Shown here piece after piece: positions 1-64,000 of a DNA stretch of 64,000 bases. Every line of letters starts with the position of its first letter. Within the stretch, counting starts at the first letter, position 1. The stretch comes from Siphonodentalium dalli (Eukaryota; Mollusca; Scaphopoda; Gadilida; Siphonodentaliidae), in NCBI GenBank assembly GCA_032622095.1, contig CP136064.1, positions 261,807,863 to 261,871,862 on the forward strand, in the 5' to 3' direction. The notes below the pieces were generated by a model. That model ran no database searches, was not told where the DNA came from, and saw only the letters and a program-made list of their open reading frames with translations. The position numbers and the translations under genes were made by a program.

Positions 1-2846
1 GCACGCCGGGGTGATGGATGGGTGTCGGGTGTCGGTGTGTTTATAGGAGGTATTTGGGGCCACCCACCCATGCCGTCAAATCGGTCGAAATCCTTACCGT
101 TCTCGGAAATAGTTTATACCCCATTTCACCCCTTCGGGTGGCACCACTCTGGGTGTTTGGGCAGGGATTGGGGTGTTTCTGGGAGGTATATGTGACGGCC
201 CACCCACCCACGCCGTCAAGTCGGTCCAAATCTTTACCGTTCACGATAATGGTCCATATCCTGAAGTGATTGGAAGGGAGTCGGTTGTTTATAGGGAGTA
301 TTTGGGACAGGCCACCCATCCATCCGTCAAATCGGTCGAAATCCCTACTGTTCTCGAAAATGGTCCATACCCAATTGTTACCCCCTCGGGGTGGCACCCC
401 CGTGGGTAATGGTGTGGGTTGGGGAGTTTCTATGTGGTATTTGGGGCGGGCCACCCACCCATGCAGTCAAATCGGTCGAAACCCCTACGGTTCTCGAAGA
501 TGATCCTTATCCCATTTTCACTCACTCGGGGTAGCACCCCGTGGGTGAAGGGTGGGGTCGGGGTGTTTCTCTGGAGTATTTGGGAGGGCCATGCACCCAT
601 GCCGTTAAATCGGTTGAAACCCTTAGCTTTCTCGAAACTGGTCCATACCCCATGTTTACCCCCTCGGGTTGCACCCCCGGGGTGATGGATGGGTGGAGTG
701 TCGGGGTGTTTATTTGGGGCCACCCACCCATCCAGTAAAATCGGTCGAAACCCCTACGGTTCTTGAAAATGGTCTATACCCAATGTTCACCCCCTCGGGG
801 TAGCACCCCCGTTGGTGAAAGGTGAAAGGTGGGGGTCGTGGTGTTTCTATGGGGTATTTCGGGCGGGCCACCCACCAGCCTTATCAAATTTGTCTTGGGG
901 AGAGACAGAAAGAAGTATATATATGCATTCATTTGATAGCGTTTGAGATGATAGAGTGGGTTTTGAATTGTCCTCGGTTTAGGGGCACCATTAGGAACCA
1001 TTTGTTTGACCATATTTGGTCTTATTCCAAAAACATTGGGCGACGGTCATCATAATGTTTTAGTGGTCAGATGTGAATTGGCCGAAGGGCCCTATTGTAA
1101 CAATTTGACATAAATTTGTCTATCGAAAACATATCCTATACTAACACTTCGAATGACTTCCTGTGTTTGTTGGTCCCAAAAATAAAAAGATCCCACAAAA
1201 ATTCAACTTCGTAATAATAATGACTTATAATATTTAAGTCGATTTGAGTTTGATTATACAGTCCCGGATCGACTATGGAAGTTCAACAAATGCGCCAATC
1301 GTGGCGATGAAAGGCCAGAACGAAAATGGAAGTTGCCATACCTTAACATATTTGTCTTGGTGAGAGACGCAAATGTGAATTGGCCGAAGGGCCCTATTGT
1401 AACATTTTGACATAAATTTGTCTTTCGAAAACATATCCTATACTAACACTTCGAATGACTTCCTGTGTTTGTTGGTCCCAAAAATAAAAAGATCCCACAA
1501 AAATTCAACTTCGTAATAATAATGACTTATAATATTTAAGTCGATTTGAGTTTGATTATACAGTCCCGGATCGACTATGGAAGTTCAACAAATGCGCCAA
1601 TCGTGGCGATGAAAGGCCAGAACGAAAATGGAAGTTGCCATACCTTAACATATTTGTCTTGGTGAGAGACGCAAATCGGTTGAAATCCTTACCTTTCTCG
1701 AAACTGGTCCATACCCCAGTTTAACCCACTCGGGTGCGTTGGTGGTTTTGAATTGTCCTCGACTTAGTGGCACCATAAGGAACCATTTGTGTGACCATAT
1801 TTGGTCTAATTCGAAAAACATTGGGCGACGGTCGTCATATTGTGTTTTAGTGGTCAGATGTGAATTGGCCGAAGGGCCCTATTGTAATATTTTGACATAA
1901 ATTGGTCTTTCGAAAAGATATCCTATACTAACACTTCGAATGATTTCCTGTGTTGGTTGGTCCCAAAAATAAAAAGATCCCACAAAAATTCAACTTCGTA
2001 ATAATAATGACTTATAATATGTAAGTCGATTTGAGTTTGATTATACAGTCCCGGATCGACTATGGATGTTCAACAAATGCGCCAATCGTGGCGATGAACG
2101 GCCAGAACGAAAATGGAAGTTGCCATACCTTAACATATTTGTCTTGGTGAGAGACGCAAATCGGTTGAAATCCTTACCTTTCTCGAAACTGGTCCATACC
2201 CCAGTTTAACCCACTCGGGTGCGTTGGTGGTTTTGAATTGTCCTCGATTTAGTGGCACCATAAGGAACCATTTGTGTGACCATACTTGGTCTTATTCGAA
2301 AAACATTGGGCGACGGTCGTCATATTGTGTTTTAGTGGTCAGATGTGAATTGGCCGAAGGGCCCTATTGTAATATTTTGACATAAATTGGTCTTTCGAAA
2401 AGATATCCTATACTAACACTTCTAATGATTTCCTGTGTTGGTTGGTCCCAAAAATAAAAAGATCCCACAAAAATTCAACTTCGTAATAATAATGACTTAT
2501 AATATGTAAGTCGATTTGAGTTTGATTATACAGTCCCGGATCGACTATGGAAGTTCAACAAATGCGCCAATCGTGGCGATGAAAGGCCAGAATGAAAATG
2601 GAAGTTGCCATACCTTAACATATTTGTCTTGGTGAGAGACGCAAATCGGTTGAAATCCTTACCTTTCTCGAAACTGGTCCATACCCCAGTTTATCCCACT
2701 CGGTGGCACGCCCCGAGGGTGAATGATGGGGGTTCGGGTGTTTCTATGGGTTATTTGGGGTGGTCCACCCACACAAGCCGTCAAATCGGTCGAAATCCCT
2801 ACGGTTTTCGAAAAGGGTCCATACCCCATTTTCACCCCTCGGGGTG
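1..2846. repeat. Satellite block, ~2847-bp higher-order repeat, copy 1
   Basis: Degenerate tandem monomers of about 140 bp. Each contains a CCGTCAAATCGGTCGAAA box, a TTCTCGAAAATGGTCCATAC box and a GC-rich CACCCC/GGGGTG segment. The boxes recur at about 73, 213, 324, 463 and 602. The whole block is repeated from 2847 with the same order of variants, so it is a higher-order repeat. Small reading frames on both strands are periodic by-products of the monomer and are not genes. Confidence 0.9.
1072..2700 (+). repeat. 484-bp composite tandem repeat inside copy 1
   Basis: Units start with GTGAATTGGCCGAAGGGCCC at 1072, 1374, 1858 and 2342. The first is a shortened 302-bp unit and the next two are 484 bp. 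Each full unit fuses about 420 bp of non-satellite sequence to a piece of the 140-bp monomer (CGGTTGAAATCCTTACC to CCCACTCGG). The composite therefore arose by insertion or recombination into the satellite and was then amplified. Confidence 0.85.
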
Positions 2847-4880
2847 GCACACCCGGGGTGATGGATGGGTGTCGGGTGTCGGTGTGTTTATATGAGGTAT
2901 TTGGGGCCACCCACCCATGCCGTCAAATCGGTCGAAATCATTACCGTTCTCGGAAATAGTTTATACCCCATTTCACCCCTTCGGGTGGCACCACTCTGGG
3001 TGTTTGGGCAGGGATTGGGGTGTTTCTGGGAGGTATATGTGACGGGCCACCCACCCACGCCGTCAAATCGGTCCAAATCTTTACCGTTCTCGATAATGGT
3101 CCATACCCTGAAGTGATTGGAAGGGAGTCGGTTGTTTATAGGGAGTATTTGGGACAGGCCACCCACCCATCCGTCAAATCGGTCGAAATCCCTACTGTTC
3201 TCGAAAATGGTCCATACCCAATTGTTACCCCTCGGGGTGGCACCCCCGTGGGTAATGGTGTGGGTTGGGGAGTTTCTATGTGGTATTTGGGGCGGGTCAC
3301 CCACCCATGCAGTCAAATCGGTCGAAACCCTTACGGTTCTCGAAGATGATCCTTATTCCATTTTCACTCACTTGGGGTAGCACCCCGTGGGTGAAGGGTG
3401 GGGTCGGGGTGTTTCTCTGGAGTATTTGGGAGGGCCATGCACCCATGCCGTTAAATCGGTTGAAACCCTTAGCTTTCTCGAAACTGGTCCATACCCCATG
3501 TTTACCCCCTCGGGTGGCACCCCCGGGGTGATGGATGGGTGGGGTGTCGGGGTGTTTATTTGGGGCCACCCACCCATCCAGTCAAATCGGTCGAAACCAC
3601 TACGGTTCTTGAAAATGGTCTATACCCAATGTCCACCCCCTCGGGGTAGCACCCCCGTGGGTGAAAGGTGAAAGGTGGGGGATCGTGGTGTTTCTATGGG
3701 GTATTTCTGGCGGGCCACCCACCAGCCTTATCAAATTTGTCTTGGGGAGAGACAGAAAGAAGTATATATGCATTCATTTGATAGCGTTTGAGATGATAGA
3801 GTGGGTTTTGAATTTTCCTCGGTTTAGGGGTACCATTAGGAACCATTTGTTTGACCATATTTGGTCTTATTCCAAAAACATTGGGCGACGGTCATCATAA
3901 TGTTTTAGTGGTCAGATGTGAATTGGCCGAAGGGCCCTATTGTAACATTTTGACATAAATTTGTCTTTCGAAAACATATCCTATACTAACACTTCGAATG
4001 ACTTCCTGTGTTTGTTGGTCCCAAAAATAAAAAGATCCCACAAAAATTCAACTTCGTAATAATAATGACTTATAATATTTAAGTCGATTTGAGTTTGATT
4101 ATACAGTCCCGGATCGACTATAGCAGTCCAACAAATGCGCCAATCGTGGCGACGAAAGGCCAGAACGAAAATGGAAGTTGTATACATTAACACATTTGTC
4201 TTGGTGAGAGACCCAAATCGGTTGAAATCCTTACCTTTCTCGAAACTGGTCCATACCCCAGTTTAACCCACTCGGGTGCGTGGGTGGTTTTGAATTGTCC
4301 TCGACTTAGTGGCACCATAAGGAACCATTTGTGTGACCATATTTGGTCTTATTCGAACAACATTGGGCGACGGTCGTCATATTGTTTTAGTGGTCAGATG
4401 TGAATTGGCCGAAGGGCCCTATTGTAATATTTTGACATAAATTGGTCTTTCGAAAAGATATCATATACTAGCACTTCGAATGATTTCCTGTGTTGGTTGG
4501 TCCCAAAAATAAAAAGATCCCACAAAAATTCAACTTCGTAATAATAATGACTTATAATATGTAAGTCGATTTGAGTTTGATTATACAGTCCCGGATCGAC
4601 TATGGAAGTTCAACAAATGCGCCAATCGTGGCGATGAAAGGCCAGAACGAAAATGGAAGTTGCCATACCTTAACATATTTGTCTTGGTTAGAGACGCAAA
4701 TCGGTTGAAATCCTTACCTTTCTCGAAACTGGTTCATACCCCAGTTTAACCCACTCGTTGGCACACCTCGAGGGTGATGGATGGGGGTTCGGGTGTTTCT
4801 ATGGGGTATTTGGGGTGGGCCACCCACACATACCGTCAAATGGGTCTAAATCACTACTGTTCTCGAAAATGGTCCATACC
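2847..4880. repeat. Satellite block, ~2847-bp higher-order repeat, copy 2
   Basis: Repeats positions 1 onward in the same variant order with scattered substitutions and short indels. It contains two 484-bp-type units (starts at 3917 and 4399) where copy 1 has four. The two copies thus differ in the number of the inner repeat, as expected from unequal exchange. No gene is supported here. Confidence 0.85.
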
Positions 4881-6096
4881 CCATTGTTACCCCATCGGTG
4901 TGGCACCCCCGTGGGTGATGGGTGGGGGTTCGGGTATTTCTAGGTGGTGTTTGGGGCGGGCTACCAACCAATGCAGCCCAATCGGTCGAAACCCCTACGT
5001 TTCTCGAAGATGTCCATACCCCATTTTCACCCCCTCCGGGTAGCACTCCCGTGGGTGACGTGCGGGGTCGGGGTCTTTATATGGGCTATTTGGGGCGGGC
5101 CACGCACCCATGCCATTAAATCGACCGAATTCCTTACCTTTCTCGAAAATGGCCCTTACTCCATTTTAACCCCCTCGGGGTGGCACCCCTGGGGGTGATG
5201 GGTGGGGGTCGGGTGTTTCCATGAGTATTTGGGAGGGCCACCCACCCATGCCGTCAAATCGGTTGAAATCCTTACCTTTCTCGTAACTGGTCCATACCCC
5301 AGTTTAACCCCATCGGTTGGCACACCCCGAGGGTGATGGATGGGGGTTCAGGTGTTCCTATGGGGTATTTGGGGTGGGCCACCCACCCATGCCGTCAAAC
5401 GGTCGCAATCCCTACGGTTCTCGAAAATGGTCCTTACGTTGTGGTACCCCCGGGGTGATAGGTTGTGTCCGGGTGTTTCTAGTAGGTTTTTGGGGCTGGC
5501 CACACACCCATGCCACCAAATCGGTCGAAATCCTTACCGTTCTAAAAATGGTCCATACCGTTTTTACCCCCCCCCTCCGGGTGGCACACCGGGTGTGATG
5601 GTGGGGGATCCAGGAGTTTCTAGTGTATTTTTGGCCGTCAAATCGGTCGAAATCCTCACCGTTCTCGAAAAAAGGACCATACTCTATTTTCACCTCATCG
5701 GGGTGGCACCCCCGGGGTGATGGGTGGGGTCGGTGTTTTTAGGTGGTATTTGAGGCGGGCCACCCACACATGACGTAAAATCTGTCAAAATTCATACCCT
5801 TCGCGAAAATTGTCCATACCATATGTTCACCTTTCGGTGGCACCCCATGGAGGTGATTGGTGGGGGGGGGGGGGGGGTCAGTGTGTTTCTATGGAGTACT
5901 TGGGCGGTCACTCGCCCATACCGTCAAATGGGTGGAAATTCTCACCGTTCTCGAAAATGGTCCATACCCCATTCACCCCTTCGGGGTGGCACCCCCCAGG
6001 GGTGATAGATGGGTTCGGTGAATGTATAGGTGGTATTTGGGGCGGGCCACCCACCCATGCCATCAAATCGGTCGAAATCCTTATCTAATATTGTCC
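4881..6096. repeat. 140-bp satellite monomers without higher-order structure
   Basis: About nine diverged 140-bp monomers between the two higher-order blocks. They include a shortened monomer near 5620-5760 and a run of 16 G near 5864. No longer period is evident. No gene is supported. Confidence 0.8.
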
Positions 6097-9000
6097 ATAC
6101 CCCATTTACACCCATACGGAGTGTCACCCCCGGTGTGATCGGTCGGGTTCGGGGTGTTTCTAGATGGGATTTGGGGCGGGCCACCCATCCGTGTCGTCCA
6201 ATCGGTGGTATTTGGGGCGGGCTACCAACATTTTACCCCATCGAAGTGGCACCCCCGAGTGATGGTGGGGGTATGGTGTGTCTATGGGTATTTGGGGCGG
6301 GCCTACCACCCAAGCCGTGATATCGGTCGAAATCCACACCGGTCTTGAAAATGGTCCGTACCCCATTTTCACCACCTGCGGTCAAATCGGTTGAAATTCT
6401 TACCCTTCTCGAAAGTTGTCTATACCACATGTTCACCCACTGGGTGGCACCCCGGGTGATGGGTGGGGTCGGGTGTTTTTAGGGGGTATTATGGGCGAGC
6501 CACCCACCCATGCCGTCAAATCGGTCTAAATTCTTACCCTTCTCGAAATTTATCCATACCCCATGTTCATCCCTGGGGTGGCATCCCCCAGGAAGTAATT
6601 GGTGGGGTATCGACGTGTTTCTTTGGGTTACTTGGGCGGACCACTCACCCATGGCGTCCAATCTGTGGAAATTCTTACCGTTCTCGAGTAAGGTCCATAC
6701 CCCATTTTCACCCTTTCGGGTGGCACCACCCAAGGGTGATGTCGGGTTCGGGTATTTATATGAGGTATTTGTGGCGGGCCAGCCACCCACGCCGTCAAAT
6801 CGGTCGAAATCCTTACCATTCTCGAATATTGTCCATACCCCATGTTCACCCCTGCGGAGTGGCACCACCGGTGTGATAAGTGGGAGTCGGGTATTTCTAG
6901 GTGGTATTTGGGCGGGCCACCCACCCATGGCGTCAAATCCATACGGCATTTTCACTCCCTATGGTGGCACCCCCACCGGAGTGATGGGTGGGGTGGGGTT
7001 TTTCTAGTGGGTATTTAGGGCGGGCCACCCACCCTGTGGTGATGGCTTGGGAATCGGGTGTTCATAGGGGTTATTTGGGGCAAGCCACCGACCCATGCCA
7101 TCAAATCGGTCGAAATCCTTACCGTTCTCAAAAATGGTTCATACCCCATGTTCACCCCTTGGGGTGGCAGCCACTGGGGTTGATGCCTCGGGGGTCGGCG
7201 TGTTTCTAGGGGTTATTTGTGGTGGGCCATCACACATGCCATCAAATCGGGCGAAATCCTTTCCGTTCTCGAAAATGGTCCTTACCCCATGTTCACCTCC
7301 TCGGGTGGCAACCCGGGTGATGGGTGGGTGATCCGGGAGTTTCTATGGTATTTTGGGTAGATCACCCACCCATGCCGTCAAATCGGTCGAAATCCTTACC
7401 GTTCTCGAAAATGATCCATACCCCATTTTCACCTCCTCGGGGTGGCACCCCCGCAGGTGATTGGTATGGGATCGGTGTGTTTCTATGGTGTACTTGAGGT
7501 GGGCCACTCACCGTGCCGTCAAATCAGTGGAAATTATTACTCTCCTCGAAAAAATGTCCATACCCCATGTTCACCCCATGGGGTGGCACCCCATGAGGTG
7601 ATTGGTGGTTCGGGTTGTTTCTATGGGGTACTTGGGGCGGGCCACTCACCCACGCCGTCAAATCGGTGCTAATTCTTACCGTTCTCGAAAATAGCCCATT
7701 TTCACCCCTCGGGGTGGCACCATTGAGCTGATGGTTGGAGGCCGGGTGTTTCTGATGGGTATTTGGGGCGGGCCACATACCCATGCCGTCAAATCGGTAA
7801 AAATCCTTACCGTTCTCGAAAATGATCCATACCCCATTTTCACACCCTCGGGTGCCACCCCGGAGAAATGGGTGGGGTCGGGGTGTTTCTAGGGGATAAT
7901 TGGAGCGGGCCACCACCCAGGCCGTCAAATCGGTAGAAATCCTTACCTTACACCATTTTACCCCCCTTCGGGGTGGCACCCGCGGGGTGATGGATGGGGC
8001 ATTGTGCTGTTTCTAGGGGGTATTTGGGGCAGATCGCTCGAAATCCTTACCATTCTCCAAAATTGTCCATACCCCATTTAACACCCACGGGGTGGCACCC
8101 CGGGGCCTTGTACTATGGACCATAATAATTGTAATCACAAGGTTAAGGGAGGTACACAGGAGGCGGGCAAGTGCAATAGACCACTGTATTGTAATAGTGT
8201 ATATTATACCCGTGTGCATGTGGGCTCATTGCCGATGGGTGATTGGGTTTGATCAGAATGGCATTCACACTGCGGCAATCAAGCGGTTGTCTCGTGGCAA
8301 ACAACCTAAAGTCTGTATTGGAGTATTGACCAATTATGACATTCGTGCAGGGATGTTGTTAGAGGGTCTCCTTTGTGGGTACACAACTTGGAGTTTAAAC
8401 CTGCACCTGAGACCTTCTAGCTACGTCTCTTGTACATATTATCAATAGAATACTGCAGCGATTCTGAATGACAAACCAACTAGAAATTAAATACATCGTA
8501 CGACTTGAATTGTTGGAACAGACCATAACCATTGATGAAATATAACACAATGCACGAACGGTTGCGGTGTACTCACTGGGCGATTAATTAAAGGATACCG
8601 ATTACCACTAATCAAATTGAACACGGCTCACCCATGCACTAGCGATAACATCTCAATGAGTGTCTCCGAGGAATCATTTTTTTCATTGGTCAATCAAGTC
8701 ACATGTGAAAAACTTATTATTTTATTGGTCACCAATTATTTTATTGGTCAACATGCATGTGAAAGCGGAATTACAAGAAGTCGCCTATACACTGTTAGAA
8801 TAAGAGTGGAGGTCTATGGTAATCGACACCTTTTGTGTGCCCCACTGAAGCTTGTGATTACAATAATTGTGTTCTATAGTATAGGGCCCGGGTTGATGGG
8901 TGGGTGGTCGGGGTGTTTTATGTGGTATTTGGGGTGGGCCACCAACCCATTCCGTCAAATCGGTCTAAATTCCTACCCTCTGGGTGGCACCCCCGGGGTG

Positions 9001-10531
9001 ATGGGCGGGGGTCGGGTGTTTCTGGGAGGTATATGGGCGGGACACACACCCATGTCGTCAAATCGGTTGAAAACCTTACCGTTCTCGAAAATGGTCCAAA
9101 CACCATTTGTACCCCCTCGGGGTGATGGGTGGGGGTGTTTCAAATTGGTGTTTAAATTGTGAATTTAGGGTGGGGCACCCACACACACGCGGTCAAATCG
9201 GTTGAAATTCTTACCATTCTCGAAAGTTGTCTATACCACATGTTCACCCCCCCTGGGTCGCACACCCAATGTGATTGGTGGGGGTCTGGTGTTTCTATTG
9301 GGTATTTGGGGCGGGCCACACACCCATGCCGTCAAATCGGTAAAAATATTTACCGTTCTCGAGAATGGTCCATACACTATTTTCACACCTACGGGGTGTC
9401 ACTCCCGGGGTGGTGTGGCTGGGGTGTTTCTATGGGGTATTTGGGGCGGGCCATCCACCCATGCCGTCACGAAATTTGTCCATAACCTATTTTCACCTCT
9501 TCGGGGTGCCAACCCCAGAGGTTGATGGGATGGGTCTGGTGTTTCTAGGGGGTATTTGGGGCGGGCCACCCACAAATGCCGTCAAATCGGTCGAAATTCT
9601 TACCGTTCTGGAAAGTGGTCGATACTGTTCTCGAAAATGGTCCATACCCCATTTTCACCTCTTCGTTGTTGATGGGCGGGGGTCTGGTGTCTATAGGGGG
9701 TATTTGGGACGAGCGACCACCCATGCCGTCAAATCGGTCGAAATACTTACCGTTCTCGAAAATGGTTCATCCCCCATTTTCACCCCTTCTGTTGTCACCA
9801 CCCGGGGGTGATGAGTGGGGAGTCTGGTGTTTCTAGTAGGTATTTGGGGCGGGGCCACCCACCCAGCATGCAATCAAATCGGTCGAAATCCCAACTGTTC
9901 TTGAAAATGGTTTATACCCCATTTCACCCCTTCGGGGTGGCACCCCCGGTGGTGATAGGTTGGGCTCGGTGTGTTTGTGTCAGGCCACCGAACCGTTCAG
10001 TCAAATTGGTCGAAATCTGTACCGTTCTCGAAAATGGTCGATGCTGTTCTCGAAAATGGTCCATATCCCATTTTCACCTCTTCGGGGTGGCAATCACCGG
10101 GTTTGCTGTGTGGGGGTCTGTCGTCTCTATGGGTGTTTGGGACGAGCCACCCACCCATGCCGTCAAATCGGTCGAAATCCTTACCGTTCTTGGAAATAGT
10201 TTATACCCCATTTCACCCCTTCGCGTGGTAACACCCGGGGTGATTGGGTAGAGATTTCGAGTGTTTCTGAGAGATATATGGGACGGGCCACCCACCCATG
10301 CCGTCAAATCGGTCCAAATCCTTACTGTTCTCGAAAATGGTCCATACCCCGAAGTGATTGGAAGGGAGTCGGTTGTTTCTAGGGAGTATTTGGGGTGGGC
10401 CACCCACCGTGCCGTCAAATCGGTTTAAATCCAATACTGTTCTCGAAAATGGTCCATACCCAATTGTTACCCAATCGGGGTGGCACCCCCGTGGGTAATG
10501 GGTGGGGATGGGAGTTTCTGTGTGGTATGGT
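6097..10531. repeat. ~4436-bp satellite higher-order repeat, unit 1
   Basis: Contains roughly 25 diverged 140-bp monomers plus a 785-bp inverted-repeat element. It is nearly identical to the next two units, and equivalent landmarks are offset by 4435-4437 bp (6463/10899/15335). Differences are single bases and homopolymer lengths, which indicates very recent amplification or homogenisation. Confidence 0.92.
8104..8888. mobile_element. 785-bp inverted-repeat (MITE-like) element in satellite unit 1
   Basis: AT-rich sequence interrupts the GC-rich satellite. It begins with GGCCTTGTACTATGG and ends with the near-complement CTATAGTATAGGGCC. Deeper in both ends ATTGTAATCACAAG occurs in inverted orientation, giving terminal inverted repeats of about 36 bp with a few mismatches. 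There is no transposase frame; the two longest frames (118 and 181 codons) lack recognisable domains and the second runs into satellite. The element is inferred to be a non-autonomous DNA transposon. The target duplication is obscured by the palindromic CCCGGG flank, so the superfamily is undecided. Confidence 0.75.
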
Positions 10532-13500
10532 ATACCCCATTTACACCCATACGGAGTGTCACCCCCGGTGTGATCGGTCGGGTTCGGGATGTTTCTAGAT
10601 GGGATTTGGGGCGGGCCACCCATCCGTGTCGTCCAATCGGTGGTATTTGGGGGCGGGCTACCAACATTTTATCCCATCGAAGTGGCACCCCCGAGTGATG
10701 GTGGGGGTATGGTGTGTCTATGGGTATTTGGGGCGGGCCAACCACCCAAGCCGTGATATCGGTCGAAATCCACACCGGTCTTGAAAATGGTCCGTACCCC
10801 ATTTTCACCACCTGCGGTCAAATCGGTTGAAATTCTTACCCTTCTCGAAAGTTGTCTATACCACATGTTCACCCCCTGGGTGGCACCCCGGGTGATGGGT
10901 GGGGTCGGGTGTTTTTAGGGGGTATTATGGGCGAGCCACCCACCCATGCCGTCAAATCGGTCTAAATTCTTACCCTTCTCGAAATTTATCCATACCCCAT
11001 GTTCATCCCTGGGGTGGCATCCCCCAGGAGGTAATTGGTGGGGTATCGACGTGTTTCTTTGGGTTACTTGGGCGGACCACTCACCCATGGCGTCCAATCT
11101 GTGGAAATTCTTACCGTTCTCGAGTAAGGTCCATACCCCATTTTCACCCCTTCGGGTGGCACCACCCAAGGGTGATGTCGGGTTCGGGTATTTATATGAG
11201 GTATTTGTGGCGGGCCATCCACCCACGCCGTCAAATCGGTCGAAATCCTTACCATTCTCGAATATTGTCCATAACCCATGTTCACCCCTGCGGAGTGGCA
11301 CCACCGGTGTGATAAGTGGGAGTCGGGTATTTCTAGGTGGTATTTGGGCGGGCCACCCACCCATGGCGTCAAATCCATACGGCATTTTCACTCCCTATGG
11401 TGGCACCCCCACCGGAGTGATGGGTGGGGTGGGGTTTTTCTAGTGGGTATTTAGGGCGGGCCACCCACCCTGTGGTGATGGCTTGGAAATCGGGTGTTCA
11501 TAGGGGTTATTTGGGGCAAGCCACCGACCCATGCCATCAAATCGGTCGAAATCCTTACCGTTCTCAAAAATGGTTCATACCCCATGTTCACCCCCTTGGG
11601 GTGGCAGCCACTGGGGTTGATGCCTCGGGGGTCGGCGTGTTTCTAGGGGTTATTTGTGGTGGGCCATCACACATGCCATCAAATCGGGCGAAATCCTTTC
11701 CGTTCTCGAAAATGGTCCTTACCCCATGTTCACCTCCTCGGGTGGCAACCCGGGTGATGGGTGGGTGATCCGGGAGTTTCTATGGTATTTTGGGTAGATC
11801 ACCCACCCATGCCGTCAAATCGGTCGAAATCCTTACCGTTCTCGAAAATGATCCATACCCCATTTTCACCTCCTCGGGGTGGCACCCCCGCAGGTGATTG
11901 GTATGGGATCGGTGTGTTTCTATGGTGTACTTGAGGTGGGCCACTCACCGTGCCGTCAAATCAGTGGAAATTATTACTCTCCTCGAAAAAATGTCCATAC
12001 CCCATGTTCACCCCATGGGGTGGCACCCCATGAGGTGATTGGTGGTTCGGGTTGTTTCTATGGGGTACTTGGGGCGGGCCACTCACCCACGCCGTCAAAT
12101 CGGTGCTAATTCTTACCGTTCTCGAAAATAGCCCATTTTCACCCCTCGGGGTGGCACCATTGAGCTGATGGTTGGAGGCCGGGTGTTTCTGATGGGTATT
12201 TGGGGCGGGCCACATACCCATGCCGTCAAATCGGTAAAAATCCTTACCGTTCTCGAAAATGATCCATACCCCATTTTCACACCCTCGGGTGCCACCCCGG
12301 AGAAATGGGTGGGGTCGGGGTGTTTCTAGGGGATAATTGGAGCGGGCCACCACCCAGGCCGTCAAATCGGTAGAAATCCTTACCTTACACCATTTTACCC
12401 CCTTCGGGGTGGCACCCGCGGGGTGATGGATGGGGCATTGTGCTGTTTCTAGGGGGTATTTGGGGCAGATCGCTCGAAATCCTTACCATTCTCCAAAATT
12501 GTCCATACCCCATTTAACACCCACGGGGTGGCACCCCGGGGCCTTGTACTATGGACCATAATAATTGTAATCACAAGGTTAAGGGAGGTACACAGGAGGC
12601 GGGCAAGTGCAATAGACCACTGTATTGTAATAGTGTATATTATACCCGTGTGCATGTGGGCTCATTGCCGATGGGTGATTGGGTTTGATCAGAATGGCAT
12701 TCACACTGCGGCAATCAAGCGGTTGTCTCGTGGCAAACAACCTAAAGTCTGTATTGGAGTATTGACCAATTATGACATTCGTGCAGGGATGTTGTTAGAG
12801 GGTCTCCTTTGTGGGTACACAACTTGGAGTTTAAACCTGCACATGAGACCTTCTAGCTACGTCTCTTGTACATATTATCAATAGAATACTGCAGCGATTC
12901 TGAATGACAAACCAACTAGAAATTAAATACATCGTACGACTTGAATTGTTGGAACAGACGATAACCATTGATGAAATATAACACAATGCACGAACGGTTG
13001 CGGTGTACTCACTGGGCGATTAATTAAAGGATACCGATTACCACTAATCAAATTGAACACGGCTCACCCATGCACTAGCGATAACATCTCAATGAGTGTC
13101 TCCGAGGAATCATTTTTTTCATTGGTCAATCAAGTCACATGTGAAAAACTTATTATTTTATTGGTCACCAATTATTTTATTGGTCAACATGCATGTGAAA
13201 GCGGAATTACAAGAAGTCGCCTATACACTGTTAGAATAAGAGTGGAGGTCTATGGTAATCGACACCTTTTGTGTGCCCCACTGAAGCTTGTGATTACAAT
13301 AATTGTGTTCTATAGTATAGGGCCCGGGTTGATGGGTGGGTGGTCGGGGTGTTTTATGTGGTATTTGGGGTGGGCCACCAACCCATTCCGTCAAATCGGT
13401 CTAAATTCCTACCCTCTGGGTGGCACCCCCGGGGTGATGGGCGGGGGTCGGGTGTTTCTGGGAGGTATATGGGCGGGACACACACCCATGTCGTCAAATC

Positions 13501-14968
13501 GGTTGAAAACCTTACCGTTCTCGAAAATGGTCCAAACACCATTTGTACCCCCTCGGGGTGATGGGTGGGGGTGTTTCAAATTGGTGTTTAAATTGTGAAT
13601 TTAGGGTGGGGCACCCACACACACGCGGTCAAATCGGTTGAAATTCTTACCATTCTCGAAAGTTGTCTATACCACATGTTCACCCCCCCCCTGGGTCGCA
13701 CACCCAATGTGATTGGTGGGGGTCTGGTGTTTCTATTGGGTATTTGGGGCGGGCCACCCACCCATGCCGTCAAATCGGTAAAAATATTTACCGTTCTCGA
13801 GAATGGTCCATACACTATTTTCACACCTACGGGGTGTCACTCCCGGGGTGGTGTGGCTGGGGTGTTTCTATGGGGTATTTGGGGCGGGCCATCCACCCAT
13901 GCCGTCACGAAATTTGTCCATAACCTATTTTCACCTCTTCGGGGTGCCAACCCCAGATGTTGATGGGATGGGTCTGGTGTTTCTAGGGGGTATTTGGGGC
14001 GGGCCACCCACAAATGCCGTCAAATCGGTCGAAATTCTTACCGTTCTGGAAAGTGGTCGATACTGTTCTCGAAAATGGTCCATACCCCATTTTCACCTCT
14101 TCGTTGTTGATGGGCGGGGGTCTGGTGTCTATAGGGTGTATTTGGGACGAGCGACCACCCATGCCGTCAAATCGGTCGAAATACTTACCGTTCTCGAAAA
14201 TGGTTCATCCCCCATTTTCACCCCTTCTGTTGTCACCACCCGGGGGTGATGAGTGGGGAGTCTGGTGTTTCTAGTAGGTATTTGGGGCGGGCCACCCACC
14301 CAGCATGCAATCAAATCGGTCGAAATCCCAACTGTTCTTGAAAATGGTTTATACCCCATTTCACCCCTTCGGGGTGGCACCCCCGGTGGTGATAGGTTGG
14401 GCTCGGTGTGTTTGTGTCAGGCCACCGAACCGTTCAGTCAAATTGGTCGAAATCTGTACCGTTCTCGAAAATGGTCGATGCTGTTCTCGAAAATGGTCCA
14501 TATCCCATTTTCACCTCTTCGGGGTGGCAATCACCGGGTTTGCTGTGTGGGGGTCTGTCGTCTCTATGGGTGTTTGGGACGAACCACCCACCCATGCCGT
14601 CAAATCGGTCGAAATCCTTACCGTTCTTGGAAATAGTTTATACCCCATTTCACCCCTTCGCGTGGTAACACCCGGGGTGATTGGGTAGAGATTTCGAGTG
14701 TTTCTGAGATATATATGGGACGGGCCACCCACCCATGCCGTCAAATCGGTCCAAATCCTTACTGTTCTCGAAAATGGTCCATACCCCGAAGTGATTGGAA
14801 GGGAGTCGGTTGTTTCTAGGGAGTATTTGGGGTGGGCCACCCACCGTGCCGTCAAATCGGTTTAAATCCAATACTGTTCTCGAAAATGGTCCATACCCAA
14901 TTGTTACCCAATCGGGGTGGCACCCCCGTGGGTAATGGGTGGGGATGGGAGTTTCTGTGTGGTATGGT
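10532..14968. repeat. ~4436-bp satellite higher-order repeat, unit 2
   Basis: Second tandem copy. At its left edge a GTGTGGTATG motif is joined directly to ATACCCCATTTACACCC. The same junction recurs at 14969, whereas the end of unit 3 (19403) continues into an ordinary monomer. This marks the breakpoint at which the unit was first duplicated. Confidence 0.92.
12540..13324. mobile_element. 785-bp inverted-repeat element in satellite unit 2
   Basis: Same element at the equivalent place in unit 2, differing by single bases. It was copied by amplification of the higher-order unit and is not a separate insertion. Confidence 0.75.
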
Positions 14969-17900
14969 ATACCCCATTTACACCCATACGGAGTGTCACC
15001 CCCGGTGTGATCGGTCGGGTTCGGGATGTTTCTAGATGGGATTTGGGGCGGGCCACCCATCCGTGTCGTCCAATCGGTGGTATTTGGGGCGGGCTACCAA
15101 CATTTTATCCCATCGAAGTGGCACCCCCGAGTGATGGTGGGGGTATGGTGTGTCTATGGGTATTTGGGGCGGGCCAACCACCCAAGCCGTGATATCGGTC
15201 GAAATCCACACCGGTCTTGAAAATGGTCCGTACCCCATTTTCACCACCTGCGGTCAAATCGGTTGAAATTCTTACCCTTCTCGAAAGTTGTCTATACCAC
15301 ATGTTCACCCCCTGGGTGGCACCCCGGGTGATGGGTGGGGTCGGGTGTTTTTACGGGGTATTATGGGCGAGCCACCCACCCATGCCGTCAAATCGGTCTA
15401 AATTCTTACCCTTCTCGAAATTTATCCATACCCCATGTTCATCCCTGGGGTGGCATCCCCCAGGAGGTAATTGGTGGGGTATCGACGTGTTTCTTTGGGT
15501 TACTTGGGCGGACCACTCACCCATGGCGTCCAATCTGTGGAAATTCTTACCGTTCTCGAGTAAGGTCCATACCCCATTTTCACCCCTTCGGGTGGCACCA
15601 CCCAAGGGTGATGTCGGGTTCGGGTATTTATATGAGGTATTTGTGGCGGGCCAGCCACCCACGCCGTCAAATCGGTCGAAATCCTTACTATTCTCGAGTA
15701 TTGTCCATACCCCATGTTCACCCCTGCGGAGTGGCACCACCGGTGTGATAAGTGGGAGTCGGGTATTTCTAGGTGGTATTTGGGCGGGCCACCCACCCAT
15801 GGCGTCAAATCCATACGGCATTTTCACTCCCTATGGTGGCACCCCCACCGGAGTGATGGGTGGGGTGGGGTTTTTCTAGTGGGTATTTAGGGCGGGCCAC
15901 CCACCCTGTGGTGATGGCTTGGGAATCGGGTGTTCATAGGGGTTATTTGGGGCAAGCCACCGACCCATGCCATCAAATCGGTCGAAATCCTTACCGTTCT
16001 CAAAAATGGTTCATACCCCATGTTCACCCCCTTGGGGTGGCAGCCACTGGGGTTGATGCCTCGGGGGTCGGCGTGTTTCTAGGGGTTATTTGTGGTGGGC
16101 CATCACACATGCCATCAAATCGGGCGAAATCCTTTCCGTTCTCGAAAATGGTCCTTACCCCATGTTCACCTCCTCGGGTGGCAACCCGGGTGATGGGTGG
16201 GTGATCCGGGAGTTTCTATGGTATTTTGGGTAGATCACCCACCCATGCCGTCAAATCGGTCGAAATCCTTACCGTTCTCGAAAATGATCCATACCCCATT
16301 TTCACCTCCTCGGGGTGGCACCCCCGCAGGTGATTGGTATGGGATCGGTGTGTTTCTATGGTGTACTTGAGGTGGGCCACTCACCGTGCCGTCAAATCAG
16401 TGGAAATTATTACTCTCCTCGAAAAAATGTCCATACCCCATGTTCACCCCATGGGGTGGCACCCCATGAGGTGATTGGTGGTTCGGGTTGTTTCTATGGG
16501 GTACTTGGGGCGGGCCACTCACCCACGCGGTCAAATCGGTGCTAATTCTTACCGTTCTCGAAAATAGCCCATTTTCACCCCTCGGGGTGGCACCATTGAG
16601 CTGATGGTTGGAGGCCGGGTGTTTCTGATGGGTATTTGGGGCGGGCCACATACCCATGCCGTCAAATCGGTAAAAATCCTTACCGTTCTCGAAAATGATC
16701 CATACCCCATTTTCACACCCTCGGGTGCCACCCCGGAGAAATGGGTGGGGTCGGGGTGTTTCTAGGGGATAATTGGAGCGGGCCACCACCCAGGCCGTCA
16801 AATCGGTAGAAATCCTTACCTTACACCATTTTACCCCCTTCGGGGTGGCACCCGCGGGGTGATGGATGGGGCATTGTGCTGTGTCTAGGGGGTATTTGGG
16901 GCAGATCGCTCGAAATCCTTACCATTCTCCAAAATTGTCCATACCCCATTTAACACCCACGGGGTGGCACCCCGGGGCCTTGTACTATGGACCATAATAA
17001 TTGTAATCACAAGGTTAAGGGAGGTACACAGGAGGCGGGCAAGTGCAATAGACCACTGTATTGTAATAGTGTATATTATACCCGTGTGCATGTGGGCTCA
17101 TTGCCGATGGGTGATTGGGTTTGATCAGAATGGCATTCACACTGCGGCAATCAAGCGGTTGTCTCGTGGCAAACAACCTAAAGTCTGTATTGGAGTATTG
17201 ACCAATTATGACATTCGTGCAGGGATGTTGTTAGAGGGTCTCCTTTGTGGGTACACAACTTGGAGTTTAAACCTGCACCTGAGACCTTCTAGCTACGTCT
17301 CTTGTACATATTATCAATAGAATACTGCAGCGATTCTGAATGACAAACCAACTAGAAATTAAATACATCGTACGACTTGAATTGTTGGAACAGACGATAA
17401 CCATTGATGAAATATAACACAATGCACGAACGGTTGCGGTGTACTCACTGGGCGATTAATTAATGGATACCGATTACCACTAATCAAATTGAACACGGCT
17501 CACCCATGCACTAGCGATAACATCTCAATGAGTGTCTCCGAGGAATCATTTTTTTCATTGGTCAATCAAGTCACATGTGAAAAACTTATTATTTTATTGG
17601 TCACCAATTATTTTATTGGTCAACATGCATGTGAAAGCGGAATTACAAGAAGTCGCCTATACACTGTTAGAATAAGAGTGGAGGTCTATGGTAATCGACA
17701 CCTTTTGTGTGCCCCACTGAAGCTTGTGATTACAATAATTGTGTTCTATAGTATAGGGCCCGGGTTGATGGGTGGGTGGTCGGGGTGTTTTATGTGGTAT
17801 TTGGGGTGGGCCACCAACCCATTCCGTCAAATCGGTCTAAATTCCTACCCTCTGGGTGGCACCCCCGGGGTGATGGGCGGGGGTCGGGTGTTTCTTGGAG

Positions 17901-19402
17901 GTATATGGGCGGGACACACACCCATGTCGTCAAATCGGTTGAAAACCTTACCGTTCTCGAAAATGGTCCAAACACCATTTGTACCCCCTCGGGGTGATGG
18001 GTGGGGGTGTTTCAAATTGGTGTTTAAATTGTGAATTTAGGGTGGGGCACCCACACACACGCGGTCAAATCGGTTGAAATTCTTACCATTCTCGAAAGTT
18101 GTCTATACCACATGTTCACCCCCCCCCTGGGTCGCACACCCAATGTGATTGGTGGGGGTCTGGTGTTTCTATTGGGTATTTGGGGCGGGCCACCCACCCA
18201 TGCCGTCAAATCGGTAAAAATATTTACCGTTCTCGAGAATGGTCCATACACTATTTTCACACCTACGGGGTGTCACTCCCGGGGTGGTGTGGCTGGGGTG
18301 TTTCTATGGGGTATTTGGGGCGGGCCATCCACCCATGCCGTCACGAAATTTGTCCATAACCTATTTTCACCTCTTCGGGGTGCCAACCCCAGAGGTTGAT
18401 GGGATGGGTCTGGTGTTTCTAGGGGGTATTTGGGGCGGGCCACCCACAAATGCCGTCAAATCGGTCGAAATTCTTACCGTTCTGGAAAGTGGTCGATACT
18501 GTTCTCGAAAATGGTCCATACCCCATTTTCACCTCTTCGTTGTTGATGGGCGGGGGTCTGGTGTCTATAGGGGGTATTTGGGACGAGCGACCACCCATGC
18601 CGTCAAATCGGTCGAAATACTTACCGTTCTCGAAAATGGTTCATCCCCCATTTTCACCCCTTCTGTTGTCACCACCCGGGGGTGATGAGTGGGGAGTCTG
18701 GTGTTTCTAGTAGGTATTTGGGGCGGGCCACCCACCCAGCATGCAATCAAATCGGTCGAAATCCCAACTGTTCTTGAAAATGGTTTATACCCCATTTCAC
18801 CCCTTCGGGGTGGCACCCCCGGTGGTGATAGGTTGGGCTCGGTGTGTTTGTGTCAGGCCACCGAACCGTTCAGTCAAATTGGTCGAAATCTGTACCGTTC
18901 TCGAAAATGGTCGATGCTGTTCTCGAAAATGGTCCATATCCCATTTTCACCTCTTCGGGGTGGCAATCACCGGGTTTGCTGTGTGGGGGTCTGTCGTCTC
19001 TATGGGTGTTTGGGACGAGCCACCCACCCATGCCGTCAAATCGGTCGAAATCCTTACCGTTCTTGGAAATAGTTTATACCCCATTTCACCCCTTCGCGTG
19101 GTAACACCCGGGGTGATTGGGTAGAGATTTCGAGTGTTTCTGAGAGATATATGGGACGGGCCACCCACCCATGCCGTCAAATCGGTCCAAATCCTTACTG
19201 TTCTCGAAAATGGTCCATACCCCGAAGTGATTGGAAGGGAGTCGGTTGTTTCTAGGGAGTATTTGGGGTGGGCCACCCACCGTGCCGTCAAATCGGTTTA
19301 AATCCAATACTGTTCTCGAAAATGGTCCATACCCAATTGTTACCCAATCGGGGTGGCACCCCCGTGGGTAATGGGTGGGGATGGGAGTTTCTGTGTGGTA
19401 TG
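14969..19402. repeat. ~4436-bp satellite higher-order repeat, unit 3
   Basis: Third tandem copy, again near-identical. Beyond 19402 the sequence runs through one more ordinary monomer (to about 19505), and the recognisable high-identity satellite then stops. Confidence 0.92.
16976..17760. mobile_element. 785-bp inverted-repeat element in satellite unit 3
   Basis: Third co-amplified copy at the same offset within unit 3. Confidence 0.75.
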
Positions 19403-19505
19403 TGGGGCGGGCTACCCACCCATGCAGTCAAATCGGTCGAAACCCCTACCCTACGGTTATCGAAGATGGTACATACCCCATGTTCACCCCCTCGGGGTAG
19501 CACGG

Positions 19506-21285
19506 GGTATGATGTTCGTGTATGCCAGACACAGTTCTGAAATGTGACATTTCTATCGGTGTGACGTTATGAGAATAATACCGACAACTCAATGTACACG
19601 GTTTCAACTGAATTATTCCATCGACTTTTGGGAAACCTGAGCATGAGAGATTACAATTAATGCTATGCCGCGGCTTAATTGGCAAATGATACACTAAGGG
19701 ATTAGTTAATGTATTTGATTTAGTGTAACGCGGATCCCCAGGGCATAGTGGCACGCGCATCGTCGTGGGGCCATCCATCAGCATCCTTTGATTTCACTAA
19801 ATCGTACAAGGGGACCAGAAATGGCATGGGTGCGATATTTGAACCCCCCCCCTGGTGTTTGAGTTGATCGGGTGTGTTTTGATGTGTCTTCGGCTTAGAA
19901 ACAACCTATAACATACCATTTGCTTGACCCTATTTGGCATTTATCGTAGAACCTTGGTCCGCGGCCACCATGATGTTGTTGACGAAATATGTAACGAAAG
20001 AAGAGCCCTATTCTAACATTTTGACAAAATCTGTCATGGGGCAAATAATTGGTACGCTGGGCCAATTGCACCCATTTGGTTGTCGGCCATTTGGGTAGGT
20101 CGGATTTTGGGTTTGTTTCAAGAAAAAGAGTCCTGTGCTTTATATACATAGAAATAAATTTGAAATAACAATTTTAAAAGGAGTGAGTGGTATTTGATCG
20201 GGTGTCTAACTACATGACAAAAATCATTAAAATTACCTATCTGTATCCATACCATAAATGTGTTAGCAACGAACGCTTTTTACTGCTTCGTGCTGATCTC
20301 GACTTTTCTATATTCTATATCTAGAATAAGTCGTTTGTTTATGGCATATATAGTCATCATAATAGTATTTCGTGTATTTATACCTATATTTATTTCACGG
20401 GAAAATAGCCAGAAGGAACAAAAGTCAGTTTCGTTGTGTTTCTGCCACTTGCAATGAATATGTGTATTTTATCAGTGTGTTCTTCAATAACATTTTAGTG
20501 GTTAATGGACATATTGCAGGAAACTCCCCCTGATTATACAGACCCGGAACGACTGTAGAAGTTACTAAATGAGCCAATGATGGCGATGTGAAGTCAGAAC
20601 GAACGTGGAAGCTCCCGTACCTTATCATATCTCTATGAAAGAAGCGCATATAAACCTGATTGGCTTCGGTTTGATGTGATCGGGTGGGATAAGTGGCACG
20701 ATGGGCCAATTACACGCATGTGGTTGTTGGTTATTTATTCGAGTCGAATTTTGGAGTTGTTTCGAGAGAAAAAATGTCACGCGTGCTTACTCTAGAAATT
20801 TCAGCTTTAATTGTTAAATGTGAAATGACCGAAGGGCCCTATTCTAACATATTCACATAAATCAATCAAATGGCATACAAATGGCATAGAAACGCTCTTT
20901 ATTGCTTCTAAATTCGATATCGCGAATAAGTCTTTTGTACATGACATAATAGTTTCTCCAAATTATACCTATTTGGATGACGGAAAGCGGGTCAGAATCT
21001 GTGATTAAAATAGGTGGCGTTTGACCAAAGACTGTGACGTTCTGACCAAATTGAAATTTGGCCTTTCGTCTGTTCACGTTATGACACAATCAGCTTATTA
21101 TAATTTTTCCATCGACCCTGGAAGACCAAAGTATGAGCCATTAGAAGCGACGTCATGCAGCGCCTTAACCGTCAAATCATTATTGTCTATTCAGGACTAA
21201 TTAATGTAACTGATTTAGTTTCAAGCTGCTCCACAGTGCATACTGGCAGCTGCCTCGCCATTGATACCCCAGTAGTGGCATATAT
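19506..21285. repeat. Decayed fringe of the satellite/composite repeat families
   Basis: No gene is visible. Blocks near 19870-20050, 20526-20640 and 20815-20870 are diverged copies of the 484-bp composite; the CCGAAGGGCCCTATT box and the 'gattatacag.cccgga.cgact' box are recognisable. A segment near 19600-19770 is similar to 21095-21260 at a distance of about 1.49 kb, which suggests an older, longer tandem period. Confidence 0.6.
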
Positions 21286-21985
21286 TAATCTCGTCACAGA
21301 ACGATTGAAGGATGAATATATAAATAAGTATATTATCAGTGCAGACGATCCACACAGTAAACGAAGGCCATACAAACAATTCAAAACCATTTTTCGACTC
21401 GAACCATATCTAATACATACAATTTCTATCAAAGACCGTGAACAATTATGTAGACTTCGAATCAGCTGTCATTCATTAGAAATAGAAAAAGGCCAACACA
21501 AACGCCCACCGACGCCAGCCAATGATCGGATATTCAAGATGTGCAATACTAACTCAGTGGAAGACGAGAAGCATTTTGTTCTCCATTGTATCAAATACGA
21601 CAAATTGAGAAAAAGGCCTATATGAATCACTAAATTTCTAAGGGCCAGTAGTATCTCAAAATGCATATACATAATGCTAAACGACCAACCAAATACAAGT
21701 AATGTGATCAGTCGAGCTTTCAAAGAATTCTTTGAAATGAGAAAAGAAGCCCGAAGTTGATGAATAAATTAATAATTAATTTCTATTCCACACGATATCA
21801 TAGGCCTGCATACAGTTTATTTGCATGCTTATATTATTGAGCTCTACTAAGTCATTGTATAACTGTAGTATGAATATGTGGAAAGTTTATTATATGAACT
21901 ATGTATGTGTAAATTATATGTCTTATTATTATGTAATGCATACGGCTCACATGAGTGTTTTATGCTAATAAATATCATATCATAA
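21286..21985 (+). pseudogene. Non-LTR retrotransposon 3' end (C-terminal zinc-binding region and 3' UTR)
   Basis: The frame ending at 21625 carries a leucine/arginine-rich segment (CRLRISCHSLEIEKG) followed by C-x2-C...H-x4-C spacing (KMCNTNSVEDEKHFVLHC). This is typical of the C-terminus of CR1/Jockey-group LINE polyproteins. After a frame disruption near 21620 another frame gives AFKEFFEMRKEARS and a stop at 21757-21759, which resembles the usual tail of such ORFs. The following 220 bp behaves as a 3' UTR and ends in a short ATCAT-type repeat (AATATCATATCATA). Only the 3' end is present, as expected for 5' truncation during target-primed reverse transcription. Family assignment rests on motif recognition alone. 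Confidence 0.6.
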
Positions 21986-22330
21986 TTCCTCGCTGCATTG
22001 AAGCAATATTCTGAGGAAGAACGTGGATTGAACCCGATTTATTACCTCCACCCAATTTAAAGGTGCTCAATCCGATGCGATGATCCCCATATCATCCGAT
22101 TCCAACAACAACATTTTTTGAAATGCCGCTTCAGTTGTCATACTGGCACAATTGTCATGTCTCGCCATTGAGATCACAGTAGTGGCATATCTCGCGGCAA
22201 TGAAGCAATATTCTGAGTAAGAACGTGGATTGATCCCCGGTTTATTTCCTCCACCCAGATTAAAGGTACTCAATCCGATTCGATGGTCCCCATATCATCC
22301 GATTCCAACAACAACATTTTTTGAAAAGCC
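21986..22330 (+). repeat. ~200-bp direct duplication flanking the LINE insertion
   Basis: The segment from GAAGCAATATTCTGAG to CCAACAACAACATTTTTTGAAA occurs twice (about 21995-22122 and 22205-22327). The intervening CTCGCCATTG...CAGTAGTGGCATAT also occurs at about 21257-21285, just left of the LINE. The LINE therefore sits inside one unit of a small tandem repeat. Confidence 0.7.
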
Positions 22331-23066
22331 AGATCGATGTTCAATAACAACTCGAATTGCGGTGCCTGCAGATCAACGTATCACAAAGAAATTGAACATG
22401 TATTATTTACATGTAATGTGCCAGCCATGCATCAATTGAGATACAGTTTCTGGTCAATCACCATTGACTTCTTTGGGGTAGAATGTTTTATGTTTCTCGA
22501 TTCACTCTCGCAAAACCATCTATGTGACTTCCTAATCGGCGGCACAGCCTTCGTTCCTCCACTCGTTGTCATCAATGCTTGGGGAGATATTCTCACATTC
22601 GCCGCGAAATTCATGTACAAAGGATGCCAACTTTTACGAAACAATGCCCGTTAAGACTATACCCGATTGCTTGCGTGTGCTTGCTGCCTGCCAGAAAAGC
22701 AAGTCTTGTTGACATTAAAATGTTTGAGGGTGAAAAGGAGCATGGCTTAGTGAACATAAGATCAACATCTATACGCATGCGATATACACTTTCCTTATCT
22801 AAATGTGATCAAACTCTAATATGGTACATAGACCATACGGCTCATACGGCTGTAATGTACTGGAATTCAGTGTTGTTACTTTTTGCCGCCATTTTCTATG
22901 CTCAAATGTTGTTTGTATATATACTAAATAATGTTTGTAAATACCACTCTCACCTTTATGTGTACAAAACGCTCCAATTCGTTTATACAACACATACAAT
23001 GTATTGATGTATGATCTCCGTTAATGGAGGTTAATAAAGCTATATATATATATATATATATATATA
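22331..23066 (+). pseudogene. Second non-LTR retrotransposon 3' end with (TA)n tail
   Basis: The frame at 22337-22654 reads C-x2-C...H-x4-C (CGACRSTYHKEIEHVLFTC) followed by QLRYSFWSITIDFFG and DFLIGG. This is the layout of a LINE C-terminal zinc-binding segment. It has a stop at 22652-22654, then about 380 bp of non-coding sequence ending TTAATAAAGC and a (TA)n tract at 23041-23066 that serves as the 3' tail. Everything upstream of the zinc region is missing, so this is a dead-on-arrival 5'-truncated copy. It differs in sequence from the neighbouring LINE end and probably belongs to another family. Confidence 0.55.
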
Positions 23067-23353
23067 CCATCGACATATTTGCGAGCGTTAATTCGGATTG
23101 AGTACCTTTAACCGACTGTTGTGTTCAGCCACCCATTATCACGGCATACAAATAAACGACAATGCGAGAAATACTGTATAATTATAGTTATGGGTCGGCT
23201 GTGTTGTGTTACGCTGGCACAGCATTAATTTTGTCAATAATATTAGTCAATATGGCATTAACACAATTGATCCTTTCATATAATAACCTGAGATCAGTGC
23301 TTATAGTTGTGGTATGCTGTTCCAAGATTGCGACTGTTGTTTGCACGCAATAT

Positions 23354-23380
23354 GGGGGGTGGGGGGGGGGGGGGGTGGGA
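23354..23380 (+). repeat. Poly-G tract
   Basis: A G-run of more than 20 bases broken by single Ts. It is a candidate for length instability or G-quadruplex formation. No other function is inferred. Confidence 0.7.
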
Positions 23381-26300
23381 GTCACACTGGCAAGAGTTTT
23401 TTTAAAACTGTTTTAACTGCCATTTTATGAATGTTTAGAACGTTCTCAAATTTGCCTATATATGATATACTTCCCAGTCCTGCAATCTACTTTCTATTCC
23501 ACCGGTCAATTCAATTTGTTTAATCTTATCGACCAATAATACATAGATATTAAGATAACATATATTACATTTATGAACATGCATGACTTACATCATAAAT
23601 TTTCAAATGATACATTATAATATATGAACAGTATTTACAATATAAATAATATACTTGCCTGTTATATGTCATTGCCATTAATCTGATCCGTTTGGTTTAA
23701 TTCATTAGGGCTTACCATTCAGGTGTAATGCCATACCACGAGAGAGATATTTATTCCTCCAAATATGGGGACCATTATTGTACAATACATGTATATACAT
23801 ATACAAAAGTTAACTTGTGACATATATACACAATATAATTTAATTTGAGAAGGCTCATTTGAAGTCGATAGTGCGATCTAGTTTCTTATGTGATAATTAA
23901 AATATCAGGAGGTCGGATAACTTTCATGAAAGACAGACACAAAACGGAAGCTAATAAAGCCCGGCGTTCCAATGCAGAAACATCTGCTCAACACATTGAG
24001 CAACCTTCAAGCATCGGGGCGTTCGTATTACGTAATGTATCATCTGGTGGGAATTTCTGGCCTATACAGACAGCACGGAATTCCATGCTTCTTTGATGAT
24101 GAATAATGACTGGCAGAAATCCACTGCATTTGACCACCATGTGTGTTAATATCAGTGTCAAGTCGAATAGATCAGCATATCCACCCGGATAGCCGCCTAG
24201 TTTTATACTGTTGCTCAATATTTCATGTGTATTATAAGTGTTGGTCGATGTAGCTTGGAATACATTTAACACTGTAAGCAGGCGAGTGGACTTGCTAGTA
24301 GGAACACCAGAGGCTAAAGGCACGGGCGGCGTTTGTTGCAGAAATATTTATATTTGTCCAAATCGGCATTAACAGAAGGAACACAAAAATATATACAGTT
24401 CCGCTCGATGCCAAACATAATCAGCGCGTAGATAGTATATTGTCGTCAAGACGTACGATGTTGTACGTAAACAAGAGACTGCTCGTGTTACAGAAGTTGT
24501 GCTTAAGTTTATATAACACAGTGCAATTATATTGGTTAACACACACAAATGATATAAACGCTCTTTATTATTTCCATATCAGGAAAACCTTAACAAATAA
24601 CGCTCTTTGTGTTTACCATATCCGGACACAAAAAAAAAACCAGGAAACGTAACGTTTTTGCTTTCGTTTACACAACAAAAGGGGAAAATGACAATAACAT
24701 ACTGTTTATGCCATATTTCTGATTGACATAAGAACAAAGGCTCTATATTTTTACTAATCCTTCTGTTTATGGCGGTTTTTGACGGATGTGATTATTTTAA
24801 CAGCATACCCACCACCAACGCCGCCCGTATCTTTAACTTATGTTAAGAAATCATACCTATATAGTATATCGAAAATTCGTAATTATATGTTGGATTATGA
24901 CTATATATGGTCATATCTTGCCTGAAATAAACACAATACAATAGCAGTAATGTTTTTTTCCCCATTTACATACACACACAATATACATCTATTCAATTAT
25001 ATATGACCTGTCAAATGAACAGCGATTTCGTTCTATATTGTTAAATGGCTACGATATACGCTTTAACCTCTACTTATCCACGCATCTATGTACATGTACA
25101 TTGATTTGCAATGGTGTCGATATACCAAAACCATTGCTAGACACCAAATAATTCTGATCAAATTGGTCGACATAAACTCAAATGTTTTGTATCTCGTAAT
25201 TTGCTGTACATTTCAGTTTGATAAGGTTTCGAAAATTCAACCATTTCGTGCTTTATATGCAAACTACTTGGCTTCAAATTGAATAGGTGCGAAAAGTGTT
25301 GTTCCACATGTAAGTCATATTGTAGCTTGAAAGAAATCGAAGATGGTGCACCGTATTACCACTTATGGTTGCACACCAGGTTGCAGTGAATTATCTCCGA
25401 ACGCGACCAAATTTACATGGCATGGTCACATGTCACCCCGATAACGATGCCATGAAAATTTTGTAAGCGAATTACTCGCCCCTGAATGTTCAAAAAATAT
25501 ATATTTGCTCTCCATAATGGAGGAAAGTTGCTAATGGAGTAGCCGAAGCGCGCGCGAGGGTGAGATCAGACCAGAGGAGGCGGTACACGTCATATTTAGC
25601 AAAAAGAAATAGGAGTCAAATTGTTGAGCAAACAGTTAAGTCAACAATATTTTCAGTGTATATACTGTTGCCACGTCCCTGCAACGGTGTAAGGTACACG
25701 ATGCTGGTTGATCGCATCCATGACAGGGGGGGCGACGCACTCTATTTGTCATTGGTCATAACCAATGATTTCATGCAATGCATACATAAGCAGATGTTGA
25801 GTATATCGATGGATTATATGCGTGATTTATCACCATAATTACGAATTTTATGTTTTCAGTACGCTTTCATAGTGTTGAACATGAAATCTTGTTTGTCGGT
25901 GCCATGAATGTACATTTATATGTGGTGCGCTAAACATTGTTAATGTTAAGTGCTTTTAAAGATGCATTATCCGATTAAGTGCTTTTTAAGATGCATTATC
26001 CGATTGAAGAAATATTGTCGTTGTAACTTGGTGATATGGTGACCGTCTGATAAATTAAAATAACTGGGGTAAATATGTATGTATCACATTGTGTCACGCA
26101 TACATTTGGCGATTTACTACAAAAGCCAAACAGGAGGGAATATCTATCTTGAGCAGTGAGATCGCCTGCCGGCGCGTGTTAGCCCATCCATAACTAATAT
26201 AATCCGATGGCGCGCCTTAGGGGCGGCGGCAGATATCTCAAATTGTCTCAGCCCATAGTGTGCGCTATATATCTGCCCTGGCGGTTAATAGGAATTATGA

Positions 26301-28470
26301 TTCCCTTCTATATGGCTGTGTTTGTATACACCGTCGGGTGGTACGCCATGGATGGCGGCAAACACTCTGGGTTTAAAATTAATAGGTCAGTATATTGCTA
26401 TGCAATGTTATAGTCCCTATATATAGTTTGCTGATATTAACATCCACATATGTACATGTACGTACACAGTCACAACTGATCCCGTCTATCTCAAATCGTA
26501 AATGTATTATTTTTTAAAATAATTATTGGCATCGCGTATGATCGATACCTGCAGAATATATCCCACTAGGACATTGGTATCCATATTATTCATGCTGTTG
26601 TCGTCATACAAACAAAACAACCACAATCATGCCTGATTAGTTCCACAGATTTGTATTGAAGTGCTCTAAATTGATGACAAAGTACGACACATACTCTTCG
26701 TTAAAATATGCAGTCGAAAATGGCGAATCAAGAAGGATGATCTTGGATTCATCGATGTGGCTGGAAAATATTTTAATTCGGCCGTTTCCGAAAATAAAAA
26801 TACTGACAGACATAGGGATTACGACATGGTTCAATGAGAGTATTCTAAAGGAACGGCATATAAATAATATAATTGTGAAATTGCCTCGTAATATTGTGGG
26901 ATAAGTGGAATTAACTTTTATTTTATATATCTAAAGGAACAGTAACTCCTGCATGCAAACTACGTATGTCCGCGCTGCGTGACATTCGCATACATTTGGA
27001 GACAGCATGGCGTTTATTAAAATAATTCATATGCCGCCTATATGGAGGAAGCTTTTATTTTATGTAATCTTGTGATATATTTCTATAATACCATATGGGC
27101 GCACAAAACCTAAATTAAACAGTAAAATATAATATAGACGCATAAACAAACTCAAATGTTAATGTCGATGCGTACGTGCACATGTACGTCAGTGAGATAT
27201 CCCGAATTTAAGTAGTCTTGTTGATTTGCTACGATGCTGGTGGGTATATACCACGGAGTTGAAATATGCTGATATGGTAAACTGATTCTGTTAAGAAAAT
27301 GTACCGTTATTCTTTCGGAACATACATGTTGCAGTGTCTGGATATATATACAATAACGGAACAATTTCTTAACACCAATATTTGTCACTACCAGCACAAT
27401 GGCAAGTCAGCAGGACCCACCAGCATCAGATAGCAGGATAACAAATTAGCAGGATAACTTAACCGGGATGGAAAGTGTTTGCCTTGCAATGACTGAACCT
27501 TGAAATCAGCTCTATCTCACCTATGACATACATGCACTGTGTCACACTTATAGTAAGGTGGCCACTTTCACCGCTGTGGCCTGCTCCCACAACTATTGAT
27601 ACACACGGAGTTACCATAGATCACATCCCTGTCGACGCGCCCGTGACCTGACGGGTGTCACCTTGTTGTCTCGATGTCCGTTTCGATATAGATTGGTGTG
27701 GGTGTGTATAGATGATGATCGCCGCTCTTCATTGCTATAAATATTCATTTAACACTGGATCGCCCTGGTTATTTGGTCATGTGGTCTTAGCAGCATCAGT
27801 TCGCCATATCAGCAGCATGAGTCTGCATGACAGTTCACCTGATCCCACCAGCATCATAGCAAATTAGCAAGACCATTTAACCAGTGAGTGGTTATTATAT
27901 CACACCATCGTTGACTGACTGTTAGCCTATTTTAATCTGTTGTGTACACTCGGGCGATTTATATTGGTCCACCGGGAGGTGTCAATTACATTGGCTAATG
28001 CCCATGAAGTGATAATTTCGTCTGACGCGTGTCTGTTCCCGGGTGTCCCATCGCAGCCGGCATTTCATTAACAAAATTTGTGCATCTATTTACAATGCAT
28101 AATATATATATTTACATGAATTATATTCAACTATGGTCGTATGGTATGTATACATTTTATTATCTCGGAAATTATAAGGAGCAGAGCATCGAAAATTGGA
28201 CCGTATGCACACCTCGATGTACCCTACTGCCCACGGGCATCAAAAACTTGTGTCCGCGCTTTCCCTGAGGAGATCCGCCCATAAATAGGGACACACTATA
28301 CACCAGGATGAATAAACCGAGTTTTTGTTTTTTTTATAAATCCATCGCTCTAAATTTTTTATTTCATATTCCGAATTAGACGAGTGATCCGGACCCGAAT
28401 ATACCGCTCAAAAATGATTTTCGGCAGGACTTTCCGCATTACGGGGTACGGAAATATTGCACCTATTTCC
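23381..28470. other. AT-rich intergenic sequence, no gene recognised
   Basis: About 5.1 kb with only short frames lacking domains. Minor structure includes a duplicated segment of about 26 bp (AAGTGCTTTT.AAGATGCATT) at 25952-26005. A weakly repeated phrase (CCACCAGCATCA...ACAAATTAGCA) occurs at about 27418-27450 and 27845-27870. No exon, RNA gene or transposon end was recognised. Confidence 0.6.
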
Positions 28471-28474
28471 CCGC

Positions 28475-29460
28475 CAAATCCAAACCGGCTAATTAAAGAG
28501 CAAGATAATGTCGTAGCAGGTACGTTGACTGTATGTACGTCCCAATAGTTTGACCACTATACTTTTAAAGTAACCTGCCCAACGGAGAATGCGAGTCGGG
28601 GTGGGTTGAGACTTTAGGAATATTCCACGAAAATTGCAAAGGGGGGGAATTCAAACATCGAGATAAATTTTGTTTGACGTGTACATCTGATGGGTAGTGT
28701 TCACACGCATCTACGGTGCGATTTTCTAATTTTCAGATGGAACGGTTTACTCGTGACAACGCTATATAACATAAATATGTATACTTAAGTAGTCTATCAC
28801 TAACCTATTTTTAGCCCCAAATCCAAACGGGCTAATGAAGGAGCGAGTTTGATGCATGTAAGCCGGTATACCGTAGGTACGCCTTCAAAATTTGACCTCT
28901 CTACTATAAACGCAACCTGCTCAACGGAGTGTTTGTGTCGGGGTGGGTTCAGATTTGGCAAATTCCAGCGAAAATCAAATGGGGAAAATTACTCCGAAAA
29001 TCAGATATTGAGATAAAAACTTTTCGACGAGTGGATGTGATTAGTAGTATCTAAACGCAAGATTAGTACACTTTTCAAAGTTTCAGAGTGGACGGTTTAA
29101 CCCTGGTAGCGTGTAACGTTGTTAACGGGTGATATATATTATCAAATTCAAACCCAATCTTTATGACGCAAATTCAAACGGAGTTATCAAGGAGCAAGGC
29201 AAATGCATGAATATGTTCACCGATATACTATAGGTATGTCCGCTCTACTATAAAAGTAACATGTCCAACGGAGAGGTCACGTACGCCCCGGGGAGGGTCA
29301 AGGCCTTTGGCAAATACCACCGAAACTCGTAAACGGGGAAAAAATGGCAAATCGCGAATCAAGTGTTTTATATTTTGAACACTGCATGTGTTTGGTAGTA
29401 TATAAGGACAACGTTAGTTTCAGAGCGGACGAGTAAGCACTCAGCTAGCATTATCGATTG
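28475..29460 (+). repeat. Ancient ~345-bp tandem repeat, three diverged units
   Basis: Units begin near 28475, 28816 and 29166 with AAATCCAAAC.GGCTAAT-type sequence. Shared landmarks follow in the same order: TACGTAGGTACG-like, CTACTATAAA.G.AACCTG, CAACGGAG, CGGGGTGGGTT and CGAAAA...GGGGAAA. Identity is low, so the duplication is old. No reading frame spans it. Confidence 0.6.
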
Positions 29461-29826
29461 TGATATAGTTATCTCTCGATTACAGTTAACTCTATTACAA
29501 AGACGTTAATGACTATAGGACTATAGTGTAGCGATGACGCACTGAAATACTAATTAATTAATTAACCAAGCGGTCTTTCCTCCCCCATTAAAACTAAAAG
29601 ATTCTGAATCCGAAACTGAAAGAACTATCCAATAAATGTGAAATAACAGAGTTATGGTACCTTAATATGCTTTACACCCTTTTGATCTACATGTCGATTA
29701 CGATATAATCAGACACGCCAAATTTCGTGACCGTTGAAATTGATATGGGCGTCTGGGGGAGGGGTTATAATTAGCTCTAAAATATATCCCTACCGAATAA
29801 AAATGAACTGATTGGCTGGGATGAAT
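29461..29826. other. Intergenic sequence with nothing recognised
   Basis: AT-rich; no frame, repeat or RNA signature identified. Confidence 0.5.
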
Positions 29827-29892
29827 GGTGGCTCAGTTGGTCACGACCATGGTGCAATAGACTGTTATTAAGCATCTACGGTGGGTCGAACC
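29827..29892 (+). repeat. tRNA-like relic (possible SINE head)
   Basis: GGTGGCTCAGTTGG matches an RNA polymerase III A box. GTGGGTCGAACC, about 45 bp further on, resembles a B box. The stems do not close into a cloverleaf, so this is at best a decayed tRNA-derived SINE promoter. Confidence 0.3.
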
Positions 29893-31536
29893 AAATGACA
29901 TAAACCTTTGGAATATATATCTCATTTAGAAATGTCAATGCAAGTCCACCATCGGATCACAAAACACCGATATCTATTCGCCCGAAGAGGATCACACCTA
30001 TACGCATAACACACACATGGAATGGGATACCATGGAAGTATATCTGATTCCATGAAATCTGACTTCTAGTTTGTTAGTGCCCTTTTAAGACATGCGATGT
30101 TAACGGATCCCGGAGACCTATCTAATTAGACTCACTGGGATAAATGACCCATACGTAGATAATAGTAAATAGTAATAACATGATTTTGTCGGCTGTCATG
30201 GTTAATTAATTAATGTCGTAATCGGAACATCTGGTTACTGTGTTTTTTTATTGCTGGTATTGCAAATGCGAATTATGAGTATCGAGTTACAATATAAGTT
30301 CATTCGTGACCGTAGTTTGCGTTTTATTGAGAACATAAGACACAATACATAACTACACGATATAGTAACTACAGTCTACACCCATCGGTGCGAGTGAAAA
30401 GTGATCGAAATTCCTGATGTGAAATACAATAAGAATGACCATCACGAATTTACCGATCTACTGTGCTTTAATGTACTTCACTTGGTACTGTAGGTACTGA
30501 GCGAAACGAAATAAAATATATTTAATATGGAATTAATTGGTATCATAAGACTGCACAGTACATACAATCATGCATACATGTGACAATCCATAAATATCAT
30601 ACTATTTCCTGGAATCGAAAGGAAACACATATAACTATGAACAAAGCAGAAGATACATTCTGCACTTTCAGGCGAACTCGGTCAATGGGGAAAGTTACAC
30701 GATGACGTTGTTCGTCGATTTTCGTTGAAATCGACACGGTGCCACCTTATGAATGAAATGAACAACTATGAAATGGACACGCGTCCCATATAGTATTTAT
30801 ACTCCAAATTACGATTGGCGTCCATTCTTTAGACGAACCGTTCTGTACGGAGTGTAATTATTGATAATCAAACCAGGAAATACAAGCTAATGTTAATATT
30901 ATTTGCAGTGAATACCAGGGAATCACAGCTACCCTTACGTGAGTTGAATTCTTTGGTTCATTAATTAAGCTAGCGTGTGATGATATTAAACCATGTGTAG
31001 TAGAGCTGATTTCCGGGTTGTAGATTTTCAAGAAGACTGATAGTCGGGGAATTTTTTTACTATGTCATAAATCAATTTCATATCAATTACTAGTTCATAT
31101 CACCTTCCGATAATTTGATTGGTTTGTTGACAAAAAGTGTGTTCTGATTGGCTGAATGGCAGCTGGGGCCGAGACTAAATGCAGGTCAAATTCGTGCGCG
31201 TCAAATACACGAATCAACGCGATGCCGAAATTCTCGGAATTATAATCTTGAAATATATAGTTTTGGACATTGTTATACGATAAATAGAATATGTAATTCA
31301 TATTTATCTAATAAATATACGATATAATGTCACAAACTGAGAACAGAATAGCGCACTATATCTTCGCGTGCATATTATTTCTGCTAGTTCATCAGGTGTA
31401 ATTGGGCTTCCGGTGCAATGAAGTGACGTCACATTAACCTTTTGCTGTCGATGTCATAGCTATTTAGTGATTTGTGTGCGTTTTGGACATCATAATAAAT
31501 TTATAGGTGTCATATGATAAATAGAATATGTAATTC
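29893..31536. other. AT-rich intergenic sequence, no gene recognised
   Basis: Only short frames without domain signatures. A phrase ATAAATAGAATATGTAATTC occurs at about 31282 and again at about 31517, a partial direct repeat leading into the 423-bp array. Confidence 0.5.
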
Positions 31537-31583
31537 GTGTTTCTCTCAGATGATATTTCATAAATATCATATGAGAGAAACAC
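31537..31583. repeat. Imperfect palindrome next to the 423-bp array
   Basis: GTGTTTCTCTCA and its complement TGAGAGAAACAC bracket ATATTT/AAATAT. The result is an inverted repeat of about 47 bp with a short loop, lying 23 bp before the first array unit. Confidence 0.7.
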
Positions 31584-31817
31584 TCATTTCAATATATATA
31601 TATATGAACACTCATACTGAGTCCGTGCCTCCATAACTCTGACATATATATATACGCCAGTACCAGTAATCGTATGGTCACAGATGCAATTTCGGAGGAA
31701 GTGCATTGCCATGTTTCCAGAATGGCAGATTAAGAATTTCGAAGGCAGTGGGTTCGAACCCATGTTCAGACTGATACGCTTCCTAACTCTCGGTGAAAGG
31801 GCTTCCTTTTTAAGGAT

Positions 31818-31908
31818 GTCCCCGTAGCCGAGGTGGTTAGGTCGTGGATACGATCATCACAGTCTGGGCTAGACGAGGTTGGCGCGGGTTCGAACCCCGG
31901 CATGGATG
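31818..31908 (+). repeat. tRNA-like (Leu/Ser-type) block, unit 1
   Basis: TAGCCGAGGTGGTTAG is an excellent class II (Leu/Ser) A box and GCGGGTTCGAACCCC an excellent B box. They are spaced as in a tRNA with a long variable arm. The acceptor halves (GTCCCCG and CATGGAT) pair only partly, so a functional tRNA is unlikely. It is best read as a tRNA-derived pol III promoter or SINE head carried in the tandem array. Confidence 0.5.
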
Positions 31909-32242
31909 AAAATCGAGACCGGTTTTCAAGCTTGATTTGGTTTGAGGAACATCTCAATGTGCCATTCCGATCGACACATGGCCATTTCGATAAGAAATGA
32001 GAATTTGTTCACGCAAATATGAAGCAATGAACACTCATACTGAGTCCGTGCCTCCATAACTCTGACATATATATATATACGCCAGTACCAGTAATCGTAT
32101 GGTCACAGATGCAATTTCGGAGGAAGTGCATTGCCATGTTTCCAGAATGGCAGATCAAGAATTTCGAAGGCAGTGGGTTCGAACCCATGTTCAGACTGAT
32201 ACGCTTCCTAACTCTCGGTGAAAGGGCTTCCTTTTTAAGGAT

Positions 32243-32333
32243 GTCCCCGTAGCCGAGGTGGTTAGGTCGTGGATACGATCATCACAGTCTGGGCTAGACG
32301 AGGTTGGCGCGGGTTCGAACCCCGGCATGGATG
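32243..32333 (+). repeat. tRNA-like block, unit 2
   Basis: Same block as at 31818 with intact A and B boxes; co-amplified with the 423-bp unit. Confidence 0.5.
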
Positions 32334-32665
32334 AAAATCGAGACCGGTTTTCAAGCTTGATTTGGTTTGAGGAACATCTCAATGTGCCATTCCGATCGAC
32401 ACATGGCCATTTCGATAAGAAATGAGAATTTGTTCACGCAAATATGAAGCAATGAACACTCATACTGAGTCCGTGCCTCCATAACTCTGACATATATATA
32501 TACGCCAGTACCAGTAATCGTATGGTCACAGATGCAATTTCGGAGGAAGTGCATTGCCATGTTTCCAGAATGGCAGATCAAGAATTTCGAAGGCAGTGGG
32601 TTCGAACCCATGTTCAGACTGATACGCTTCCTAACTCTCGGTGAAAGGGCTTCCTTTTTAAGGAT

Positions 32666-32756
32666 GTCCCCGTAGCCGAGGTGGTTAGGTCGTGGATACG
32701 ATCATCACAGTCTGGGCTAGACGAGGTTGGCGCGGGTTCGAACCCCGGCATGGATG
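32666..32756 (+). repeat. tRNA-like block, unit 3
   Basis: Same block with intact A and B boxes. Confidence 0.5.
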
Positions 32757-33088
32757 AAAATCGAGACCGGTTTTCAAGCTTGATTTGGTTTGAGGAACAT
32801 CTCAATGTGCCATTCCGATCGACACATGGCCATTTCGATAAGAAATGAGAATTTGTTCACGCAAATATGAAGCAATGAACACTCATACTGAGTCCGTGCC
32901 TCCATAACTCTGACATATATATATACGCCAGTACCAGTAATCGTATGGTCACAGATGCAATTTCGGAGGAAGTGCATTGCCATGTTTCCAGAATGGCAGA
33001 TCAAGAATTTCGAAGGCAGTGGGTTCGAACCCATGTTCAGACTGATACGCTTCCTAACTCTCGGTGAAAGGGCTTCCTTTTTAAGGAT

Positions 33089-33179
33089 GTCCCCGTAGCC
33101 GAGGTGGTTAGGTCGTGGATACGATCATCACAGTCTGGGCTAGACGAGGTTGACGCGGGTTCGAACCCCGGCATGGATG
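33089..33179 (+). repeat. tRNA-like block, unit 4
   Basis: Same block; one G-to-A change just before the B box (GTTGACGCGGG instead of GTTGGCGCGGG). Confidence 0.5.
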
Positions 33180-33511
33180 AAAATCGAGACCGGTTTTCAA
33201 GCTTGATTTGGTTTGAGGAACATCTCAATGTGCCATTCCGATCGACACATGGCCATTTCGATAAGAAATGAGAATTTGTTCACGCAAATATGAAGCAATG
33301 AACACTCATACTGAGTCCGTGCCTCCATAACTCTGACATATATATATACGCCAGTACCAGTAATCGTATGGTCACAGATGCAATTTCGGAGGAAGTGCAT
33401 TGCCATGTTTCCAGAATGGCAGATCAAGAATTTCGAAGGCAGTGGGTTCGAACCCATGTTCAGACTGATACGCTTCCTAACTCTCGGTGAAAGGGCTTCC
33501 TTTTTAAGGAT

Positions 33512-33602
33512 GTCCCCGTAGCCGAGGTGGTTAGGTCGTGGATACGATCATCACAGTCTGGGCTAGACGAGGTTGGCGCGGGTTCGAACCCCGGCATGGA
33601 TG
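33512..33602 (+). repeat. tRNA-like block, unit 5
   Basis: Same block with intact A and B boxes; last complete copy before the (TA)n tract. Confidence 0.5.
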
Positions 33603-33757
33603 AAAATCGAGACCGGTTTTCAAGCTTGATTTGGTTTGAGGAACATCTCAATGTGCCATTCCGATCGACACATGGCCATTTCGATAAGCAATGAGAATTT
33701 GTTCACGCAAATATGAAGCAATGAACACTCATACTGAGTCCGTGCCTCCATAACTCT

Positions 33758-33759
<2 letters not shown>

Positions 33760-33802
<43 letters not shown>

Positions 33803-35176
33803 TTTTTTGTTTTTTTGTTTTTTTTGTTTTTTTATTCCATTTTGAATAGGAATAATAATCATATCCTCTACAACATATCCACAATCCGATAAATCCGCTT
33901 AGAGCAAAATGTTCTATTCAAAATGACATCCATGATGACAATTGGCTTTAGGTGCACCAACTATCGCCAAGTTTATGATCGTGGAAAATAATATTAACAT
34001 ATATTCTCCTGTTTTCAGATTTTCCCGGCCAATGCCTGTATGTTGCAGCAAGGGTCATGGATTGTACTGGTGACAACAATTCGACTGGTGATCACGCATG
34101 TCGGAAATGAAGCACATCACCATATAATACGTGCAATGCTGATATTCCATACCAGGTACGTAGCATACACTGTATACGTATATGAACAGTTGTCCAATGT
34201 CTTTAAGTTGTTAGATATTCATAAAACCAATTTTGGTAAAAGAAGTACATAAGACCATAAGCTCACGTGGAGGCATTTAGGGTGCGTTCTAAAAACAATT
34301 TATAATGTAACACTTTTCTTGTGTTCGCAGCATAAAATGGTAAGCCGAGTACTGACTTCTGTGATTTAATTTGGCTTCCAATAACCATTGAACAAGAATC
34401 TGCGTGTGAGACTAAAATAATGTGCGTGTGAGACTAATAATTTTTTATATTGAATTTTTCAATATTTTTTCACAAAGCATTGTGTGTTAGTATTACTGTA
34501 CTTCTTATCGACCACTTAATTATTTTTAAAAATGTTTGAGCCAGCTGTTCTTTAATCTATATCATATTCCTCAGTACACTCTTATAACTAATGCGTGTAG
34601 AAACGATTACACATCAAATGTGTAAACCCGGTTAATACACATAGCAATGTGTAGTTTTACATACAAATACATTGACCAGTGCCGTTCTACACATAATGTG
34701 TATATTTTGTTACACGCAATTGTGTAAGAACGTCGAGCATGCGCATTGCGATGCCTTCAGTTTCATAGTCTGCTACGTGACGGCCATATTGTTTGAGTAT
34801 ATTTTTTGGAATACAATCTACAGCGATCGTAGACAAGGATGTAAGTTCGGAATTCCAATGTGTGGGTATAGTATTAATAGTATATGAGGATTTATTTGTT
34901 AAAACTTTCATGGCGATTACTGCGCTTAGACTCTTGTTATGATTGTTGTAATAATACTAATATTATGCAATCACGACTCGACCCTGGTTTGTTCATTCAA
35001 AGCAAAAACTCACAGTACAGAACAAAATACTACATCCCACTATGCGCCATGAAAGTTTTAACATATAAATCTGCATATATCTTTAATACTATACCCACAG
35101 GTCGGACTACTGAAGTTGCATTTCTTGTCTACGAACTGTGTGTGTAAGAACCTACACAAAATGTGTAAGGGATATG
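33760..35176 (+). repeat. Segmental duplication, copy A
   Basis: 33760-33974 ((TA)n, T-rich tract, then ATTCCATTTTGAATAGG...) matches 43900-44119. 33975-35176 matches 48079-49278 with only a few substitutions. Relative to copy B, a 3.96-kb internal segment is absent. The left edge lies in the (TA)n tract and the right edge inside a TGTGTA-rich inverted-repeat element. Its small reading frames (for example 34040-34252) are repeated in B and carry no recognisable domain. Confidence 0.88.
34577..35176 (+). mobile_element. TGTGTA-rich inverted-repeat element, copy 1 (right end missing)
   Basis: Starts CACTCTTATAACTAATG like the complete copy at 48681 and contains many TGTGTA/TACACA words, but stops at GGGATATG, about 200 bp before the expected right terminus. 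The truncation point equals the right edge of duplication copy A. Confidence 0.65.
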
Positions 35177-35908
35177 GCCCAAAATTCCTTATAGCGAAAT
35201 AATGGCAAATACGTGTCCGAGGGGTGTATCTCATGCATGTCTCGACCGCCATCTCAATGGCAACACATCATTAAACAGGGGTCTTATGGCGAATATATAT
35301 CACATAGAAAAATCCGGTTGGCTTCCTTATATTTCACAAATGGGAGGTTTGAGTGACAAAATTGGCTGTTTTTGGGATGTCCGTTATTGGGTATCCGATT
35401 TCATGAGCTCAGAAACTTGAGTAATCCGTTACTATATTATACAAGTCCTATGTAATTATCTCACTTGTATGACCGATTTTCGCATTAAAAACCAATTATT
35501 CTATAACGTTACTATATTTGGAAGCAGTCCACCATGGTATGTTGTCCGTGAAAACGGTGCTTTCTCCGTTACCATCAATTTAAATCGTCATAACTGACAG
35601 ATACAACTTGCTGTACGTGCCTAATTTTATACAAAGAAACGCAGTATCACGTGTAACCTGGGGAACATATAGCTCTAAATGCAAATGAATCATATGTAGA
35701 AATAACGAGAGATGAGTTGCCACTCCCAAAAAGGTTTATTTAAGGATGTTTTCTCCGTTACCACCATAAAACATAGAAAATCGACGATTTAACTCCAACT
35801 GCTAATCTCATCTGACGGAACGTCTATCAAGCCCAATATATCACGTGAGCATGTTGAAATTAATATCACAAGACTTTTGTATATGGTTGTAAACAATATG
35901 CGGTTTTC
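35177..35908. other. Unique spacer before the Penelope-like elements
   Basis: AT-rich, no domain-bearing frame. It holds two similar phrases, TTTCTCCGTTACCA at 35559 and 35751, otherwise nothing recognised. Confidence 0.5.
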
Positions 35909-35920
35909 TCCTCGATAGGT

Positions 35921-36802
35921 ACACGAGTTGGCGTCCAAACTCATACAAACAAACGTGGTCGGTCACCCTCCCCTCCCCCACTAATCGCTCGCCAGCTTCA
36001 ATTTCAGGATAGTCCAGCCAGGGATCAGACAACGTCGTCGTCTGTGAGATCCACACCAAAACGCGCCAAAGCCACACCACAGCCACAGAGACCTGCACCA
36101 AAACCACGGACGTCACGCATATCCACTCCACCAAATACATCACTTCAAAATTCACCAGCCAAGAAAACAACACCACCAAAGCACATCTCTTCCAGCCCTC
36201 CTTCGCCTGTTGGTTCCATTGCTTCGATGACATCGCCAGCGATTTCAACATCATCACCATCGTATGCCGAGGTATTATCAACATCACCTAATGTATCCAA
36301 ATTTTATAAATTTCGTCAACCTGGCCCTAAGAAGGATTGGTCCTTCCCTAAACAGATAAAAAACCCTGTTGTTATTTTAGGCTCTTCTAATGTGTCCCGG
36401 ATCGATGTCGATCCTCCCAAAAATGTTTGTATTGCTTCTTACCCAGGTGGCAATTTAGGTCATTTCTGCAACATGGCCCACAAACTGAAATCGAAGCCAG
36501 AAAAGACACCTCGACACGTCATCATCAACATTGGCATCAACAACCGAGAGGACTGGAAGACAGACAACGACAAAGGCAAAACAGCAGGCACCACAGCTAA
36601 AAGCAGGGTAACTAACATGGTTAGTAATTTCCGAAAAGTTTTTCCTAATGCGACACTTCATTTTCAGGAAATAAATATCTCATTCAGTTTAGATTCTAGG
36701 GACCAGGATGTTCTGCGTGCCATTAACAGCCAAGCTCGTCAGACACAGAACCTCAAGGTCATACAGGCAATACCCCCCCCGCGACTTTCACGTGGAGAAT
36801 GA
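35921..36802 (+). pseudogene. SGNH-hydrolase-like ORF of PLE copy 1, frameshifted
   Basis: Same protein as the intact ORF in copy 2: a Pro/Ser-rich segment followed by an SGNH-like domain with GSSNVSR (block I), YPGGNLG (block II) and GINNRED (block III). A C-run near 36773 has eight Cs where copy 2 has seven. The frame shifts there, just before the DxxH block, and ends at 36802. The 5' end is cut off by the element's truncation. Function is inferred from motifs: an esterase-like accessory protein of the element, possibly inactive because block I reads GSS instead of GDS. Confidence 0.7.
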
Positions 36803-36865
36803 CAACATCCACTGGACATCACAGACGGCGGCGAAAATCGACCAAGGCTGGACCAACATCTTTAA

Positions 36866-39244
36866 AGGTCATTTAAACTAATTCCTCAGAAGGGCATCAG
36901 CCATGCGGAAAGAGTCGGTCTCGGCACCGAGATAGTCAATCTTGTATCCGACCTTTCCCTGAGAGCTGGTGAGAAATCAATACTTAGGTATGGTCTAACC
37001 TTTGTTCCTACCCCACCCGATCTCAAAGAAACACCACATGTTGTTGAGACGGAGGATGGAACATTGGTTTTACCAGACTCTATGTATGCCATGGAAATGA
37101 ACGGCGGTCCAGCAAGCATGCAATTTAGGGAAGTAACAGCTATGGCTGATTTCTTTCGCAATTCGACAGGTTTAAAAGATCAATTTAAAGAACCTTCGAT
37201 ATGGACCCCCTCTGATCGCCAGATTGACCACTCCATTCCCGAGGTCGCTGGCTTAGTCAAAACCGACATCACAAATTTACCAAAATTTCACAACGAGGAT
37301 AACCTCACTAAAGTTGAAAGAACTGCACTAAAAACTCTTCGCAGCAATAAAAACATTGTAATCAAACCTTGTGACAAAGGCAGCTCGCTCGTCATCATGT
37401 CTAAAGAAAATTACATTCTAGAAGCGACGCGCCAATTAAGCAACACTAAATATTACAAACCATTGGATGAGCCAATTTGGAAATCCAATGTTTTAAAATT
37501 CAATCTCATTCTCAAAAGCTTGCTGGACCAGGACGTTTTAAAGAAAAAACATGTTCAGTATCTAATTGCAAAACCTGAATCCAATAATAGGACATTTTAT
37601 TTGCTACCTAAAATACACAAACCTTTGAGCTGTTGGACTAATCCATACACACCACCCGGTCGCCCCACCATCAGCGACGTTGCTTCGGAGTCGTACCACA
37701 TTTCGGAGTTTATTGATTTCTATTTGAAACCAATTGCTACCCGCCATCCGAGCTATCTAAAAGACACGGAGGACTTCCTCATTAAATTGTCGAAAATTGA
37801 AGTTCCATCTTCTGCTTACCTAATTAGTCTCGACGTGGAATCTATGTATACAAATATTGGAATCGATGCCGGATTAAAGTCAATTAAGAATGCATTTGAT
37901 TTCCACCATGATCCTCATAGACCTGGAGATGAACTACTTCAATTATTAGAACTTTCTCTTAAAGGGAATGACTTTGAATTTAATGGACGATATTATTTAC
38001 AGGTCTCCGGCTGCAGTATGGGCAAGAAGTTTAGTCCTAATTTTGCCTCAATTTTTGTTGCAGAGTGGGAGAAAGGCGCCTTAGCCAAATCTGATAAACA
38101 ACCATTAGCCTATTACAGATTCTTGGATGACATATTTATCATTTGGACTCATGGTCTGGATGAGTTTAGGGTGTTCTTGGACATCTTGAACAGTCATGAC
38201 GAATCAATCAAACTCAAAGAATCAATATCGCAAACCAGCATTGATTTCCTTGATTTAACAATATTTAAGGGCCCACAATTTACATCATGCAACATTTTAG
38301 ATACAAAACTTTTTACGAAACCAACGGACTCTCACCAGCTTCTTCATCGTAAATCTTTCCATCCGCCAAAACTGTTCAATGGATTGATTAAATCTCAAAT
38401 CATTCGATACCACCGGAACTGCACGAACAGAAGCGACCTAAATCAAGCTTGTTCAGTGCTGTTCCAGGCTTTACGACCGCGCGGCTACTCTAGTAGATTA
38501 CTGCGCCAAGTAAAGTCCGAAACTCTCAGAGAATTGGAATCGTTACGCCATGACCCAACATCGACTGAGCCAACAAGGATACGGCACAATCGACAGGTGT
38601 TGGGTAATGGTTCAGCCTCATTTTGTCACAAAAAACGATGTTACATCAATACAATAGGATATATCAATACTAGAAACACTTTCACCAGCGAACAAACACG
38701 CATATCGTATCAAATGCATAGCGAACTTAATTGTGATTCTAAAAATGTAATTTACTTAATCACATGCAAAAGATGCCGTATACAATATGTTGGACAAACA
38801 AAAACCTCTCTCAAAGTTAGAATGTCTAATCATCTTTCCAGTGTTCGCAAAAAACTCGACATGCAAATTTCCGATCATTTCAACTCATCTAATCATGACA
38901 TTAAATCCCATTTCAGCTTTCAGCCAATAGAACAGACACCAATTCTAGCCGACGAAGACCAAACCGATTCAATACGCCTAGAACGCGAAAATCATTGGAT
39001 GGGCGTACTTAAAACATATCTTCCGTTCGGACTTAACATTGACTACAAAGGTGTTTCTCGAAATTTCTTGTGCTTTCCTCTGATCTACAATCGTAGAAAT
39101 GTTGAAATCGCAAACATTTTCAGAAAAAACTTTGCATTATTAAACACTAAATTGACCGAGCCTCTCGACAAACGGGTTATTATTGCCTACAAGAAAAATC
39201 CCAGTTTGAGAGATATGCTCGTTCGATCTAGACTCAGACCTTGA
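36866..39244 (+). CDS. Penelope-like reverse transcriptase with C-terminal GIY-YIG endonuclease (copy 1, uninterrupted)
   Basis: The frame is open from 36866 to a stop at 39242-39244. Residue numbers here count from the TTG codon at 37064. RT hallmarks in order: NIVIKPCDKGSSLVIM (97-112), FYLLPKIHKP (178-187), motif A SLDVESMYTNI (255-265, Asp257), motif B SGCSMGKKFSPNFAS (315-329), motif C RFLDDIF (352-358, Asp355/Asp356), and FLDLTIF with TKPTD (395-422). A GIY-YIG nuclease follows, with NVIYLITCKRCRIQYVGQT (561-579), Arg586 and a later Glu-rich LERENHW. This RT plus GIY-YIG order defines Penelope-like elements. RT copies element RNA and the nuclease nicks target DNA for priming. No ATG lies upstream of the conserved GLTFVPTP segment (about 36996-37019), so translation probably enters by a -1 frameshift at 36872. 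The frame looks intact in this copy. Confidence 0.92.
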   Translation, partial: RSFKLIPQKGISHAERVGLGTEIVNLVSDLSLRAGEKSILRYGLTFVPTPPDLKETPHVVETEDGTLVLPDSMYAMEMNGGPASMQFREVTAMADFFRNSTGLKDQFKEPSIWTPSDRQIDHSIPEVAGLVKTDITNLPKFHNEDNLTKVERTALKTLRSNKNIVIKPCDKGSSLVIMSKENYILEATRQLSNTKYYKPLDEPIWKSNVLKFNLILKSLLDQDVLKKKHVQYLIAKPESNNRTFYLLPKIHKPLSCWTNPYTPPGRPTISDVASESYHISEFIDFYLKPIATRHPSYLKDTEDFLIKLSKIEVPSSAYLISLDVESMYTNIGIDAGLKSIKNAFDFHHDPHRPGDELLQLLELSLKGNDFEFNGRYYLQVSGCSMGKKFSPNFASIFVAEWEKGALAKSDKQPLAYYRFLDDIFIIWTHGLDEFRVFLDILNSHDESIKLKESISQTSIDFLDLTIFKGPQFTSCNILDTKLFTKPTDSHQLLHRKSFHPPKLFNGLIKSQIIRYHRNCTNRSDLNQACSVLFQALRPRGYSSRLLRQVKSETLRELESLRHDPTSTEPTRIRHNRQVLGNGSASFCHKKRCYINTIGYINTRNTFTSEQTRISYQMHSELNCDSKNVIYLITCKRCRIQYVGQTKTSLKVRMSNHLSSVRKKLDMQISDHFNSSNHDIKSHFSFQPIEQTPILADEDQTDSIRLERENHWMGVLKTYLPFGLNIDYKGVSRNFLCFPLIYNRRNVEIANIFRKNFALLNTKLTEPLDKRVIIAYKKNPSLRDMLVRSRLRP
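36872..36878 (+). promoter_or_regulatory. Candidate -1 ribosomal frameshift heptamer (copy 1)
   Basis: TTTAAAC in the SGNH frame (T TTA AAC) directly before the TAA stop; identical to the site in copy 2. Confidence 0.6.
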
Positions 39245-39700
39245 TTAACACGCAGTTCAATTAGCTTTTTAGCAATTTCAACATCATTATCCTTTGTTTG
39301 TGCTCAACACAATATTTTATGTCAATTTCCGACACAACCTAACAAAATTTAGCTAGTTCCATAGAAATAATTACATAAGAAATCGGATAACCGACCTGTG
39401 CCAGCGCCCTCCACACTTTCCAAATATATATTACGCCTGTGCCAGGGATATGATTTGTTTCTATTTACTTAACACATATGTATTACTGTCTAATTGCGCG
39501 CTGTCACTAGGATTTGGATTAGGGGCTTCCGGTAGCCATTACACAACCCATTAAGAACGCGCGATCTTGAGGAAACATGAGCCTCGTGTCGGCGCCAAAC
39601 ATTTTGTAAGCATTGTTTCACTGTGTGCTTTACACACGAACATAGCTGTTGACACGTCTCTCGAAACCCTGAAGCACAATGTGAGCTTATCTCACACGGG

Positions 39701-39708
39701 TATATAAG
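39701..39708 (+). promoter_or_regulatory. TATA box of PLE copy 2
   Basis: TATATAAG, a consensus TATA box 200 bp before the first ATG. It would place a pol II start near 39730, close to the CTGAAGAAGG motif. Confidence 0.5.
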
Positions 39709-39748
39709 ATCCTCGGAAAAACCTAAACATTCGAACCTAGCTTGCTTC

Positions 39749-39774
39749 CTGAAGAAGGTAATTCTACCGAAACG
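39749..39774 (+). ncRNA. Hammerhead-core-like motif in PLE leader
   Basis: CTGAAGA, then a GGTA-ATTC-TACC hairpin, then GAAAC. This resembles the CUGANGA / stem II / GAAA core reported in Penelope-like elements. GTTG-AGG-CAAC after it could form a stem III. An extra A precedes stem II and I could not find a convincing stem I, so catalytic activity is not supported. It may be a degenerate ribozyme or just a conserved leader hairpin. Confidence 0.35.
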
Positions 39775-39901
39775 TTGAGGCAACTTGACAGTGCGCTCCT
39801 AAGTACTTTTTTATTTTATATCTTCGCGTTCCGTTCTTTGTGTATTATATGTTACTAATCATTACCTTTATTCACAGCCAAAATTCAAGTCCTGGATCAA
39901 A

Positions 39902-40312
39902 ATGACTCAACCAAAACAACCTAAACGTGGAAAAACTAACCGCCCAGAGCGGCAAAAAGACCAGGCTTATTTAGACCATTCAAATCTAGTAAAGTTGCTA
40001 TACAAAATTCTACAACTTTGGCACCATATTAATTTTTTACAGGACCGTTTGGAGAAGAAGGTCCTTCCGAAAGGCTTTTCGGCCATCGTTGAGTCAGGGC
40101 GAAAGAAGACATTCCGACCAGTGCTTTCCTGTGAGGATGTCTTCAATTCGCTTAAAGCGGACGCTTTTGAGTGGGGTTTAAACTCCATGAAAACTTTGGT
40201 CAATTATTATCGGAAAACGGAATCAGAAATTGAAGTCAAAGTTCTTTCGGCTCTTTCTTCTAAAACCCTTGACTTCGACCGAGCACGTGACACGGCATTA
40301 AATGGGGACTGA
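39902..40312 (+). CDS. PLE copy 2 ORF1, N-terminal part
   Basis: 136 codons from ATG with a basic start (KQPKRGKTNRPERQ) and a helical region (LVKLLYKILQLWHHINFLQDRLEKKVLPKG), ending with ...RARDTALNGD. No named domain is recognised. The following SGNH frame is already open from 40291, overlaps this ORF in the -1 frame and has no ATG of its own near its start. The protein-like sequence continues naturally across the break (GLKNFGTKLTNETKSKFL). The two ORFs are therefore probably one ancestral ORF split by a single-base lesion near 40310; a second frameshift is less likely because no slippery heptamer is seen. Possible role: RNA binding or multimerisation, by analogy with ORF1 proteins (inference). 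Confidence 0.6.
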   Translation: MTQPKQPKRGKTNRPERQKDQAYLDHSNLVKLLYKILQLWHHINFLQDRLEKKVLPKGFSAIVESGRKKTFRPVLSCEDVFNSLKADAFEWGLNSMKTLVNYYRKTESEIEVKVLSALSSKTLDFDRARDTALNGD

Positions 40313-41352
40313 AGAATTTTGGCACCAAATTAACTAATGAGACAAAATCAAAGTTCTTGAGCATCTGTGGTAATCTTCAGTCCTCGATAGGTACACGAGT
40401 TGGCGTCCAAACTCATACAAACAAACGTGGTCGGTCACCCTCCCCTCCCCCACTAATCGCTCGCCAGCTTCAATTTCAGGATAGTCCAGCCAGGGATCAG
40501 ACAACGTCGTCGTCTGTGAGATCCACACCAAAACGCGTCAAAGCCACACCACAGCCACAGAGACCTGCACCAAAACCACGGACGTCACGCATATCCACTC
40601 CACCAAATACATCACTTCAAAATTCACCAGCCAAGAAAACAACACCACCAAAGCACATCTCTTCCAGCCCTCCTTCGCCTGTTGGTTCCATTGCTTCGAT
40701 GACATCGCCAGCGATTTCAACATCATCACCATCGTATGCCGAGGTATTATCAACATCACCTAAGGTATCCAAATTTTATAAATTTCGTCAACCTGGCCCT
40801 AAGAAGGATTGGTCCTTCCCTAAACAGATAAAAAACCCTGTTGTTATTTTAGGCTCTTCTAATGTGTCCCGGATCGATGTCGATCCTCCCAAAAATGTTT
40901 GTATTGCTTCTTACCCAGGTGGCAATTTAGGTCATTTCTGCAACATGGCCCACAAACTGAAATCGAAGCCAGAAAAGACACCTCGACACGTCATCATCAA
41001 CATTGGCATCAACAACCGAGAGGACTGGAAGACAGACAACGACAAAGGCAAAACAGCAGGCACCACAGCTAAAAGCAGGGTAACTAACATGGTTAGTAAT
41101 TTCCGAAAAGTTTTTCCTAATGCGACACTTCATTTTCAGGAAATAAATATCTCATTCAGTTTAGATTCTAGGGACCAGGATGTTCTGCGTGCCATTAACA
41201 GCCAAGCTCGTCAGACACAGAACCTCAAGGTCATACAGGCAATACCCCCCCGCGACTTTCACGTGGAGAATGACAACATCCACTGGACATCACAGACGGC
41301 GGCGAAAATCTACCAAGGCTGGACCAACATCTTTAAAGGTCATTTAAACTAA
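40291..41352 (+). CDS. PLE copy 2 SGNH-hydrolase-like ORF
   Basis: Open from 40291; the first plausible non-ATG start is TTG at 40357, from which 331 residues follow. Residues 24-140 are rich in Pro, Ser, Thr and Lys, with repeated SP/TP dipeptides, and look disordered. Residues 158-331 form an SGNH/GDSL-like fold: VVILGSSN (162-169, block I), YPGGNLG (186-192, block II), INIGINNRED (214-223, block III) and DNIHW (306-310, DxxH block V). Block I has GSS rather than GDS, but a serine remains in the nucleophile region. SGNH esterase domains are known in ORF1 of CR1-group LINEs. One upstream of a Penelope-type RT is less expected. The ORF ends T TTA AAC TAA, a frameshift configuration. Confidence 0.75.
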   Translation, partial: HGIKWGLKNFGTKLTNETKSKFLSICGNLQSSIGTRVGVQTHTNKRGRSPSPPPLIARQLQFQDSPARDQTTSSSVRSTPKRVKATPQPQRPAPKPRTSRISTPPNTSLQNSPAKKTTPPKHISSSPPSPVGSIASMTSPAISTSSPSYAEVLSTSPKVSKFYKFRQPGPKKDWSFPKQIKNPVVILGSSNVSRIDVDPPKNVCIASYPGGNLGHFCNMAHKLKSKPEKTPRHVIINIGINNREDWKTDNDKGKTAGTTAKSRVTNMVSNFRKVFPNATLHFQEINISFSLDSRDQDVLRAINSQARQTQNLKVIQAIPPRDFHVENDNIHWTSQTAAKIYQGWTNIFKGHLN

Positions 41353-43715
41353 TTCCTCAGAAGGGCATCAGCCATGCGGAAAGAGTCGGTCTCGGCACCG
41401 AGATAGTCAATCTTGTACCCGACCTTTCACTGAGCGCTGGTGAGAAATCAATACTTAGGTATGGTCTAACCTTTGTTCCTACTCCACCCGATCTCAAAGA
41501 AACACCACATGTTGTTGAGACGGAGGATGGAACATTGGTTTTACCAGACTCTATGTATGCCATGGAAATGAACGGCGGTCCAGCAAGCATGCAATTTAGG
41601 GAAGTAACAGCTATGGCTGATTTCTTTCGCAATTCGACAGATTTAAAAGATCAATTTAAAGAACCTTCGATATGGACCCCCTCTGATCGCCAGATTGACC
41701 ACTCCATTCCCGAGGTCGCTGGCTTAGTCAAAACCGACATCACAAATTTACCAAAATTTCACAACGAGGATAACCTCACTGAAGTTGAAAGAACTGCACT
41801 AAAAACTCTTCGCAGCAATAAAAACATTGTAATCAAACCTTGTGACAAAGGCAGCTCGCTCGTCATCATGTCTAAAGAAAATTACATTCTAGAAGCGACG
41901 CGCCAATTAAGCAACACTAAATATTACAAACCATTGGATGAGCCAATTTGGAAATCCAATGTTTTAAAATTCAATCTCATTCTCAAAAGCTTGCTGGACC
42001 AGGACGTTTTAAAGAAAAAACATGTTCAGTATCTAATTGCAAAACCTGAATCCAATAATAGGACATTTTATTTGCTACCTAAAATACACAAACCTTTGAG
42101 CTGTTGGACTAATCCATACACACCACCCGGTCGCCCCATCATCAGCGACGTGGCTTCGGAGTCGTACCACATTTCGGAGTTTATTGATTTCTATTTGAAA
42201 CCAATTGCTACCAGCCATCCGAGCTATCTAAAAGACACGGAGGACTTCCTCATTAAATTGTCGAAAATTGAAGTTCCATCTTCTGCTTACCTAATTAGTC
42301 TCGACGTGGAATCTATGTATACAAATATTGGAATCGATGCCGGATTAAAGTCAATTAAGAATGCATTTGATTTCCACCATGATCCTCATAGACCTGGAGA
42401 TGAACTACTTCAATTATTAGAACTTTCTCTTAAAGGGAATGACTTTGAATTTAATGGACGATATTATTTACAGGTCTCCGGCTGCAGAATGGGCAAGAAG
42501 TTTAGTCCTAATTTTGCCTCAATTTTTGTTGCAGAGTGGGAGAAAGACGCCTTAGCCAAATCTGATAAACAACCATTAGCCTATTACAGATTCTTGGACG
42601 ACATATTTATCATTTGGACTCATGGTCTGGATGAGTTTAGGGTGTTCTTGGACATCTTGAACAGTCATGACGAATCAATCAAACTCAAAGAATCAATATC
42701 GCAAACCAGCATTGATTTCCTTGATTTAACAATATTTAAGGGCCCACAATTTACATCATGCAACATTTTAGATACAAAACTTTTTACGAAACCAACGGAC
42801 TCTCACCAGCTTCTTCATCGTAAATCTTTCCATCCGCCAAAACTGTTCAATGGATTGATTAAATCTCAAATCATTCGATACCACCGGAACTGCACGAACA
42901 GAAGCGACCTAAATCAAGCTTGTTCAGTGCTGTTCCAGGCTTTACGACCGCGCGGCTACTCTAGTAGATTACTGCGCCAAGTAAAGTCCGAAACTCTCAG
43001 AGAATTGGAATCGTTACGCCATGACCCAACATCGACTGAGCCAACATGGATACGGCACAATCGACCGGTGTTGGGTAATGGTTCAGCCTCATTTTGTCAC
43101 AAAAAACGATGTTACATCAATACAATAGGATATATCAATACTAGTAACACTTTCACCAGCGAACAAACACGCATATCGTATCAAATGCATAGCGAACTTA
43201 ATTGTGATTCTAAAAATGTAATTTACTTAATCACATGCAAAAGATGCCGTATACAATATGTTGGATAAACAAAAAGCTCTCTCAAAGTTAGAATGTCTAA
43301 TCATCTTTCCAGTGTTCGCAAAAAACTCGACATGCAAATTTCCGATCATTTCAACTCATCTAATCATGACATTAAATCCCATTTCAGCTTTCAGCCAATA
43401 GAACAGACACCAATTCTAGCCGACGAAGACCAAACCGATTCAATACGCCTAGAACGCGAAAATCATTGGATGGGCGTACTTAAAACATATCTTCCGTTCG
43501 GACTTAACATTGACTACAAAGGTGTTTCTCGAAATTTCTTGTGCTTTCCTCTGATCTACAATCGTAGAAATGTTGAAATCGCAAACATTTTCAGAAAAAA
43601 CTTTGCATTATTAAACACTAAATTGACCGAGCCTCTCAACAAACGGGTTATTATTGCCTACAAGAAAAATCCCAGTTTGAGAGATATGCTCGTTCGATCT
43701 AGACTCAGACCTTGA
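41337..43715 (+). pseudogene. Penelope-like RT plus GIY-YIG, copy 2, nonsense-mutated
   Basis: Same protein as in copy 1 with all RT motifs present (SLDVESMYTNI, SGCRMGKKFSP, RFLDDIF). A C-to-T change turns the codon after QYVG into TAA at 43266-43268, inside the GIY-YIG core. The same frame continues to 43715 and encodes the rest of the nuclease. If translated, this copy would yield RT without a complete nuclease. Motif B reads GCRMG here and GCSMG in copy 1. Confidence 0.88.
41343..41349 (+). promoter_or_regulatory. Candidate -1 programmed ribosomal frameshift site
   Basis: TTTAAAC phased as T_TTA_AAC in the SGNH frame, followed at once by the TAA stop at 41350. Slippage by -1 enters the RT frame, which is open from 41337. 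The heptamer is one of the strongest known eukaryotic slippery sequences. I see no clear stimulatory pseudoknot; a small CTCG/CGAG hairpin lies near 41390. Confidence 0.6.
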
Positions 43716-43891
43716 TTAACACGCAGTTCAATTAGCTTTTTAGCAATTTCAACATCATTATCCTTTGTTTGTGCTCAACACAATATTTTATGTCAATTTC
43801 CGACACAACCTAACAAAATTTAGCTAGTTCCATAGAAATAATTACATAAGAAATCGGATAACCGACCTGTGCCAGCGCCCTCCACACTTTC

Positions 43892-43902
<11 letters not shown>

Positions 43903-43948
<46 letters not shown>

Positions 43949-44119
43949 TTTTTTGTTTTTTTGTTTTTTTTGTTTTTTTATTCCATTTTGAATAGGAATA
44001 ATAATCATATCCTCTACAACATATCCACAATCCGATAAATCCGCTTAGAGCAAAATGTTCTATTCAAAATGACATCCATGATGACAATTGGCTTTAGGTG
44101 CACCAACTATCGCCAAGTT
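43903..44119 (+). repeat. Segmental duplication copy B, left part ((AT)n and T-rich tract)
   Basis: (AT)n to about 43944, then TTGTTTTTTTTG-type T-rich sequence and ATTCCATTTTGAATAGG onward. Matches 33760-33974 until CGCCAAGTT, where copy A jumps to the equivalent of 48079. Confidence 0.85.
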
Positions 44120-47100
44120 AGCAATAAAATGAAATATACACAAACAATGCTTTGTCGTAAACCATATAATTATGTACAATGTCTGTCCCAACATGGCCAT
44201 ATCACACATGTTACCCCATTTGATATTGGAATAGTTAGAAAATCGACATGAAAAATAACACCAAAAAAACAACGTCTTCGCCATCGGTTTCAGTAGTAGA
44301 ATAGGATTACATTTATTTTAATTTATTTTTCCTCAAAATGTGTCTACATTGTTTACATGTCGTTCCCACGACACAACTTTCAAATTATACAGAGGTGTGG
44401 AACACAAGGCTCACATCTTCTACTTTCATATGATGTCTAATGTTTCCGTGTGTTAAAAAAAATATATTCAAAACAGTTAATCCAAGTAGATAATTAACAC
44501 AGTTCCAATTCTACGTGCGTGTGTACACACTCTCCCCCCCTGTATATCTTGTTTACAGTTGATTTCAACATATAACCATGCAATGGACGGATCTACGTAA
44601 ATTGTGAAAAACTATATGCATATACTTAGCTAGATCATATCATGAATATCTACACTGGCTACGCCCGTGGAGATAATTCTACACCAGTTGAAGTAATGTG
44701 AAATGTTTCATGTTCAGATAGGGAAGGTTATAATTTTTTTTTTTAAACCAGTGCAGCTAATATATTCTTAGTTAATATCGTTCATCAGTAAATAGTGTAT
44801 TCCACTGTGTACGTAGTTCACGAAGATCCCAGCTCGATGTTGCATGAAATATGTCACTTTGTTGAGTCGAGTTTGATTGGCATCATTTACAATCAAGACA
44901 TTTCTCACGGGTAATCAATTCAATGTTTATTTCGATGTCGACTCACAAAAGTCACAGGCAAATCATGCTATCTGGATTGTCACACCCCATATTGTGAAAT
45001 ATATTATTAAGGAACAAGTAATAAATAAATATATATAGTCACTGAGTTGTTTTTTCAATGCTATACAGTTCTCCGTCAAAACATTAAAACGTTCCCATAT
45101 TTTTAACTGGTTGAATATGATCTCTACGGTAGCCAGAGTATAAATCTATGACATGATCTAATACTTGGCGCCCATTCCTATATTCTATACGAAATATATT
45201 CAGCATATACTGGAAATCATACAATTTACTACGATAATGATGTTGGATTGAAATTTAAATAGAAATGCATCTCAACATAATCACTTATTATACATGTATA
45301 AGTAATATTATGTTCCTTTCTGAACCCCCTCCCCCAATCGCACCATTGCCAACATACGATCAAATTGAAACCCCTTTATCGCGTACCGGAAATTATAAGA
45401 CGTTTGGGAAGCTTATTTACGAATACACCCGGAAATCATCGGCTGTTGTCGGTGATTGCATCATCCAAAATGGCAGGTTGGAAAAACATGTTCTGGTCGG
45501 GACCCGAACATTGAGATTTTGTTGTAATTTTCATGACTTAAATGCGTCTTTATGGGACATATATTGGTCGTAGAAAGGTAGTTTGGGTATTTATCTACCA
45601 ATTTTGATACCGGGAAAATTTCAAAAGCGAATATTATTTTGTGTATTTTGGAGCGCAAACCGCCATGTGGCTTTAAGTTGATTAGTGCGTTAATAAGTAT
45701 GTGGTAATTGTATATCACTGCGTGTGTGATTATTATTATTCTGGTTTTATACGTGTTTACACGATGCAAATTATACGTTTCATTGTTTGAGGATTGGTTA
45801 TGTTGGATGAATTGGTAACTTTTATTATGTTTGTAAAATATATTAAAAGAATTAATCTTCCCGGAGTAACGACTAAACTCCTGTATTTGCCTTTACTTCA
45901 AGTGTAAATTTGTTTCGCCATATTATGTAATTCATTGGAGCGCTTAATTGTCACTTGACCTCTTGTGTAATAGTAACAAGACATTCGATTGGATACGTTC
46001 CGTGACTCTATTTACGTTTACTTTGAACGCAGTTCGGCGAGTCGTGAACATCTTTTTTCCCCGCCCACCCTAAATTTCCCTTAATTTTTGGAATTATTCC
46101 AATTTTTATTTATTTTTTCTAACATATACCCCTAGAACAGGGGCGTGTTTAGCCAAAAATTTAATGGATCAGTTGAATGGTATACATGTACATGTCATAC
46201 TTTTCGAATTCTCTTCTATTGTATTCTCCTATTTTGAATCTTGATACTATCTTGACTCTTGATAATTCGATTAACTAAAATATAATAGTATCAATATGAG
46301 AATTTGTAAAATGTTATTATAATCATATGTATATAATTATATTGGGGAGCTAGTAGTTACGCTCCCCAATATTTACAGGTAAATAAATATATATAAAATC
46401 TATTAATTCTATTAAGAGTTCTCCATTGGGAAGATTTATAAAACAATTGTGTTGTCGGCTTACTATAAATTTTGTTGCTGTTAATTTGCTTATAATACAG
46501 GCCCTAGCCTATAACCCGGTAGGATTTTCCGAGTGGACGCAAGGTTTTATGTTGGGGTTGATCCTTGGACAATGTGTTTCAAAAAAATTTTGGGTGATCG
46601 CGATGTCGACGTGCTCCCGTCTCCATGGCAACCGTTTTCAAAATGGCCACTATTTGGACGCTTTTTTATGAAATCGGTCATATTTTGCATGATTTATCAT
46701 GCAAAAATGTACTTAATCTACGTTTTTATGTTACAGCAACCATCTGGGATAGACTGAGCTAGGATATTAGTGTTTATGATAATTGCCACAAGGTGGCGCT
46801 ATCTGATATAGCCTCTAAAATGTTGATTTTCTCTCCATTTTTGCTATTTTTCGCGTACTTTTTTTCATTTTATGCAATTTTTTCAAGCTTTTCCCATCCT
46901 ATGCAAATGTCATGTCATATTTAATGTAGCGGAGAGTATACGGGTACTATGTAACATGTATTGGTGATTTCATGGTTTCCATAGGAACCAGGTGTTTGGT
47001 GTTATAACTCTCCTTATAACCATGCATATTGTGAACACTGGAATAACATTTATCATAATATTATCAATCATAAAACAGAACACCCATCCTCCATATTTAT

Positions 47101-47260
47101 GAACATCCTTTACAAAGCAACAAGATGTGTTACCATGACGTTGACAACGTCATGACATCACATATATGGCTCAACTGTTCAACCACCCACAAATGGCAAC
47201 AAACTGTTTATAGTAGATGGTATAGATTTGTGTTGTTGGAGCTCAATCTTGTAGATGATA
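44120..47260. other. Segment present only in duplication copy B; no gene recognised
   Basis: AT-rich sequence with no domain-bearing frame; the 102-codon frame at 45265-45573 has no recognised homology features. One perfect hairpin is listed separately. Confidence 0.5.
46339..46372. repeat. Perfect hairpin, 12-bp arms
   Basis: ATATTGGGGAGC and GCTCCCCAATAT separated by 10 bases. No U-tract context or gene is nearby, so it is not called a terminator. Confidence 0.7.
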
Positions 47261-48030
47261 TTCCTATTTGTCGCAGCACAATGTAATGGCAAAGACCTTG
47301 AAGAGATACTGAACTTTACCAGGTAATTAATTCAAATTATATAGTTATTTTCTACAAATAGTCCAGAATTTTCACTGTATATAATATATACAGTGAAAAT
47401 TCTCCTTTCTTATATTATGCCCAAATTCATAAAAGTGATAATATAGGTGGGTAGGTCAAGCTACTAGCCAGCGCCTGTCCGTTAGGTTATGCCCAAATTC
47501 TTTTAAAACGCCAATAGGCCTATATGTGGGTGGGGCAAGCTACTGGCCAGCGCCTACCCGGGAGGTTCTGCCCAAATGTTATTACTGCCCAAGATCACAA
47601 TGTAATGGCGAAGACCTTGAAGAGATAGGCATACTGAACGTAATCAGGTAATTAATTCAAATTATATAGATATTTTCTACAAATAGCCCAGAATTCTTCA
47701 CACTATATATATTTACCTACCCGGGAGGTTCTGCCCAAATTCTCAAAACCGCCAATATAGGTGGCTGGGACAAGCTACTGGCCAGCGCCTACCCGGGAGG
47801 TTCTGCCCAAATTCTCAAAAGCGCCAATATAGGTGGGTGGGGCAAGCTACTGGCCAGCGCCTACCCGGGAGGTTCTGGCAAAATTCTCAAAAACGCCAAT
47901 ATAGGTGGACGGGGCAATCTATTGGCCAGCGCCTACCCGGGAGGTTCTGCCCAAATTATCAAAAGCGCCAATATGGGTGAGTGGCTCAACACGTTGGCCA
48001 GCGCCTATCCGGTAGGTTCTGCTCGAATGT
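47261..48030 (+). repeat. Nested minisatellite: ~320-bp duplication and ~72-bp tandem repeat
   Basis: CACAATGTAATGGC.AAGACCTTGAAGAGAT occurs at 47278 and 47597, about 320 bp apart. GGCCAGCGCCTACCCGGGAG recurs at 47545, 47780, 47852, 47923 and (variant) 47995, giving a 71-72-bp period with CGCCAATATAGGTGG in each unit. No coding frame. Confidence 0.8.
47365..47403. repeat. Perfect 39-bp palindrome
   Basis: AGAATTTTCACTGTATATA, one central A, then the exact complement. A cruciform-capable site inside the nested minisatellite. Confidence 0.75.
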
Positions 48031-48078
48031 GATTACTATTTGTTGCGCACATGCTATATAATTTGATAATAATGTGTC

Positions 48079-49278
48079 ATGATCGTGGAAAATAATATTA
48101 ACATATATTCTCCTGTTTTCAGATTTTCCCGGCCAATGCCTGTATGTTGCAGCAAGGGTCATGGATTGTACTGGTGACAACAATTCGACTGGTGATCACG
48201 CATGTCGGAAATGAAGCACATCACCATATAATACGTGCAATGCTGATATTCCATACCAGGTACGTAGCATACACTGTATACGTATATGAACAGTTGTCCA
48301 ATGTCTTTAAGTTGTTAGATATTCATAAAACCAATTTTGGTAAAAGAAGTACATAAGACCATAAGCTCACGTGGAGGCATTTAGGGTGCGTTCTAAAAAC
48401 AATTTATAATGTAACACTTTTCTTGTGTTCGCAGCATAAAATGGTAAGCCGAGTACTGACTTCTGTGATGTAATTTGGCTTCCAATAACCATTGAACAAG
48501 AATCTGCGTGTGAGACTAAAATAATGTGCGTGTGAGACTAATAATTTTTTATATTGAATTTTTCAATATTTTTTAACAAAGCATTGTGTGTTAGTATTAC
48601 TGTACTTCTTATCGACCACTTAATTATTTTTAAAAATGTTTGAGCCAGCTGTTCTTTAATCTATATCATATTCCTCAGTACACTCTTATAACTAATGTGT
48701 AGAAACGATTACACATCAAATGTGTAAACCCGGTAAATACACATAGCAATGTGTAGTTTTACATACAAATACATTGACCAGTGCCGTTCTACACATAATG
48801 TGTATATTTTGTTACACGCAATTGTGTAAGAACGTCGAGCATGCGCATTGCGATGCCTTCAGTTTCATAGTCTGCTACGTGACGGCCATATTGTTTGAGT
48901 ATATTTTTTGGAATACAATCTACAGCGATCGTAGACAAGGATGTAAGTTCGGAATTCCAATGTGTGGGTATAGTATTAATAGTATATGAGGATTTATTTG
49001 TTAAAACTTTCATGGCGATTACTGCGCTTAGACTCTTGTTATGATTGTTGTAATAATACTAATATTATGCAATCACGCCTCGACCCTGGTTTGTTCATTC
49101 AAAGCAAAAACTCACAGTACATAACAAAATACTACATCCCACTATGCGCCATGAAAGTTTTAACATATAAATCTGCATATATCTTTAATACTATACCCAC
49201 AGGTCGGACTACTGAAGTTGCATTTCTTGTCTACGAACTGTGTGTGTAAGAACCTACACAAAATGTGTAAGGGATATG
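48079..49278 (+). repeat. Segmental duplication copy B, right part
   Basis: Matches 33975-35176 with only scattered substitutions and a 2-base difference near 48697. Beyond 49278 this copy continues to the true right end of the TGTGTA element. Confidence 0.88.
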
Positions 49279-49476
49279 TGTTGATTTTATACACACAGTT
49301 GTGTATAAATGTGTAAAAATTTACCCATTTATGTGTAAAAATTGTTACACAATATGTGTACGAATATGAAACTACACATATACTACACAAATATGTTTAA
49401 GATCAAAATTGAATAATGATTGTGTTGCAGGGCTACACATTTTGTGTAGAAAACCTACACATTAGTCATAAGAGTG
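48681..49476. mobile_element. TGTGTA-rich inverted-repeat element, copy 2 (complete)
   Basis: Ends are CACTCTTATAACTAATGTG and the near-complement CACATTAGTCATAAGAGTG, giving terminal inverted repeats of about 22 bp with one mismatch, total 796 bp. TA flanks both ends. TGTGTA/TACACA words crowd both subterminal regions. No transposase frame. Non-autonomous DNA transposon (inference); the TA flanks would fit Tc1/mariner, but copy 3 does not confirm this. Confidence 0.75.
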
Positions 49477-49494
49477 TATACAATTCCCTCAATA

Positions 49495-49985
49495 TTTATC
49501 GCAACCATTCTTGAAAATGCTTCTTGAAATCTTCCGCACAATTGTTCGCGCGCTCATCCTCCCAATCGTGTTCACACACATTTGCCCAATCTTTTGCACA
49601 TCCATATCCACAATGTTTTCGGAACCATTCCCACAATCTTTCGTGCAACTATTCCCACAATATGTTTCGCAACCATTCCTAAATGTTTCTTGAAACCGTC
49701 CGCACAATCTTTCGCGCAACTATCCGCCCAATTGTTTTCACAACCATTTGCCCAATCTTTTGCACATCCATCTCCGCAATATTTTGACAACCATTCCCGC
49801 TGTCTTTCGCGAAACCATTCCCGTAACCATTCGTAAAATGTTTCTTGAAACCGTATTCACAAACTTTCGCGCAACCGTCCGCCCAATCGTGTTCACAACC
49901 ATCCAGCCAATCATTTTTTAAACAGCTGCCCAAATAGCCCCAATTTTTTCGCGCAACTATTCCCGCAATATTTCCACAACCATTA
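49495..49985 (-). repeat. ~24-bp degenerate minisatellite
   Basis: Words such as CAACCATTCCCACAATCTTTC recur at intervals near 24 bp with a longer superperiod of about 165 bp. The minus strand reads as periodic short frames (DGCAKDWANGCENN-type) because 24 is a multiple of three. No start, splice or domain evidence supports a gene. Confidence 0.7.
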
Positions 49986-50066
49986 GAGCTATAGTGTCAT
50001 TGACATAATTATTGTCATTTTAACATAAAATTCGGGAGGTACATGATTTGTACTTTATTTCTTCAG

Positions 50067-50243
50067 GATTTCAAAGATTGCAACAACCTGGGCACACAAC
50101 TGAAAAAGATAAAATTGGAGGAAAAGCCGAAGTCGTGGTTGTGTATAATATGCCAGAAAGATGATAAGAAGACACCAACAGCATCGACGGATAATTGGCG
50201 CGAGAAACTAACTGCAGCAGCAGTCAACTGGTCCGGGTTTTCT
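50067..50243 (+). CDS. Possible internal exon of an unrecognised gene
   Basis: A 177-base open segment is preceded by TTTATTTCTTCAG (acceptor-like) and followed by GTAAGG (donor-like). The longest frame reads DFKDCNNLGTQLKKIK...SWLCIICQKDDKKTP... and ends near WSGFSVRR. The CIICQKDD segment resembles the Cys-rich starts seen in some invertebrate multi-domain proteins, but I cannot name the family. No partner exon was found within the window. It may equally be part of a transposon or chance. Confidence 0.25.
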
Positions 50244-50479
50244 GTAAGGCGGGTAGAAATGGTGATTATGTGGCCATATAGCGACAGCTTGTGCCACTAA
50301 ATGTTCAAACTATACGAAATTTCCTTCAAAATTGGTCGATTTCTTATTTGCCACCCCCCCAGGATATCTGTAGGTGGTCAACCGACGGTCAACTGGGCCT
50401 AATTATCACGAAGGCGGTAGGAATCATCATTATAATAGCGTATTGTGATGATATGACATGTTTTCTTTTCTTTAAAATA

Positions 50480-50533
50480 CCATCGGATGGCAAATAGCGC
50501 ATATCGGTAGAATCGCTATTTGCCATCCGATGG
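50480..50533. repeat. Perfect hairpin, 20-bp arms
   Basis: CCATCGGATGGCAAATAGCG at 50480-50499, then a 14-base loop and the exact complement at 50514-50533. Could be a tiny foldback element. Confidence 0.8.
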
Positions 50534-51065
50534 CGAATAGACACTTCCATTGTTCTTACTATAGTGTTTTCCAAACAGATTTAATTATTTCCTTTAAATA
50601 TCAATATGTGGAATCTGATGGAAAATAGAGTTATCTCTCTTTGATAAGTCATTGGCATAATTATCTTTGGGCAAAATCTCCATTTCTCTGATTGGGTCAT
50701 TGCATTCACCCTGTACACCTTTCGTCATTGAAAAACATGACACTGATTGTATTGCTGGTTGAATATAAGGACTGGTTTTTTTTGGGGTAGAATTTAGTAT
50801 ATGTTTAATACCTGTTTCAACTAGAAATTTGATATACCATATATATATTTCCAGCATGAGTGTTCAAATGAAATTAAAACATCACAGTGTACATTTTTAC
50901 AGGAACAACGCCAACTTGCGAAGTGGCAACAATCGGTTGAATTCACCACTTAATACTGTTTCGGGTTTTCGTGCATTCAAACTGAACTTTATTTCAACAC
51001 AATCTTGCGACGAATATGTTTCGCTTAAACAGTTGATAATCACAGTATATCACTTGAAACCCCTC

Positions 51066-51873
51066 CACTCGTATAACTAATGTGTAGAAACGATTACACA
51101 TCAAATGTCTAAACTTGGTTAATACACATAGCAATGTGTAGTTTTACATACAAACACATTGACCAAGGGCCGTTCTACACATAATGTGTATATTTTGTTA
51201 CACACAATTGTGTAAGAACGCAGAGCATGCGCATTGCGGTGGCTTCACTTTCATAGTCTGCTACATGACGACCATATTGTTTGAGTATATTTTTTGGAAT
51301 ACAATCTACAGCGATCGTAGACAAGGAATGTAAGTTCAGAATTCCGACTTGTTGGTATAGTATTAATGACATATCAGGATTTATTTGTTAAAACTTTCAT
51401 GGCGAACACTGCTCTTGGACTCGTGTATATGATTGTTGTAATACGGTAATACTAATATTATGCAACCACGCCACGACCCTGGTTTGTTCAATTAAAACGA
51501 AAACTCACACACGACAGAGCAAAATATTACGTACGATTGTACGCCATGAAAGTTTTAGCATCTAAATCTCAATATGTCATCAATACTATATACCCACAGT
51601 TCAGAATACTGAACTTACATTCTTGTCTACGATCTATATGTGTAAGAAACTACACAAAATGTGTAAGGGATATGTGTTGATTTTATGCACACCAGTGTGT
51701 ATGAATGTGTAGAAATTGACCCATGTATTGTGTAAAAATTGTTACACAATTTGTGTATGTACATAAAACTACACATATACTACACAAATATGTTTATGAT
51801 AAAAAATGAATAATGATTGTGTAGCAGGGCTACACATTTTGTGTAGAAAACCTACACTTTAGTCATAATAGTG
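51066..51873. mobile_element. TGTGTA-rich inverted-repeat element, copy 3
   Basis: CACTCGTATAACTAATG start and ACTTTAGTCATAATAGTG end, 808 bp, clearly more diverged from copies 1 and 2. It is an independent insertion, since its flanks are unrelated to those of copy 2. No TA duplication is evident here; CCCCT occurs at both edges. Confidence 0.7.
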
Positions 51874-52265
51874 CCCCTATTATATCATTAAAAACGCCAA
51901 TATATATTTTCTTATATCTCACTAGTGAATAATAAGCGAGGGCTTCCTGCCAACTTGGTAGCGCGCCAGCAAATTACTTTACATTGAATCAGGCGGATTA
52001 ATACTATTTCGTAAAGCAGCACATGGCAACAAGACCAGACAATGCAAAACGATTGCTTTGTTCATTAAAGTTAAATATTGTCGGACTTCGTTGCACTAAC
52101 CGCAATAGACACAAAATCAAAGAGGCAAATTGGGGGACTATATTTTCCGTCGGCAGCTCGAGCGTGCAATACTGCCGTATACGGTTGTGAAGCGTCTCAG
52201 CCAACAATGGATCTGTTAAAGAGGCATAAAGCTCTAGTTTTTTCATGTGATATACAACATCTTCA

Positions 52266-52378
52266 ACTCGTTATGTTGGGACATATGATGTTATGAAACT
52301 CGCTTGATAAATATGATTCACAGCTCTTTTACGAACTCAAACTCGTTTCATAAAATCTTATAGCCCAACATAACGAGT
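52266..52378. repeat. Inverted repeat with ~38-bp arms
   Basis: ACTCGTTATGTTGGG...TTATGAAAC at 52266-52303 is repeated in inverted orientation at 52341-52378, with mismatches in the middle. A short foldback element is possible. No gene. Confidence 0.65.
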
Positions 52379-52430
52379 AAGAGATCATCTACGTAGTCTC
52401 GGTAAAACGAGTTGTACATGATTTCTTTAA

Positions 52431-52887
52431 CCCTTTACCAAACAAAGCGGCCAGAAACGCCCAAATAAAGCTTCAACAGCCTAAAATATATTCGGTCTGT
52501 CTCAATAACACCATACAAATATGGATATCATTGGAACCGGTTCATTGACCACATTGTGATGGTTACAGTTATGCCCTGTGCCAATGCATTATCTTATATA
52601 TGCGAGTCGACCATAGGTCGCCTCGCATATATAAGAGAATGCATTGGCCTAAAAAACTTCTTTTTTAACACTTTTTACCATTTTTTCTTACATTCTTTAT
52701 CAATTTTTATAATTTGTTCTTACATTTTTTAACATTTTTTATAATATTGTTCTACATTCTTTGACAATTTTATCATTTTTAATATGTGTTAAGCCAATGG
52801 ATTCTCTTATATATGCGAGGCGACCTATTGTCGACTCGCATATATAAGAGAATGCACTGGCACAGGGCCGTTCTGTTGGGTAAAGGG
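52431..52887. mobile_element. 457-bp piggyBac-like MITE
   Basis: Flanked on both sides by TTAA (52427-52430 and 52888-52891). It starts CCCTTTACC and ends GGTAAAGGG. Terminal inverted repeats extend over about 22 bp (CCCTTTACC.AACA.A.CGGCC). TTAA target duplication with CCC/GGG ends is the piggyBac signature. Internally there are two large near-palindromes (about 52583-52650 and 52795-52861) sharing CTTATATATGCGAG, and a T-rich centre. No transposase frame, so non-autonomous. Confidence 0.8.
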
Positions 52888-53224
52888 TTAAAAGGTTTTA
52901 TGAAGTTCGAATTGTTGGAATATAATCAATAGAGCATCTTTTCCCAATGGGGCGGGTATAGTTCACTCCGCTTCGAGTCGTGAACTCTGCGCACCCACCC
53001 TATACTGGACACTATACCCGCGTAGTCAACTCCAAGCCATCCTCTATTTATTAAATATATTATACTACTTACTACACAGTGTACATTTTTATGTAAAGTG
53101 TGTGCAAACTGTCCATATAAGAATGTTTTTCTACTTCAATTTCTCTTCTATATCTTATTTATTACAAGCTTAATCGCATGAGTTTGAAATTTATTTCCAA
53201 TTCCTTATTCCCCAGTCGAAAGTT

Positions 53225-53500
53225 TAAAAAAGAAATGTCTCGTTCAGCCAATTTTACCAAATGGGTTGGTGGCCCGCACCCTCCAGAAATAACCCACCCA
53301 TATGGTGTATGTTGGAGCGGGTAACCCATCCATGGAGTTAAGTTCTCGAAAATTTCCCATATGCCATTTTTACACCATCGGAGGTGACACCCAGGAGGCG
53401 GGGTGGGGTCGTGGGTAGTGGTGTTTCTACAAATTATTTGAGACAGCTACCCACACATTAGGCCAAATTGCCCAAAAATAGACATTCTCTCGAATAAGGA
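53225..53500. repeat. Isolated, diverged satellite monomers
   Basis: GCGGGTAACCCATCCATGGAGTTAAGTTCTCGAAAATTTCCCATATGCC and the following CACCATCGGAGGTGACACCC...GGTGTTTCTAC retain the box order of the 140-bp satellite. They lie more than 30 kb from the main array and just 3' of the GPCR gene. Confidence 0.65.
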
Positions 53501-53565
53501 ATAGAAGCAGCATATATTTATATACAAGAAAATTACAACACATTGTCAGTCAGGACCGACAGGGA

Positions 53566-54776
53566 CTAAATGGTAGTTTCTTCCGTTATAGTCCCCCGGT
53601 TACCATGATTACTTTCTCTGGTCTTAAACCTTCTCAATACAAAACCACAAATCCTGAACTTCTTTCGTCTTGGATTCATGATCTTGAAAAACGTTTCCTT
53701 AAAGACACGACTCATTGAACAATACATAATGAATTTAGCCGCGTTGTTTATCATCGACAAAAGCGTAAACAGGTCCGACAATCGAACGTACACGGCTCGG
53801 AAGAACGTGGGGTGAACTGCTCCAATCAAAGCTAGTACTCCATTAGGAAATTCAATAATCACAAACATCATAGCTATACAGACTAACAGCATGGTAGTCC
53901 TACGTGTCCGGATATTTCTATCATCAGCTCGGTCTTCCAGAAGAAGTCTTCGGGCCACAACCGCTCTGCGAAGTGCTCTAACGAGCAGAAAACTAAGACC
54001 TGTAAGAAGTAGACACGCTGTGATTTTGATGCCTATCCCAATGAATATTAGATAAACTTTCTTCAGCTCAGGATTTCGGTCGACTATAGAACTGTCTGTA
54101 AGCATCCATCCTCCTCCAAGATATATGGGCGCCGGTTTAGATTCATAGAAGAGATACACTGGCGTACTAATGATTGCACTAAGAATTGCTACGCAAACGA
54201 TCGCTTTCTTTGCGTTAGTTTTCGAGCAGAATGAGGCACTACGATGAACATGACATACAGAGACATACTGGAAGATTGCCAATGTTATAGTCAGCCACAT
54301 TCCGCAAAGTTCAAAGGTGAAGGACAGGTGAGGCCAGACAATTAAGTAGATGATCCAGCCTCTCTTTGAATTGACGTTGTAGTGGTCAGTATGTATGATT
54401 ACGTAGGCGTACAGCACGAACATCATGTATGTGAACAATGAAAACATGTCAGATATCCCTAGCGCCGTTAAGATCATATTCGTACTTGATCTCATATTCC
54501 TCCGCGTGAGAACTATAACATTTATTATATTAGTAATTATTCCGAATAAGCAGACGATAAGACTGAGATAACCATGCACCTTTCTGTATCCTTCCTCGAA
54601 CGCCCTCATACCTTCACTCGGGGCATACTCGTCGGTTTCGTTTGTTGGATATAGTTCTCCCGAACCGTAATAGTCATAATCATAGTCAGAATACACAATG
54701 TCAGCGATAAACAGCCTCGAATGATTTTTATTTGTGTCTTCATACCGGTTATATAGTAAATTGACGACAGATTTCA
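53566..54776 (-). CDS. Rhodopsin-family neuropeptide-type GPCR (terminal exon or single exon)
   Basis: The open frame encodes about 403 residues with seven hydrophobic segments: TM1 ~68-90 (GIITNIINVIVL), TM2 ~101-125 (Asp110), TM3 ~150-174, TM4 ~192-211, TM5 ~240-267, TM6 ~294-319 (Pro311) and TM7 ~332-355. The sequence MRSSTNMILTALGISDMFSL, RRTTMLL...FVIIEFPNGVLAL before and in TM6, and NNAAKFIMYCSMSRVFKETF resemble the FMRFamide/myosuppressin (DMSR) and sex-peptide receptor group. A plasma-membrane peptide receptor coupling to G proteins is inferred. TM3 ends FQY instead of DRY. The N-terminus has sequons (NHS at 18, NET at 46) and a DYDYDYYGSGE stretch that could be tyrosine-sulfated. The frame begins at GTG, not ATG, and the first ATG is residue 57 (54609). 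TTCAG immediately upstream looks like a splice acceptor, so a 5' exon probably lies upstream. The alternative is a shorter 347-residue protein from that ATG. Confidence 0.88.
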
Positions 54777-55405
54777 CTGAAGTATGTCATTATAAACAAA
54801 CCTGTTGAACTCCGTGTCTAATTTGTACCGGATATGCGATATATAAATTAAATACCGAGCACGCCATTGGCCTAATAAGCCTTCCTTTGAGAAGTGAATT
54901 ACCATCTCTTTTATTTCTATAAAGTAGGACGCTTGTAATCAATTATGACGCAGGAGTAGGTGGGTGCCTTAAACCTTTCTGCACAAATACTCATTTATGA
55001 AATATCACTTGTAAAATTAATGTTCAGATAAGTCCGATAAACGACCAGTTGAGCTTGTTATATGAACATTTCCCATCAGATAATATGAAACATTCTGCAT
55101 CTGTGTCATCCATTCTAGATTCTTTATTGTTGTTCTAATTAATTACATGTGTAATATACGAACAAACATGATATAATAAATAGCCCAATTCATAGAACAT
55201 TCACTATAGACAGGGTTATTTTTGTGAACATTTCCAACGGCTGTAAATTTCCTGTCTGACACATCATCCAGTTGGACATTTCAGACAAACAGTAGGTTCA
55301 ATTTGTCACGACAGTGTGATATTAGATTAGAGACTGTTTATTTACTCAATGCCACAATTGAGTGGTAAATACAGAGTACTAATTAACAAATCTGTATCTA
55401 TATTT
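54777..55405. other. Region upstream of the GPCR frame; no first exon identified
   Basis: AT-rich. On the minus strand a TTTATATAT box lies near 54838-54850, roughly 65 bp above the open frame; it could be a TATA element if the transcript starts here. No convincing coding first exon was found. Confidence 0.4.
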
Positions 55406-55407
55406 GC

Positions 55408-55410
55408 GAA

Positions 55411-55449
<39 letters not shown>

Positions 55450-55490
55450 GTTCGTTTGCAAATGTCTGTATGTCTGTCTGTCTGTGTTCT
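55408..55490 (+). repeat. (GTCT)n microsatellite
   Basis: About ten uninterrupted TGTC units at 55411-55449, then a short interrupted second tract to about 55487. Confidence 0.92.
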
Positions 55491-55589
55491 ATAGAAATTC
55501 ACAGGGGACCACCTAGATGGCACAAAAGGGGTATAATAGGGGTAGCTTTTACGAGAAAGATAATTGCGAGGGCTAGAATTTTCTGAAGT

Positions 55590-56510
55590 GACGCCGTTAG
55601 GGTCAGGGGCAGAAAAAGGGGGAGGGGCAGAAAAACAATTGTCGCCGATTGCCACCAAACTTATATATAATCATTCCCATAATACGAGGAATCAAACGGT
55701 GTGGTTTAAGTATGTCAAAAGTCGCGCCGTTCGCGCCAGGGATGTCCGGAAGGGGAGAGGGACACCAAAATTGATCAAAAATAATTTTAGCGCCGTATTT
55801 CACCAAATTGATGCACATTCTTCTGATATCTTCTCCATGATACAGGGAATTTTATTGTGTGATTTAAAGACGCCAAATTGGTGTCGTTGGGATGAGAGAT
55901 TTGGGGGGGGGGGGGGTGGGTGGGTACTAAATCTGATAAGAATTGGTTTAGACGCCGATTGCCACGAAAATTATACAAATTCATCCCGATGGTATGAGGT
56001 GCCTAATAGCGTGGCTTAAAGCTATCAAAAGTGGCGTCATTCGAGTCAGGGTGCACTGAAGGGGAGAGGGTCACCAAAATTTATACACAATATTTTTACG
56101 CCATTTTCCACCAAATTGATACACATTCTTATCCATGATATGAGGAATCTAATCGTGCGATTTAAAAGACGTCAAATTGGTGCTGCTTTGGTGAGAGATG
56201 GGGTGGGGTGGGGTGGTCACTAAATTTGATTTAAATTAATCGTGTGGTTTAAATGCGCCAAATTGTGCCTTTTTGGTGAGAGATATGCAATGGTGGCCCT
56301 AAATTTTATACGAATTTGTATACTCGCCAATTTTCATAAATGTTATATATATTCATCTCTATAATGAGTCTAAGTGTGTGGTTTAATGATGTCAAAAGTG
56401 GCGCCGCTTGAGTCCGAAATAGGGACGGGAGGGTCACCAAAAACTTATAAAATATGTTTAGTGCCAATTACCATCAAACTCATACACGATATTCTCAAAT
56501 GATACAATGA
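55590..56510 (+). repeat. ~311-bp (2 x ~155) degenerate tandem repeat
   Basis: GCCGATTGCCAC recurs at 55643 and 55954 with weaker versions near 56322 and 56462. Between them CACCAAATTGAT.CACATTC, GTGTGGTTTAA.....TCAAAAGT and GGGGAGAGGG.CACCAAAA recur in order, and each unit contains two related halves. A poly-G run lies near 55903. The 151-codon frame at 55564 crosses this repeat and is not credible as a gene. Confidence 0.75.
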
Positions 56511-57420
56511 ATCAAATATTTGCGAATATATGTCTGTGTTCTATAAGTACACACCATCTTAAATGTCTCTTATTTTAATTACCTATATACAGGGCGGCCC
56601 CCCCCACACCACCTTAAATGTCCATTATTATATGTTCGTCGACCACGTCATTGTTACCCGTATCCCGTCCCTGTTTCGTTACTGGCTTGTGGTGCTGTGA
56701 GCTCGAGAACCAGACCGAGTCGTTTAAATAAAACAAAAACAAACAAAACTTATCAGGTACTTGTTTGGTGCGATAAATTTAACAACAAATTTGTTTAATT
56801 TCCAAATATCTCCGTTATTTGAACGATCAGGAGTTTATCACTCCGTTTTCGACATTTTACCGTAACCTCCGGCGACAAAGTTCGTGTTTTAGACCAGAAG
56901 TGGGTCATTCCAATGGGCAAACCATAGTTTTCTGATAAGTTTGTTATCTTCGGGACACGAAAATGGAAGCATATACACGAAAATCTGACCAGGTCTACAT
57001 GTGGCACATTAAAAGACAAGCACACGGTGGCTCCAGTGCGAAATTGTTATGGCTCCAGTTCGAAAACCAGCAAAAATGACAAGCTCCATTGCGCACCCAC
57101 GATAAATAATTTCGAATTGCACAGAATTCATCGAGAATTTAGTAGAGTATAGGCGTTTCAGCCGAGCATAATGACATATTATCTAATATTTTTTGCACAA
57201 ATTTGTCTCTGCGATTTGCATAAATGACCAGTGTATGTCAATTATGAAGACTGATTTTTTCCGATAAATCAATCACAATAGTCGACATATTCAAATGGCC
57301 GCCACTTTTACTAAATGGCCGCCGTTTTGGTGTAAACATATTTTATTCGCCGTTTTCAGCTTTTACTCAACGTATTCGGCGAATGTGACATATTCCTTAT
57401 TTGAAAAATTTAATATTTGA
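56511..57420. other. Intergenic, no gene recognised
   Basis: AT-rich. It carries a duplicated ATGGCCGCC phrase at 57295-57330 and otherwise no interpretable structure. Confidence 0.5.
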
Positions 57421-57429
57421 CTAAAAAAA

Positions 57430-58150
57430 AAGAGTGTTGTAGGATGGCCGTCATACTCTATTTCCACACAATCACATATCACATATCTATATATCATATC
57501 ACACATATCTTGTATAGCGCACATATCAACGAGGTTTCAAGGCGCTTGAGAAAAATTCAAAAATTCAAAAATTTACAATTCAAACATGGGATAATCATGT
57601 AGCCCGCATTGGAATCTGGTTCATTATTTCCACGCCTAAATGTTCAGAATAATATTCCGTGAATAAATGAGTTTTCAAAAGACCTTTGGATTCATCATAT
57701 TCAGAACGGCCGCGGATAATCACTGGTATGGTGATTTCCAGAGTCGGCCCGGCTATGGAAAACGATATGTCACCGAAACATAAGAGCATGAAGTCCAGTC
57801 TGGGTGGTACATATGCACATATCTTACCATTGAGGTATTGTGGTGCACAGTTTTTTTATAACTTGTAACTCATTGTGAGCACCTTGAAATTAATCCGCTG
57901 GGAAACTGGAAACCAATGTAGTGTGGACAATGTCGGGGTATAATGTAATATGTACGTGTGATCTTACAAACCACTCTGCCCGCGGTGTTTCGTACTCGCT
58001 GCAGTGTCAACATTTGTTTTTGGTTAACATCGTACATTAAAGAATTTCCATAGTTCAAACGCATGCACTAATAATTCTGTGGCAGATCTGGTAAGATACT
58101 GCCGTATTCGACTGATATTACATACACACCCCACTCCAATCCCACATGGC
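57430..58150 (-). pseudogene. CR1/L2-type LINE fragment, RT thumb to 3' UTR
   Basis: On the minus strand three frame-shifted pieces appear in the order of an L2/CR1 RT C-terminus. First is ISRIRQYLTRSATELLVHAF (about 58130-58060). Then RLNYGNSLMYDVNQKQMLTL with QRVRNTAGRVV (58064-57960). Last is SFSIAGPTLE...GLLKTHLFTEYY (about 57770-57640). The downstream GCGCCTTGAAACCTCGTTGA-type sequence (about 57545) matches the usual CR1/L2 3' UTR style. Several frameshifts and missing sequence make it a pseudogene. It is unlikely to be active. Confidence 0.7.
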
Positions 58151-60310
58151 CGCCGTCCAGAGCGATTCAAAAGGGAACCCATGCCAGTTATCGGCCCTTT
58201 ACCGATTAAGGTCGAACACAGAGTGGTGTAGGGTTGCTCCCAAGATACCACACCAATTCACCAAATACATCCGATTCAACATGGCCGCCGACCGGAGGGC
58301 TTCAAATAGGGGACCATTTGGGCAACTGTTTGAAATTTCCAACCAACCTGACACCACCTACAATGATGGTATATTTCTAATTGATAGCAATTTCAGAGAA
58401 AAATTTGGTCTATATATAGAAAAGATTTGCTAGAGTTGGTCTAAAACAACATAGTTAGTTGATGGAAAATCAACCAACTAACAATTTCAACCTATAAGTG
58501 GTGTAAAATTTCCAACAAATGCTGTGTGAGGCATAAAATTTATAGCTGTTGAATATGTTGACCAAAGTTGGATGGTTAGACCCCCTTGTCGCCACGTCCC
58601 TGGGGTGGAATACACCCCTATGATAATATCTCCTGTCCCTCCATATAAGCAAAAATAGGTTCGATTTCGGACTGGTGCACTCTCGCCGAATGCGCACCCG
58701 TCGTGTAGCTGTGGGCCCCGTGTGAAGGGAAAATATTAAGGACACTGTCCCGTGTTATCCCAAATGCATCTCCAAGGGAGACATCACATTTACATGCGTG
58801 TGTTCAATGTTGTACTCTTGGTTAAAGAAAAGAACAGCTGCTTCAATATCTAAGTTGTATGTGCCGCATTTTGTTACGTATATATACCCTTTTGCGAGCA
58901 GAATTATGCTATTTGTTGAAAGTACGTTTGTTCCTGTACTTATCCAAAGAGTAATATCTTATGTTTTTGAAGGGAGTTGTAAATAACAGTACCGATAGGT
59001 TGTTCAATATTTGTTTTACCTTTGGACAGGTAACAGTTAATCATAACAATGAATTAATCAGTGTTCACAAATATACGAACTCTTCTCTTCGCTCCAAAGA
59101 AAAATGTGAGTGTGGAAAATATATCAATTAGCAACACAAATAATTAAGAGACAGGAAAATGCAAACAAATGCACACACAAACAGATGATTCAAACATTCT
59201 CAGAGCAGTTACATACCAAAAGTGATGTGTATGCCATGGTCTGCATGGGGCGGCTAAAACTTTAAAGGTAAACTTTAAATATTGAACAGGGAATATTGAA
59301 AATATCAAGCATGAATATGCTAACAATATGAAATTCAGCATGTATTTGCAACACCGAAAATAGAGTGAAGTTTGTCAATATGAAGTAGTGGCACATTGTA
59401 TTAGGGCCTCAACCTATGTGTAGGTTAGATCATGCATTATTGCCTCCCTAAACCTCGTTATAATTCATTTGTGTAACTCCCCGGTGGTCCAAATGGGTAA
59501 CATAAATAGCAAAAAATATAACTCATAATATATAATACTCACAAGATAATATATTATATGTAAATAGTATGAAAAGTAATATTAGCGATATTAGCTATCC
59601 TTAGGTTTTCACAAAAACGCACTTTATTTTTCACCTTATCTAAACGCATATAATTACTTACATTGAAGTCGGTTCTTCATACAAGCGTGTATGGCAGCAC
59701 GGCAGCGGGAAGCTAACTCTATTCAATTACTCGATCTAAGCGCGGCCGACAGCTTGAGACCTGAGTTATGTAACACGCACCGTGGTCAGTTTATAGCGGT
59801 CAACAGGCTGTCAGATTGTTACCAGTTGAGCTTAGCTGGCTGAATGCCAGATGTAGACATTTATATGGCATTTACGTTATATCAAACATCAAGTTTAAGG
59901 ATTTTACATATTTTAAAACAAACGTGAGTTAAATATCACGTATATTCGATACTAGGAAATTACGTGATATCGTCATGTCTACAAACGTCAGTGTTCGTCC
60001 AGTGCATGAAGCCACAATTGGCTTCAATCAAGTTAAAATCATTCCGCGCCGGCAAATATCTACCTCCACAGTGCTGATCGGTCATTCGATACTCAAAAGA
60101 TTGGATTATTCCTCTTCGCTACACGTTTCGTAGACGTTTCGTAAAGATAGACGTTTGACACAAACTTCTGAACGGTTGGCCGTGTGTGTGTATGCGGCAT
60201 GGTCACGTGATTCAGGTGACTTTCCTTGGTAATGACAACACACGTTACAAGTTAGATGTACGTGCATCTGATCATGGCTACATCGAGACCTTGGTAGATT
60301 GATTAAAATT
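58151..60310. other. Intergenic, no gene recognised
   Basis: No domain-bearing frame. ACATGGCCGCCG occurs at 58144 and 58279, about 135 bp apart, within similar contexts (AATCCCACATGG / GATTCAACATGG), hinting at a short old duplication. Confidence 0.5.
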
Positions 60311-60319
60311 TGAATTAAC

Positions 60320-60515
60320 ATGTTGTTTTTGGTGATAACTCATGATGAAGACGCATCATGTTAAATCATGTTATAATCATGATATGTAATGATAAATCAT
60401 GATTTTATGTCCTAAATTTTATCAAACATGTTGTTTTGGGTGATAAATAGTGTTGACACATGATACCCCATGTTACATGATGTTATAATCATGATATATC
60501 ATGATAAATCCTGTT
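60320..60515 (+). repeat. ~105-bp direct duplication rich in ATCATGAT
   Basis: AACATGTTGTTTT.GGTGATAA...TGTTATAATCATGATAT...TGATAAATC occurs twice, at about 60319 and 60426. Confidence 0.7.
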
Positions 60516-60609
60516 AAAAACGTTGGCTGTATGCCATTGTTATGTTTTTATAAAGGTTGGACTGGGGACAATAAGGAGGTACATACTGTACTGACCAACG
60601 TCTTACTTC

Positions 60610-61215
60610 GACCACCATAGTATCTTATGCGCCGCAGGCGCTCGTATATAGGTAGTACCCACCCACCACCACATCACGCCACCCATAGTATATTATGCGC
60701 CGCAGGCGCTCGTATATAGGTAGTAACCACCCATCATCCCATCCCGCGACCCATAGTATCTTATGCGCCACAGGCGCTCGTATATAGGTAGTACCCACCC
60801 ACCATCCCATCCCGCCACCCATAGTATATTATGCGCCGCAGGCCCTGTAGACTACTGCAACTGCCCACATAAATAATACAACACAGTATCTTATGCGCCG
60901 CAGGCGCCCCTACATCATTAGAGTATATTTGTTTTGCCCACCCACCACCCCCACCCCAACCCGCCACCCATAGTATATTATGCGCCGCAGGCGCTGTAGA
61001 CTACTGCAACTGCCCACATAAGTAATACAACACAGTGTCTTATGCGCCGCAGGCGCCCCTACATCATTAGAGTATATTTGTTTTGGCCACCCACCATCCC
61101 CTCCCCAACCCGCCACCCATAGTATATTATGCGCCGCAGGCGCTGTAGACTACTGCAACTGCCCACATAAATAATACAACACAGTGTCTTATGCGCCGCA
61201 GGCGCCCCTACACCA
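60610..61215 (-). repeat. 68-bp-unit array, left arm of a large inverted array
   Basis: TATGCGCCGCAGGCGC recurs from 60627, first in 68-bp units and then in longer units of about 150 bp carrying GTAGACTACTGCAACTGCCCAC. Each unit has a GCGCC-GCA-GGCGC mini-hairpin and ends CCCATAGTATNTTATGC. This is the reverse complement of the right-arm unit. Confidence 0.85.
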
Positions 61216-61620
61216 TTAGAGTATATTTGTGGGTATATTTGTGGGTATACTCATACTACCTATATACCTACATCATTAGAGTATATTTGTGGGTATATTT
61301 GTGGGTATACATCATTAGAGTATATTTGTGGGTATATTTGTGGGTATACATCATTAGAGTATATTTGTGGGTATACATCATTAGAGTATATTTGTGGGTA
61401 TATTTGTGGGTATATTTGTGGGTATACATCATTAGAGTATATTTGTGGGTATATTTGAAGGGTATACATCATTAGAGTATATTTGTGGGTATATTTGTGG
61501 GTATACATCATTAGAGTATATTTGTGGGTATATTTGTGGGTAGACTCATACTACCGATATACCTACATCATTAGAGTATATTTGTGAGTATATTTGTGAT
61601 TATACTCATACTACCTATAT
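61216..61620 (+). repeat. GTATATTTGTGG minisatellite at the centre of the inverted array
   Basis: Repeats of TATATTTGTGGG (12 bp) are combined into units with ATACATCATTAGAG. This gives apparent 94-codon (YLWVYIIRV) and 83-codon (YPQIYSNDV) frames on the two strands, which are repeat artefacts. Confidence 0.85.
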
Positions 61621-61664
61621 ACCTATTTGTGGGTATACTCATACTACCTATATACCTATATACC

Positions 61665-62215
61665 TATATACGAGCGCCTGTGGCGCATAAGATGCTATGG
61701 GTGGCGGGATGGGATGGTGGGTGGGTACTACCTATATACGAGCGCCTGCGGCGCATAAGATACTATGTGTGGCGGGATGGGATGGTGGGTGGGTACTACC
61801 TATATACGAGCGCCTGCGGCGCATAAGATACTATGGGTTGCGGGATGGGATGGTGGGTGGGTACTACCTATATACGAGCGCCTGCGGCGCATAAGATACT
61901 ATGTGTGGCGGGATGGGATGGTGGGTGGGTACTACCTATATACGAGCGCCTGCGGCGCATAAGATACTATGGGTGGCGGGATGGGGTGGTGGGTGGGTAC
62001 TACCTATATACGAGCGCCTGCGGCGCATAAGATACTATGTGTGGCGGGATGGGATGGTGGGTGGGTACTACCTATATACGAGCGCCTGCGGCGCATAAGA
62101 TACTATGGGTGGCGGGATGGGGTGGTGGGTGGGTACTACCTATATACGAGCGCCTGCGGTGCATAAGATACTATGGGTGGCGGGATGGGATGGTGGGTGG
62201 GTACTACCTATATAA
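61665..62215 (+). repeat. 68-bp-unit array, right arm of the inverted array
   Basis: Eight units of exactly 68 bp carrying TATATACGAGCGCCTGCGGC, ATAAGATACTATG and GGCGGGATGGGATGGTGGG. The first six alternate ATGGGTGGCGG and ATGTGTGGCGG variants, so a 136-bp dimer has been amplified. Overlapping 65-codon frames in all three phases reflect the non-multiple-of-three period and are not genes. Confidence 0.92.
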
Positions 62216-62834
62216 GAAGTTATATTACGCGCGCCGCGTGTATACTAATGTACAAATTCTTGTTTCGCCTTGGCGCTGCCATAGCGCTCGGTGTTCTATT
62301 TATAGAATGTTAATTATTGGGACACATTAAAAGTTGTAGTGCTACCCCGAGATAGAGCTGTAGTGCGACCCCGAGGCCGAGCCCGCTAAAAGGTGTAGTT
62401 TACATTATGTCAATAAAGTTGATTTTTGGTTTGTGATAAGCTATGCCAATTACAAATAACAGAAATGAAAAAGATTTATAAAAAGATCTATAATTACAAT
62501 CATAGGTATATAATATATGATCTTGAGCGCGTTACCATTTCTGACTACGGTTTTCCTGTTCTCACTTATCCGGCAGGTATGTGTGAATGCATAAGTGTGG
62601 GCAGGTTTTAGTATGTTTGTACAATGCGTAACTAGTGATCCCATAGACACAATCAGTGTTTGATTCAGCAAAGTGTAGCCCAAACTGACACATGTAAATG
62701 GGCAATAACTCTATGTCACGATATGACATCTGGTCACTGAAAACATATCAAGTGACTGATCAATAACCAGAGATCATCATATTCTCACGCTAAAATATAA
62801 ATTGCAGAGGCTCCCAAAGACAGATCAAATCAAA
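62216..62834. other. Intergenic, no gene recognised
   Basis: Contains two similar phrases, TGTAGTG.TACCCCGAG and TGTAGTGCGACCCCGAG (62334-62372), and AATAAAG-like sequence near 62412; otherwise nothing. Confidence 0.5.
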
Positions 62835-63076
62835 ATGGCAAACGCTCAAGTACATATTAACTTCATTCCTAATCATCGCGGTGGTAAATATCTCGTCTTT
62901 AACCACTATAATTAAGTTCTGTGCTGTCTCAAAGAAACGACAGCGTACATTGGCGACGCTGTTCAAAGACCTCCGGTGATACTGTTAACACCAAGAACCA
63001 CATTGTCACGTCATACAAAAGCCAACATAACCAAACTCATACCATGCCCAAGTTGCTGCTGACACCATCCTCATAG
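62835..63076 (+). pseudogene. Broken FLYWCH-like zinc-finger sequence
   Basis: From ATG at 62835 a short frame reads INFIPNHRGGKYLVFNHYN and stops. From 62912 another frame reads VHWRRCSKTSGDTVNTKNHI then VTSYKSQHNQTH and stops at 63074. Together they follow the FLYWCH layout: a hydrophobic RGGKYLV...Y segment, then a W-x2-C segment, then H-x3-H-like ending. The canonical second Cys is absent and a frame change plus stops separate the halves. FLYWCH fingers occur in transcription factors and in Mutator-type transposases; either origin is possible. The call rests on motif resemblance only. Confidence 0.4.
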
Positions 63077-64000
63077 AGCTTAAAACCCTAGTTCGACATA
63101 AAACCAGACCAGTCGCTCAGGGGGGTAGTACACAATTTGCAGGAAGGTATGCCGTTTTTTTTGCATCTGGCATTTTCGGGGACCCGCCACCCCCCAAACC
63201 TGCAAAAAAAACCACCCCACAAATTTCACTAAAATTGGTCTAAAATCGCATAAAACTCTACTGATATCACTCATGTGATCTCAGTTAGTTCAAATAACAG
63301 TTTAACCTGTTTCAGAAGCTGTTTTAATTGAAAAACAATGTTTTATAAATTGCTGATTATCTGTAAACCTAGGTCATTGTGCAGAATACACAAAATTTCA
63401 TAATTTCTAACTATTTCCTGATTAGTCTATCAACCAGCCCATTATCTAACATATTACATACCTCTTGTTTTAGTCTACTGGAGCAACTTACTTCTATTAT
63501 ACTAAACTAGCTTTGGGAGCCTATATTCAGCATCGGAGATACCTGTGGCCCCCTTTGTGGGACTTCGCAAACATTTTGATCTGAGACAGAGCCTTCATTT
63601 AGCGGCGGCCCCTTTGTGCGCTTCAAGCACATTTGGTCATTGAAACATTTTGATATATATATATATTGTTTTAATATATTTTTTTCAAAGATTGAATTCC
63701 TTGCTGAATTTGACAAAACCAATTTAATTTTATTTTTTTTTAATTAAAATTTTTGAAAAACTAACATCATTAGAACATCCGCCATGGTACCCAGAGTCAC
63801 CACACCGAATTTGGTTGAACTCGGTCCAGAAGGGTCTGAGAGAAAAACCCGGACAGTTCTTACTCGTTTATATATATACAGATGACAAGCAGTCACAGCA
63901 CTATATAATATATATATGATAGAGATCATCTGATGACATGCAAATAATTTACTGATTGGCTTGATGCACTGATGACAGATATATTCTACCCATTGATAGT
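63077..64000. other. Intergenic, no gene recognised
   Basis: Poly-A/poly-T runs, a short (TA)n at 63652-63666 and no domain-bearing frame. Confidence 0.5.

Follow-up and report, generated by a model that had tools for sequence, protein, structure and literature searches.

The retroelements represented by two copies in a 64,000-nt stretch of the Siphonodentalium dalli genome (hereafter the window) probably use programmed -1 frameshifting to make an ORF1 protein together with a minor ORF1-RT-endonuclease fusion, a reading to which we give a probability of about 0.88. The initial annotation of this DNA had proposed such a frameshift at the junction of an SGNH-like ORF and an RT ORF. The proposal is now supported by three synonymously diverged families of one clade (clade A) and by a distant clade B that has the same layout with the heptamer TTTTTTA.

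Two defective copies and the junction between their ORFs

Both copies are on the forward strand, 4471 nt apart; head-to-tail tandem copies, with RT matches spaced by 4604 and 4613 nt, are found at several loci. Copy 1 (35909..39308) is 5'-truncated and matches positions 1003-4401 of L001, an intact element of its family, at 99.0%. Copy 2 (39370..43779, limits set by the extent of the match) matches L001 1-4401 at 98.2%. L001 has an ORF1 of 513 codons and an RT ORF of 792 codons. Both window copies are defective: the SGNH ORF of copy 1 goes off frame, and copy 2 has a split ORF1 and a TAA in its RT frame. The 5' part of ORF1 in copy 2, which encodes the N-terminal domain (39803..40312), is out of frame with the remainder; it is in a single frame with the rest in L001 and in many copies among the matches listed. 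The complete ORF1 product is ~480 aa, and what had been annotated as the SGNH ORF of the window is just its 3' portion.

This 3' part, with the SGNH hydrolase domain (40291..41352), ends in CAT TTA AAC TAA, the terminating TAA being at 41350-41352. The heptamer T TTA AAC (41343..41349) is phased as X_XXY_YYZ, with ORF1 as its zero frame, RT as its -1 frame and the TAA directly 3'. The RT frame of copy 2 (41337..43268) is open from 41337 and is the exact -1 frame of the SGNH ORF. Phasing and frame relation are thus as first annotated. The RT frame ends at a TAA (43266-43268) inside the GIY-YIG domain, and the remaining GIY-YIG domain and C-terminus (43269..43715) lie downstream. We considered whether one stop codon in this domain is common to many copies of the family (F1) and rejected the idea, as the window TAA occurs in 0 of 9 fetched copies; 8 of the 9 instead have in common, within GIY-YIG, a shift of one base downstream of a run of A. 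Copy 1 has an identical heptamer at 36872..36878 and an RT + GIY-YIG ORF of 792 codons without a stop (36866..39244). Its SGNH ORF (35864..36802) loses frame near the end and stops short of the heptamer, so the claim that the site is preserved in both copies, at 36872 and 41343, holds for the heptamer and not for the ORF that should run into it.

A lone junction heptamer of this kind is not significant by itself, because TTTAAAC is common (23 occurrences on both strands of the window, 17.2 expected) and in-phase X_XXY_YYZ heptamers are frequent (38 in the 5981 codons of ten ORFs of these elements, junction sites included). A second in-phase TTTAAAC lies within the F1 ORF1 (window 40177; L001 798), with no apparent role. 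Significance comes from comparison between families. Since a single heptamer proves little, the 2.2-Gb host genome was searched for relatives, and every family described here, in both clades, was drawn from this one genome. One scan of viral contigs returned no relatives from outside it.

The elements, which we take to be Penelope-like from the order of their domains, do not have a single ORF: ORF1 is separate and in the zero frame, and RT and endonuclease (EN) share one ORF at -1. RVT_1 scored 29.6 bits in window copy 1, at the cut-off of 29.6, and 36.5 bits in family F2; it was not reported for the RT of the clade-B element L005 at E up to 1. GIY-YIG was found in copy 1 (34.9 bits, cut-off 22.6, residues 627-714 of 792) and in L005 (31.1 bits, residues 685-765 of 770). 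A PDB sequence search with the RT gave no match, and Rfam, including the hammerhead ribozyme, gave none at gathering threshold for the window, L002, L003, L005, L024 and L018.

The C-terminal domain of the clade-A ORF1 is predicted to have the SGNH hydrolase fold with its catalytic residues. A Foldseek search with its model (mean pLDDT 44) retrieved PAF acetylhydrolase and GDSL esterases (best E 6e-5), and the S, G, N and H positions, which were assigned by eye, do not vary among the three families. Pfam Lipase_GDSL_2 scored 16-18 bits in F1 and F2, short of the cut-off (32.9), and gave no match in F3. No SGNH family was found by Pfam (E up to 1) in the ORF1 of the clade-B families B1, B2 and B3, and hhalign of the clade-A and clade-B ORF1s, three sequences each, gave a probability of 0.1%.

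The junction in two clades of relatives

Clade A consists of three families, F1, F2 and F3, whose RTs are 51-70% identical; in all three, ORF1 ends in TTTAAACTAA and RT lies at -1. The annotation had asked whether TTTAAAC and the -1 relation recur in relatives and had counted against itself any related element in which RT and the SGNH ORF share a frame. No such element is found among 50 clade-A junctions: the heptamer is intact and RT is at -1 in all 50 (27 F1, two of them in the window, 21 F2 and 2 F3). This sample, 48 fetched loci plus the two window sites, with L016 and L017 left out for lack of a junction, is not a blind survey, because junctions were chosen from match lists that mostly spanned the junction. 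Copies inside one family are near-identical; F1, F2 and F3 are far apart at synonymous sites. The ORF1 tail residues upstream of the site vary by family (GH, CP, QS), and LN-stop is constant. Over the last 150 ORF1 codons of the three families, 28 residues are invariant and 4 of them are codon-identical, including the TTA and AAC of the heptamer.

The RTs of clade B are 26-29% identical to those of clade A; its ORF1 is unrelated, and its RT is also at -1. An in-phase T TTT TTA with RT at -1 is present in 32 of 41 junctions, among them L102. Nine do not fit: five lack an exact TTTTTTA (L019, L020, L029, L095 and L106, the last with TTTTTTG in the RT phase) and four have it off phase (L025, L104, L108 and L109). 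All except L106 belong to clusters in which other members keep the in-phase site, and for this reason we read these eight as decayed or truncated copies.

Eight site-bearing clade-B representatives share 26 invariant residues, and codon identity in all eight is limited to the heptamer's two TTT codons. As these representatives had been selected for carrying the heptamer, the conservation test was repeated on the full set of 41 loci, grouped into ten clusters blind to the site. Of 25 residues shared by the ten clusters, the same majority codon is used throughout at 2, both of them heptamer codons; when each column chose its best members, one Glu codon was added to the two. One member per cluster, chosen blind, gave six exact TTTTTTA, one TTTTTTG and three with neither, and an in-phase TTTTTTA was found in other members of those three clusters. 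The heptamer thus appears to be conserved beyond what the protein demands, its identity being forced in part by two overlapping codes.

The recurrence of the layout bears on whether the two frames merely reflect damage, i.e., a one-base mutational shift that broke an ancestral single ORF and was inherited by the copies. Both window copies carry other disruptions, and the same genome also contains single-ORF Penelope families without the -1 layout (19 loci, 16 of them informative). We nevertheless consider such a split scarcely credible: three clade-A families and synonymously far-diverged clade-B clusters have the same -1 layout, and several copies keep a long open ORF1 and RT.

In an unrooted RT tree (drawn with a midpoint root), A and B each form one clade with support of 100/100, and the row Cb is long. 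In one split (84/88), three single-ORF lineages fall on the side of A and one on the side of B. The frameshift layout may be ancestral and then lost, or may have been gained twice. We put at about even odds a convergent origin of Gag-Pol-style expression in this class described as single-ORF: each of two Penelope lineages would have acquired a gag-like ORF1 of its own, the two being unrelated, and a -1 site would have arisen separately in each. In clade A this would give an esterase-RT-endonuclease fusion. The details on either side are an SGNH ORF1 with U UUA AAC and an adjacent stop in clade A, and a basic ORF1 without SGNH and with U UUU UUA in clade B.

Coding constraint at the site and a model of expression

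Coding constraint changes frame at the heptamer. Mismatches between F1 and F3 are distributed over the three codon phases as 36/27/17 in the 180 nt upstream and as 15/10/32 in the 180 nt downstream. Past the heptamer, purifying selection acts on the RT frame (dN 0.29 and dS 1.13 between F1 and F3 over 62 codons, all upstream of the first F1 Met). A spliceosomal intron could in principle bring ORF1 and RT into one frame, and one has been described in an ORF of a bdelloid rotifer Penelope copy (PMC3846280). Here the ORFs overlap, with the same overlap at all 50 clade-A junctions, and no non-coding stretch is left to excise. Because coding constraint in F1/F3 reaches the heptamer from both sides, we regard an intron as very improbable.

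A second possibility is independent translation of RT, through termination-reinitiation or an internal start at a downstream AUG or a non-AUG codon; the heptamer would then be a by-product of overlapping frames. The RT frame does contain the ORF1 stop, an arrangement also seen in coupled translation, and early RT-frame Met codons make internal initiation possible in F2 (16 codons past the site), F3 (codon 50) and B2 and B5 (codons 48-49, right before the conserved motif). However, the conserved FxPTP motif is at codon 43, ahead of the first Met of F1 (codon 70) and of that of F3, and the F1/F3 stretch before it is under purifying selection. L001 bears out the annotated lack of an RT-frame ATG before the conserved segment: counted from the slip site, FVPTP is at codon 43 and the first Met at codon 70. 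In clade B, moreover, the ORF1 stop ends 63-117 nt past the heptamer start (in families where its position was read), yet it is at the heptamer that the codons are identical. Separate translation of RT therefore seems unlikely to us.

Under programmed frameshifting, ribosomes would translate ORF1 first (in clade A a basic N-terminal domain followed by the SGNH hydrolase). At T TTA AAC the majority would continue into the adjacent UAA and release free ORF1 protein; a minority would slip back one base, the tRNAs on UUA and AAC re-pairing with UUU and AAA, and would enter RT and endonuclease. The resulting ORF1-RT-EN fusion would be ~1,270 aa in F1 (480 aa of ORF1 from the first Met plus 788 of the 790 aa counted from the heptamer), and ORF1 and enzyme would be made in proportions like those of Gag and Gag-Pol. 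The frames, the site, its conservation and the purifying selection beyond it are seen in the sequence; the slippage itself, its efficiency, the proportions of the products and a part for the stop codon next to the site are what we infer.

The RNA folding recommended with the initial proposal established, in pseudoknot-free models, no conserved pseudoknot or stem. For eight families (F1-F3 and B1-B5), stretches of 60, 90 and 120 nt downstream of the heptamer were folded. The 90-nt MFE z-scores were -1.7 for F1, -2.6 for F3, -0.75 for F2 and about -0.1 to +1.2 for B1-B5, a weak fold being seen in F1 and F3 alone. The joint fold of F1 and F3 has one clear compensatory pair versus many broken pairs, and no convincing conserved stimulatory stem emerged from alignment folds of 13 F1, 2 F3 and 7 F2 distinct sequences.

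Should ORF1 and the fusion be made in a set ratio, Gag/Gag-Pol logic would extend to Penelope-like elements. Frameshifting would also change which protein to express when reconstituting transposition, account for start-less RT frames that annotation would call truncated, make the heptamer a direct handle on whether ORF1 is required, and place a decoding device in a retroelement group with a telomerase-related RT.

Relation to known systems

Retroviral and other viral -1 sites have the same heptamers, the same phase and the same Gag-Pol-like gene order as found here. U_UUA_AAC is named as one of the sites at which mammalian ribosomes shift most readily (PMC5009743), the HIV-1 site is U UUU UUA, and in Rous sarcoma virus a natural stop codon lies directly 3' of the slip site (PMC4373837). 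The viral sites differ in belonging to another element class, and no stimulatory structure was found in the Penelope-like junctions. The Dictyostelium elements TRE5-A and TRE3-A have a comparable layout, in that ORF2 requires a -1 frameshift after ORF1 (PMC5911963); they are non-LTR elements with an apurinic endonuclease, whereas here a Penelope RT is joined to GIY-YIG.

As in clade A, the ORF1p of CR1, L2 and RTEX is gag-like, is encoded upstream of RT and includes an SGNH esterase domain. This domain has been reported in Penelope-like ORF1p sequences from RepBase (PMC3905857), a paper that does not contain the word frameshift. Two-ORF Penelope-like elements and the Terminons (Athena) resemble those described here in carrying extra ORFs, some of them GDSL/SGNH esterases, and are set apart by their description as lacking an EN domain (PMC5408684, PMC6431247); in PMC5408684 the sole mention of frameshifting concerns LTR elements. 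The annotation's view that this arrangement is not standard for the class therefore stands for the frameshift and not for the SGNH ORF1, which was already published in Penelope-like elements (PMC3905857, PMC5408684). We found no report of a Penelope -1 frameshift in the literature searched, which did not extend to PMC1890498 (2007, on the two-ORF kind).

Canonical Penelope/Poseidon-type elements share the RT with C-terminal GIY-YIG and the tandem arrays. Canonical endonuclease-bearing Penelope-like elements, as described in PMC11167929 and PMC6431247, have one RT + EN ORF, whereas here ORF1 occupies the zero frame and RT-EN the -1 frame. An SGNH ORF1 in Penelope elements was thus known, and what appears to be new is a separate zero-frame ORF1 with RT-EN at -1.

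The ORF1-RT junction in the window

The initial annotation proposed that a TTTAAAC heptamer joins an upstream SGNH hydrolase ORF (ORF1) to a Penelope RT frame by -1 frameshifting, and its description of the junction held up on re-examination. In the second of the two plus-strand Penelope-like copies (copy 1, 35909-39308; copy 2, 39370-43779), TTTAAAC at 41343-41349 is phased for -1 slippage (X_XXY_YYZ) within an ORF that is open over 40291-41352 and ends CAT TTA AAC TAA. The RT frame lies exactly at -1 relative to this ORF and is open from 41337, and the heptamer is present in both copies (36872 and 41343). No RT-frame ATG precedes the conserved segment: L001, an intact member of this family (F1) elsewhere in the genome with an ORF1 of 513 codons and an RT of 792 codons, has its first RT-frame Met at codon 70 past the heptamer, beyond the FVPTP motif at codon 43.

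Neither window copy is intact. In copy 1, the SGNH ORF leaves its frame and ends at 36802, upstream of the heptamer, and a C run marks the point where ORF1 breaks off. In copy 2, ORF1 is split (39803-40312 and 40291-41352) and the RT frame is interrupted by TAA at 43266-43268. Many of the 115 F1 ORF1 matches listed have an open ORF1 frame of 513-516 codons; 16 of the 115 break off at query residue 321 or 323 and, like copy 1, do not reach the end of ORF1. The flanks of the Penelope pair are a 99-100% identical duplication of ~1.4 kb (33761-35176 versus 43907-44119 plus 48079-49278), interrupted on the right-hand side by ~4 kb, which may be a long target duplication created on insertion. The window also contains a tandem repeat at 31644-33637 (five copies at 423-425 bp spacing, 100% identical across the 300 nt compared) and, on the minus strand at 53566-54786, a 406-aa ORF that by eye resembles a seven-transmembrane receptor.

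TTTAAAC is common in the window (23 observed versus a mean of 17.2 in shuffles), and in-phase X_XXY_YYZ heptamers are frequent, with 38 in the 5981 codons of ten ORFs from these elements (six ORF1, four RT), junction sites counted in. Thus, a single site is weak evidence and a comparative test is needed. Three near-identical units at ~6479-19302, with ORFs on both strands, repeat both their ORFs and their TTTAAAC sites at a spacing of ~4436 bp. A second in-phase TTTAAAC lies inside F1 ORF1 (window 40177-40183; 798 in L001), and the residues aligned to it differ in the related families F2 and F3.

Conservation of the junction among relatives

We searched the host genome (2.23 Gb, 9 contigs) for relatives. 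F1 has at least 57 RT matches, nearly all 99% identical, among the best candidates scored. An SGNH ORF1 also occurs in F2 (at least 56 matches listed; RT 51% identical to F1) and F3 (7 copies, 97-100% identical; RT 70% identical to F1), which form clade A with F1. Searches with the RT of a distant family and with the N-terminus of that family's relative yielded clade B, whose RT is 26-29% identical to that of clade A, and clade C, which comprises single-ORF families (clade and family names were coined in this analysis).

The clade-A sample comprised 48 fetched loci and the two window sites (27 F1, 21 F2 and 2 F3), chosen from hit lists and mostly from matches reaching the junction, so the survey was not blind; two loci, L016 and L017, have no junction and were left out of the count. 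Relatives with the RT in phase with the SGNH ORF, an arrangement that the initial annotation had named as contrary to its proposal, were sought: TTTAAACTAA is intact and the RT lies at -1 in 50/50 junctions, copies within a family being near-identical, for an effective sample of three families. In 49 of the 50, no stop interrupts the final 30 codons of ORF1 or the initial 40 of RT, the exception being L007, with a stop in RT; this count covers the junction only, and ORF1 is broken further upstream in window copy 1 and some other copies. The ORF1 tails diverge between families (NIFKGH, SIDLVCP, QFIDQS), with an invariant LN-stop.

Comparison of F1 with F3 locates the change of coding frame. By codon phase, mismatches number 36/27/17 over the 180 nt upstream of the site, with most at third positions of ORF1 codons, and 15/10/32 over the 180 nt downstream, with most at third positions of RT codons. 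Over 62 RT codons downstream, dN is 0.29 and dS 1.13 (custom script), which argues for translation of this stretch in the RT frame. All 62 precede the first F1 Met (the first F3 Met is codon 50), so that an AUG start in F1 would lose the stretch. The same coding signal leaves no room in F1/F3 for an intron that removes the junction, and this alternative is therefore disfavoured. The ORF1 side is fast-evolving and gives a weak phase signal in F1/F2, F2/F3 and clade B; RT-frame Met codons lie downstream of the site at codon 16 in F2 and codons 48-49 in B2 and B5.

In clade B, 32 of 41 loci have T TTT TTA in phase and an RT frame at -1 that stays open as far as the conserved motif. Five have no exact TTTTTTA (L019, L020, L029, L095, L106) and four have it off phase (L025, L104, L108, L109). 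The ORF1 frame continues beyond the site, its stop ending 63-117 nt after the heptamer start in the loci where it was read. Among eight representatives, 26 RT-frame columns have an invariant, degenerate residue, and the only two that are codon-identical in all eight are both TTT codons of the heptamer. Because these representatives had been selected for carrying the site, the test was repeated with all 41 loci grouped on the RT part downstream of it. Of 25 residues available in all ten resulting clusters, two have the same majority codon throughout, again both heptamer codons; allowing each column its most favourable members added one Glu codon. A blind pick of one member per cluster gave exact TTTTTTA in 6/10, TTTTTTG in L106 and neither in L019, L025 and L029.

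The three clade-A representatives had been picked from hit lists before their junctions were inspected. In the last 150 codons of ORF1, 4 of 28 invariant columns are codon-identical, TTA and AAC of the heptamer among them; in the RT frame the figure is 13/39, including TTT AAA CTA at the site. Part of this identity is forced by the two overlapping codes.

Clade C served as a single-ORF control. Among 19 loci, L081 had no match and L087 and L090 no significant match; in the 16 informative loci, we saw no heptamer joining a long ORF1 to the RT in a -1 relation. Counter-instances are in-phase TTTTTTC with 47-90 open upstream codons in the other frame (L072, L074 and L075, the last with a 105-codon ORF) and AAAAAAA with 52 such codons (L083); since the RT frame itself is open at these heptamers, we take them as chance. 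The RT frame extends 124-221 codons upstream of the aligned start in 9/16, as in single-ORF elements, and the upstream part is broken or short in several others.

Encoded proteins and origin of the layout

Clade-A ORF1 is basic and 427-480 aa long from the first Met; a linker connects an N-terminal domain common to F1-F3 to an SGNH domain at the C-terminus, in which the S, G, N and H positions, assigned by eye, are conserved. SGNH Pfam scores fall below the cut-off; a low-confidence single-sequence model (mean pLDDT 44) suggests a fold like those of PAF acetylhydrolase and GDSL esterases (best E 6e-5). Clade-B ORF1 (B1-B3) is also basic, with no SGNH family found and no detectable relation to clade-A ORF1. 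RVT_1 and GIY-YIG both matched the F1 and F2 RT-EN (EN, endonuclease); in clade-B L005, GIY-YIG is the only domain reported and the RT was recognised by similarity to F1. In eight of nine fetched F1 copies (L117-L124), a common one-base shift following an A run alters the GIY-YIG domain, so an F1 subfamily carrying a changed endonuclease may have spread.

An unrooted RT tree with ten sequences recovers A and B as separate clades (100/100 each); one split (84/88) groups a single clade-C lineage with B and three others with A. Thus, either the layout is ancestral and C has lost it, or it arose twice. The unrelated ORF1s and differing heptamers of A and B favour two gains; support is moderate and the tree unrooted.

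Proposed mechanism and known systems

The best reading of these sequences is programmed -1 frameshifting, at T TTA AAC in clade A and T TTT TTA in clade B. Such decoding would yield ORF1 protein and a minor ORF1-RT-EN fusion. RNA folding downstream of the site was suggested in the initial annotation: 90-nt fold z-scores are -1.7 (F1) and -2.6 (F3), with little in F2 or B1-B5, and folding the F1+F3 alignment gave a single clear compensatory pair against many breaks. No conserved stimulatory structure was found in F1-F3 and B1-B5.

In the portions of the literature available to us, Penelope elements are described either as encoding RT and EN in one ORF or as having two ORFs and no EN (PMC6431247; PMC11167929). 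The annotation's view that an SGNH ORF1 frameshifted into a Penelope RT is not a standard description stands as regards the frameshift, for which we found no statement in the accessible literature on Penelope elements and frameshifting (an earlier mention is possible); the SGNH ORF1p itself was already known from RepBase (PMC3905857), as are GDSL ORFs in bdelloid Athena (PMC5408684). For two Dictyostelium non-LTR elements, -1 frameshifting has been stated (PMC5911963).

A 2016 review counts U_UUA_AAC among the heptamers most prone to shifting on mammalian ribosomes (PMC5009743). The clade-A stop codon adjoins the slip site, as in Rous sarcoma virus, where altering that stop left efficiency unaffected (PMC4373837). 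In HIV-1 constructs with a stop introduced there, extra eRF1 reduced frameshifting by 20-37% (PMC4373837), and release factor might likewise tune the clade-A ratio of ORF1 to fusion. The clade-B U UUU UUA is the same as the HIV-1 site (PMC4373837).
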